Part shown: piece by piece, positions 1 through 64,000 of the stretch
Layout: each line of letters opens with the position of its first letter
Position numbering within the stretch: the first letter of the stretch is position 1
Origin: Xestospongia bergquistia
Lineage: Eukaryota; Porifera; Demospongiae; Haplosclerida; Petrosiidae
Length of the DNA stretch: 64,000 nucleotides
Assembly (NCBI GenBank): GCA_963965975.1
Contig: OZ014416.1
Coordinates: 8,536,432 to 8,600,431 of the forward strand
Direction: 5' to 3'
Program-made: the position numbers and the translations under genes
Notes under the pieces: model-generated
Seen by the model: the letters and a program-made list of their open reading frames with translations, nothing else
Database searches by the model: none
What the model was told of the DNA's origin: nothing

Positions 1-365
1 TGCATAAATTTTGATATTGTTGACCTACTAATTACTAAACTAATTTTCATAATGTTTGTTATAACCAATTTACTCTTATTTATAGAAAATAGAAACATAA
101 TGGAGTAATTTCAGTCAAAATTAATTACTATAATAAAAATTATAGCCTAAAAAAGAGTTTAAAAGAACTTTTAAGGAGTTGTATAAGTTATTTATTGACC
201 TAAAAATAGAGCACTCTGATTGGTCAATTAAGACATAACATAGTACAGCTTTAAACATTTTCTGTCTCTATCAAATACATTGACCACATCATGAATATTG
301 TTGATACTTTAATTGATTTTTGAACATCTGGATTATATGTACTCTCTTGTTTTCTATAAACAATT

Positions 366-470
366 GTAGTGTTAATATTTGTGGGAAGCATTGTTTTCTT
401 GTAAATTTAAGTGTGATACTTTTGTTAAACCTGAAACAGCAGTACACCATTATATTAACTGTACCAAGTT
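366..470 (+). pseudogene. decayed CAP-Gly last exon, copy upstream of gene A
   Basis: Aligned by eye to the better preserved exon at 20539-20657. Shared landmarks are GTGTTAAT, a CATTG/CATTAC-TTTCC stretch, CTGTAAA, TTTTGTTAAACCTGAAA and AGTTACTAAAAATAGAC. The reading frame is lost except for the Phe-Val-Lys-Pro-Glu segment. It is a passenger of the duplicated spacer, not a functional gene. Confidence 0.5.
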
Positions 471-896
471 ACTAAAAATAGACGAGTAGTTACTAAAAAT
501 AGTTACAGTTGTTATGACATAATGACATCATGCAGTCTTAAAAACTAGCTGTGTCTTGTCAGTTCAGTTATATATTATTTTGTTCCTTCTCTATTGAATA
601 TCTGTTATTAATAATCATTTGTAATGTAATTAATGTAATTAATTGTCTATTTATTTCATGTACAGGTGTTACTTTCAGTTATATTATTATATATTGTTGT
701 CATTAGAGATCTGATAAGAAGTCCATACATTTTGATTATGATACTATCCCTCTAATATATGGCCATTAACTATTTTGTTGCAATTTCCTTAAAGCAAATC
801 AGTTGAACTACTATAACTTTTCAATGTATGACTTACACTCACTAACATGTGGTATAAAAATTATGTGTAGCTAGTTTAATTACTCTTAAATTATAG

Positions 897-1097
897 GAGC
901 ATACTCAATAGAGATTCTGTCAGGTGATCACTTTCAAGCATCTGGTTGGCTGTAAGTGACACCACCCCCATATCTATAATTATATATACTGTAATTTTTA
1001 GTGCCACTTCAAACTTTATATAAGAAATGCTGATTGATCTTTGTGCAGACTTTGGATCTTGTTGAATTTGTTGTACATTTGTAATCAAAAGAAATTG
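897..1097 (+). other. exon-like pair in the repeated spacer (copy 1)
   Basis: Segment 897-951 is preceded by TTATAG and followed by GTAAGT. Segment 1002-1097 is preceded by TTTTTAG and followed by GTAAGT. Read across the 50-bp gap, the first segment gives ...EILSGDHFQASGWL and continues into ATSNF. This copy meets TAA soon after, and the other copies meet TGA after RNAD. Copies at 32043-32240 and 47667-47865 keep all four splice signals. Product unknown; it could be the 3' end of a duplicated gene or a non-coding transcript. Confidence 0.35.
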
Positions 1098-2589
1098 GTA
1101 AGTAATATACTTGTAGAATTAGTTACTGAACTGCCATTATGTGATATTATACAACATGTATGAAGTGATAGCCTGTAGTCTTCCACAGTCAGACTTTAGA
1201 AAGCCTGTTGATAGCTTTCAGTTATAAGGGCTGATACCCACTGGTGAAAAGCAAGACATATTTAAAACAATTAAGAGATGTGTATAAGATCTCTAGAGCA
1301 ATGTGAAGGTGAATAAGATTAATGACTAAGTTAGAAGCTACATATACTGAAATTATGTTATAAATACTAAAGTTTACAATTATTCTGGACAGACCAGAGA
1401 TCAAAACCACATTAGTCATTAAATTTAACCTAACATTGTATGAAGCAAACCCTGTGTATATATGTATTCTTAGTATAATTGGAAATGCACAAAACAGAAT
1501 ATATAATTATGAGGACATATCCAAAGGAATTATTGATATTACTAAGTATATTTTCAATACATTCAACTTAGTGATGTTATAAATGACATAAGATGAACAC
1601 ATTACATAGTTACCAAATATATCAGACCCAAATACCCACAATGTACTAATTAGACAGTATATTAATAAATGTTATTACACTTGTAATGATGGGCAAGCAT
1701 TAATAGAAATAGATGAGAAAAAGAACATTCATACATACCAGCTAAGAAGTACTAGAAATATTATATTAAATGTGTACTGACCATTCACAGATGGCTACTA
1801 TAATTATCACAGCTGAAATAAGTAAAATTATGATACCAACACTTTGAGCAGTGTGCTTGGTGTGCATTCCCTCCTACGACAAGAGTGTGTGATGTTTATA
1901 TCTAATAAGCAGTGTGTTTTTTATATATTCTATATTAGACTTAATACATCATTTGTTTTTATAATGCATTTGAGGGAAAGCACACTTGTCACAACTTTGC
2001 TTTATTTGTGATCATAATTTCACTCATAGTAGCTATGATAGGAATCTATTGGGACAGTATCTTATACTTATTGTAGTTTTCAAAAGTTGTACATGTATCT
2101 CTTCAAATTTTTATTGGCACTGTACTGACTGAAGGTATTTGAGGAGTGATCATGAGGAACACTGTATAGATGAGTTTGATGTATTTATACTTAAATCATC
2201 ATTACATTTTTAATTTACATAAGAGGTTAATATTCACAAAAGTAACAAGTCTTTTACAGTAAAAAATACCCAAAGTAAATGTTTGTATATTATAATAATT
2301 GAGACTGCTGGCAACAAAGAAAGAAGAGACAAACAGGGACAAGCCTTTAGTTTGTTAGGCTTGAATACCACAACACAATGACTCCTAAATGTCATGATTA
2401 CTAATTAAGAGAACCCATTTTTAAGATATGTTTATTGTCTTGTGATACTGTTTACAGTGAGTTACCTCTATAAAGCAAGTACAAAGTACACTATGCAATT
2501 GTTTTTACTATTGAAGGGGAAATATACTTTGTAATAGTAGCACTTTTAGAATAAGACACCTTTAAGCTTTTAGACATTTATTTGTAAGT

Positions 2590-2635
2590 TGTTCTGTAGG
2601 AACACATGTCTGAACTTCATATCAAATCTTAAAGT
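2590..2635 (+). promoter_or_regulatory. conserved 5' leader of the family (gene A copy)
   Basis: In all six starts (2636, 22022, 34477, 45847, 49416, 59988) the ATG is preceded by a roughly 40-base leader that begins right after a TTTTTAG or TTCTGTAG and reads GAA(C/T)A(C/T)AT, ending AAAGTATG or GAAGTATG. The fixed AG and pyrimidine-rich lead look like a splice acceptor, so the leader may be joined to an upstream untranslated exon. Confidence 0.45.
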
Positions 2636-5600
2636 ATGGCTGATATAAAAATCAATTCTGATAAAAGGAATCAAGTGAGTTTGTATAATACATGTACTAT
2701 ATAGTGTAGTACAAACATTTTATATCATTGTTGTCAATGAATATAAATGTTATCTCTTCTAGAAAATGTACATTAGGAAGGATTACTTATAATATATAGC
2801 AATTTATAGGGTCCAGTAGTGCAATGGTAGATAATTGTACACTGCATAATTATTAGTAAATTAAAGCAGAGCTGGCAAGTCAAAGTAGGAGAATGTGGAA
2901 TAATTTCTAATAAAATTAAGTCATTACTATTTATACTTTATTGGATCTGTATTCTTAGAGACACATTAACTTTATTGTAAGTTATCAATGTATTATAAAC
3001 ATGAATGAAGTTTAGAGTCTATTAATCATCTGATAATTAATATTAATTCATTAAAATTAGGTTATTAATATTTATACCTTATTTGATCTTTGGTTTAAGA
3101 GAAAGTCATGTATATATTATAATCTGTGTATTATTATTTTCAGAGCTATGATTTCCCTCTTCTCGATGCTGCTAAAGATGGAGACCTAGAGGGAGTGATG
3201 TCAGCTCTTAATAATGGAGCAGATGTAAATTATAGAGATGAGGTTAATTTTAAATAATAATTCTGTTTTTGGTTTAAATGTCTTTCAATAAAATTAGTAA
3301 AAATATTTAATACATTGACTTGATACTGAAAACAGTTTAATAATTTATGACATCTCAAACTAACAAATGTTTTATAACATTACTAATTGTGAACTTAATC
3401 TGACTGTTTAGTGAAATGAAATGTATTTACTTACAATAAAATGATGACTAATCAGTAAAACAAGTGATTGAATATTAACTATAACACACACCTCTCTATC
3501 AGAATTAATATTAGAATATCTTATATTAAGTACTAATATTAATATTATAACTAGTCAATGTAACTTGTAACAATTAATTTCTGTAGAGTCAGCAGACAGC
3601 TTTATATCATACCTCAACAAATGATTACACAGAGATAGTCCAATTACTCTTAAAGTATAATGCTGATCCTAATATTTATAACAATGCCAGTGTGTATTGT
3701 GTAGTATTAAGTCTAGATCTATGTCATACTAGTATAGGATTATAATAATTAATTTCTACAGGATCAGGAAACAGCTCTACATTTGGCCTCAAATAATGGT
3801 CATATTGAGATAGTCCAGTTACTCTTAAAACATAAAGCTGATCCCAATATTTGTGACAAGGTCAGTGTGTATTATATATAGATATTGTTGTATGTACTAT
3901 ATAGTATTAAGTCTATATCATACTAGTACAGGATATATAGTGTATAGTGTGAGTTAGGGATATAATTGATGTTAATATTGTACTAGTCAATGTAACTTAT
4001 AATAATTAATTTCTATAGGATAAGTGGACAGCTTTACATTGGGCCTCATATAAAGGTCATACTGAGATAGTCCAGTTACTCTTAAAATATAATGCTGATC
4101 CCAATATTTGTAACAAGGTCAGTGTGTATTATGTATAGATATTGTTCTATGTACTACATAGTATTAAGTCTGTATCATACTAGTACAGGATATATAGTGT
4201 ATAGTGTGAGTTAGTGATATAATTGATGTTAATATTGTACTTATAATAGTCAATGTAACTTATAAAAATTAATTTTTATAGGATCAATGGACAGCTTTGC
4301 ATTGGGCCTCAAGAAATGGTTGCACCAAGATAGCCTATATACTTTTAAAACATAAAGCTGATCCCAATATTTATAAAAAGGTCAGTGAGTATTGTGTATA
4401 GATATTGTTGTATGTATTACATAGTATTAAGTCTATATTATAGTAGTACAGGATATATAGTGTATAGTGTGAGTTAGTGATTGTTAATGTTGTACTAGTC
4501 ATTATTACCTACAATAATCAATTTCTATAGGATCAGCAGACATCTCTACATTTGGCCTCAAGTAATGGTCACACTGAGATAGTCCAGTTACTCTTGCAAC
4601 ATCAAGCTGATCCCAATATTTGTGACAACGTCAGTGTGTACTGTGTATAGATATTGTTGTATGTACTACATAGTATTAAGTCTATATCATATGAGTACAG
4701 GATATATAACGAGTTAGTGATATAATTGATGTTAATGTTGTACTAGTCAATGTAACTTATAATAATTAATTTCTATAGGATAAGTGGACAGCTTTACATT
4801 GGGCTTCAAGAAATAGTCATACTGAGATAGTCCACTTACTCTTAAAATATAATGCTGATCCTAATATTTGTGACAAGGTCAGTTTGTATTGTATATAGAT
4901 ATTGTTGTATGTACTACATAGTATTAAGTCTATATCATACTAGTGCAGGATATATAGTGTATAGTGTGAGTTAGTGATATAATTGATGTTAATGTTGTAC
5001 TAGTCAATGTAATTTATAATAATTAATTTCTATAGGATCAGTGGACAGCTTTGTATTGGGCCTCATATAATGGTCAAACTGAGATAGTCCAGTTAGTCTT
5101 AAAACATAAAGCTGATCCCAATATTTGTGACAAGGTCAGTGTGTATTATGTATAGGTATTGTTGTATGTACTATATAGTATTAAGTCTATATCATACTAG
5201 TACAGGATATATAGTGTATAGTATGAGTTAGTGATATAATTGATGTTAATATTGTACTAGTTAATGTAACATATAATAATTAATTTCTGTAGTGTCAGGA
5301 CACACCCTTATATTGAACCTCATATAAAGGTCATACTGAGATAGTCCAGTTACTCTTAAAATATAATGCTGATCCCAATATTTGTAACAAGGTCAGTGTG
5401 TATTGTGTATAGATATTGTTGTATGTACTACATAGTATGAAGTCTATATCATACTAGTACAGGATATATAGTGTATAGTGTGAGTTAGCGATATAATTGA
5501 TTTTAATATTGTACTAGTCAATGTAACATATAATAATTAATTTCTATAGGATAAGTGGACAGCTTTACATTGGGCCTCAAGAAATAGTCATAATGAGATA

Positions 5601-8600
5601 GTCCACTTACTCTTAAAATATAATGCTGATCCTAATATTTGTGACAAGGTCAGTTTGTATTGTATATAGATATTGTTGTATGTACTACATAGTATTAAGT
5701 CTATATCATACTAGTACAGGATATATAATGTATAGTGTGAGTTAGTGATATAATTGATGTTAATATTGTACTAGTTAATGTAACATATAATAATTAATTT
5801 CTGTAGTGTCAGGAGACACCCTTATATTGGGCCTCATATAAAGGTCATACTGAGATAGTCCAGTTACTCTTAAAATATAATGCTGATCCCAATATTTGTA
5901 ACAAGGTCAGTGTGTATTATGTATAGATATTGTTGTATGTATTACATAGTATTAAGTCTATATCATACTAGCACAGGATATATAGTGTATAGTGTGAGTT
6001 AGTGATATAATTGATGTTCATATTGTACTAGTCAATGTAACATATAATAATTAATTTCTATAGGATAAGTGGACAGCTTTACATTGGGCCTCAAGAAATA
6101 GTCATACTGAGATAGTCCACTTATTCTTAAAATATAATGCTGATCCTAATATTTGTGACAAGGTCAGTTTGTATTGTATATAGATATTGTTGTATGGTAT
6201 TAAGTCTATATCATACTAGTACAGGATATATAGTGTATAGTGTGAGTTAGTGATATAATTGATGTTAATATTGTATTAGTCAATGTAACATATAATAATT
6301 AATTTCTACAGAATCAAAGGACAGCTCTACATTGGGCCACAAAAAATAGTCACACTGAGATAGTCCAGTTATTCTTAAAATATAATGCTGATCCTAATAT
6401 TTGTGACAAGGTCAATTTGTATTGTATATAGATATTGTTGTATGGTATTAAGTCTATATCATACTAGTACAGGATATATAGTGTATAGTGTGAGTTAGTG
6501 ATATAATTGATGTTAATATTGTACTTATATAATAGTCAATGTAACTTATAATAATTAATTTCTATAGGATCAGTGGACAGCTTTGCATTGGGCCTCAAGA
6601 AATGGTTGCACCAAGATAGCCTATATACTTTTAAAACATAAAGCTGATCCCAATATTTATAAAAAGGTCAGTGTGCATTGTGTATAGATATTGTATGTAC
6701 TACATAGTATTAAGTCTATATTATAGTAGTACAGGATATATAGTGTATAGTGTGAGTTAGTGATTGTTAATGTTGTACTAGTCATTATTACCTACAATAA
6801 TCAATATCTATAGGATCAGCAGACATCTCTACATTTGGCCTCAAGTAATGGTCACACTGAGATAGTCCAGTTACTCTTGCAGCATCAAGCTGATCCCAAT
6901 ATTTGTGACAACGTCAGTGTGTATTGTGTATAGATATTGTTGTATGTACTACATAGTGTTAAGTCTATATCATATGAGTACAGGATATATAACGAGTTAG
7001 TAATATAATTGATGTTAATGTTGTACTAGTCAATGTAAGATATAATAATTAATCTCTATTGGGTCAGGAAACAGCTCTACATTTGCCCTCAAGTGATGGT
7101 CATACTGAGATAATACTAAAATAGTCTAGTTACTCTTACAACATCAAGCTGATCCTAATATTTTTGATATATTAAAATATTATATATTAATATTTTGGTC
7201 TGTATATTACTTTATTGTTGATAATTTACTTTTTGTTAGTATGGTGATACCGCATTGCATATCGCCTGCTATAAAGGTTATTTAAATGTTATTAGCTGCT
7301 TGCTATCTGAAGGAGCAGATATAAATGTTAAAAACAATGAAGGTAAAACTCCACTGGATGTATGTGAAGATACAAACAAGGAGGAAATTGTTAGTCTCTT
7401 TAACAAATATAATCCAAAGAGAGGTAAGGTGTTATTAAAGATGAACAACATTACATACTCACACATTCCTTATTTGTTATTATCTAGTTTTGGAAGATGT
7501 GTCTAAGTGGAATATTGAAAATGTTGAAGAAGACCAGGTCTTTGAGAAAAGAGAATATGGAGTCATGTTAGTTATTCCACCATCAGCAGTAGAGAAGAAA
7601 AAAGAAGTTAAAACTGAAGTTAAGGTTGTTACACCTGAGGAAACAGATGCCATTCTCCCTCCTGATGTTGAGCTTGTGAGCTGTTTCTATAAAATTGAAA
7701 CAACTGGAAAATTTTCAAAACCTATTGAACTTTATCTTCAACATAATGTTGAACTCACATCACAAGAAGAATGTAAACAGTTAGCCTTTATAAAAGCTAA
7801 GGGTCCACCACCTTATAAATTTGAGTTAGTGCCCACTGATGTACAAGAGTTTAGACCTTATGACAACTCTGGAGTTGTTAGACTCTGTGATTTGTCTCTA
7901 GTTGCTGTAGTTAAGAAATTGTTTCAAAAACTAAAGAGTGCTCTATTTCGACAACTATCATGCAGTTATATAATGACAGTTTTTGTCAAGCAAATGATGA
8001 AATCTTGTTGGGAAATACAAGCAGTAGTCACAAAGAATCTTGGACCTTTCTTAAAGGTATATTTGACAAATAATAAAAAGAATAATAGTTTTTATCATTA
8101 GAATTTTTTAAAGATATTAATATTATTCATAATATACTCTTGTATTTGTTAGAGGGTAAAGACTGAGGCTTGTTTTGAAAGTTGGAAGAGAATAGAACCA
8201 GTCAGTTTTTTCTTTGATCCTGTCATTAATGAAGTGACAATTACTAATGAGTACTATGAGATCAAGCCAATGATCTATCCATTTAAAGTAAAGTATTTAG
8301 TTGATATTATTACTTTGTTATATTTATTGTATTAAAGGTCTCTAAGGAAGTAGTTGATAAATGTCAACCTGATACTGCCCTGCCTTATTTAAGATTTCAA
8401 GCCTTTCTTAAAGATGATAAAGAGGTTACTGACCTTGAGCTCAGTTTTAAAGGAATGAGAGAAGAGACAAGTTTAGTGATTGCTAGTTATGATTTGCAAC
8501 AAATGAAAGGTATGGAATTTAGACAATTAAATTGTTATTTCATTAATGCATAGAAAATGTAATAATAATAAAATAACTTTCCAAGGCTAAATTACTTTTA

Positions 8601-11130
8601 TAATTTTATGTAGATATTTCTGCTCCTTCATTTCCTGCTACTCTTTCTACTAGTCAACCTAGTTCTACCATCAGTACCCTACCTCATCCTACTTCTACAA
8701 CATTTCCTCTTTCTCCTACTTCAATTATTGCTAGTACTCCTAGTTCTGTTGATAACCAATCTTCTATTGGTACTCCTCCTATTGTCAGTGATCCTTCTCC
8801 TTACAGTACAAAATCTTCAAACATTCCCAATGACTTGTTATGTGAGTCATTTAAGTGTAAAATGAAAGTTGTTATTAGATATTGTACTTTAACATTTTGT
8901 AATAGTATGGATAAGCATTTTTTCATTAGATAAGGAGCATCATTTGACAATGTTACTTCATCCAATTAAGTACAAGTGGGATACTATTGGTGAACAACTT
9001 AAAGTGCATTTTAGTGATATAAAGTCTGCTGAGTACAATGTGCCATATGAAAAGATTATGCTTTCACATTATATAAATATATTGTTATTATATAAAGGCA
9101 TTTTATTAATTAGGTAAGGAACCAAAGAAGCATCACCTGATGACATTACTTCACCCAATTAAGTATGAGTGGGATATTATTGGTACACAACTTGGTGTAC
9201 CAGATGTTTATATAAAATGCACTTTTGAGGAACGTCAACATACCAGAAAACTCTCTGAAGTCCTTCAGGTCTGGATAGATAACAGAACTCGTCCAGTTTG
9301 TTGGCAAACAATTATTACTGTTGTAGAAGAGCCACCTGTAGAAAACAAAGTAGTAGCTGATGATATATATCAGTTCTTAACAAGACCAGATATTCAGAAG
9401 GAATATCTATCTTCTCATCATCAGACTGGTAAATAAAATTTTATTATGTATATAAATATTGTTATAACTCTAGATCACTTGATCACTATATTTAATTCTC
9501 CTCCTCAAATTCCACCAAAACCTACTCCACCTACTCCACAAAAAGGTATTAGTCCTAACAATTATTGTATATTAATAACATTTTTCATTTGTTTGTCATT
9601 ATAGGTCGCTCTATGTCTACTGTTATTCGTCCTCCAATTCCACCAAAACCCTCTACAAGGAAAGGTACACAATAGACTCATAAATACTTATTCATAATTT
9701 ATTACTGTAGGTCGTCCTTTATCTTATCATCCACCTCCTATTGCAACAAAACCTACTAAGAAGAAAGGTACTAGAATAATTTATTTCTGTATGCTCCTGG
9801 AGAATGAATGATCAATGTTTTTTTTCTAGTGGAGATAGATGAAATGGAACAAGAAGCTCCGTTAGAATCATCTAATCCTATTGGAGTAAGAACTATTTTA
9901 AAAACTATCAAAATATCTTTATCTTTCTTAGTTTGCTGCTCATTGTCTTCATAAACAAGCTAAACAATGGGAGGAGAAAGATAATGATATGATAGTAGCT
10001 ACTAAACGAATGGCCAGACTGATGATGAAAATGTCAAAGTTTGCCAAGTAAGTGTCATAGAATGAAATGTGTGAATTTTGTGTAATGTGCTGTTATCACT
10101 TAATAAAATGATGAAATTAGATTATATCAACTATAAATTACAATACTTTATAGTTACATATAATCATTTGCCATTCATTACAATATAAACATTTTTTTCT
10201 GTACAACATGTTATTTGATTGAGTATATACTTAATTCACTGCTATGTTGTGGTATTATTAATTTACATAGTGATGAAGTTGATGAAGTGACATCCAAAGA
10301 GGATTTCATGGAAACAGCTATCCTTATAACAACAGAGAGTGAAGAAGTTATCAAAAAGGCTAAGAAAGTTGCTACTTTTTGCAAAGATGAGAATCTTAAC
10401 AAGGTGAGGAAAATTAATATATTATAGTAACTATATAGAGAAAGTGATAGCTTGATATGTTCTTCTATAAAAGTGATGATATTACTATATTAAATTTGTA
10501 TTGAATGTAATATATTTTTGCACAACATTTTATACAAATATACAAAGATGCCATACTGAGCAACTTGTGTTATATATTTCAGAGAAGTTGTATATATACA
10601 GTCTTAATAACCTATAGATTCATATATAGACAAGTTATATTATTATATGTAGAGAGAACTTTTACTACATAGAGAGAATTTTTACTCTACCATGTTGCTT
10701 GCTTACAGCTCTTGTTTGTTGTATAATACATTTTTAAATTTTTTTTATCTCAACTATTATAGAGTTTGGTACAAAGTTATGAAAAAATTGAAACCATTGC
10801 TCATCAACTTCAAGCAAATGTTTCTGTAGAGAATACCAGACAAAAAGGAATAGGTAATAATGAATATAATTGATTATAATAATTAATATTAAGTGATAAG
10901 TAGTAGTTTAAAGTCATTCATTTTACATAGACCCAAAAGAAGATACAGAAGCCACTCAACTGTTGACAGTCAATGCTGAAAACCTAATGTCTGCAGTGTC
11001 TGAAGTACTCAGTATTACTGAGAGTGCTATAATAGCAGTACCTCCTGAAGATCATGGTCAACTGATTGGTCTAATAAGTTGGGTTAAAAGTTCGTCTGAA
11101 GCTACATCACCTTTAATTGATTTTATATAA
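2636..11130 (+). CDS. gene A: ankyrin-ZU5-Death-proline motif-vinculin tail protein
   Basis: Span of a multi-exon gene with a deduced protein of about 1303 residues (1270 if the stop-bearing exon is skipped). Exons: 2636-2674, 3144-3242, fourteen 99-nt ankyrin exons (3587 to 6912), 7240-7423, 7488-8056, 8153-8287, 8338-8509, 8614-8841, 9114-9428, 9474-9545, 9605-9664, 9711-9767, 9830-9885, 9932-10047, 10271-10403, 10763-10853, 10931-11130. All junctions are AG/GT except one GC donor, and phases agree throughout. The start [13 protein letters not shown] opens a 39-nt exon present in every copy. Likely a cytoplasmic adaptor linking an ankyrin-bound partner, Death-fold signalling and actin. One ankyrin exon carries TGA, so this copy needs exon skipping or is becoming a pseudogene. 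Confidence 0.8.
3144..7423 (+). repeat. gene A ankyrin repeat exon array
   Basis: The N-cap exon 3144-3242 is followed by 99-nt, phase-0 exons starting at 3587, 3762, 4019, 4282, 4531, 4779, 5036, 5293, 5550, 5807, 6064, 6312, 6568 and 6814, then the terminal 184-nt exon 7240-7423. Each 99-nt exon is one ankyrin repeat of the form [22 protein letters not shown] ending near A-D-P-N. The exon plus intron unit is usually 257 bp and the introns are nearly as alike as the exons. Exon 5293-5391 carries TGA at 5314-5316. The exon at 3587 ends at a GC donor. A degenerate unit lies at 7061-7180. Confidence 0.9.
7061..7180 (+). pseudogene. decayed ankyrin exon in gene A
   Basis: Clearly derived from the 99-nt unit: GGT CAG GAA ACA GCT CTA CAT is recognisable, as is the closing GCT GAT CCT AAT ATT. 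The acceptor AG has become TTGG, an extra segment after GAG ATA brings an in-frame TAG, and the donor after the repeat is gone. It should be spliced over, with exon 6814-6912 joining to 7240. Confidence 0.8.
7488..8056 (+). other. gene A ZU5 domain exon
   Basis: 569 nt, entered in phase 1 and left in phase 0, about 190 residues. The first half matches the ZU5 pattern: [12 protein letters not shown], then alternating hydrophobics, [15 protein letters not shown], and [11 protein letters not shown], corresponding to the family's core of IPP-A, PP-L-S and a K/RPV/I strand. The second half (about residues 110-190, ending TKNLGPFLK) is specific to this family. In ankyrins, UNC5 and PIDD, ZU5 lies between the recognition module and the Death domain, as it does here. 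Confidence 0.8.
8153..8509 (+). other. gene A post-ZU5 exons (UPA position)
   Basis: Two exons, 8153-8287 (45 codons) and 8338-8509 (57 codons plus 1 nt), separated by a 50-nt intron. They encode a conserved soluble segment with [11 protein letters not shown] and [11 protein letters not shown]. The position between ZU5 and the Death domain matches UPA in ankyrin, UNC5 and PIDD, and the predicted strand-rich character fits. I cannot show UPA homology from motifs alone. Confidence 0.5.
8614..8841 (+). other. gene A Ser/Thr/Pro-rich linker exon
   Basis: 228 nt, phase 1 in and out, encoding a low-complexity linker rich in Ser, Thr and Pro that ends IPNDLL. The donor TTGTTAT|GTGAGT is the same in B and D, and C has TTGTTGT|GTGAGT. 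The linker is longest here and in gene C (222 nt) and much shorter in B (78 nt) and D (93 nt), so length varies freely as expected for a disordered tether. Confidence 0.65.
8930..9113 (+). pseudogene. partial extra Death domain exon in gene A
   Basis: After acceptor TTTTTTCATTAG (ending 8929) the sequence encodes the first 40 or so residues of a Death domain ([11 protein letters not shown] is intact), then loses similarity after the Asn-Val-Pro-Tyr region at about 9050. No donor follows. The next acceptor, TTAATTAG at 9113, opens the complete Death domain exon in the same phase. The linker donor at 8842 can therefore skip this remnant cleanly. Confidence 0.65.
9114..9428 (+). other. gene A Death domain exon
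   Basis: 315 nt, phase 1 at both ends, 105 residues. It shows the Death-fold pattern Y-x-W-x-x-I-G-x-x-L-x-V, an L-S-E-V-L-Q-V-W-I helix, C-W-x-T-I-I-x-V-V-E and a final I-x-x-F-L helix. It is two residues shorter than the 321-nt exons of B, C and D, and the region after the VPD turn is diverged (CTFEERQHT in place of [11 protein letters not shown]). It likely forms homotypic Death-domain contacts. Confidence 0.8.
9474..9767 (+). other. gene A three proline-lysine motif exons
   Basis: Exons 9474-9545, 9605-9664 and 9711-9767, all phase 1 to 1. Each ends in a motif of the type PP-x-I-(P/A)-x-KP followed by Lys: [26 protein letters not shown] and [12 protein letters not shown]. These look like SH3 ligands (PxxPxK-like) placed immediately before the vinculin tail, just as vinculin has a proline-rich strap before its tail. 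Partner identity is unknown. Confidence 0.7.
9830..11130 (+). other. gene A vinculin/alpha-catenin-type tail exons
   Basis: Exons 9830-9885, 9932-10047, 10271-10403, 10763-10853 and 10931-11130. Matches to the vinculin tail, in order, are [19 protein letters not shown] (vinculin has a similar KW..KGNDII-AAKRMA), LMMKMSKFA, an amphipathic helix ending [17 protein letters not shown], a Q-x-Y-E-K-I-x-T-I-A-H-Q-L segment, [17 protein letters not shown] and a final ISWVKS. This order reproduces the helical bundle that binds F-actin and acidic lipid in vinculin. The head domain is absent. TAA is at 11128-11130. Confidence 0.8.
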
Positions 11131-13677
11131 TTTGTTATGTTTTCATAATTACAATATTTTATATATTGACAAGTATATTAGAGACTACAACAATTTTTAA
11201 CATGAAGTTTTATGTTACCATATAATAATTCTCCCTTTTTGACATAATTATTGACATTACTTTCTATAATTGTTTGATATATTTTTGAGTATTTTTTGTG
11301 AAATTTGACATGAGTAAGTTCAATCAACTGAAAACTTTTTTAGCCCTATATATTTTACATAAGTTATACAAAAAGGATCTTATTATATTATGTGAATAAT
11401 GGCTACTACTAACTTTAGTAATGATTAAGAGAACTAATACTTCAAATTTGATACTTAAATATGCACTCATGGTTTGATATCAATAATGTGGGTGTGGTTC
11501 AAGCAGTTAACCATGTGCTTATTGTATTATCCAGATTGGCAGGGCATGTAGATATATGTAACAGTGAAAACATGAGTAGCCATGGATCTAGAGTTGTTAT
11601 ATTAGCTCTTTTGACACTCAGTGTACAATCTGACATGGATTATACCATTAAAACCACAGGTATCTCCACAGTAGCAACAAGTGGGTTATATTAATTTATT
11701 AAAATCAATATTGTATTGATTTTGTAATATTACTATATGTATTATATATTATACTAATACTTCTTTACTCATAAATGTTAGCTACTTATGTAGGGATTAT
11801 CAGAATGTTACACTATCATCTCTACCTTTATATATTTTTTTCATATATTTTCATTTTCAGAGTCCTTTACTATTTAAATACTCTGATTTCTATGACAATA
11901 TTGTTGTATTTTTGGTCAATATTCCTTGTTTCAATTAACTTCATTTTAAATAATTATCTCACTCTATCATAATTACATTATTGTATATAATAGTAATAGT
12001 ATGTATAATATTATAACAAGTCATACAAAACTGATAACACAACACCACCACACCTACATAGTGAGTGTTTATATATATTAATACATCACTTTGGTATGAC
12101 CTTGATGTACTATGGAATTTATTTTTTGTTACTTACCTGTTGTGTTTATAGTAAATTCCATGTGTAATTGTAAACTGTTTGTAAGAAAAGCCAATTTAAC
12201 ACTTCCATAGCTATTCTGTAAATTCATTTGTTGAATTCATACACAAGGTTATCTACAGAGCAGCTTATTTAAAAGTGAAACAATTATAATGAGAGTAGCC
12301 ATGGAATTGTTACATTAGCTCTTTTGACACTCAGTGTACAATCTGACATGATTATACCATAAACACCACAAGTATCCATAGTAACAGAGAGTGAGGTATA
12401 GTAACCACACAATAATGATTTTTAATGCCTTGATACTTATTTCATTCTTATTACAACTCTCTTGTAAGCTAAACTTACAAATAATATATCATTTGTATTT
12501 GTGTATTATGCTCCCATACTGACATTGGATTGTCAGGTATTCTAATAAGTAATATTCTTATACACATATATTCATATGTATATTGATATATGAATTCATG
12601 TCATCATGATACCATGTTATGTTAGAACAATGTTGGTAATTATAGTTTAAGTCTTTCCCTATCAATTATTAATTATTAATTATTAATTGTTCATGTCATT
12701 AGTCTAGACAAATAATGAAGCTAAAATGAGGAAACACCATTCCTTTTATCATGTTTCCTTATATTAATTAATTTGATTAACAGACTAATGATGTTAAACT
12801 ATTCAAGGAAGTGTTTACATGTTCTACTAAAGCCAATTTATCAATTCCATATATGCATGGTTACTTTTTAAATTATCTATTTGTATATATGCTGTATAGA
12901 AAGAAGTATATAATAGATACTATATGATGTTTATGTATATATAATTATATTGATATTCTGAACATATTCATACAATTCACTGATAAAATTGATTAACCAA
13001 GTTATGGTCATTTAGGCTGCATATAAGACACTGACTATAACATTACATTATTTCATAAGTAATATATTGATTGACACTTGACAGTCATGTAGTTAATTAT
13101 AAGATTCTGTTTAATGTCTCATTAGTTAGAAACTGGACCCATGTATAAGGGTTGTCATTATGGAATTTATAACAGAACTGTCCTACATATTACATGTTTG
13201 TCCTATCTAGATCTGAGAAGTCGTTTGTTGAACATCATTTGTTAAAAAATCAACTCATAACTGAGTAATAATTGTTTATGATTGCTGTGTCAACTGTTAA
13301 TACAAAGTATATAACTGTATTTGTGAAGCATTTGAAACACTTTAGTTGTTGTGTTTGTCCACAGGAAACTGAACACAATTGTTGTATTAATTTATATAAT
13401 ATTATGTTGAACACTATGTGTACTATATCTATCAAAGTTGATGTCATGTATAATATTGTTCAATCCACCTGATTGGCATAACTCACTTGGCTGTTACATC
13501 ATGACATTTTCCCTAACATCTATTTTCCTCATTCCATTCATGTGATTGTATGGCATCTTCACCTGTAACACCTGGCTGTTTGTCACATCTTATATAAGTT
13601 AAAGTCCTTTTGTTTTTTGTCAAAGGATCTTGCAAAAAGAAATATTGGCTGCTTCAAGTTCAAGAGAGGTTGTTAAA
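11131..13677. other. spacer between genes A and F
   Basis: No supported gene. Bases about 11731-12660 recur at about 57330-58330. A shorter segment around 11575-11700 recurs locally at about 12297-12400 and again at about 57955-58060. The remainder is AT-rich, and the open frames at 11461-11694, 11775-11972 and 13250-13472 lack splice context or recognisable domains. Confidence 0.6.
11731..12660. repeat. dispersed duplicated block, copy 1
   Basis: Runs of near identity with about 57330-58330, including TTACCTGTTGTGTTTATAG, GGTTATCTACAGAGCAGC and CACTCAGTGTACAATCTGAC. Same orientation, no coding content recognised. The two copies flank the A-to-D part of the array. Confidence 0.7.
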
Positions 13678-15424
13678 ATGTGTGATGTAAGTGCATGATA
13701 TTTAATAAAGTATAACCTTAGATCTCTCATGATTAGAAAAGTATTAGAATATGCAAAAATATTATTGTTTTACACAATGCACATATATATGTATATATAT
13801 ATATATAATCTACTAAGAAAAGTGATGCACAAGTTTGTAATTTTTATCTATTTCTCTATATTTTTCAAGGACTTACTCTCTGCTTCTAAACGTAGAGATG
13901 AAGATGGAGTCAAATCAGCTCTTGAAAAAAAACCTGATGTAAATTGTAAAGATGAGGTTAGTTATAATGTATTACTATCACAATCAATGCTAGAAGTAAA
14001 TAGTAATCCTTAATGTTTTTTTTTAAATTAAGAACTGAAACAATTCCATGTAATAATTTTCTCAGACATTAATAAATTATACTATATTTTCTTATTTAAA
14101 TCTCAAATTAATTACCACTATACTTATTCTAGATATAACAAAGTAGACTTCTTCCTTTTGAGAATTATTCTCTTGCTAATTTTAAGTGATTTGTTCAAAT
14201 TTGTTACTAACATCTTTATTATAAGAACATTACATTTGTACATTATCTGACACATCAGTGATACCTCTCTCTGTGTGAGGTGCTGTCCAAACAATTCATT
14301 AAGTGCATGTAGGTCACTGACACAACTATGGATGGCAACTATACATAATAAAACAGGCAGAACAATAACGTTATAGCAAGTAATAACTCTCTTGAAATAT
14401 TATTAGTAGTGTTTATTTTGGGGGCTTTAGAATGTGAGATTCCCCTAAATCATGGTTGACCTCCTCCTAAATTTCTCTATCTGTGTTAAGAGACTATAAT
14501 CAACATTAATTTCATAGTATTGATAATCAATATTGTACAAATGATCCTCAATGACATTATTTTCTCTTTTTAAACACTACTTTTAACCAGCCTTTATTGT
14601 CACAAGAAAACTTCAAATACTTAGATGTTATTTGCAATTGTAATCTTGTGATTATTGAATTTTTTAAAATAATATTGTTGCTTTTATTTTTTCTTTGCAG
14701 AATGGAGATACTCCATTACACATAGCTTGTAGACATGGACACATACCTATCATATGCTGCTTATTGTCTTATGATCCAGATACCACTCTCAAGAATAAAG
14801 ACAATCGTACTCCATATGATGAATATGTCGCTGCAAATTGGGATGACATTCCCAATCAGCTTTCCAAGAAGATACCAGATGGTGAGAGATTGTTGTTGCC
14901 ATGAATAAGCTTACATATAATGGCTTTAGCATTTATTCATGTTACATACTAGTACTGTATATAGTTTATATAGATTAATGTGCATATTAATTGGTATCAC
15001 TTTCAGAGCTTGCAGGTACTATGTTATATCATGTCCAATGCCAAATTAATGATAATTGGTGTTTAGTATTTGTATTTTTTCAACCAAAATTGCTATAATA
15101 ACAGACAATATGTCTTTTATAAATTATTTTGGCCAATTTAGCAAGTTATAGCATCGTGATAATCTTTGTTGTTTGCCTTCTAATGAATTACTGTACTGAA
15201 AGTGATGCTGTGTTTTGATGAATATATAATAACAACTTGTACATTTTATGACAGCTTGAATAATTTATTGCCTTTTATGTTTTTATATAGATCAACCAAC
15301 TTTTGGAATAGGGAGGTCTTCACCTAATCTTCCTGAAAATTTGTTATGTAAATTTACTATTGCAAGATAATGCATACCAAAATCACTCTATTTAATGAAT
15401 ATAGTTGTGTTTATTATTATATTG

Positions 15425-15485
<61 letters not shown>

Positions 15486-15491
15486 GTGTGT

Positions 15492-15584
<93 letters not shown>

Positions 15585-18192
15585 CAGATATAAATGCACA
15601 CACACAAATATATTATATTCATAGCCATACATGAAGTATGAAGCATGCAATGTTCAGTTTATATAACAGGTTTATATTTTGAAATAATCCTGAGAGCCTC
15701 TTGGATAGTTGTTCCATTGTAGCTGGTTAGTATGACAAACTACTAATTAAGCCTATCAGAGATTTTCAGAGACTATAGCTTGAAAGCCATATCATGGAAA
15801 AAGGCAATTAGAGCATGTTTAATTTGTAAAAATCTCATGATTGATAAGATATATCATATATAACATTGTTCATTCAGTGGTCTATACACATAGCATCTCA
15901 AGACTTTGTAAAACATATATTATATTACTTGTGTATTATTTGGGACATTTTTACATTAGGTAAAGAGCCAAAGAAGAGACATCTAATGATGCTACTTGAT
16001 CCACTTAGGTATCAGTGGGAAATTATTGCAAAAGAACTTAAAGTACAACCTAATGAAATAAATTCTGAACATTTCAACAAGGCACATTATGAGACCAGAA
16101 GACTCTCTGAAATCCTCCAAGACTGGATTGACCAGACAGAAAACCGTAAAGAGGTGTGCTGGAAGACAATTCTCTCTGTTGTGGAGTCACGTATAAAAAA
16201 TAAACATGTTGCTGATAACATACGTGGCTTTTTATCAATAAAGTACATCCAGGATGAGTATCAATCCAGTAAGTTACTTATAATTCTTACTTATTGAATC
16301 CAGGATATTGAGTGACCCTCATAATCTCTGAATTAATGACATATTCAATACTCAAGATATGTATGTCCTTACAAAATTTGTAGAAAAGACCAACATATGA
16401 TACTCCACAGTGTTTGTTTTATCTGTAGTCAGTAATTGTTGTCCAAACTATAATTTATGAATATATGTTTTGGAAATGTCAACCTTTACAAATTATGAAT
16501 CATATAGATGAGTCTGATAATGTTTGTGAAGAGCTGAAAATGATGTTGCCTTCACGTCCAATTTCAGATAAAGAATTGAGTGAGTCATTACATTTAAACC
16601 TGAATCAAATCTACATTTTTTTTGTGCATGCTTCCAAATCTTATGTCAAATTTCAATTTCATCCACAGACAAACAGCTAACAACAAAAGATTTAATTGAT
16701 CTTTTGCACCTACTTTCCCCAATAAAGTATGAATGGCCTCTTATCGGTGAACAACTTGAAGTGGTCTATGATGAAATCAGGTCTGAAGAACACAATGTGG
16801 CACATGATGACCTTGCAAGACTACATGATGTCCTAACATATTGGATTAACACAACAAAATTTGACAAATCCTGGCGAACAGTTATTACTGTCATAAAAGA
16901 GCCACCAATACAGGAGAAGGATATAGTCAATAAAATATATGAGTTCTTAAAAGCAAAAACGGTTTCTCCTGATCAGGAAGGTAGAAATTATTGTTGTGTT
17001 TCATAGTGTAAGACTCACTTATATTTGTAGGTAGTACTTCTGATACTAAGCCTTTACTTGATGTGAAAGGTTTTCCTCAAATAAAAGAATTATTACGTGA
17101 GTCACTAAGGACATGTAAAATACATTTATCAAAACAGTACATTCAGGTGTTATCATATTACATGAATATAAAATATGTTTCTAGTTGTTACATGTGAGGT
17201 CACATATTCTAATTTAGAACTCAAGCCAAAGCTGTATCATCTCCGTGAGCAACTTCATCCAATTAGATATAGATGGGAAGTTATTGGTCAAGAACTAAAT
17301 GTAGAGAATGGTGACATACAGTCTGAAAAGTTCAACGTGTCGAATGATGACAGCATCAATTTATCAAAGATTCTGGTACTCTGGATGAATCAGAGACCAA
17401 AAGAAGTGTGCTGGGGAAAAATTTTGGCAGTCATAAAGGCCTGGCCTATTGAAGATGAAAAATTGTTCAAAGACATATGTCAGTTCTTATCAAAAGCTGA
17501 CATCAAGAATGAGTATCTCTCCAATGGTAAAATGCAAAATGTCAAGTATATATATTTAAATTGTGATACACATTCATTCTAATGAAATCACTCTAGTTAC
17601 ATTTCCCAAACAAGAGGTAGAATTTTGATTGTCTTTTATGTGGGGATGCCCCTATTCTTTGAGATACTCACTGAGTCAGACAGCATTGACCTATATTACA
17701 GAATAATGCATAAGCATTACTAGCATCAATATAGGATCTATGCAATGTGTATCTCATATTTGTATACATTCTGACATTATTATACCATATATAATGTCAC
17801 CCACAATATTTCACTACTTCTACCTATACTGCCTGTTTCTTTTTTATGTTACAGGTAAAAAAGATATTTCTGAAGACTTGAAGTCTAAACAGCCCAAGTT
17901 TGGACATCTAATGTCTTTGTTAGAGCCTCTTGAAGATCGTTGGAAGGAAATAGGGGATGCATTAAGGATACCAACAGATCTAATACAAAAAAATAACGAC
18001 TCTTTGGGCAATAATTACAAACTCCATGAGGTCTTAGATTGGTGGAGATATTATGATCGTCATACTCAGCTTAAATTCACTTGGAAAACAGTCATTGATG
18101 TCATCAAGGGTCCTATTAACGATCAAGTAGTATCTGAAGCCATACACAACTTTTTAACCAGTGATGATGTGTATTCACAGTACTGTCCATGA
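13678..18192 (+). CDS. gene F: ankyrin plus four Death domains
   Basis: Ten-exon model of 579 residues: 13678-13686, 13870-13956, 14701-14881, 15291-15347, 15960-16268, 16508-16579, 16669-16980, 17031-17096, 17218-17526, 17855-18192, stop TGA at 18190. The first exon encodes only MCD. The next two match the ankyrin N-cap and terminal ankyrin exons of genes A-E; all 99-nt repeats, ZU5 and the vinculin tail are absent. Then come linker-Death modules in phase 1-1, and a final Death exon that carries its own N-terminal extension. Codons sum to a multiple of three. It could act as a Death-domain scaffold for the larger paralogues. The alternative first exon and the DD3 acceptor are the least certain parts. 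Confidence 0.7.
13870..14881 (+). other. gene F ankyrin cap and terminal ankyrin exon
   Basis: 13870-13956 encodes DLLSASKRRDEDGVKSALEK and ends KDE before GTTAGT, matching the N-cap exon of the large genes. 14701-14881 (acceptor CTTTGCAG) encodes NGDTPLHIACRHGHIPIICC, then a second half-repeat ending KKIPD, matching their 184-nt terminal exon. The 744-bp intron between them is where the others carry their repeat array; no 99-nt unit is detectable there. Confidence 0.75.
15432..15579. repeat. GT/AC dinucleotide microsatellite
   Basis: About 148 bases of GT repeats interrupted by single changes near 15481 and 15496, inside the gene F intron before the first Death domain exon. The His-Thr or Cys-Val open frames across it on both strands are artefacts. 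Confidence 0.97.
15960..16268 (+). other. gene F Death domain 1
   Basis: 309 nt, phase 1-1, acceptor TTTTTACATTAG. Core: YQWEIIAKELKV, LSEILQDWI, VCWKTILSVVE, IRGFL. It is the gene F copy closest to the Death domain of genes A-D, including the start [12 protein letters not shown]. It is preceded by linker exon 15291-15347, which ends ENLL at a GTAAAT donor. Confidence 0.8.
16669..16980 (+). other. gene F Death domain 2
   Basis: 312 nt, phase 1-1, acceptor TTCATCCACAG. Core: YEWPLIGEQLEV, LHDVLTYWI, SWRTVITVIKEPP and IYEFL. The paired linker exon 16508-16579 ends KEL at donor GTGAGT. The Cys before the Trp found in most copies is Ser here. Confidence 0.8.
17218..17526 (+). other. gene F Death domain 3
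   Basis: 309 nt, phase 1-1. Core: YRWEVIGQELNV, LSKILVLWM, VCWGKILAVIKAWP, ICQFL. I chose acceptor TCTAATTTAG (ending 17217) because it gives the same length and start as Death domain 1. An upstream acceptor at 17184 is also in frame and would add 11 residues. The paired linker exon is 17031-17096. Confidence 0.75.
17855..18192 (+). other. gene F Death domain 4 and C-terminus
   Basis: Last exon, acceptor TTATGTTACAG. A 16-residue charged lead is followed by LMSLLEPLEDRWKEIGDALR, LHEVLDWW, FTWKTVIDVIKGP and an IHNFL helix, ending QYCP and TGA. The most diverged of the four, and the segment between helices 2 and 4 is shorter than in the others. Confidence 0.8.
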
Positions 18193-19646
18193 ACTAAGAA
18201 CAAAAAATGAAATACATTTATTGTCCTGAGTTCCCCTTCATTTTTTTATTTTTATATTATCTTTGAATTCCCAATTTTAATTTTGTGGTACAATTTATAT
18301 TATAAGTAGTTATTAGTTGACCTAATTTATCAGTATAATAGAAAACAAAGTAAACATGTTGCTGTATCTATAGACACTAGTACCAGCTGTAATATAGATA
18401 TGGTTGCTTACTGAATTATAGTCCACTCAATAAATAGTCATAATGAAGAACTTCAGCTTCATGTAGGGATGTTATGAATAGTGTATTATGTTCATTGACA
18501 CCTGCTTAATAATTATGTGTGTAGTTGTGTAGTTAAGAGTTATAGTTGTGTGTATTAGTTAGAGTGTGGTCGGTTGTCAGAAATGACTGAATTATACTTC
18601 TATATAACTTCATCATCTATTAGCAATTTTTTGTTGTGTGGTTTTAACTGATACATTTTATTAATGGCATGTAATTAGTTAATTAATTATTTTATTAATT
18701 TGATAATAAGTAGAATAAGTTAAAAGAAAAGCTTGAGAAAATGCAAATAAACAATATAAAAAACTGAGACATAATTATTTATTGAAGAGTCAATGAAAAA
18801 TACCTGTAGCAATAATACATATATGAAGTTTCTATATAGTGTATTCTAATGTGATAGGATGTCAGTTGTTAATGGAAGAGACTATATACACTCTAATTGA
18901 TGATGTACCATCAACAAGAGTGGACCACTACAGTTAATTGGTGACATTACTATTATGAAAAGTAACTCTACTAGATAATTTAATAGAGATGACATAATTG
19001 CTGATAATAAAGAAATACATTTTACATTATATTGTTTGGTTTACAATAGAGAAATATTATTTACTACTGAAAGACTTCTCTAAAGGAGTTACTTAATCAT
19101 CTTAAGCTAAGAATCTTCATATATGCAGGAGTCCTCTTCTAGCTAATATTACTGAGGTATTGTCAACTAGAGATAGCAAGTACTTGGTGATTTTAAAAAT
19201 AAATTAGATGTCTTGATACAATACAATTACTCACAGTCACCAGCTGACAAGACAAAAGGACTAAATACAAATACAGTTTTACATTTCTAGTTACATTTCT
19301 AATGTACATAGCAACATATTACAGTATCGATATCCATTGTTAATTCATCACATGACATATGACCATGTACAGCTGTTCCATTCTAGTGGTGATACAGTGT
19401 CAACAAACTACAGTGAGTTAATGTATAGTTGTTTATTACAAAACATGTATATAATCAATAAAGGAAACATAGTATTTACCTGTAATAACAGACATGGGTA
19501 GGATGATAAACAAAAAAAAACAAAAACATGAAAAGAAAAATAAAAGAGATAAACAAATAATGTTAATTAATAGTTTACAGAACAACTTGTAGCTGAGTCA
19601 AATCGATTCATAAGACTGGATGCTCTTCGTATACTTGAAGGTGTAC
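18193..19646. other. spacer downstream of gene F
   Basis: AT-rich with no supported gene. A stretch around 18500-18610 (AGTTATAGTTGTGTGTATTA to AATGACTGAATTATACTTCT) recurs near 58350-58415. No splice-bounded open frames were recognised. Confidence 0.5.
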
Positions 19647-20030
19647 TCATAGGTGTGGTTCATGATGATATGTCTTGTGTAGTTGCCTAGCAACCTTAAG
19701 AATGTGAGGAAGAGTCACCGATCCTAACTGAGTATTGAGGAGAAGAGATATTCTAACAAAATCTGTTTGCTCCTCCATAATTGATTCTCTATTAGCTATT
19801 AAAATGGCTAGACAAACAAAAAGAGAGAAAGCATCTGCCATGTGTATCTGTAAACTGCTTTCTTGATTAACATTGGGTCTAGCTTGTTCTGTAGATGCTA
19901 ACTGGGACATTACATGAGATACTTCTATGCTAGCCTCAAGAGATTGAGGGTCATTAGCAATATGATTCATTGCTTCAAAAAAAGATGGTAAAGGATAGAG
20001 ATGAGGATTAGAAGAAGTGCCAGCAGATTA
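19647..20030 (-). pseudogene. TBC (Rab-GAP)-like domain C-terminal fragment
   Basis: An open frame of at least 107 residues, open a further 20 or so codons upstream of its first Met (to about 20030), ends at 19647. It contains FSLFVCLAILIANRESIMEE followed about 25 residues later by LPHILKVARQLHKTY. That resembles the end of TBC domains, where a LF-C-A-IL helix is followed by a final L-x-K-A helix. The catalytic Arg and Gln fingers would lie upstream and are not present. At about 20025 the sequence turns into a spacer repeat (GCAGATTACAACTAGG, also near 29938, 46166 and 55018), so the gene is truncated there. Confidence 0.4.
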
Positions 20031-20206
20031 CAACTAGGTCTCACTCAATCTCTGAAGGAATGCACAGAATTAATGGATAATACAAATATTTGTTGTATTA
20101 TTATTGAAGGCATTTGCCCAATGGCTAACTTAGTTTGAAGTTATCATTGTAAACTCAAGTTAGTGTGGATTACAGAAAAACTGTGAATTACTTTTTTCAT
20201 TTGTAG

Positions 20207-20657
20207 TAAATCTCCTATTCCTTCTAAAAGTTACTCAAGTTTTACTTCTCCTGTTCCCACGTCTCTCTCTTTAGCTACAGCACCTGATATCACATTGGAA
20301 AAGGTATATATGCATCCATCTATATCTCTATTTGTCCATTTGATTATCTATATGTCCATTAATTCTCTATGTATTCATTTTAGGGTATGAGTGTTTTTGT
20401 TAATAAAGAATAAACAACAGTTCAATATATTGGTTTGCTCCAAGGGTGTGGCTTGGAGTGGAATTTCGAAAACCAAGTCAGTTACCTTTACTGTTATATC
20501 TGTTCTAATTCTCTCTTTCTCTCTCTCTTTCCCTCTAGGTGGTAAAAATGATGGCAGTGTTAATGGTAAACATTACTTTCCCTGTAAACCAAATTATGGT
20601 ATTTTTGTTAAACCTGAAAGGCAACACATCGTGGTATTAACTGTGACAAGTTACTAA
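20207..20657 (+). pseudogene. CAP-Gly domain pseudogene
   Basis: Three exon-like pieces. 20207-20303 is Ser/Pro-rich and ends before GTATAT. 20384-20476 (after TTTTAG) reads GMSVFVNKE, stop TAA at 20411, TTVQYIG, then after a one-base shift near 20434 [14 protein letters not shown], with donor GTCAGT. 20539-20657 (after CCCTCTAG) reads [26 protein letters not shown] and stops. GKNDGSVNG is the CAP-Gly signature that binds EB/tubulin C-termini. The stop and frameshift make it a pseudogene. Decayed copies of its last exon lie upstream of genes A, C and D. Confidence 0.8.
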
Positions 20658-22021
20658 AAATAGACAAATAGTTACTATTAATAGTTACAGGTCATATGTC
20701 ATGATGACATCATACAGTCTCATGTCTTGTCGGTTCAGTTGTATTTTATTTTATTCCTTCTTTAACTATTTGTATTTAACATGTCATGTCAATGTATTTA
20801 ATTGATATATTTTATTATTAGCAATTAACATGAACTATAGCTTATAACTTATAGTACTTATTTCCACATATTAAATACAGTATATTAATGTATATATTAA
20901 ATGTGTGGAGGTAAGTATGTTCACTGTATTTATGAAGCACACTTGGTGCTTGATTTCATGAAATTCATAATAACAGTCATTTTTTCATTAACCTCTTTTA
21001 TAAACTGTGGTCCACCCACAGGTGCTTTGAATCTTATTAATGTTGTTTATCACTAGTGATCATTTTCCCTATGAATATGATATAACAGTCTTGGTGGTCA
21101 CTTTCATAGTATTTATTACATTTTACACCTTCTCTGGAACAGTTCGCCCATAAATATTGGACCTGACATCACTCTGAATATACTAGTTATTGAAAGAAGA
21201 CTGAACAGTGTGCTCTATTTCAAAAATTTGGAACAAAGATTGAACAAAGAATTTGACCATTTGCAAGTGTGGCCTTGATAACTCTGCTAGTAAGTAGTTC
21301 TTACACTTTTGAAGCTATTATCTTGAATTTTCTCACGAGTCATAAAATTGAGATCATATGCCTGCTAGTGGAAGCTTCATTCTGTCCTTCAATAGGAGTG
21401 ATTTGATTGTCATATACTTGTCACTATAGATAAAAGAGGTACACTGACATTGGAATAAAGTTCATAGTAGTAAGTTATATTCTAGTCACCACTAGTGCTC
21501 AGTTATTGCTCAGTATTATAAGACTGAAGCCCTTTGTTAGCAAACAACCTCAGACTAGAGTGATATATACATGTTGTAGATAGATATCATTTTCTCTAAA
21601 AGCATTCCAATTGATCTGTAATGTAACATTGTTTCATTCTGTTGTTTACTGTTGATATTAATCAGTAATTTGAAGTTGTATCAAGGACTTTTATCTGTTA
21701 TTATATAAGGGCTTAATTCAGTGTCCAAGATAATCCAGAAAAGAGTAGAGTTAACAGCTAGATATAGAGTTAGTAATGATATATAGGTATAATCATAGGT
21801 TACTGATATATGCCTTAGTTCAATACTGTGCCACTGATCATAATTCACTAATCACATTGTAGCCTTCAATATAGAATATGAGCAGAAATTTGTCATCCAT
21901 AACTTTCTGTCTATTACTAGCTATAATATGGTAATTGTTAATTCAATATTCATCCACTTCTATAAAATAAATGGAGTATTTTTAGGAACACATGTCAGAA
22001 CTTTGTACCATATCTTAAAGT
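20658..22021. repeat. 5' flank of gene B, spacer block beta
   Basis: Block shared with about 44390-45846 (5' flank of the relict), 33639-34476 (gene C) and about 59040-59987 (gene E). Landmarks are GAACAGTGTG, CAACTCTGCTAGTAAGTA, AAGAGGTACACTGACATT and AATAAATGGAGTATTTTTAG just before the 5' leader. No intact gene. Confidence 0.75.
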
Positions 22022-25000
22022 ATGGCAGCTATAAGACGCTTTTTTAATAGAAGGAATCAAGTGAGTTTGTATAATACATGTACTATATAATGTAGTACAA
22101 ATATTTTATATCATTGTTGCTATCCCTTCTAGAAATGTACATTAGTAAGGTTATTTATAGTATATAACAATGTAGAGAGTACAGTAGTCTAATAGTAGAC
22201 AATTATCTACTGCATATTATTAGTAGAATAAAGCAGAGCTGGCAAAACAAGTTGAGTGAATGTGGAATAATTTCTAATAAAATTAAGTTATTACTATTTA
22301 TACATTATTGGATCTGTATTTTTAGAGACACATTAACTTTATTGTAAGTTATCAATGTATTATTAACATGAATGAAGTTGAAGTACTCAATTAATAAACT
22401 GATAATTAATATTAATTAAAATTAGGTTATTACTATTTAAAACGTATTGGCTCTTTATTTTAACAGTTAAAGACACACCCTCCATTGAAAGTTATATATG
22501 TATTATATAATATGTATATTACTATTTTCAGAGCAATGATTTACCTCTTCTCAATGCTGCAAAAAATGAAGACCTAGAGGGAGTGATGTCAGCTCTTAAG
22601 AATGGAGCAGATGTAAATTATAGAGATGAGGTTAGTTTTAAATAATAATACTGTATCTAATATAAATGTTTTTCAATATATTTAGTAAAAATTCTAAATA
22701 CTTTCTAATTGATACTGAAAACAGTTTAATACTTAATGACATCTGAAACTAGCATGTTTTGTTATATTAATTGTTGAACATAATTCCACTGTTTAGTGAA
22801 ATGTATTAGTCAATGTAACATATAATAATTAATTTCTATAGTATCAAGAGACTGCTTTATATTGGGCCTCAAGAAATGGTCATATTGAGATAGCACAGTT
22901 ACTCTTACAACATCAAGCTGATCCCAATATTTATGACGAAGTCAGTGTGTATTGTGTATATATATTGTTGTATGTACTACATAGTGTTAAGTCTATATCA
23001 TACTAGTTCAGGATATATAGTATATAGTGTGAGTTAGTGATATAATTGATGTCAATAATGTACTTGTCAATGTAACTTAAAATAAATAATTTCTATAGGA
23101 TCAGTGGACAGCTTTGCATTGGGCCTCAAGAAATAGTCATACTGAGATAGTCCAGTTACTCTTACAACATCAAGCTGATCCCAATATTTATAACAAGGTC
23201 AGTGTGTATTGTGTATGAATATTGTTGTATGTACTACATAGTATAAGTCTATATCGTACTAGTTCAGGATATATAGTGTATAGTGTGAGTTAGTGATATA
23301 ATTGATGTTAATATTGTACTAGCCAATGTAACATATAATAATTAATTTCTATAGGATCAGTGGACAGCTTTACATTGGGCCTCATATAATGGTCATACTG
23401 AGATAGTCCAGTTACTATTGCAACATCAAGCCAATCCCAATATTCATAACAAGGTCAGTGTGTATTGTGTATAGATATTGTTGTATGTACTACATAGTAT
23501 TAAGTCTATATCATACTAGTACAGGATATATAGTGTATAGTGTGAATTAGTGATATAATTGATGTTAATATTGTAGTAGTCAATGTAACTTATAATAATT
23601 AATTTCTATAGGATCAGTGGACAGCTTTACATTGGGCCTCAAGAAATAGTCATATTGAGATAGTCCAGTTACTCTTAAAACATCAAGCTGATCCCAATAT
23701 TTTGGACAAGGTCAGTGTCGACTATGTATAGATATTGTTGTATGTACTACATAGTTTAAGTCTATATCATACTAGTACAGGATATATAGTGTATAGTGTG
23801 AGTTAGTGATATAATTGATGTTAATATTGTACTAGTCAATGTAACTTATAATAATTAATTTCTATAGTATCAACAGACTGCTTTATATTGGGCCTCAAGA
23901 AATGGTCATATTGGGATAGTCCAGTTACTCTTACAACATCAAGCTGATCCCAATACTTATGACAAGGTCAGTGTATATTATGTATATATATTGTTGTATG
24001 TACTACATAGTATTAAGTCTATATCAATCTAGTACAGGATATATAGTGTATAGTGTGAATTAGTGATATAATTGATGTTAATATTGTACTTGTCAATGTA
24101 ACTTATAATAATTAATTTCTATAGGATCGGGAGACAGCTCTATATTGGGCCTCATATAATGGTCATACTGAGATAGTCCAGTTACTCTTACAACATCAAG
24201 CCAATCCCAATGTTCATAACAAGGTCAGTGTATATTATGTATATATATTGTTGTATGTACTACATAGTATTAAGTCTATATCAATCTAGTACAGGATATA
24301 TAGTGTATAGTGTGAATTAGTGATATAATTGATGTTAATATTGTACTAGTCAATGTAACTTATAATAACTAATTTCTATAGGATCAGTGGACAGCTTTGC
24401 ATTGGGCCTCAAGAAATAGTCATACTGAGATAGTCCAGTTACTCTTAAAATATAAGGCTGATCCTAATATTTGTGACGAGGTCAGTGTGTATTGTGTGAT
24501 GTTAATATTAATATTGTCCTAGTCGGTGTTACTTATAATAATTAATTTCTGTAGGATCAAGAGACAGCTCTACATTGGGCCTCATATAAAGGTCATACTG
24601 AGATAGTCCAGTTACTCTTACAACATCAAGCTGATCCCAATATTTATAACAAGGTCAGTGTGTATTGTGTATGAATATTGTTGTATGTACTACATAGTAT
24701 TAAGTCTATATCATACTAGTACAGGATATATAGTGTATAGTGTGAGTTAGTGATATAATTGATGTTAATATTGTACTAGTCAATGTAACTTATAATAATT
24801 AATTTCTATAGGATCAGTGGACAGCTTTACATTGGGCCTCAAGAAATAGTCATACTGAGATAGTCCAGTTACTCTTAAAACATAAAGCTGATCCCAATAT
24901 TTGTGACAAGGTCAGTGTATATTATGTATAGATATTGTTGTATGTACTACATAGTATTAAATCTATATCATACTAATACAGGATATATAGTGTATAGTGT

Positions 25001-28000
25001 GAGTTAGTGATATAATTGATGTTAATATTGTACTAGTCAATGTAACATATAATAATTAATTTCTATAGAATCAGAGGACAGCTCTACATTGGGCCACAAA
25101 AAATAGTCACACTGAGATAGTCCAGTTACTCTTAAAATATAATGCTGATCCTAATATTTGTGACAACGTTAGTTTGTATTATGTATAGATATTGTTGTAT
25201 GTACTACATAGTATTAAATCTATATCATACTAGTACAAGATATATAGTGTATAGTGTGAGTTAGTGGTATAATTGATGTTAATATTGTACTAGTCAATGT
25301 AACTTATAATAATTAATTTCTATAGAATCAGAGGACAGCTCTACATTGGGCCACAAAAAATAGTCACACTGAGATAGTCCAGTTACTCTTAAAATATAAT
25401 GCTGATCCCAATATTTGTGACAAGGTCAATGTGTATTATGTATAGATATTGTTGTATGTACTACATAGTATTAAATCTATATCATACTAGTTCAGGATAT
25501 ATAGTGTATAGTGTGAGTTAGTGATATAATTGATGTTAATATTGTACTAGTCAATGTAACTTATAATAATTAATTTCTATAGGATCAGTGGACAGCTTTA
25601 CAAAAGGCTTCAGGAAATGATTGTACTGAGATAGTCCAGTTACTCTTAAAATATAATGCTGATCCCAATATTTGTAACAAGGTCAGTGTATATTATGTAT
25701 AGATATTGTTGTATGTACTACATAGTATTAAGTCTATATCATACTAGTACAGGATATATAGTGTATAGTGTGAGTTAGTGATATAATTGATGTTAATGTT
25801 GTACTAGTCAATGTAACTTATTATAATTAATCTCTATAGGATCAGAGGACACCTCTATATTGGGCCTCAAGAAAAGGTTATATTGAGATAGTCCAGTTAC
25901 TCTTACAACATCAAGCTGATCCTAATATTTGTGATATGGTTAGTATTAGACTCACTTTGTTGATAATTTACTTTTTGTTAGTATGGTGATACTGCATTAC
26001 ATATTGCCTGCAGTGAGGGTAATGTTAATGTTATTAGCTGCTTGCTATCTGAAGGAGCAAATGTAACTGTTAAGAATAATAATGGTAACACTCCACTTGA
26101 AAAATGTCCAGATGCAAGCAGGAATGATATTTTTAGTCTCTTTAACAAGTATAATCCAAAGAGAGGTGGGATAAACAATGAACAACACTACACACTCACA
26201 TATTCCTTATTTGTTATTATCTAGTTTTGGAAGATGTGTCTAAGTGGAATATTGAAAATGTTGAAGAAGTCCAGGTCTTTGAGAAAAGAGACTATGGAGT
26301 CATGTTAGTTATTCCACCATCAGCAGTAGAGAAGAAAAAAGAAGTTAAAACTGAAGTTAAGGTTGTTGTACCTGAGGAAACAGATATCATTCTCCCTCCT
26401 GATGTTGAGCTTGTGAGCTGTTTCTATAAAATTGAAACAACTGGAAAATTTTCAAAACCTATTGAACTTTATCTTCAACATAATGTTGAACTGACATCAC
26501 AAGAAGAATGTGAGCAGTTAGCCTTTATAAAAGCTAAAGGTCCACCACCTTATAAATTTGAGTTAGTGCCAATTGAAATTGATCAAAAGTTCATGCCTAA
26601 TGACAACTCAGGTGTTGTAAGAGTCTCTGATTTCTCTATATTCAGCATTGTCAAGATCAAGCAAAAGTTAAAAAGTCTTTTCTTTCGATCACCATCTTCC
26701 AGCTATGTGATGACATTATTTTTCAAGCATTTGTTAAGTTCCAGTTGGGCAATCCAAGCAGTGGTCACAAAGAATCTTGGACCTTTTCTTAAGGTAATCA
26801 ATTTCAAGTAAAGTAATTTTGTACTAAGTTAACACAATCCTCAATATATATATTATATCTACTATTTTTTTTGTATTAGAGAGTTAGCACTGACAAATGT
26901 TTTGAAGGTTGGAATAAGATAGAAACATTCTCTTTTCACTTTGGTCCAGAAGTCAAAGAAGTGAAGTCTTTACTTGACAATGACTACTATGAAATCAATC
27001 CATTAAAAATACCATGTCAAGTAAGATGTTAAACCTTTTTAATATAAAGGATCATAATATTATTTGATAAGGTCACAAAGGAAGCTGTTGATAAAAGTCA
27101 ACCTGACACTGCCCTACCTTTCTTAAAATTAAAGGCCTCACTCAAAGCCAACCAAGAGCTTAAAGATTTAGAGCTCACATTTAAAGGAATGAAAGATGGA
27201 GAGAGTTTAGTTATCGCAAGAGAAGAATTACAACAAATACAAAGTAAGACAGGTATGAGATATTAAAGATACTGTTGTAATCATAATTGTTCTGAATTAT
27301 AATTAATTTATGCTATTCTTTAGAGGATGTCCCCACTGCTCAATCTGTTTCCAAACATTCAGAGCCCTTGTCTCAAAAAGAAATTCCAAATGACTTGTTA
27401 TGTGAGTCATTTAAGTGTAAAATGAAAGTTGTTATTAGAGATTGTACTTTAACATTATGTAATAGTATGGATAAGTATTCTTCTTCATTAGGTAAGGTAC
27501 CAAAGAAGCATCACCTGGTGATGTTACTTCATCCTATTAAGTACAAGTGGGATACTATTGGTGAACAACTTGAAGTACCTTATGGTGATATAAAGTCTGC
27601 TGAGTACAATGAGGCATATGACCATACCAAAAAACTCTCTGAAGTCCTTCAGGTCTGGATAGATAAGAAAACTCATCTAGTTTGTTGGCAAACAATTATT
27701 ACTGTTGTAGAAGAGCCACCTATAGAAAACAAAGTAGTAGCTGATAATATATATCAGTTCTTAACAAAACCAGATATTCAGAATGAATATCTGTCTTCTC
27801 TTCATCAGACTAGTAAATAAAATTTTATTATGTATATAAATGTTGTTATAACTCTAGATCAGCTGTTCACTACATTTTATTCTCCTCCTCAAATTGCACC
27901 AAATCCTACTCCAAAAAAAGGTATAAATGCTAACAATTACTGTATATTAAAGAACACATACATTTTTCATTTGTTTGTCATTATAGGTTGCTCTATGTCT

Positions 28001-29520
28001 ACTGCTATTCATCCTCCAATTGCACCAAAACCCTCTACAAAGAAAGGTACACAATAGATTCATAAATACTTATAATTAACTAGAATAATTTATTTCTGTA
28101 TGCTCTTGGAGAATGAATGATCAATGTTTTTTTTTCTAGTGGAGATAGATGAAATGGAACAAGAAGCTCCATTACAATCATCTAATCCTATTGGAGTAAG
28201 AACTATTTTAAAAATTATCAAAATGTCTTTTTCTTTCTTAGTTTGCTGCTCATTGTCTTCATAAACAAGCTAAACAATGGGAGGAGAAAGATAATGATAT
28301 GATAGTAGCTACTAAACGAATGGCCAGACTGATGATGAAAATGTCAAAGTTTGCCAAGTAAGTGTCATAAAATGAAATGTATACTTTAGTTAACTTATAT
28401 GTACATTTTTCTTACTGATCTTTTATTGTATATATATGTACAACATACAAGTATATCTGTAGTTATAGAATTATGCTCTGACTAATGGTTTACTTTATGT
28501 TTTGATGATATTTCTTTTATAGAGATGAAGAAGGTGATGTTACTTCTAAAGAAGATTTTATACAAACAGCTAAACTTATTGTCAAAGACAGTAAAGAGGT
28601 TGTTGATATAGCAACAAAAGTTGTTGAAGTTTGTACAGACACACAACTGAGAAATGTGAGTTTATAGTTAGATAATAAAATTGTACCATAATTTTTAATT
28701 ATTAGTAATATATGGGGTGATTAATTGATTGTATAATTTATAATTTGCTAGCATTTCTTCATTTAATTGATTAGTCATGATTATAGGGAAAGTCAGTTTT
28801 ATTTACACCTGATATATAACTGTTTATAAACTTCTTTTTCAACTAGTTTTGTATTTTCATTACAGACTCTATCACAAGTTATTGATGGTATTCCAAACTA
28901 TGCTACTCAACTCAAAATTAATGTTGATGTACATTCAAGAAGAGGAGGAGATAGTATGTTATAAATTGTGAAGTATTAGTATCCAATGATTGATATAATC
29001 TACAAAACAAAGGATTTTTTTGACTATGATCAATCTTAGCTATAACAAAATACCTTAAAATAAGGCTAATGATTTTAAAAGCTTATAATTGGTTAAAGAC
29101 TCCAAAGAAATAACTTGATTATTTACATATTATCATCACTGTTATGAACTCATTCTACAAATGTCAAAGTGCAGTTCATTATATTAAACTATTATGTACA
29201 TATCCTGTATAAACTTGAGAGAATACCTATATTGTAAATTGTTATAGTTAATATATAGTTATTATATAATTATTAGTTCATTATTATATTATAATAGTAC
29301 ATGTGTCTTTATTATAATATATTTTACATATAATATTTATTATATGTATTTTACAGATCCAGAGGGAGATAAGGAAGCTACTAGATTGTTGACAGTTAAT
29401 GCTGAGAATCTTATGACTGCTGTGGGTGTAGTACTTAATACTACAAAGAGTGCTTTAATAAAAGTACCTCCAGAAACTTGTGCACATTTGACTGGTCTAA
29501 GCTGGATCAAAAAATTGTAA
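22022..29520 (+). CDS. gene B: ankyrin-ZU5-Death-proline motif-vinculin tail protein
   Basis: Deduced protein of about 1192 residues. Exons: 22022-22060, 22532-22630, thirteen 99-nt ankyrin exons (22842 to 25938), 25982-26165, 26225-26793, 26880-27020, 27072-27252 (or ending 27243), 27324-27401, 27492-27812, 27858-27920, 27987-28046, 28140-28195, 28242-28357, 28523-28655, 28866-28953, 29357-29520. Start [13 protein letters not shown]. No internal stop in any exon, so this is the cleanest copy. It lacks the third proline exon and has a short linker. Its ZU5 C-terminal part, the next exon and the last three tail exons are clearly more diverged than its Death domain, pointing to a mosaic history. 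Confidence 0.85.
22532..26165 (+). repeat. gene B ankyrin repeat exon array
   Basis: N-cap 22532-22630. 99-nt phase-0 exons start at 22842, 23099, 23355, 23612, 23868, 24125, 24382, 24555, 24812, 25069, 25326, 25583 and 25840. The terminal exon is 25982-26165. All thirteen are open with usable splice sites. Most units are 256-257 bp apart; the intron after 24480 is only 74 bp because its middle has been deleted. Exons 25069 and 25326 are nearly identical (both start Asn-Gln-Arg-Thr-Ala), a recent duplication. Confidence 0.92.
26225..26793 (+). other. gene B ZU5 exon
   Basis: 569 nt. The ZU5 core ([12 protein letters not shown] to [11 protein letters not shown]) is almost identical to the other copies. 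From about residue 115 it diverges: [20 protein letters not shown] and a run [18 protein letters not shown] replace the [13 protein letters not shown] version. Exons 26880-27020 and 27072-27252 follow in the UPA position. Confidence 0.8.
27492..27812 (+). other. gene B Death domain exon
   Basis: 321 nt, phase 1-1. Core [36 protein letters not shown] and IYQFL. The donor is CTA|GTAAAT where A and C have CTG|GTAAAT. The upstream 90-nt intron 27402-27491 is open in frame. Confidence 0.85.
27858..28046 (+). other. gene B two proline-lysine motif exons
   Basis: 27858-27920 encodes [12 protein letters not shown] (KP changed to NP). 27987-28046 encodes [11 protein letters not shown]. The third exon found in A and C is missing; the junction lies around 28065-28082, where sequence jumps from the intron before it to the intron after it. 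Confidence 0.7.
28140..29520 (+). other. gene B vinculin-type tail exons
   Basis: Exons 28140-28195, 28242-28357, 28523-28655, 28866-28953 and 29357-29520. The first two are practically identical to gene A, including [15 protein letters not shown]. The last three diverge: [20 protein letters not shown], a [19 protein letters not shown] segment, and [17 protein letters not shown] ending LSWIKKL with TAA. Despite divergence the pattern stays vinculin-like; TQLKIN resembles vinculin's own TQLKI segment. Confidence 0.8.
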
Positions 29521-31482
29521 TGAAATAACAAACTCAATTACTTGCTATTCTATTTGTGTTTATATTTTATATTACATTTAAATTGTCTCTGTAGTTTGTT
29601 ATATATAAAATATTTTTTATTTACTGTTAGTTTTATTAACCATTGTAGTTATGACATATGCTATGAATTATTGTCTATTTTTGGAGAAATTTGAACAAAA
29701 GTATAGTTCTAAATATTATACATGAACTACATGAAAAAGGACCTTACTACAATGTATGAATATATTCTGTGGTATATGCTAGTTTGGGTAAGAATCAAAA
29801 GAACCAATGTCTCAAATATATAGTACTTCATATATATTACTGTTTGTAATTACAAGACATTATGTGAGTGGGTGGTTTGATTATCAATGATATGTGGGTG
29901 TGGTTCAAACTGTAGTCATTGTATCGTGCAACTGCTAGCAGATTAGAACTAGGACTCACTCAATCTCTGAAGGAATGCACAGAAATAATGGATAATACAA
30001 GTATTTGTTGAATTTGTTGTATTATTATTTAAGGCACTTGCCCAATGGCTAACTTAGTTTGAAGTTATCATTTTAAACTCAAGTTAGTGTGGATCATCAT
30101 CACATTGTGTGAATGATTGATCCACAGCACTAGCTTTCATAAGTTCAGCATTGGTAACTTGGAGTTGTAGTGCCAGTTCAAGAGCTTAGTGAGTTCAATA
30201 CTATCACATAACAAATTAGTTAAGAAAATCTTTACATATTTTAGTGTAGTTGTACATTATTTGTAAACAACTTTAAATTTTGATTGACTACTATAATATC
30301 ATCACTATCATTGTTATTATATTTATCAAAATTTGTTGAGGACTATCAGTTGATTCAATTGAGTTGCAGAAGGATGATAAGTCCATTACAAATACAGCAG
30401 TGGAGAGAACCTTTGACTAAGATTGTTATGAGTCTTCGATAATAGCTAGTCAGTTCCAGGAGGACCTACTATCCAGAAAATTACATCATTTGCTGTCAAT
30501 AGTTTAGCCTTTACACTATATGGTCCTATAGAGAGATACTGGAGTATATAGCCCTTAAAGGCATCTTGGAAGAGAAAATGCAGTGTCATCTTTACAACAG
30601 TCCTCATCTAGTTGATATCACTGAAGTATTATCAACTGGAGAGGACTGTATGAAACAAATGTTGATTTTACAAAAATAAAGTGGACATATGAAGCAACAC
30701 AACTACTCACTGTCACTGAAGTCCTACTTTAACTGAAAAGAGGTAGTGTCTGGTTATACTCAAATTCAAGTTTACTGTTTCTATAACATAAATTTAGAGT
30801 CTATATTTCAGCATATATAGACTTCCATTGTTCATGAATGTCTATTGTTAATTGCATAACATTCTAAACAGAGCATTTTACTCCAGAATCAACAATGGTG
30901 CTTAAGCTCATGGAAAATGTTCACTTAGTATTAGACTCTCTTAAAGGAAAATTTCTACCTAGTCTCACAAGACCAGCCCCTTTTGATTTCCTTGTGAGAC
31001 TATATCACTGAAATTCACCATTAGCCAACTTAGCATTCATCAGACTCATTCTTTAAATCTCAGTGTTTGCTTGCTTCATACTTTTAGGAGCATTATCTCT
31101 TCCATATACAAATAGTCTTGAGGTGTGTAAATTTTGATATTGTTGACCTATTTATTACTAAACTAAATTTTCATAATGTTTGTTATAACCAATTTATAGA
31201 AAATAGAAACATAATGGAGCAATTTCAGTCAAAATTAATTACTATAATCTTAAAAACTATAGCCTAAAAAAGAGTGTGAAAGAACTTTTAAGGAGTTGTA
31301 TAAGTATTTATTGACCTAAAAATAGAGCAATCTGATTGGTCAATTAAGCATAGCATGGTACAACTTTAAACATTTTCTGTCTCTATCAAATACATTGACC
31401 ACATCATGTACATTGTTGATACTTTAATTTATTATTAGACATGTGGACTACATGTACTCTCTTGTTTTCTATTCATAATAGT

Positions 31483-31600
31483 AATAATTGTAGTGTTAAT
31501 ATTTGTGGGAGACATTGCTTTCCTGTAAATTGAAGTGTGATACTTTTGTTAAACCTGAAACAGCAGTACACGATTATATTAACTGTATCAAGTTACTAAA
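31483..31600 (+). pseudogene. decayed CAP-Gly last exon, copy upstream of gene C
   Basis: Matches 20539-20657 in order through GTGTTAAT, ACATTGCTTTCCTGTAAA, TTTTGTTAAACCTGAAA and AAGTTACTAAAAATAGAC. The reading frame is broken. Confidence 0.5.
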
Positions 31601-32042
31601 AATAGACAAGTAGTTACTATAAATAGTTGCAGTTGTTATGATATAATGACATCATGCAGTCTTAAAACTAGCTGTGTCTTGTCAGTTCAGTTATATATTA
31701 TTATATCCCATCTCTATTGAATTTCTACTTTTAATAATCATTTGTCGCGTAATTAATGTAATTAATTGTCTATTTATTTCATGTATAAATATTACTTTCA
31801 GTTATATTATTATATATTGTTGTCATTAGAGATCTGATAAGAAGTCCATACATTTTGATTATGATACTACCCCTCTAATATATGGCCATTAACTATTTTG
31901 TTGCAATTTCCTTAAAGCAAATCAGTTGAACTACTATAACTTTTCAGTGTATGACTTACACTCACTAACATGTGGTATAAAAATTATGTTTAGTATTACT
32001 ACAGTGTAATGTGTAGCTATTTTAATTGTTCTTAAATTATAG

Positions 32043-32240
32043 CACCATACTCAATAGAGATTCTGTCAGGTGATCACTTTCAAGCATCTGGTTGGCTGTA
32101 AGTGACACCGCCCCCATATCTATAATTATATATAATGTAATTTTCAGTGCCACTTCAAACTTTATAAGAAATGCTGATTGATCTTTGTGCAGACTTTGGA
32201 TCTTGTTGAATTTGTCATACATTGTAATCAAAAGAAATTG
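32043..32240 (+). other. exon-like pair in the repeated spacer (copy 2)
   Basis: Segments 32043-32097 and 32148-32240, each bounded by AG and GTAAGT. Read together they give EILSGDHFQASGWLATSNF then IRNAD and TGA. Function unknown. Confidence 0.35.
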
Positions 32241-34476
32241 GTAAGTAATATATTTGTAGAATTAGTTACTGAACTGTCATCATGTGATATTATACAACAT
32301 GTATGAAGTGATAGCTTATAGTCTAGCACAGTCAGACTTTAGAGAGACTGGTGATAGTTTTCAGTGGTAAGTGCAGAACCCACCAGTATTCAAAAGATGG
32401 CATTTAAAAGGTGCCTGTTTCAGCTCAATAATAGTTGAGTAGCTGCTACAATTTATAAACTCTAGAGCAGTATATGAAGGTAATGAGATTAATGACTAAG
32501 TTAGAAGCTAGGTATACAGAAGTTAGTTACAAATACTAAAGTTTACAATTATTCTGGACAGACTAGAGATCAAAGCCACATTTGTCATTAAATTTAGCCT
32601 AACATTATATGAGGCAAACCCTGTGTATATATGTATTCTTAGTATAATTGGAAATACACAAAACAGAATCAATAATTATGAGGACATATACCAAGGAATT
32701 ATTGATATTACTAAGTATATTTCCAATACATTCAACTTAGTGATGTTATAAGTGACAAGATGAACACATTACATAGTTACTAAATATATCAGACTAAAAT
32801 ACCTACAATGTAGTAATTAGACAGTATAATAATAAATGTTATTACACTTTGTGATGATGGGAAAGAATTAATAGAAATAGACAAGAAAAAGAATGTTCAT
32901 ACATACAAGCTAAGAGGTACTAGAAATATTATATCAAATGTGTACTGACCATTAACAGATGGCTACTATAATTGTCACAGCTGCAATGAGTAAAATTATG
33001 ATAAGAAACTAATCAACACTGTGAACAGTGTGATAGTATATATTTCCTCATAGATAAGAGTGTGTGATGTTTATATCTAATAAATAGCGTGTATTTTATA
33101 TACTCTATATTAGACTTAATACATCTTTTGCTTTTTATAATATATTTGAGGGAAAGCACACTTGCCACAATTTTGTTTTATTTGCTATCATAATTTCACT
33201 CATAATAGCTATGATAGGAATCTCTTGAGACAGTATCTAATGTTTATTGTAGTTTCCAAAGGTTGTACATGTATGTCTTCAAACTTTTTTCTTTTGCATT
33301 GAAGGTGTTTGAGGAGTGATCATGAAGAATACTGTATAGATTGAGTTTAATGTTTTTGTGCATAAATCATCATCATTTTTTAAATTTACACAAGAGCTTG
33401 ATTATCACAAAAGTAATAAGTCTGTCATAGCAAAAATTTACAAAGAAAATGTTTATACATTTTAATTTTGAGGTAACAAAGATTTGTGAGAAAGAAGAGA
33501 AAAACAGGGACAAGCCATTACTTAGTTGGGCTTCAGTACCACAACATAATGACTACTAAATATCATGACAAATAATTAAGAGAACCCCTTTTTAAGACCT
33601 GTTAATTGTCTTGTAATCTGTTTACAGTGAGTTTCATCAGTTTATATGTCTGCTAGAGGACATTTCTTTTTGTATTTTCAGTAGAAGTGATTTAACTTCA
33701 TGTAGTTGTTACCATAGATAAAGAGGTACACTGACATTGGACCATATTGAATAAGTTCATAGTAGTAAGTTAGATTCTAGTGCCCAGTCACTGCTCAGTA
33801 TTGTAAGACTGAACTCCACCCCTTTGTTAGCAAACAAGCTCAGACTAGATTATTTACGACAAGAGCTATTGAAGGTAGAATCTTTGCCTTTAGTCTTACA
33901 AGCCTTGCCTTCTATTGAAGACTAATATATACTAATTGTAGACAGATATCATTTCCAATCTGACCTGAAATGTAATATTATTTCATTCTGTTGTTTATTA
34001 TTGATGTTGAAACTATTATAAAACTAAATTGTTATAAGTTGTATAAAGGATTTTTATCTGTTATTCTATAAAGGCTTAAGTCAATGTCCATGATCAACCA
34101 GAAAAGAGCAGCTAAGTTATAGTGCACAAATACTGCAAATGAAAAATGACTGAGTTAGTAATGATATATAGGTGTAATCATAGATTGTCATATGTCTTGG
34201 CTCAATACTGTACCACTATTCATTATCCACTAATCACATTACAACCTTCAATATAGAACATGAGGTTAATTTAATATTCATATACTGTCCACTTCTATAT
34301 ATCTTACAAGCCTTTAATATAGAACATGAGCAGAAATTTGTTATCCATAACTTCCTGTCTATTAGTAGTTATAATATGGTAATTGTTAATTTAATATTCA
34401 TATACTGTTCACTTCTATAAAACAAATGGAGTATTTTTAGGAACATATATCAAAACTTCTTATCAAATCTTGAAGT

Positions 34477-37400
34477 ATGGCTACTATAAAACACTTTTTT
34501 AATAAAAGGAATCAGGTGAGTTTATATAATACATGTACTATATAATGTAGTACAAATATTTTATATCATTGTTGTCAATGAACATAAATATTATCTCTTC
34601 TAGAAAGTGTACATTAATAAGGTTACTTATAGTATATAACAATGTATAGGGTCCAGTAGTGTAATGATAGACAATTATCCATATTATTAGCAAATTAAAA
34701 CAGAGCTGTCAAGACAAAGTGGGAAAATGTGGAGTAATTCCAAAGAAAATTAAGCTATTACTATTTATAAGTTATTGGATCTTTGTTTAAACTCTTGAAG
34801 ACACACCCTCCATTAAAAGTTATCTTTTATTATAATCTCTATCTTACTATTTTCAGAACTATGAATTATCTTTATACAATGCTGCTAAAAATAGAGACCT
34901 AGAGGGAGTGATGTCAGCTCTTAAGAATGGAGCAGATGTAAATTATAGAGACAAAGTTAGTTTAAAATAATAATTCTGTTTCTGGTATAAATGTCTTTCA
35001 ATAAAATTAGTAAAAATACTTAATATATTTACTTGTTACTGAAAACATCATAATAATTAATGACATTTCAAACTAGTAATGTTTTATTATATTATTATTA
35101 GTGAACTTAATTCCATTGTTTAATGAAATGAAATACTTTCACTTACAATAAAATGATGACTTATTAATAGAACAATTGATTGAATATTATACATGACACA
35201 CCTCTCTATCAGAACAATTATTAGAATATCTTTTAATGCGTACTGATGTTAATATTGTACTAGTCAATGTAATTTATAATAATTAATTTCTATAGGATCA
35301 GGAGACAGCTTTATATCATGCCTCAACAAATCGTCATATTGAGATAGTCCAGTTACTCTTACAACATCAAGCTGACCCAAATATTTGTAACAAGGTCAGT
35401 ATGTATTGTGTACAAATATTATTGCATATATTACACAGTATTAAGTCTATATCATACTAGTACAGGATATATAATGTATAATATGAGTTAGTGATATAAT
35501 TGATGTTAAATTTCTGAAGGCTCAGTCACACATGTCAATGGTGTTTGGCCTAGTTTCCTAACTTCATATTAGAGAATCTAAGTTAATTTGTAGTATAATT
35601 TTAATTATGGCATTAGCCACACCCTGCCATGTGTGATAGGAGTGGTCAGATAAGAATATATAAACCCAAGGTAATCCTAACACCTCAGCTTTTTTAAACA
35701 ACACAAAAATTGATCTTATAATTAGCAGTATTATTGAAAATAATCATTATAGTTAGTATATATGTAATATACATATCTTATCACATATCAATGGAATGTG
35801 GCGGGTGGGAGCCATTGATATACTTAACTTCACCTTCTTCATATAACTCATAATAGCATTCAACAACTTTGTAGTCTTAGCCATTCTATAATTAATGTTG
35901 TATTAGCCAATGTAACTTTTATTAATTTCTCTAGGATCAAATAACAGCATTATGTTATGCCTCAACAAATGGCTACACTGAGATAGTTCAAATACTCTTA
36001 AAATATAAAGCTGATCCCAATATTTATAACAAGGTCACTGTGTACTGTGTATAGATATTGTTGTATGTACTACATACTATTAAGTCTGTATCATACTAGT
36101 ACAGAATAGTGTGAGTTAGTCATAATAATTGATGTTAATATTGTACTAGTCAATGTAACATATAATAATTAATTTCTGTAGGATCAGGAGACAGCTCTAC
36201 ATTGGGCCTCATGTAAGGGTCACACTGAGATAGTCCAGTTACTTTTACAACATCAAGCTGATCCCAATATTTGTACTACGGTCAGTATGTATTGTGTATA
36301 GATATTGTTATATGTACTACATAGTACTAAGTCTATATCATACTAGTACAAGATATATAGTGTATAGTATGAGTTAGTGATATGATTAATGTTAATGTTG
36401 TACTAGTCAATGTAACATATAATAATTTATTTCTGTAGTATCAGTGGACAGCTTTACAAGAGGCTTCAAGAAATGGTCATACTGAGATAGTCCAGTTACT
36501 CTTAAAATATAATGCTGATCCCAATATTTGTGACAAGGTCAGAGTGTATTGTGTATAGATATTATTGTATGTACTACATAGTATTAAGTCTATATCATAC
36601 TAGTACAGGATATATAGTGTATAGTGTGATTTAGTGATATAATTGATGTTAATATTGTACTAGTCAATATAAATTATAATAATTAATTTCTCTAGTATCA
36701 GTGGACAGCTTTACATTGGGCCTCAAGTAATGGTCATACTGAGATAGTCCAGTTACTCTTAAAATATAATGCTGATCCCAATATTTGTGACGAGGTCAGT
36801 GTGTATTATGTATAGATATTGTTGTATGTACTACATAGTATTAAATCTATATCATACTAGTACAGGATATATAATGTATAGTGTGAGTTAGTGATATAAT
36901 TGATGTTAATATTGTACTAGTCAATGTAACTTATAATAATTAACTTCTGTAGGATCAGCAGACAGCTCTACATCGGGCCTCATATAAAGGTCACGCTGAG
37001 ATAGTCCAGTTACTCTTAACATATAATGCTGATCCCAATATTTGCAAAAAGGTTGGTGCATATTCTGTATAGATATTGTTGTATGTACTACATAGTATTA
37101 AGTCACTGGTACAGGATATATAGTGTATAGTGTGAATTAGTAATATAATTGATGTTAATGTTGTTCTAGTCAATGTAACATATAATAATTAAATTCTCTA
37201 GTATCAGTGGACGGCTCTATTTTGGGCCTCATTTAAAGATCACACTGACATTGTCCAGTTACTCTTACAACATGTAGCTGATCCCAATATTTGTAACACA
37301 GTCAGTCTGTATTTATGTATACATATTGTTGTATGTACTACATAGTATTAAGTCTATATCATACTAGTACAGGATATATAGTGTATAGTGTGAGTTAGTG

Positions 37401-40400
37401 ATATAATTGATGTTAATGTTATACTAGTCAATGTACCTTACAATAATTAATTTCTCTAGTATCAGTGGACAGCTCTATTTTGGGCCTCAAGAAATGGTTA
37501 TACTGAGATAGTCCAGTTACTCTTAAAATCTAAAGCTGATCCCAATATTTGTAACGAGGTCAGTGTGTATTGTGTATAGATATTGTTGTATGTACTACAT
37601 AGTATTAAGTCTATATCATACTAGTACAGAATATATAGTGTATAGTGTGAGTTAGTGATGTTAATATTGTACTAGTCAATGTAACTTATAATAAATAAAT
37701 TTTTGTAGGATCAGGAAACAGCTATACATTGGGCATCATATAATGGTCATACTGAGATAGTCCAGTTACTCTTACAACATAAAGCTGATCCCAATATTTG
37801 TGACAAGGTCAGTGTGTATTGTATATAGATATTATTGTATGTACTACATACTATTATGTCTATATCATACTAGTACAGGATATATAGTGTATAGTGTGAT
37901 TTGGTGATGTAGTTTACGTTAATATTGTACTAGTTATTGTAATTTATAATATTTCATTTCTCTAGAATCAGCTGACAAGTTTATATCAGGCCTCATATAA
38001 AGGTCACACTGAGATAGTCCAGTTACTCTTAAAATATAATGCTGATCCCAATATTTGTGACAAGGTCAGTGTGTATTGTGTATAGATATTGTTGTATGTA
38101 CTACATAGTATTAATTCTATATCATACTAGTACAGGATATATAGTGTATAGTGTGAGTTAGTGATATAATTTATGTTAATGTTGTACTAGTTAATGTAAC
38201 ATGTAATAATTAATTTCTGTAGTATCAGCAGACAGCTTCACATCGGGCCTCAAGTAATGGTCATACTGAAATAGTCCAATTACTCTTAAAATATAAAGCT
38301 GATCCCAATATTTGTGACAAGGTTAGTTGTATTGTGTATAGATATTGTTATATATACTACATAGTATTAAATAGTGTTGTTTTAGTAAACTAAAACTAAA
38401 ACTAAAATGTATTTAGTAGACCCTAAAACTTTTATTAAACTAAACTAAAAAATAGAGACCAACTAAAACTAAAATTTTTAGCTGCCAAAAACTAAAATAA
38501 TATTAAAATTAAAGCTGAGTTATGTTATTTTACTAATATTTACTAATATTAACATACTGACAAACCTCAACTTAGAATGTGAAGTCCTTCTTAGAAAACA
38601 GAAAATATGTGTATCTATGACCTGTGATTATTTGATTGCCTATTCTTACATGATTGCAAAATTAAGTGAATCAAGTAAAATAATATTCACTAACATAGAA
38701 AACTATATCAAGTTACTAAACTAGTACTAACTAAAATTGCTTCACCAACTCATTGCTAAAACCAAACTAAACTAAAATAAAATCAAATTGAAAAACTAAA
38801 TTAATACTAACTAAACTAAACTAAAATGTATTTTATAACCCTTCACTAATACTAAACTGAACTAAAATATTTTTTTCCTTACAAAAACAACATTAGTATT
38901 AAGTCTATATCATACTAGTACAGGATATATAGTGTATAATGTGAGTTAGTGATATAATTGATGTTAATATTGTACTAGTCAATGTAACTTATAATTAATT
39001 TCTGTAGTATCAGCAGACAGCTTTACATTGGGCCTCAAGTAATGGTCATACTGAGATAGTCCAGTTACTCTTAAAATATAATGCTGATCCCAACATTTGT
39101 AACAAGGTCAGTGTGTATTGTGTGTAGATAATGTTGTATGTACTACATAGTATTAAGTCTATATCATACTAGTACAGGATATATAGTGTATAGTGTAATT
39201 TAGTGATATAATTGATGTTAATATTGTACTAGTCAATGTAACATATAATAATTAATTTCTCTAGTATCAGCAATGTAACATATAATAATTAATTTCTCTA
39301 GTATCAGCAGACAGCTCTACATCGGGCCTCATATAAAGGTCACACTGAGATACTCTTAAAATCTAATGCTGATCTCAATAGTTGTGACAAGGTCAGTGTG
39401 TATTGTGTATAGATATTGTTGTATGTACTACATAGTATTAAGTCTATATCATACTAGTAAAGGATATATAGCTTATAGTGTGAGTTAGGGATATAATTGA
39501 TGTTAATGTTTAAGTAGTCAATGTAACATGTAATAATTTCTATAGGAGCAGGAGACAGCTCTACATTGGGCCTTAGGGAAGGGTTACACTGAGATAGTCC
39601 AATTACTCTTAAAACATCAAACTGATCCCAATATTTGTGATATGGTTAGTATTAGACTCATTTTGTTGATAATTTTCTTTTTGTTAGTATGGTGATACTG
39701 CATTACATATTGCCTGCAGTGAGGGTAATCTTAATGTTATTAGCTGCCTGCTATCTGAAGGAGCAGATGTAACTGTTAAGAATAATAATGGTAATACTCC
39801 ACTAGAAAGATGTCAAGATACAATCAGGAATGAAATTTTTAGTCTCTTTGCCAAGTATAATCCAAAGCGAGGTGAGGTGTTATTAAAGATGAACAACATT
39901 ACGCACTCACACATTCTTTATTTGTTATTATCTAGTCTTAGAAGATGTGTCTAAGTGGAATATTGAATATGTTGAAGAAGACCAGGTCTTTGAGAAAAAA
40001 GAGTATGGAGTCATGTTAGTCATTCCACCATCAGCAGTAAAGAAGAAAGAAGAAGTAAAAACTGAAGTTAAGGTTGTTGCACCTGAGGAAATAGATATCA
40101 TTCTCCCTCCTGATGTTGAGCTTGTGAGCTGTTTCTATAAAATTGAAACAACTGGAAAATTTTCAAAACCAATAGAACTTTATCTTCAACATAATGTTGA
40201 ACTGACATCACAAGAAGAATGCCAGCAGTTAGCCTTTATAAAAGCTAAAGGTCCACCACCTTATAAATTTGAGCTGTTGCCCACTGAAGGACAAGAGTTT
40301 AGACCTTATGACAACTCTGGAGTTGTTAGACTCTGTGATTTCTCTCCAGTAGCTGTAGTTTATCTTAAGAAAAAGTTTAAAAAAATAAAGAGTGCTCTAT

Positions 40401-43400
40401 TTCGGCAACCATCTTACAGTTATATAGTGACAGTTTTTGTCAAGCAAATGAGGAAATCTTGTTGGGAGATAAAAGCAGTAGTCACAAAGAATCTTGGACC
40501 TTTCTTAAAGGTATATTTAGCAATAATGAAAAGATTAATAGTTTTTGTCATTATAAGATATTAATATTATTCATAATGTGTTCTTGTATTTGTTAGAGAG
40601 TACTGAGGCTTGTTTTGAAAGTTGGAAGAGAATAGAACCAGTCTCTTTTTTCTTTGACCCTGTCATTAATGAAGTGACAATTACTAATGAGTACTATGAC
40701 ATCAAACCAATGATCAATCCATTTCAAGTAAAGGATTTAATTGATGTTTTGACTTTGTTATATTTATTGTATTAAAGGTGTCTAAGAAAGTAGTTGATAA
40801 ATGTCAACCTGATACTGCCCTGCCTTATTTAAAATTTCAAGCCTTTCTTAAAGATGATAAAGAAGTTATTGACCTTAAGCTCAGTTTTAAAGGAATGAGA
40901 GAAGAGGCGAGTTTAATGATTGCTAGTTATGATTTGCAACAAATCAAAGGTGTGGAAATTAGACAATTAAATCCTTATTTCATTAATGCATAGAAAATTT
41001 AATAATAATAAAATAACTTTACAAAGCTAAATTAATTTTATAATTTTATGTAGATATACCTGCTTCTTCATCTCTTTCTACTAGTCAACCTAGTACTACC
41101 AGTATCCTACCTTCTCCTACTTCTACAACATTTCCTGTTTCTCCTAATTCAATTGGTAGTACTCCTAGTCCTGTTGATAACCAATCTTCTATTGGTACTC
41201 CTCCTATTGTCAGTGATCCTTTTCCTTACAGTACAGAATGTTCATGTAAACTAAACATTCCAAATGACTTGTTGTGTGAGTCATTTAAGTGTAAAATGAA
41301 AGTTGTTATTAGAGAGTGTACATTAACATTATGGATAAGCATTTTTCTAAATTAGGTAAGGTACCAAAGAAGCATCACCTGATGATGTTACTTCATCCTA
41401 TTAAGTACAAGTGGGATACTATTGGTGAACAACTTAAAGTGAATTTTGGTGATATAAAGTCTGCTGAGTACAATGAGGCATATGACCATACCAGAAAACT
41501 CTCCGAAGTCCTTCAGGTCTGGATAGACAAAAGAACTAGTCTGGTTTGTTGGAAAACAATTATTACTGTTGTAGAAGAGCCACCTGTAGAAAACAAAGTA
41601 GTAGCTGATGATATATATCAGTTCTTAACAAGACCAGATATTCAGAATGAATATCTATCTTCTCATCGTCATACTGGTAAATAAAATTTTATTATGTATT
41701 TAGATAATGTTATAACTCTAGGTCAGCTGATCACTACATTTAATTCTCCTCCTCAAATTGCTCCAAAACCTACTACAAAAAAAGGTATAAGTGGTAATCA
41801 TTTTTGTATATTAAAGAACACATACTTTTTTCATTTGTTTGTTATTATAGGTCGCCCTGTATCTACTCCTATTCGTCCTCCAATTGCACCAAAACCTGCT
41901 ACAAAGAAAGGTAAACAATAGACTCATAACTACTTATTCATAATTTATTACTGTAGGTCGTTCTTTATCTTATCATCCACCTCCAATTGCACCAAAACCT
42001 ACTAAGAAAAAAGGTACTAGAATAATTTATTTCTGTATGTTCCTCGAGAATGAATGATTATTTTTTCCTTTTCTAGTGGAGATAGATGAAATGGAACAAG
42101 AAGCTCCATTACAATCATCTAATCCTATTGGAGTAAGAACTATTTTAAAAACTATCAAAATATCTTTATCTTTCTTAGTTTGCTGCTCATTGTCTTCATA
42201 AACAAGCTAAACAATGGGAGGAGAAAGATAATGACATGATAGTAGCTACTAAACGAATGGCCAGACTGATGATGAAAATGTCAAAGTTTGCCAAGTAAGT
42301 GTCATAAAATGAAATGTGTGTATTTTATGTAATGTACTCTTATCACTTAATAAAAGGACGACATTAGATGATATCAACTATCAATTACAATACTTTATAG
42401 TTACATTTACCATAAGGGTACAAATTTTCGAGGGTTTAAATTTTCGTGTTTTTTAAATTTTGCTTTATTATTTAAATTTCGTGAGTATTAATTTTTGTGT
42501 TCAGTGGGTGTGAAGTTTAATAATGGGTGTGGTATAAGGGACGTGTTGTGATCACAAGCGTGATTTTCGAGAAATATGGCTACCTATTCCTATAAATCCA
42601 TAGTAAGAGGGTACCATATATACAAGAAAATCTGGGAGGCAGTTGACGGAGAAGTACTTCAGACAGTGTAAAAGAGAAAGAAATGACCGACATGAATCCC
42701 TCTGCATGATTATGCGTGGGTGGAATAAAAGTTAAATTTCGTGATAAAACAACAACCCACGAATACAGCGAAATTAAATCTCCCACAAAAATTTATACCC
42801 TTACGGTAATTCTTTGCCATTCATTATAATCTAAACATTTAACATTTATTAGGACATGTTACTTTATTGAGTTTACACTGCTATGTTGTGGTATTATTAA
42901 TTTACATAGTGATGAAGTTGGTGAGGTGACATCCAAAGAGGATTTCATGGAAACAGCTACCCTTATAATAACAGAGAGTGAAGAAGTTATCAAAATGGCT
43001 AAGAAAGTTGCTACTATTTGCAAAGATGAGAAAATTAACAAGGTGAGGAAAATTAATATACTATAGTAACTACATAGAGAAAGTGATAGCTTGATATGTT
43101 CTTCTTTAAAAGTGATGATATTACTATATTAAATTTGTATTGAATGTAATATATTTTTGCACAACATTTTATACAAATATACAAAGATGCCATACTGAGC
43201 AACTTGTGTTATATATTTCAGAGTTGTATATATGGTCTTAATAACCTATAGCTTCATATATGGACAAGTTATATTATTATATGTAGAGAGAACTTTTACT
43301 ACATAGAGAGAATTTTTACTCTACCATGTTGCTTGCTTACAATTCTTGTTTGTTGTATAATACATTTTAAAATTTTTTATCTCAATTATTATAGAGTTTG

Positions 43401-43754
43401 GTACAAAGTTATGAAAAAATTGAAACCATTGCTCATCAACTTCAAGCAAATGTTTCTGTAGAGAATACCAGACAAAAAGGAAAAAGTAATCATGAATATA
43501 ATTGATTATAATAGTTATAGTTATTGTTAAGTGATAAGTAGTAATTTAAAGTCATTCATTTTTACATAGACCCAAAAGAAGATAAGGAAGCCACTGAACT
43601 GTTGACAGTCAATGCTGAGAACCTAATGTCTGCAGTGTCTGAAGTACTCAGTATTACTAAGAGTGCTATAATAACAGTGCCTCATGAAAATCATGGTCAA
43701 TTGACTGGTCTAATGAGTTGGGTCAAAAGTTCAGCTGAAGCTACATCACCTTGA
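34477..43754 (+). CDS. gene C: ankyrin-ZU5-Death-proline motif-vinculin tail protein
   Basis: Deduced protein of about 1292 residues. Exons: 34477-34515, 34857-34955, fourteen ankyrin exons (35296 to 39644, one of 90 nt), 39688-39871, 39936-40510, 40599-40727, 40778-40949, 41054-41275, 41356-41676, 41722-41784, 41851-41910, 41957-42013, 42077-42132, 42179-42294, 42910-43042, 43395-43485, 43570-43754. Start [13 protein letters not shown], stop TGA at 43752. No exon has an internal stop. Three introns carry insertions missing from the paralogues, making this the copy most hit by mobile elements. A 4-nt deletion at the 40599 exon is tolerated only if the acceptor moves 2 nt downstream. Confidence 0.8.
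35508..35887. mobile_element. 380-bp insertion in a gene C ankyrin intron
   Basis: This intron matches the family consensus up to ATAATTGATGTT (35496-35507) and again from ATAATTAATGTT (35888-35899), a near-perfect 12-base direct repeat like a target duplication. The inserted sequence is unrelated to any other part of the window. No clear inverted ends or poly-A were seen. Its minus strand has a short open stretch with [18 protein letters not shown], source unknown. Confidence 0.55.
38371..38894. mobile_element. MITE-like element, hAT-type signature
   Basis: About 524 bp inside a gene C ankyrin intron, flanked by the 8-base direct repeat AGTATTAA (38363-38370 and 38895-38902); the uninterrupted introns have one AGTATTAAG there. 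The ends are inverted: TGTTGTTTTAGTAA on the left and, on the reverse strand, TGTTGTTTTTGTAA. The interior is rich in ACTAAA repeats and has no coding capacity. Eight-base duplications and TGTTG-type ends are typical of non-autonomous hAT elements. Confidence 0.75.
39234..39307 (+). repeat. tandem duplication of a splice acceptor
   Basis: A 37-base unit running from CAATGTAACATATAATAATT through TTTCTCTAG to TATCAG occurs twice in tandem (39234-39270 and 39271-39307). Both carry a full acceptor. Only the second leads into the open ankyrin exon; use of the first gives a frame that stops within seven codons. Confidence 0.9.
39936..40510 (+). other. gene C ZU5 exon
   Basis: 575 nt, two codons longer than in A and B because of a [13 protein letters not shown] segment where A has [11 protein letters not shown]. 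The ZU5 core is conserved ([27 protein letters not shown]). Followed by UPA-position exons 40599-40727 and 40778-40949. Confidence 0.8.
41356..41676 (+). other. gene C Death domain exon
   Basis: 321 nt, phase 1-1, with core [36 protein letters not shown] and IYQFL. Preceded by an 80-nt intron and the long Ser/Thr/Pro linker 41054-41275. Confidence 0.85.
41722..42013 (+). other. gene C three proline-lysine motif exons
   Basis: 41722-41784 encodes [12 protein letters not shown], 41851-41910 encodes [11 protein letters not shown] and 41957-42013 encodes [12 protein letters not shown]. All are phase 1-1. This is the copy in which the three motifs are most uniform, so APKP-x-x-KK is probably the functional consensus. 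Confidence 0.75.
42077..43754 (+). other. gene C vinculin-type tail exons
   Basis: Exons 42077-42132, 42179-42294, 42910-43042, 43395-43485 and 43570-43754. Same motifs as gene A ([59 protein letters not shown]) and the same short tail after MSWVKS, ending SP before TGA. The second intron holds a MITE-like element. Confidence 0.8.
42407..42809. mobile_element. MITE-like element in a gene C tail intron
   Basis: About 403 bp with inverted ends: TTACCATAAGGGTA on the left and, read on the reverse strand from the right, TTACCGTAAGGGTA, followed by further matching AAATTTT. The paralogous introns of A and D read straight across this point (GTTACATATAAT then TTTGCCATTCATT). No coding capacity. The empty site in two paralogues shows insertion after the genes duplicated. 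Confidence 0.8.
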
Positions 43755-45846
43755 ATTGATTTTATATAATTTGTTATGTTTTTATAATTACAATATTTTA
43801 TATATTGATTAAGTGTATTAGAGACTACAACATTTTTAAGATGAAGTTTTTATATTACCATATAATAATTGTCCTTTTTGACATAGATATTTATATACTT
43901 TCTATAATTGTTTGGTATATTTTTGAGCATTTTTTGTGAAGTTTGAATGAGTTCACATCAATTAAAAATGTTTTTATTTCAATATATCATACATGAGTTA
44001 TATAAGAAGGATCTTATTGCATTATATGATACATTTATACAATAATGGATACTATCAACTTTAGTAATGATCAAGAGAACTAATACTTCAAATTTGGTAC
44101 TTTATATATTAAGTAGGAGTTTAATGAGTTCAATACTATTATATAATAATGGATTAGTAATTAAGAAAATATATATTTGTATATTAATGTAGTTGTACAT
44201 ATTGTAGTTGTTATAAATTAAACATCTTTAAAATTTCATTACTCATTATGATGCTATCTCAGTACTTCTTGTTGAAGTATGTTGGTTGCTAGTATAATTC
44301 AATTGAGTTGTAGAAAGATGATTGTCCCTTACAAATACAGCTGACAAGAGAATTAGCTGTTGACTAATATTAGAGAATGAATCAGTCTCACGTCTTGTCA
44401 GTTCAGTTGTATTTTATTTTATTCCTTCTTTAACTGTTTGTATTTAACATGTCATGTCAATGTATTTAATTGATGTATTTTATTATTAGCAATCAACATG
44501 AACTATAGCTCATAGTCTACTTCTATACATTTAAATACAGTATAATGATGGATGTATTAAATGTGTGGAGGTAAGTAAGTTCACTGCTTATGAAGCACTC
44601 TTGGTGGTTGATTTTATGAAATTCATAATATCTCTAGAGATTTGTCCTTTTTTCCATTAACCACTTTTACAAACAGTGCCCCACCCACAGATGAATATTA
44701 TTAATATTGTTTATCACTAGTAATTGTTTTTCCTATGAATATGATTAGACAGTCTTAGTGGTCACTTTCACAGTATTAATTACATTTTACACCTTCTCTG
44801 GAATACCGTAAATGCTAGTCCACCCATAGATATTGGACCTGACAATACTTTCAATATACTAGTTGTTGAAAGAAGACTGAACAGTGTGACCTGTTTCAAA
44901 AATTTGGATCAAAGAGATTGAACAAACAATTTGATTATTTTGCAAGCGTGCCCTTGACAACTCTGCTAGTAAGTATATAACTCTTACACTTTAGAAACTA
45001 TCATCTGAATTTTCTCACAAGTCATAAAATTGAGATTATATGTCTGCTATTGGAAGTTTTATTTGAATTGATTTGATTTTTTTCATATACTTGTCACCGT
45101 AGATAGAAGAGGTACACTGACATTAGACCTTGTTAAATAACCACATAGTAAAAAGTTAGATTCTAGTCACCACTAGTGCTTAGTTATTGCTCAGTATTGT
45201 AAGACTGAACCTCCACTCCTTTGTTAGCAAACAAGCTCAGACTAGAGTGATATACAATAGTTGTAAATACATATTAAAATAGTATTGAAGTAGAATCTTT
45301 GGACCTTTATTCTTAAAAGCCTTTCCTTCATATTGAAGACTGATATATACTAGTTGTAAACAGATATCATTTTCTCTAAAAGCATTCCAATCTGATCTGT
45401 AATGTAACATTATTTCATTCTGTTGTTTATTGTTGATATTAAGCAGTAATTGGAAGTTGTATGAAGGACTTTTATCTGTCATTATATAAAGGTTTAAGTT
45501 GATGTCCAAGATAATCCAGAAAAGAGTAGAGTTAATAGCTAGATATATAATTGTATAGTACACAAATACTGTAAATGTAGATGACTGAGTTAGTAATGAT
45601 ATATAGGTATGATCATAGATTGTCATATGTCTTAGTTTAATAGTGTGCCACTGATCATAATTCACTAATCACATTGTAGCCTTCAATATAGAATATGAGC
45701 AGAAACTTGTTAGACATAACTTCTTGTTTATTACTAGCTATAATATGGTAATTGTTAATTCAATATTTATATACTGTCCACTTCTATAAAATAAATGGAG
45801 TATTTTTTAGGAACACATGTCAGAACTTTGTACCATATCTTAAAGT
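43755..45846. repeat. spacer downstream of gene C, with block beta
   Basis: Up to about 44390 this is 3' flank shared with genes A and D (AAACATGTTTTTATTTCAAT-type sequence and the GATCAAGAGAACTAATACTT stretch). From 44390 it is block beta, closely matching 20720-22021, and it leads into an orphan first exon. The minus-strand open frame 45237-45665 has no domain and I do not support it. Confidence 0.65.
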
Positions 45847-45885
45847 ATGGCTACTATAAAAGCCCTTTTTAAAAGATGGAATCAG
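45847..45885 (+). pseudogene. orphan first exon of a deleted family member
   Basis: ATG GCT ACT ATA AAA GCC CTT TTT AAA AGA is followed by TGG AAT CAG and donor GTGAGT. This is the family's 39-nt first exon, with the usual leader (AGGAACACATGTCAGAAC to TCTTAAAGT) before it. The start of intron 1 follows for about 65 bases, then from about 45950 the sequence matches the 3' flank of gene B (TTGCTATTCTATTTGTGT near 29547). Everything between intron 1 and the 3' flank has been deleted. Confidence 0.85.
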
Positions 45886-48800
45886 GTGAGTTTATATAGT
45901 ATATGTACTATATAGTGTAGTACAAATATTTTATATCATTCTTATCAATGATTAATTGCTATTCTATTTGTGTATATATTTTATATTATCTTATATTATT
46001 CAGTGATACTCTGGATAAAATAAAAACAGCTAATACTTCCAACATATTTACAGTTGTTTATACATTAATTATGGCTTCTTTAGATTATTAAGTGAGTGGG
46101 TTGTTGATATCAATAATGTGGGTGTGGTTCAAACTGTTAACCATGTGCTTATATTGTATCATGCAGCTGTAAAGCAGATTACAACTAGGGCTCACTTATT
46201 CTCTGAAGGAATGCACAGAATCTCTGGATAATACAAGTATTTACTGTATTATTATTGTAAAGTGTACTAGGTTCAGTTAGTGTGGGTCATTATATTATGT
46301 AGACAATCAACTCACAGACATCAAAAAGTCATCCATTAATTCAGTGGCAGTTCAGGAGTTTAGTGAGTTCAATACTATTATAGAATAATGAATTAGTTAA
46401 TTAAGGAATAATTACATGTATATTAATATAGTTGTACATTTATAAACATCTTTAAAATTTCGTTATCTATTATGATGCCATGATCATCATTGTTACCATA
46501 TATCTCAGTACTTTTTGTTGAAGTATGTTAGTTGCTAGTATAATTCAATTGATTTGTAGAAAGATGATTGTTCCTTACAAATACAGCTGACAAGAGAATT
46601 AGCTGTTGGCTAACATTAGAGAATGAATCTTCCATAATAATTAATCAGGACCTCCTATCTAGAAAATTACATCATTTACTGACAATAATTCAGCCTTTAC
46701 ACTATATGTTATTATGGAGAGGTACTGAAGTATGCAGTCCTTAAAAAGAGCTACTGAGGCATCTTCATACAATGGAAGAGAGAATGCAGTGCCATCAATA
46801 CAACAGTCCTCCTCTAGTTGATATCACTGAAGTATTATCAACTGGAGAGGACTGTATGAAACAAATGTTGATTTTAGAAGAATAAAGTGGACATATGAAG
46901 CAACACAACTACTCAATGTCACTGAAGTCTTACTTTAACTGAAAAGAAGTAGTGCCTGGCTATATTTTAAAGTTTACTACTCTATAACATTGAGTGTATA
47001 TTCTAACATGGATGTCCATTGTTCATGGATGCCTGTTGTTAATTGCATAACATTCTCAAAAGAGGCTTCCATTTTGTTTCTATACATAATTGTAATAATG
47101 GTAGTGTTAATATTTGTACAAATATGGGAAACATTGCTTTCCTATAAATTGAAGTGTGATACTGAAACTGATACCTGAAACAGCAGTACACCATTATATT
47201 AAATGTACCAAGTTATTTAAAAATAGACAAGTAGTTACTATAAATAGTTACATTATTATATGACATAATGACATCATACAGTTTTAAAAACTAGCTGTGT
47301 CTTGTCAGTTCAGTTATATATTATTTTGTCCCTTCTCTATTAAATGTCTATTATTAATAATCATTTGTCATGTAGTTAATGTAATTAATTGTCTATTTAT
47401 TTCATGTACAAGTATTATCTTCAGTTATATTATTATATATTGTTGTCATTAGAGATCTGATAAGAAGTCCATACATTTTGATTATGAATCTACTCCTAAT
47501 ATATGGCCATTAACTATTTTGTTGCAATTTCCTTAAAGCAAATCAATTAAGCTACAGCTCTTGCTTTTCAGTGTATGACTTACACTCACTAACATGTGGT
47601 ATAAAAATTATGTGTAGTATTACTACAGTGTAATGTGTAGCTATTTTAATTATTCTTAAGTTATAGGAGCATACTCAATAGAGATTCTGTCAGGTGATCA
47701 TTTTCAAGCATCTGGTTGGCTGTAAGTGATATCACCCACATATCTATAATTATATATAGTGTAATTTTTAGTGCCACTTCAAACCTGATAAGAAATGCTG
47801 ATTGATCTTTGTGCAGACTTTGGATCTTGTTGAATTTGTGGTACATTTGTAATCAAAAGAAATTGGTAAGTAATATATTTGTAGAATTAGTTAGTGAACT
47901 GTCATCATGTGATATTATACAACATGTGTGAAGTGATAGCTTATAGTCTAGCACAGTCAGACTTTAGAGAGTCTGGTGATATCTCTCAGTGGTAAGAGCA
48001 GTACCACTAGTATTTAAAATATGATATTCAAAAGATGCTTATTACTGCTCAATAAAAGTTGAGTAGCTGCTACAAATTGTAAAATATACAGCAGTATATG
48101 AAGATAAATAAGATTAATGACTAATAAGCTAAGTATGCAGAAGTTATGTTACAAATACTAAAGTTTACAATTATTCTGGACAGACTAGAGATCAAAGCTA
48201 CATTTGTCATTAAATTTAGCCTAACATTATATGAGGCAAACCTGTGTATATATGTATAATTGGAAATACACAAACAGAATATATAATTATGAGGTCATAT
48301 CCCAAGGAATTATTGATATTACGTAAGTATATTCCAATACATTCAACTTAGTGATGTTGTAAATGACATAAGATGAACACATTACATAGTTACCAAATAT
48401 ATCAGACCCAAATACCCACAATGTAGTAATTAGACAGCATAATAATAAATGTTATTACACTTTGTAATGATGGGAAAGAATTAATAGAAATAGATAAGAA
48501 AAAGAATGTTCATACATACCAGCTAAGAAGTACTAGAGATATTATATTAAATGTGTACTGACCTTTCACAGATGGCTACTATAATTATCACAGTCTGTTC
48601 AATGAATAAAATTATGATAAGAAATTAATCAATACTATGAACAGTAATAATTGGTATATATTCTCTCATAGATAAGAGTGTGTGATGTTTATATCTAATA
48701 AGCAATGTATGTTTTTATATACTCTATATTAGACTTAATACATCATTTGTTTTTATAATGTATTTGAGGGAAAGCACACTTGTCAAAACTTTGCTTTATT

Positions 48801-49415
48801 TGCTATCATAATTTCACTCATAGTAGCTATGATAGGAATCTTTTGGGACAGTACCTTATGTTCTTTGTAGTTTCCAAAGGTTGTACATGTAGCTCTTCAA
48901 ATTTCTAATTGGGCATGAAGGTATTTGAGGAGTGATCATGAGGAATACTGTATAGATTGAATTTAATGTATTTATGTTTAAATCAACATTACATTTTTAA
49001 TTTACACAAGAGGTTAATTTTCATAAACGTAACAAGTCTGTCATAGTAAAAAATGCCCAAAGTAAATGTTTATACATTATAATAATTGAGACTACTGGCA
49101 ACAAAGATTTACGAGAAAGAAGAGAAAAACAGGGACAAGCCTTTAGTTAGTTGGACTTGAATAACACAACACAATGACTCTTAAATATCATAACTAATAA
49201 TTAAGAGAACCCCTTTTTAAGATATGTTCATTGTTTTGTGATACTGTTTACAGCAAGTACAAAGTACATCACGATATTGTTGTTACTATTGAAGGGGGAA
49301 ATATACTTTGTAATAGTAACATTTTTAGAATAAGACATCTTTAAGCTTTTAGACTTTTATTTCGAAATGTTATTCTGTAGGAATACATATCAGAACTTAT
49401 ATTATATCTTGAAGT
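45886..49415. other. spacer between the relict and gene D
   Basis: Relict intron and 3' flank, then a block shared with 30360-31110 (about 46540-47060), then block alpha (47075-49415) with a decayed CAP-Gly exon near 47100-47215 and the exon-like cassette at 47667-47865. No intact gene. Confidence 0.65.
47667..47865 (+). other. exon-like pair in the repeated spacer (copy 3)
   Basis: Segments 47667-47721 and 47772-47865 with AG and GTAAGT at both borders. Reads EILSGDHFQASGWLATSN then LIRNAD and TGA, so TGA sits at the same codon as in copy 2. That may be a true C-terminus. Confidence 0.35.
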
Positions 49416-52400
49416 ATGACTGATATAAAAATCACTTCTGATAAAAGGAATCAGGTGAGTTTGTGTAGACATGTACTGTATAATGTAGCACAAATATTTT
49501 ATATCATTGTTGTCAATGAACATAAATGTTATCTCTTCTAGAAAATGCACATTAGTAAGGTTACTTATAGAATATAACAATATATAGAGTACAGTGGTAG
49601 ACAATTATCTACTGTGTATTATTAGTAGATTAAAGTAGAACTGACAAAACGTATTTGATTTTTGGTTTAACCCTTGAAGAGACATCCTCCATTGAAAGTC
49701 ATGTATATATTATAATATGTGTATTACTATTTTCAGAACTATGATTTACCTCTTCTCAATGCTGCTAAAGGTAGAGACCTAGAGGGAGTGATGTCAGCTC
49801 TTAAGAATGGAGCAGATGTAAATTTTGGAGACAAGGTTAGTCTTAAATAATAATACTGTTTTTGGTATAAATGTCTTTCAATAAAATTAGTAAGAATACT
49901 TAATACATTTACTTGTTACTGAAAACAGTTTAATAATTAATGACATCTCAAACTAGTAATGTTTTGTTATATTTTTTATTTATGAACATAATTGCACTGT
50001 TTAATAAAATGAAATACTTTCATTTACAATAAAATGATGACTCATCAGTAAAAAAAGTGATTGAATATTATATATGAATATTATATGTGACACACCTCTC
50101 TATCAGAATAAATATCTTTTAACAAATACTGACATTATATTGTACTAGTCAATGTAACTTATAGTAATTAATTTCTGTAGAATCAGCAGACAGCTTTATA
50201 TCATGCCTCAAGAAATGGTTACACAGAGATAGTCCAATTACTCTTAAAGTATAATGCTGATCCCAATATTTGTAACAAGGTCAGTGTGTATTGTGTATAG
50301 ATATTGTTGTAGTATTGAGTTTATATCATACTAGTACAGGATGTATATAGTGTATAATGTGAGTTAGTAATATAATTAATGTTAATATTATACTAGTCAA
50401 TGTAACATATAATAATTACTTTCTATAGTATCAGGAGACGGCTCTATATCATGCCTCAAGAAATGGTCATACTGAGATAGTCCAGTTACTCTTACAACAT
50501 CAAGCTGACCCCAATATTTGTGCTAAAGTCAGTGTGTATTGTGTATAGATATTGTTGTATGTACTACATAGTATTAAGTCTATATCATATAATACAGGAT
50601 ATATAGTGTATATATAGAGTGGGTTAGTGATATAATTGATGTTAATGTTGTACTAGTCAATGTAACATATAATAATATTGATTTCTATAGGATCAGTGGA
50701 CAGCTCTACATTGGGCCTCAAGAAATGGTCATACTGAAATAGTCCAGTTACTCTTACAGCATCAAGCTGATCCCAACATTTCTAACAATGTCAGTGTGTA
50801 TTGTGTATATATATTGTTGTATGTACTACATAGTATTAAGTCTATATCATATAATACAGGATATATAATGTATAATATGAGTTAGTGATATAATTGATTT
50901 TAATGTTTTACTAACCTATAATAATTAATTTTTGTAGTATCAGCAGACACCTCTACATTGGGCCTCACGAAACAGTCATACTGAGATAGTCCAGTTACTC
51001 TTACAACATCAAGCTGATCCTAATATTTGTAACAAAGTCAGTGTGTATTGTGTATAGATATTGTTGTATGTACTACATAGTATTAAGTCTATATTATGCT
51101 AATACATGATATACAGTGTATAGCGTGAGTTAGTGATATAACTTATTTTAATGTTGAATTAGTCAATGTAACTCATAAAAAATTTCTGTAGTATCAGGAG
51201 ACAGCTCTATATTGGGCCTTAAGTAAAGGACACACTGAGATAGTCCAGTTACTTTTAAAATATAATGCTGATCCCAATATTTGTACTAAGGTCAGTATAA
51301 TGGATCATTTTGTTGATAATTTACTTTTAGTAAGGATGGTGATACCGCATTGCATATCGCCTGCTATAAAGGTTATTTAAATGTTATTAGCTGCTTGCTA
51401 TCTGAAGGAGCAGATATAAATGTTAAAAACAATGAAGGTAAAACTCCACTGGATGTATGTCAAGATACAAACAAGGAGGAAATTGTTAGTCTCTTTAACA
51501 AGTATAATCCAAAGCGAGGTGAGGAGTTATTAAAGATGAACAACATTACACACTCACACATACCTTATTTGTTATTATCTAGTTTTGAAAGATGTGTCTA
51601 AGTGGAATATTGAAAATGTTGAAGAAGAGCAAGTCTTTGAGAAAAGAGACTATGGAGTCATGTTAGTCATTCCACCATCAGCAGTAGAGAAGAAAGAAGA
51701 AGTTGAAGCTGAAGTTAAGGTTGTTGCACCTGAGGAAGCAGATATCATTCTCCCTCCTGATGTTGAGCTTGTGAGCTGTTTCTATAAAATTGAAACAACT
51801 GGAAAATTTTCAAAACCTATTGAGCTTTATCTTCAACATAATGTTGAACTCACATCACAAGAAGAATGTGAACAGCTAGCCTTTATAAAAGCTAAAGGTC
51901 CACCACCTTATAAATTTGAGTTATTGTCCACTGATGTACAAGAGTTTAGACCTTATGACAACTCTGGAGTTGTTAGACTCTGTGATTTCTCTCCAGTTGC
52001 TGTAGTTTATCTTAAGAAAACGTTTCAAAAAATAAAGAGTGCTCTATTTCGACAACCATCTTGCAGTTATATAGTGACAGTTTTTGTCAAGCAAATGAGG
52101 AAATCTTGTTGGGAAATACAAGCAGTAGTCACAAAGAATCTTGGACCTTTCTTAAAGGTATTTTTGGCAATAATGAAATGGTTAATAGTTCTTGTAATTG
52201 GAAGTTTTAAAATATATCAATATCATTCATAATATGCTCTTGTGTTTGTTAGAGAGTAAAGACTGAGGCTTGTTTTGAAAGTTGGAAGAGAATAGAACCA
52301 GTCTCTTTTTTCTTTGATCCTTTCATTAATGAAGTGACAATTACTAATGAGTGCTATGAGATCAAGCCAATGATCAATCCATTTCAAGTAAAGTATTTAG

Positions 52401-54543
52401 TTGATATTGTGACTTTGTTATATTTATTGTATTAAAGGTCTCTAAGAAAGTAGTTGATAAATGTCAACCTGATGCTGCCCTGCCTTATTTAAAATTCAAA
52501 GCCTTTCTTAAAGATGATAAAGAGGTTACTGACCTTGAGCTCAGTTTTAAAGGAATGAGAGAAGAGACAAGTTTAGTGATTGCTAGTTATGATTTACATC
52601 AAATGAAAGGTATGAAAATGAGATGATTAATTATTATATACGTTATAAAATATGCAATGAATGACTTTCCAAGACCAAATCAATAATATATTTTATGTAG
52701 ATATACCTGCTCCTTCACCTGCTACTCTTTCTACTAGTCAATCTAGTACTACCAGTAACCTTCTTCAACCAAATATTCCAAATGACTTGTTATGTGAGTC
52801 ATTTAAGTGTAAAATGAAAATTGTTATTAGAGATTGTATATTAACATTATGTAATAGTATGGATAAGTATTTTTCTTCATTAGGTAAGGTACCAAAGAAG
52901 CGTCACCTGATGATGTTACTTCATCCAATTAAGTATATGTGGAATACATTTGGTGAACAACTTGAAGTACCTTATGGTGATATAAAGTCTGCTGAGTACA
53001 ATGAGGCCTATGTAGATACTACAAAATTCTCTGAAGTCCTTCAGGTCTGGATGAATAAGAAAACTCGTCTGGTTTGTTGGCAAACAATTATTACTGTTGT
53101 AGAAGAACCACCTGTAGAAAACAAAATAGTAGCTGATAGTATATATCAGTTCTTAACAAGACCAGACATTCAGAATGAATATATGTCTTCTCATCATCAG
53201 ACTGGTAAAATAAAATGTATTATTTATAAGATGTTCTTTGTCATCACTCAAGGTCAAATGATCAGTACTTTTAATTCTCCTCCTCCAATTGCACCAAAAC
53301 CTACTGGAAAGAAAGGTATAAGTTCTAACTAAGTTTCAGATTAATCATCAATTTTTCCTTTTCTAGTAGAGATAGATGAAATGGAACAAGAAGCTCCATT
53401 ACAATCATCTAATCCTATTGGAGTAAGAACTATTTTAAAAACTATCAAAATGTTTTTCTTTCTTAGTTTGCTGCACATTGTCTTCATAAACAAGCTAAAC
53501 AATGGGAGGAGAAAGATAATGATATGATAGTAGCTACTAAACGAATGGCCAGACTGATGATGAAAATGTCAAAGTTTGCCAGGTATATATATCATAGAGA
53601 ATGAGGTTTGTATTTTCATGTAATATATTAATTGTTCTTACTTAATATTATATAAAGGGATAAACTTATAATGATATTAACAATAAATTACAATACTTTA
53701 ATTTATTGTTACATATAATTCTTTGCCATTCATTAGAATATAAACATTCTCTTTCATTACAACATGTTACTTTATTGAATTTATAACTTAAATCACTGCT
53801 GTGTTGTGGTATTATTAATTTACATAGTGATGAAGTTGGTGAGGTGACATCTAAAAAGAATTTTATGGAAACAGCTATCCTTATAACAAAGGAGAGCGAA
53901 GAAGTCATCAAAATGGCTAAGAAAGTTGCTACCTTTTGCAAAGATGAACAAATTAACAAAGTTAGTAAAACATTAATTTTATCTAGTGACTAGAGATTAT
54001 AATAGTTTGTTAGGTAGTGATAGGATATTAAATTTGCATTGAACATAATATATATTGTGTGACATTCTATCATGATATCCAAAGACTCTATAATGAGCAA
54101 TTTTTCTTATCAAGTATATTTTGTTTATAACCTATAGTCACGAGGAAAGATCTAAATTTATTTTTTGTTGTATGATATATTATTTAAAATTTTTAATTTA
54201 AATTTTATAGAGTTTGGTACAAAGTCATACAGCAATTGAAAGTATTGCTCATCAACTTAAAATAAATGTCTCTGTAGAGAATACCAGAAAAAAAGGAAAA
54301 GGTAATCATGAATATGATTGATTATAATAGTTATTATTAAGTGATAAGTAATAATCTAAAGTCATTCATTTTTACATAGACCCAAAAGAAGATAAGGAAG
54401 CCACTCAACTGTTGACAGTTAATGCTGAGAACCTAATGTCTGCAGTGTCTGATATACTCAGTATTACTAAGAGTGCTATAATAACAGTACCTCATGAAGA
54501 TCATGCTCAACTGACTGGCCTAATGAGTTGGGTCAAAAGTTGA
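49416..54543 (+). CDS. gene D: short-array ankyrin-ZU5-Death-vinculin tail protein
   Basis: Deduced protein of about 911 residues. Exons: 49416-49454, 49737-49835, five ankyrin exons (50181-51290), 51335-51518, 51583-52157, 52253-52387, 52438-52609, 52701-52793, 52884-53204, 53253-53315, 53367-53422, 53467-53582, 53828-53960, 54211-54301, 54380-54543. Start [13 protein letters not shown], close to gene A. It has the fewest repeats, one proline motif and a short linker. TCA/TCG in the paralogues is TGA here, ending the protein right after MSWVKS. No internal stops otherwise. Confidence 0.83.
49737..51518 (+). repeat. gene D ankyrin repeat exon array
   Basis: N-cap 49737-49835. 99-nt exons are 50181-50279, 50429-50527, 50691-50789, 50938-51036 and 51192-51290. 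The terminal exon is 51335-51518. In the terminal exon the usual TTGTTAG|TATGGT acceptor is altered to TTTTAGTAAG|GATGGT: splicing at TTTTAG would begin with TAA, whereas splicing 4 nt later at TAAG keeps the 184-nt length and frame (GAT instead of TAT). Confidence 0.9.
51583..52157 (+). other. gene D ZU5 exon
   Basis: 575 nt, with ZU5 core [27 protein letters not shown] and [11 protein letters not shown], and a [16 protein letters not shown] segment like gene C. Followed by UPA-position exons 52253-52387 and 52438-52609, which match gene A rather than gene B. Confidence 0.8.
52884..53204 (+). other. gene D Death domain exon
   Basis: 321 nt, phase 1-1. The core has changed slightly: [12 protein letters not shown] (Ile to Phe), [23 protein letters not shown] and IYQFL. 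Both flanking introns (52794-52883, 90 nt; 53205-53252, 48 nt) are free of in-frame stops. Confidence 0.85.
53253..54543 (+). other. gene D proline motif and vinculin-type tail exons
   Basis: 53253-53315 encodes the single motif [12 protein letters not shown]. The tail exons are 53367-53422, 53467-53582, 53828-53960, 54211-54301 and 54380-54543, with [52 protein letters not shown] and a terminal MSWVKS. Tail exon 2 uses donor AG|GTATAT instead of AA|GTAAGT. Confidence 0.8.
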
Positions 54544-57500
54544 GCTGAAGCTACATCACCTTGAATTGATTTTATATAATTTGTTATGTTTTTATAATTA
54601 CAATATTTTATATATTGATAAGTATATTATTAAAAACTACAAAAATTTTAAGATGAAGTTTTTATATTACCATATAAAAATTTTCCCTTTTGACTTAGTT
54701 ATTTTACTTACGTTATATAACTTTTGGATATAGTTTAAAGTGTTTTTTTCCATATGAAATATTGAGTGAGTTCACATCAATTAAAACCTTTTTTATTTCA
54801 ATATATCATACATAAAAATGATCTTACTGCATTATATGAATACATTTATACAATAATGGATACTATCAACTTTAGTAATGATCAAGAGAACTATTACTTC
54901 AAATTTGGTACTTTATATATTAAGTATGCTCTCTAAAAGGATTAGGTGAGTGATTATCAATAATGTGGGTGTGGTTCAAATTTTTAACCATGTGCTCATT
55001 GTATCATGCAGCTGCAAAGCAGATTACAACTAGGGCTCACTTATTCTCTGAAGGAATGTACAGAATTAATGGATAATACAAGTATTTGTTGTATTATTGT
55101 TGAAAATACTTACTCAATAGCTAACTTAGTTTGAAGTAATTATTGTAAACTGCAGGCTCAGTTAGTGTGGGTCATTACATTGTGTAGATAATTAACTCAC
55201 AGACATCAAAAGCTCATCCATTAATTTCAGTGGCAGTTCAGGAGTTTAGTGAGTTCAATACTATTATATAATAATGAATTAGTTAATTAAGGAATAATTT
55301 ATATGTATATTTATAAACATCTTTAAAATTTCATTAGCTATTATGATGCTATGGCTGTCATTGTTACTATATATCTCAATACTTCTTGTTGAAGATTGTT
55401 AGTTAGTTAGTTAGTTAGGATAACTTAGTTTGAAATTATCAATGTAAATTAAAGTTAGTGTTTGTCATCATCACATTGTGTGAATGATTGATACACAGCT
55501 ATCATAACTTCAACATTGGTAAGTCAAATATTTAGTACCAGTTCAGGAACTTAGTAAGTTCAATAATATTAGACAATGATGAATTAGTTAAGGAAAAATT
55601 TACAAGTAGTTTAATGTAGCGACAAACGACTTTAAGGTTAGCTGCTATATATGATAATGCGATCATCAGTTTTAACATAACATCTCAGTACTTCTTGTTG
55701 AAGTTTGTCAGTTGCCAGTATTAATCAATTGAATTTCACTCTCATGGGTCAGTTAACAACAGAGTGGTGATATAGTCCATTACAAATACATTAAAAGAGA
55801 GAGAGAGAGCCATTGGCTAACATTTGGATGAATCTTCCATAATAGTTAATCAGTCAAAGAAAGACCTACTATTAAGAACATTACATCATTTGCTTATAGT
55901 AAAGCAGACTTTATACCATATGTTACTATGGAGATTTACTGAAGTATTATGTCCTTAAAAAAGAGTGCTGCACCTTCATGCAATGCAAAGAGAATGTACA
56001 GTGTCATTCATACATTTCTCTAGTTGATATCACTGAAATATTATGAACTAGAGAAGACTGTATGAAACAAATGTTGATTTTACAAGAATATAGTAGACAT
56101 ATGAAGTAACTCGCACAACTACTCACTGTTACTGAGGTCCTACTTTCAACTGAAAAGAGGTAATGCCTGCCTATATTTAAGTTTACTACTCTATAACATT
56201 GAAGTTTAGAGTGTATATTCTAACATGGATGTCTGTTGTTAATTGCATAACATTGTAAAAAGAGGGTTCTACTCCAAAATTAACGATGCTACTTAAGCAC
56301 TATATGTTACTGTGGAGAGATACTAAGTATACAGTCCTTAAAAGAGCTACTAAGATATCTTCACACAATTCAAAGAGAATGTACAGTGTCATTCATATGA
56401 CAGTCCTCCTCTAGTTGATATCACTAAAGTATTATCAACTAGAGAGGACTACTGAAATGATGATGTGATATCAATTAGAGTGGAATACAATGATTATATA
56501 CTACAAAGTGGAACAACATCATGTGATAATCTACCATATACAAAGTGTATCCACCTACTCTACATAATGATGTAATAAAGATATTGGTACACACATTGTA
56601 ATGAGAAGATCTACTATATTAAACAAGGTATGTATACATATATACTTTGGGATAAATGTATTTGAATGTTTCCTTACTGTAGATTGGGAACATTAAATGA
56701 TATATGAAAAATAAACATGCTAAGATTACTGCGCATTGAAATATTTATGGTAGAAATATTTACAGTATGTAATGCACATGTTACATTATGGTGTTGAAAA
56801 TGTAGATAGCGTAGATATCGATTGAAATGGCTCTTTTGAGATATCTAAAATCTACAGGTGGAATTTCATTATAATAATAATTAATAGCAATTAACTGTAA
56901 TTTACAAGTTAAAATTTATTGATGCAGCGATAGATAGATATAAATTGTGTAAAAAATGAAATTAAATGTATTGATGGCAATGGCAAAAAGGAAGGAATAG
57001 TGATGATATAACATGACATTCTAAGAATCCTTACCAAGTAACTATTATTAGGAAATGTTAAGTATTTGAGGGAGAGTCTGAGGTTATGTTATAATGTTGT
57101 GTGAATCATGACACTTTATATCCATCTCTCACTTTGTTGAGGAACAAGTGGATTTATAATTGTACATTAGCCAAACAACTTCACTCAGTGTGCGGATCAA
57201 TTAAAATGGGTGTCAGTCCTCATAGTTAAGACACCACCCATAACCCCAAGGGGCCAAGAATATGACCAACAAAATTTTCATTACATTGTAGCTCTAGCTG
57301 GGGCTCTGCTAAGGCACCAAACTAATATGTAGATTTTGTAATATTATTATATGTATTATATATTACACTAATACTTCATTGTTCTTTATTCATAAATGCT
57401 AGCTACTTATATAGGGATTATCAGAATGTTACACTGTCATCTCTATCTTCATTTTCATAGTCCTTTACTATTTAAATACTCTGATTTCTATGACAATATT

Positions 57501-59987
57501 GTTGTATTTTTGGTCAATATTCCTCCTTGTTACAACTGACTTCATTTTTAAATAACTATCTCACTCTATCATAATGACATTATTGTAATAATAATGGTAT
57601 ATATAATATTATAACAAGTCATGCAAAACTGATAATACAACACCACCATACCTACATAGTGAACAATGTGAGTGTTTTTATAGATTAATGCATCACTTTT
57701 GTATGAACTTAATTGATTTTTAACTAATGTACTATGGAATTTATTTTTATTAATTACCTGTTGTGTTTATAGTGATTTCCATGTATAATTGTGAACTGTT
57801 TGTAGGAAAAGCCAATTTAACAATTCCATAACTATATATTTGTAGCTATCACACTTAGTTTTAAATATAGTTCTTCTGATAAAATCCATTTGTTGGATTC
57901 ATACACAAGGTTATCTACAGAGCAGCTTATTTAAAAGTGCAAAGGTTATAATGAGAGTAGCCACGGAATTGTTATATTAGCTCTTTTGACACTCAGTGTA
58001 CAATCTGACATGATTATACCATAAACTCCACAGTATCTCCACAGTAGCAGCAAGTGGGTTATATCAACCACACAATAATGATTTCAATGCTTATTTCATT
58101 CTCATTATAGCTGTCTTGTAAGCTAAGCTTACAAGTAATATGTCATTTGTACTTGTGTATTATGCTCTCATACTAAATGACATCAAATTGTCAGATATTT
58201 TAATGAGTAATATTCTTATACATATTGATATATGAATTTCATATCATCATGATACCGTATAATGTCCTGTTAGAACAATATCGTAAATGCAGTTTAAGTC
58301 TTTCCCTATCAATTAGTAGCATTGTTAGTGTGTGTAATTGTCCTGTTATTAAGAGCTATAGTTGTGTGTATCAGCTAGAGTGTCAGAAATGACCAAACTA
58401 CACTTCTATAATATGTCCAGCCCTTAACAGAACATCTGCTCAGTTATGTGTATCAAAAGTTATTTACACAAGGATTATTAATTGTTTAAGGTACGTGACC
58501 TGCATTGAACTGTGTAGAAACATGCAGCTAGTAATTAGTTAAATACACAACATGCCTATAGGAAAACCCACCAATTAATGAGTTCCAAATTATAGCTTTA
58601 CACTAACTTATAAACTATCATGTATAGGATTTTAGTTGTTAAATATTACAATGAAGGATAGAAAGTAGAATTGAAATTAGAATTTTGGGGGAAAACTGCA
58701 AAGTAGAATATGAAATTACAAAGTAGAAATATGGATGGCTGCCCTTGACTTCCGTATGTAACATTTAAAATTGTCAAAAGTACTATAAATGACATCATTA
58801 AAATGTAAGAGAAATAAATCAGTAAAAGATCAACTACGACCTTCAAATTGTCTTTAACAAAGGAAGATATGCAGTAATCTACTATCTATGGTTAATTAAC
58901 TTAAATAGTGCAACTTCCGCGTGAGTGCCGAAGTCGCTACGATATGTGTATATATGCATAATAAAGTGAGATTTTAGTGCACCGTTCAGATTATAGCTGT
59001 CTCGCGCTAAGGCGCTCGGCAACTAGCTGTCACTCTCAAAAGAAGAAGATTGAAAAGTGTGCCCTGTTTCAAAAGAGAGCGAAGGAAACTTTGGATCAAA
59101 CGGATGAACAAAGAATTTGACCAGTGTGGCCTTGACAACTCTGCTAGTAAGTAACTTTTACACTTAGGAAGTTATCATCTTGAATTTTCTCTTGAGTCGT
59201 AAAATTGAGATTATATACCTGCTAGTGCACATTTCATTCTATAATTTCAATAGAAGTGATTTGATTTTCATGTACACTTGTGACCATAGAGAGAAAAGGT
59301 ACACTGACTTTAGACCTTGTTAAATACCTAAGCTCAAGTTAGATTCTAGTCACTACTAGTGCTCAGTCATTGCTCAATATTGTAAGACTGGACTCCACCT
59401 CTTATTTAGCAAACAAGCTCTGACTAGAGTATCTATGACAAGAGTTATTGAGGTAGAAACTTTGGAATTTTAGTCTTAAGATTAAACCATTGCCTTTGTA
59501 TTGAATACTGATATATGCTAGTTGTAAAGAGATATCATTTTCTCTAAAAGCATTCTAATCTGATCTGTAATGTAACATTTTATTCTATTGTTTATTGTTG
59601 ATATTAAACAGTAATTTGAAGTTGTATCAAGGATTTTTATCTGTCATTATATAAAGGCTTAATTTAGTGTCTAAGATAATCCAGAAAAGAGTAGAGTTAA
59701 CAGCTAGATATATAATTGTATAGTACACAAATACTGTAAATATAGGTGTAATCATAGGTTGCTATATGCCTTGGTCGGTCCAATACTGTGCCACTTTACA
59801 TTATTCATTAATCACATTGTACCCTTCAATATAGAACATGAGCAGAAACTTGTTAGCCATAACTTTCTGTCTATTAGTAGCTATAATATGGTAATTGTTA
59901 ATTCAATATTCATATACTGTACAGTTCTATAAAATAAATGGAGTATTTTTAGGAACACATGCTGATCTTCATATCATATCTTGAAGT
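54544..59987. other. spacer between genes D and E
   Basis: 3' flank shared with A and C, a block shared with 30360-31110 and 46540-47060 (here about 55680-56480, partly doubled), a mostly single-copy stretch (about 56480-57290), the dispersed block 57330-58330, another single-copy stretch (58420-59035) with an unusually CpG-rich spot near 58915-59035, then block beta from about 59040. No supported gene. A GTTA repeat of about 20 bases lies at 55398-55418. Confidence 0.6.
57330..58330. repeat. dispersed duplicated block, copy 2
   Basis: Near-identical counterpart of about 11731-12660 in the same orientation. It has a small insertion near 57840-57890 (TTTGTAGCTATCACACTTAG) not seen in copy 1. 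Confidence 0.7.
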
Positions 59988-62900
59988 ATGGCAGCTATAA
60001 AACGCATTCTTAATAAAAGGAATCAAGTGAGTTTATATAATATATGTACTATATAGTGTAGTCCACACATATTATATTATACTTATCAATGGACACAAAT
60101 GTTATCCCTTCTAGAAAATGTACATTAGTAAGGTTATCAATGTATAGGGTCCAATAGTCTAATGGTAGACAATTGTCCATTGCATATTATTAGTATATTA
60201 AAATACATCTAGCAAAACTAAGTAGGAGAAGTGGAATAATTCCTATAAAATTGAGTTATTACTATTTATACTTTATTGGTCTTTGTTTTAAAACTTAAAG
60301 ACACACCCTCTTTTAAAAGTTATCTTTTATTATAATCTATATCTTACTATTTTCAGAGCTATAATTTATCTTTTGTCAATGCTGCCAAAAATGGAGACTT
60401 AAAGGGAGTCATGTCAGCTCTTGAAAATGGAGCAGATGTGAATTTTCAAGGCAAGGTTAGTTTTAAATAATAGTACTGTTTTTGGTATAAATGTCTTCCA
60501 ATAAATTTAGTAAAAATACTTAATGCATTGACTTGTTACTGAAAACAGTTTAATAATTAATGAAATCTCAAATTAGCAATGTTTTGTTTTATTATTAATT
60601 GGCGAACATAATCTGACTGTACCACAGTCAGTGTGTATTATAAATAGATATTTTTGTATGTAGTACCTAGTATTAAGTCTATATCATATTAGTACAGGAT
60701 ATATAGTGTATACTGTGAGTTAGTGATATAATTGATGTTAATATTGTACTAGTTAATGTTACTTATAATAATTAATTTCTGTAGGATCAGCAGACAGCTC
60801 TACATCAAGCATCGAATAAAGGTCACACTGACATTGTCAAGTTATTGTTAAAATATCAACCTGATCCCAATATTTGTGACGAGGTGATTGTATATTTAGT
60901 ATAGATATTGTTGTATGTACTGTACAGTATTAAGTCTATATCATACTAGTACAGGATACATATTGTATAGTGTGAGTTAGTGATATAATTGATGTTAATA
61001 TTATCCTAGTCAATGTAACTTATAATAAATAATATCTGTAGGATCAGCAGACACCTCTACATCAGGCATCGAGTAAAGGTCACACTTATATTGTCCAGTT
61101 ACTCTTAGAATATAATGCTGATCCCAATATTTGTGACGAGGTCAGTGTATATTGTATATAATATTGTTGTATGTACTGCACAGTATTAAGTCTATATCAT
61201 ACTAGTACAGGATACGTAGTGTATAGTGTGAGTTAGTGATATAATTGATGTTAACATTGTACTAGCTAATGTAACTTATAATAATTAATTTCTGTAGTAT
61301 CAGTGGACACCTTTACATCAGGCTTCAACAAATGGTCATACTGAGGTAGTCCAGTTACTCTTAAAATATAATGCTGATCCCAATATTTGTAGCAAGGTCA
61401 GTGTGTATTTTGTATAGATATTGTTGTATGTACTACATAGTATTAAGTCTATATCATACTAGTACAGGATATATAGTGTATAGTGTGAGTTAGTAATATA
61501 ATTGATGTTAATATTTTACTAGTCAATGTAACATATAATAATTAATTTCTATAGGATCAGTGGACAGCTTTACATTGCGCCTCAAATAATGGTCATACTG
61601 AGATAGTCCAGTTACTCTTACAACATCAAGCTGATCCTAATATTTGTAACAAGGTCAGTGTGTATTGTGTATAGATATTGTTGTATGTACTACATAGTAT
61701 TAAGTCTATATCATACTAGTACAGGATATATAGTGTATAGTGTGAGTTAGTGATATAAATGATGTTAATATTGTACTAGTCAATGTACCTTATAATAATT
61801 AATTTCTACAGTATCAGTGGACAGTTCTATTTTGGGCCTCAAGAAATGGTCATACTGAGATAGTCCAGTTGCTCTTAAAATATAATGCTGATCCCAATAT
61901 TTGTGACATGGTCAGTGCGTATTATGTATAGATATTGTTGTATGTACTACATAGTATTAAGTCTATATCATACTAGTTCAGGATATATAGTGTATAGTGT
62001 GAGTTAGTGATATAATTGATATTAATATTGTACTAGTCAATGTAACTCATAATAGTTAATTTCTGTAGAATCAGAGGACTGCTCTACATTGGGCCTCAGA
62101 AAATGGTTATACTGAGATAGTCCAGTTACTCTTACAGTATAAAGCTGATCTCAATATTTGTAACAAGGTCAGTGTGTATTGTGTATAGATATTGTTGTAT
62201 GTACTACATAGTATTAGGTCTATATCATACTAGTTCAGGATATATAGTGTGTAGTGTGAGTTAATAATATAATTGATATTAATGAAGTACTAGCCAATGT
62301 TAGTTATGATAATGAATTTGTATAGGATCAGGAGACAGCTTTACATTGGGCCTCAAGTAGTGGTCATACTGAGATAGTCCAGTTATTCTTGCAGTATAAA
62401 GCTGATCCCAATATTTGTGACAAGGTCAGTGTGTATCATGTATAGATATTTTTGTATGGACTACATAGTATTAAGTCTATATCATACTAGTACAGGATAT
62501 ATAGTTTATAACATGAGTTAGTGATATAATTGATGTTAATATTGTTCTAGTCAATGTAACTTATAAAAATTAATTTCTATAGTATAAGAGGACAGCTCTA
62601 TATTGGGCCTCATATAATGGTCATGCTGAGGTAGTCCAGTTACTCTTAGAACATCAAGCTAATCCCAATATTTATAACAAGGTCACTGTGTATTGTGTAT
62701 AGACATTGTTGTATGTACTACATAGTATTAAGTCTATATCATACTAGTACAGGATATATAGTGTATAGTGTGAGTTAGTGATATAGTTGAGGTTAATATT
62801 GTACTAGTCAATGTAATATATAATAATTAATTTCTATAGGATCAGTGGACAGCTTTACATTGGGCTTCATATAATGGTCATACTGAGATAGTCCAGTTAC

Positions 62901-64000
62901 TCTTACAATTTCAAGCTAATCCCAATATTTATAACAAGGCCAGTGTGTATTGTGTATAGATATTGTTGTATGTACTACATAGTATTAAGTCTATATCATA
63001 CTAGTACAGGATATATAGTGCATAGTGTGAGTTAGTGATATAATTGATGTTAATATTGTCCTAGTCAATTTAACATATAATAATTAACTTCTATAGGATC
63101 AGTGGACAGCTTTACATTGGGCCTCAAAAAATAGTCATACTGAAATAGTCCAGTTGCTCTTAAAATATAATGCTGATCTCAATATTTGTGACAAGGTCAG
63201 TGTGTATTGCGTATAGATATTTGTTGTATGTACTACATAGTATTAAGTCTACATCATACTAGTTCAGGATATATAGTGTATAGTGTGAGTTAGTGAGGTT
63301 AATATTGTACTAGTCAATGTAGCTCATAATAGTTAATTTCTGTAGAATCAGAGGACTGCTCTACATTGGGCCTCAGAGAATGGTTATACTGAGATAGTCC
63401 AGTTACTCTTAGAACATCAAGCTGTCCCCAATATTTGTGATAAGGTCAGTGTATATTATGTAATGATATTGTTGTATGTACTACATAGTATTAAGTCTAT
63501 ATCATTATACTGCAGGAAATAGAGTGTATAGTATGTGTTAGTGATATCATTGATGTTAACATTGTACTAGTCACTGTAACTTATAATAATTAATTTCTTT
63601 AGGATCAACAGACACCTCTATATTGGGCCTCAAGAAAAGGTTATATTGAGATAGTTCAGTTACTCTTACAACATCAAGCTGATCCTAATATATGTGATAT
63701 GGTTAGTATTAGACTCATTTTATTGATAATTTACTTTTTGTTAGTATGGTAATACTGCATTACATATTGCCTGCAGTGAGGGTTATGTTAATGTTATTAG
63801 CTGCTTGCTATCTGAAGGAGCAGATGTGACTATTAAGAATAATAATGGTAACACTCCACTGGAAAAATGTCAAGATACAATCAGGAATGAAATTGTTAGT
63901 CTCTTTAACAAGTATAATCCAAAGCGAGGTGAGGTGTTATTAAAGATGAACAACACTACACACTAACACATTCGTTATTTGTTATTATCTAGTTTTGGAA
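59988..64000 (+). CDS. gene E (5' part): ankyrin-ZU5 family member, runs off the window
   Basis: Exons: 59988-60026 ([13 protein letters not shown]), 60357-60455, twelve 99-nt ankyrin exons, 63745-63928, and the first 8 nt of the ZU5 exon from 63993 (the same GTTTTGGAA junction as gene B). No internal stop in the 500 or so codons visible. By homology the remainder should hold ZU5, Death domain, proline motifs and vinculin tail beyond 64000. One repeat exon (62840-62938) ends at a GC donor. Confidence 0.8.
60357..63928 (+). repeat. gene E ankyrin repeat exon array
   Basis: N-cap 60357-60455. 99-nt exons start at 60785, 61042, 61298, 61555, 61812, 62069, 62326, 62583, 62840, 63097, 63346 and 63603. 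The terminal exon is 63745-63928. Exons 62069 and 63346 share the start Asn-Gln-Arg-Thr-Ala and the unusual Ser-Glu-Asn-Gly-Tyr, as do their upstream introns (CTCATAATAGTTAATTTCTG), marking an internal duplication. Confidence 0.9.

What the first reader, a model, noticed from the sequence alone, without database searches (positions are those of the whole stretch)
22022..29520. Ankyrin-ZU5-Death adaptor fused to a vinculin tail: a possibly undescribed architecture
Four complete genes encode ankyrin repeats, ZU5, a UPA-position segment, a Death domain, proline-lysine motifs and a vinculin/alpha-catenin-type tail in one chain, with consistent splice phases. Gene B is intact throughout. Ankyrins have ankyrin-ZU5-UPA-Death, and vinculin has a proline strap followed by a tail; here the two halves are joined. 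Such a protein could couple a recognition surface and Death-fold assembly directly to F-actin. The domain calls come from motifs in the sequence; the function is inference.
Basis: partly seen in the sequence, partly recalled or inferred. Interest (0 to 1): 0.93.

Follow-up and report, generated by a model that had tools for sequence, protein, structure and literature searches.

The report
Death-domain proteins carrying a vinculin tail
In this animal genome a large family of immune-like proteins (ankyrin repeats, ZU5 and Death domains) has taken on the tail of the cell-adhesion protein vinculin, which suggests, but does not yet show, a death-type signalling adaptor tied to the cell's actin skeleton.

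Summary
Gene B (22022-29520) reads as one 28-exon, 1192-residue chain with consistent GT-AG splice phases: 14 ankyrin stretches, ZU5, a FADD-like Death domain, proline motifs and a vinculin tail (Pfam Vinculin E 1.2e-36). It is no one-off: ZU5-Death-tail aligns over its whole length at 29 loci on four contigs, 23 of 29 without stop or frameshift in the best of four models. The 29 tails, with one more, form one clade (100/99) beside full-length vinculin genes of the same genome that share the tail's intron positions: one DNA-level capture, then spread, recombination and repeated loss or exchange. The tail is under purifying selection (median dN/dS 0.47; ZU5 0.27, Death 0.29).

Corrections: no UPA domain was found. 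The proline exons come from the ANK-ZU5-Death parent, not vinculin's strap. Gene A is irregular. Function is inference: gene B keeps only 4 of 11 chicken actin-contact letters, and 4 of 29 tails have Ala at I997. No transcript data; an intronic AATAAA may allow tail-less isoforms. In passing: an adhesion-type 7TM receptor with a vinculin tail.

The parts
22022..22060 (+). Gene B exon 1, start codon, [13 protein letters not shown]
   Evidence: similar first exons at 34477 (gene C) and 59988 (gene E)
22532..26165 (+). Gene B exons 2-16: ankyrin repeats; exons 2-15 are 99 nt each, phase 0
26225..26793 (+). Gene B exon 17: ZU5 domain
   Evidence: Pfam 23.7 bits on the exon, cut-off 21; 26 of 27 relatives match; best Foldseek matches are ankyrin and UNC5b ZU5, none at E<=0.001
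26880..27252 (+). Gene B exons 18-19: segment in the UPA position; conserved in the family but no domain match
27324..27401 (+). Gene B exon 20: linker
27492..27812 (+). Gene B exon 21: FADD-like Death domain
   Evidence: Pfam 21 bits, cut-off 22.6; profile of 27 exons finds FADD at 1.9e-4; six-helix model of low confidence
27816..27821 (+). AATAAA three bases into the intron after the Death exon; possible early polyadenylation signal
   Evidence: AATAAA within 100 nt in 10 of 29 loci
27858..28046 (+). Gene B exons 22-23: proline-lysine motifs ([23 protein letters not shown]), derived from the ANK-ZU5-Death parent
28140..28195 (+). Gene B exon 24: remainder of a vinculin strap exon ([18 protein letters not shown])
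28242..29520 (+). Gene B exons 25-28: vinculin tail, stop at 29518-29520
3144..11130 (+). Gene A: same architecture; truncated extra Death exon 8930-9051 before the full one 9116-9427; model needs one frameshift; first exon not found; tail has Ala at the I997 position
34477..43754 (+). Gene C: same architecture, clean from ZU5 on; tail has Ala at the I997 position
49743..54543 (+). Gene D: same architecture, one proline exon only, clean from ZU5 on; first exon not found
59988..64000 (+). Gene E: first and ankyrin exons; ZU5, Death and tail lie beyond the window (L012)

Best explanation
A multigene family of ANK-ZU5-Death proteins captured, once and at the DNA level, the last exons of a vinculin gene of the same genome, giving ANK-ZU5-Death-vinculin-tail proteins. 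Most likely mechanism: the diversified ankyrin array binds a target; ZU5 and the following segment hold or transmit the state; the FADD-like Death domain nucleates a Death-fold assembly; the vinculin tail, with no vinculin head in the chain to mask it, anchors that assembly to F-actin or membrane phosphoinositide. Shown by computation: the encoded architecture, its repetition, single origin and donor of the tail, and purifying selection. Inferred: recognition, assembly, actin or lipid binding, any signalling output, and that the full-length transcript is the main one.
For: One chain with consistent phases in gene B. Same order and essentially the same introns at 29 loci on four contigs, 23 of 29 clean, tail frame open in 28 of 29. 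Vinculin tail E 1.2e-36, vinculin rather than alpha-catenin type. Single clade 100/99 next to C1 vinculins with the same tail introns. Tail median dN/dS 0.47 over 391 of 406 pairs. FADD-like Death. Ile at 997 in 25 of 29 tails; actin-contact positions keep the donor residue no less than other positions (0.65 against 0.55). Ankyrin exons vary most at DARPin contact positions (P 0.0009; position list recalled).
Against: No transcript, protein or binding data. Gene B keeps the chicken letter at only 4 of 11 aligned actin-contact positions checked (Q983, I997, V1001, N1026), a C1 vinculin at 6 of 11; 4 of 29 tails have Ala at 997. The tail is less constrained than ZU5 and Death, close pairs approach dN/dS 0.9, and it is absent from 43 of 74 ZU5 loci in the lists used; on the ZU5 tree presence of the tail is no more clustered than shuffled labels. 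AATAAA after the Death exon in 10 of 29 loci. Death and ZU5 models are of low confidence and Foldseek gave nothing at E<=0.001.
Confidence: 0.5

Rival explanations
1. Structural linker: the proteins act as ankyrin-like scaffolds that join membrane proteins (ankyrin array) directly to actin through the vinculin tail, in place of the spectrin route of ankyrins. Death would be a passive module, as it may be in ankyrins.
For: Ankyrin-like order ANK-ZU5-Death, vinculin tail, proline motifs that could bind SH3 domains (sequence).
Against: Large, recombining, clustered family with varying ankyrin surfaces is unlike a housekeeping scaffold; a second ZU5 and UPA were not found; tail absent from many members.
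Confidence: 0.18
2. Integrated bait: the vinculin tail is a decoy for microbial factors that attack vinculin-family proteins, built into an immune-like ANK-ZU5-Death receptor as decoys are in plant NLRs. Actin binding would be unnecessary and free to be lost.
For: Family expansion and recombination; repeated presence and absence of the tail; Ala at I997 in 4 of 29 tails. That microbes target vinculin and that plants use integrated decoys is recalled.
Against: Actin-contact positions are not lost faster than others (0.65 against 0.55); Ile at 997 kept in 25 of 29.
Confidence: 0.17
3. Seldom-used end: the main transcripts stop after Death or the proline exons, and the tail exons are a residual or minor alternative end.
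For: AATAAA just after the Death exon in gene B and within 100 nt in 10 of 29 loci; tail-less relatives; two loci with broken chains; linker dN/dS 0.69.
Against: Constant order, phases and open frames at 29 loci and selection on the tail. AATAAA was not found near the Death exon in 19 of 29 loci and is expected often by chance in DNA of about 30% GC.
Confidence: 0.15

Closest known systems
Ankyrins (ANK-ZU5-ZU5-UPA-Death; 4d8o is titled ankyrin-B ZU5-ZU5-UPA-DD)
   Same: Ankyrin repeats, ZU5 and Death in that order
   Different: One ZU5 stretch found, no UPA found, short linker, FADD rather than ankyrin as best Death match in the profile search, vinculin tail added
Vinculin (full-length genes on C1 of this genome; VIN1 6bfi)
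   Same: Tail domain with 59-65% identity and the same three tail introns as the C1 genes
   Different: No head domains and no vinculin strap prolines; tail follows a Death-fold protein
UNC5/PIDD-type ZU5-UPA-Death proteins
   Same: ZU5 and Death in one chain; UNC5b is among the best Foldseek matches of the ZU5 model
   Different: Ankyrin array in front, no UPA found, vinculin tail behind
Death/TRADD-N expansions of Amphimedon and other sessile marine animals (PMC8195603, passages)
   Same: Lineage-specific expansion, Death-like domains joined to ankyrin repeats, many one-off architectures
   Different: The word vinculin does not occur in that paper's text; TRADD-N was not found in gene B by Pfam

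Membership tests
Vinculin family (PF01044), tail domain | Sequence match to the vinculin tail | tested here: met
   E 1.2e-36; vinculin 3e-29 against alpha-catenin 3e-10
Vinculin (whole protein) | Vinculin head domains | tested here: not met
   The only PF01044 stretch covers model 645-847 of 852
Vinculin (whole protein) | Strap prolines in front of the tail | tested here: not met
   Break lies inside the vinculin strap exon; prolines come from the parent family
Vinculin (whole protein) | F-actin binding by the tail | not testable with these tools
   Residues only: 4 of 11 chicken contact letters in gene B, 6 of 11 in a C1 vinculin
Ankyrin | Ankyrin repeat array | tested here: met
   14 Ank stretches
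Ankyrin | ZU5 | tested here: met
   23.7 bits on exon 17, cut-off 21; 26 of 27 relatives
Ankyrin | Second ZU5 | tested here: not met
   One ZU5 stretch only
Ankyrin / UNC5 / PIDD | UPA domain | tested here: inconclusive
   No match; the genome search rang in no control
Ankyrin / FADD-type adaptor | Death domain | tested here: met
   16 of 27 exons at E<=0.01, best 2.7e-7; profile finds FADD 1.9e-4; gene B alone is 21 bits, under the cut-off of 22.6
NLR receptors | NACHT or NB-ARC domain | tested here: not met
   No such Pfam match in gene B at E<=1
ANK-ZU5-Death-vinculin-tail protein | Transcript spanning Death and tail exons | not testable with these tools
   Genomic evidence only

The most novel reading that the evidence does not exclude
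In this lineage the vinculin tail became a movable cytoskeletal module. Captured once from a vinculin gene, it was attached to a diversifying Death-fold recognition family, making sensors that assemble on (or guard) the actin cytoskeleton, and passed on to the cytoplasmic end of an adhesion-type 7TM receptor, which would then bind actin directly.
Probability: 0.3. Interest if true: 0.9.

Novelty: new variant of a known kind. Interest (0 to 1): 0.72.

Why it matters
Death-fold assemblies and vinculin-type adhesion are usually treated as separate machinery. A gene family that joins them in one chain would make it directly testable whether innate signalling can be nucleated on, or gated by, the actin cytoskeleton, or whether an animal immune family uses a built-in cytoskeletal bait. 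The family carries its own controls: natural tails with Ile or Ala at the I997 position and tail-less relatives. It is also a clear case of exon capture with a donor-like gene still present in the same genome.

Tried and rejected
UPA domain: looked for with Pfam on gene B, a genome search that rang in no control, and an 11-member alignment against PDB and Pfam; nothing found. Not excluded, since UPA can diverge and no fold of the spliced segment was made.

Separate downstream gene for the tail: rejected as first choice because order, strand and phases repeat at 29 loci.

Retroposed vinculin tail: rejected, the introns came along at the same positions.

Alpha-catenin origin of the tail: rejected, alpha-catenins score far lower. 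The C13 gene L037, which I read as alpha-catenin-like from recall, is 31% identical with other introns; the other C13 gene (L038, 33%) scores best against vinculins but also has other introns.

Decoy signature (faster loss of actin contacts): tested, not seen overall.

Death model against PDB: nothing significant; ankyrin death domain 2yvi was 9th (E 3.7), FADD 17th (E 4.6).

Organism: unnamed. A sponge seems likely but rests on recall (that VIN1 6bfi is a sponge vinculin); no call states it.

Model artefacts: a linear gap cost forced false stops in loci lacking a proline exon; one search repeated it with four query variants and kept, per locus, the one with fewest defects, which favours clean models. 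L013, L017 and L029 have two tail sets behind one ZU5-Death, and the models of L013 and L017 run to the second set. L033's linker model is unreliable, because repeated acidic exons fill the gap. The exon search printed nothing through a faulty filter and was redone.
Full report
What is there. The window lies in a 146-Mb assembly of 21 contigs (contig C6); split genes and the domains found make it an animal (inference). Gene B was rebuilt exon by exon: 28 exons, all 27 introns GT...AG, phases compatible throughout, 1192 residues, stop at 29518-29520. The coordinates of the finding are right. Pfam on the joined protein gives ankyrin repeats (14 stretches), ZU5 at about the cut-off, Death just below its cut-off, and the vinculin family at E 1.2e-36. 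The tail's best PDB matches are VIN1 6bfi (2.6e-33) and vertebrate vinculins, with alpha-catenins far behind.

The weak calls. With relatives the two weak domains become firmer. ZU5 matches at E<=0.01 in 26 of 27 aligned exons (best 7.7e-7). The AlphaFold model of the exon (best of five, pLDDT 65.8; the others 39-51) has ankyrin and UNC5b ZU5 structures as its eight best Foldseek matches, but the best E is 0.016, and a sequence profile of the exon finds nothing in the PDB. Death matches in 16 of 27 exons (best 2.7e-7), and their profile finds FADD death domains at 1.9e-4; the weaker hits, up to E 1, are death domains of THO complex subunit 1 and RIPK1 (that these two chains are death domains is recalled). 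The Death model has six helices but pLDDT 60, and Foldseek found nothing significant. Gene B's ZU5-to-Death segment alone finds nothing in the PDB. The segment in the UPA position matches nothing.

A family, not a single gene. Genome searches with gene B's exons list 150 ZU5-exon, 150 Death-exon and 132 tail-exon places; the first two lists are cut at 150 scored candidates. I took 74 of the 150 ZU5 places, mainly the strongest, 65 of the 150 Death places, and the tail places matching exon 25 or 28. Of the 74, 31 have tail exons downstream on the same strand and 43 have none in these lists. Spliced alignment of gene B residues 537-1192 to the 31 gives 29 full-length chains, on C6 (14), C1 (13), C3 (1) and C4 (1), and two broken ones, L034 and L035. 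Intron positions and phases agree apart from the linkers. With the full query 13 of 29 have no stop or frameshift; allowing for absent proline exons 23 of 29 do, taking per locus the best of four models. The tail frame is open in 28 of 29. In the window, C and D are clean from ZU5 on, A is irregular around Death, and a fifth gene runs over the window's end. The ankyrin parts of A, C, D and E were seen as exons but not modelled to the start codon.

Where the tail came from. Vinculin-family exons outside the fusions lie on C13, on C1 at 25.60-25.62 Mb and on C3. On C1 two copies carry head-to-tail exons in order on one strand and a third has tail exons only; one of these tails scores best against VIN1 and vinculins (2.7e-46). 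In all three the internal tail introns fall at the same residues and phases as in the fusions, with 59-65% identity to gene B; the two C13 genes have other introns and 31-33% identity. On a tail tree of 35 rows the 29 fusion tails and one C3 tail form one clade (100/99) next to the C1 vinculins. So a vinculin gene's end was captured once, introns included. The break lies inside the vinculin exon that codes for the strap prolines plus [18 protein letters not shown]: the fusions keep only the second part. Proline stretches like exon 22 follow Death in 5 of 6 tail-less relatives examined (L043-L045, L047, L048; not L046; read as open frames), so they belong to the ANK-ZU5-Death parent.

Evolution. 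Median pairwise dN/dS (Nei-Gojobori, 29 sequences, 406 pairs; pairs with dS of 0.05 or less, saturated, or under 60% length dropped) is 0.27 for ZU5 (405 pairs), 0.33 for the segment before the linker (400), 0.29 for Death (396), 0.69 for the linker (400) and 0.47 for the tail (391). Pairs are not independent. The tail is kept by selection, less strictly than ZU5 and Death; close pairs reach 0.9. Synonymous distances differ between modules of one gene pair (C against B: Death 0.09, tail 0.47, segment 238-297 1.24), a sign of recombination between copies. On a ZU5 tree of 29 tailed and 6 tail-less rows the label changes six times, at least four forced by strong branches, no fewer than with shuffled labels: the tail has been lost or exchanged repeatedly. 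The 54 ankyrin exons of 99 nt found in the window vary most at the six positions randomised in DARPins (mean entropy 1.63 against 0.67 at the other 27, permutation P 0.0009). The position list is recalled and the exons are related, so this hints at a variable binding surface and does not prove it.

How it may work. The contact list for vinculin tail on F-actin and the effect of I997A come from PMC10721916 (passages); V1001 is recalled. Ile at 997 is kept in 25 of 29 fusion tails, gene B included; A, C, L011 and L016 have Ala. N1026 is kept in 29, E1042 in 26 (not in B), V1001 in 25, Q983 in 22 of 29. R976, N980, R987, R1039 and E1040 are kept in none, Q1018 in 2 (Glu in 26), and R1008 falls in a gap. 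Gene B keeps 4 of the 11 aligned letters; the C1 vinculin 25614k keeps 6 of 11 and also differs from chicken at N980, R987, Q1018, R1039 and E1040. Retention of the C1 vinculin residue at these positions (0.65) is not lower than at 83 others in the span (0.55). I therefore think actin or phosphoinositide anchoring of a Death-fold adaptor most likely (0.5), ahead of a structural ankyrin-like linker (0.18), an integrated bait (0.17) and a seldom-used end (0.15). No head domain is present to mask the tail, so it would be free unless another part hides it (inference).

Against. There is no transcript evidence. An AATAAA lies three bases into the intron after gene B's Death exon and within 100 bases in 10 of 29 loci, so shorter isoforms are possible.

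What is known. Ten paper searches were run; those for this combination listed no title or abstract start that describes it. They cover open-licence papers only; databases of predicted proteins were not searched, so the architecture may be annotated elsewhere. PMC8195603 (passages) describes Death/TRADD-N expansions with many architectures in Amphimedon and holds no mention of vinculin. PMC6208332 (passages) reports ankyrin-repeat and Death-domain genes among those up-regulated in sponges given microbial products. PMC12909245 (passages) holds no mention of vinculin; the passages seen of PMC6040629 and PMC13245172 mention vinculin only as itself. All domains are known; the combination is new to these searches, hence 'new variant of a known kind'.

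Side finding. On C3 a tail of the same clade follows exons of an adhesion-type 7TM receptor: two 7tm_2 exons (6.5e-7 and 1.3e-8), with EGF (4.3e-6), Ig (1.1e-15) and HRM (2.6e-5, 25.0 bits, under its cut-off of 26.2) matches upstream and no match in a further frame. Between receptor and tail lie small acidic exons in phase 1; the last of them runs into the strap segment. The last 7TM exon has a donor in the fitting phase. The chain is open on paper; it has not been modelled as a whole.

Noticed in passing
L049 and L036 (C3:8150500-8162900), mainly L036:143-3344: Adhesion-type 7TM receptor exons followed, in fitting phase, by small acidic exons and a complete vinculin-tail exon set of the fusion clade: a possible GPCR-vinculin-tail gene. 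The one paper search for it listed one paper, on alpha-actinin.
   Followed up: partly
L036:5960-6549 and 9418-9609: Two further partial vinculin-tail copies downstream of the 7TM-tail gene.
   Followed up: no
L033 (C3:8119300-8126900): ZU5-Death gene with ten or so acidic exons, of the kind seen in L036, between Death and the vinculin tail.
   Followed up: partly
window 13873-18192: Neighbouring ankyrin gene with three Death-like exons by tblastn (15962, 16701, 17226) and a fourth by eye in the open frame 17707-18192; no tail exon found.
   Followed up: no
L013, L017, L029: Two vinculin-tail exon sets behind one ZU5-Death unit: double tail, alternative ends or a tail-only remnant.
   Followed up: no
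window genes A and C; L011; L016: Natural Ala at the position of vinculin I997, the substitution used as an actin-binding-deficient control.
   Followed up: partly
genome-wide, clusters on C2, C3, C5, C7 and C10: 113 matches to the 7TM exon, many in clusters: a large 7TM receptor expansion.
   Followed up: no
C1:25.597-25.621 Mb (L039-L041) and C1:25694400-25698700 (L018): Tandem vinculin genes lie about 75 kb from a fusion gene; whether this marks the birthplace of the fusion is open.
   Followed up: no
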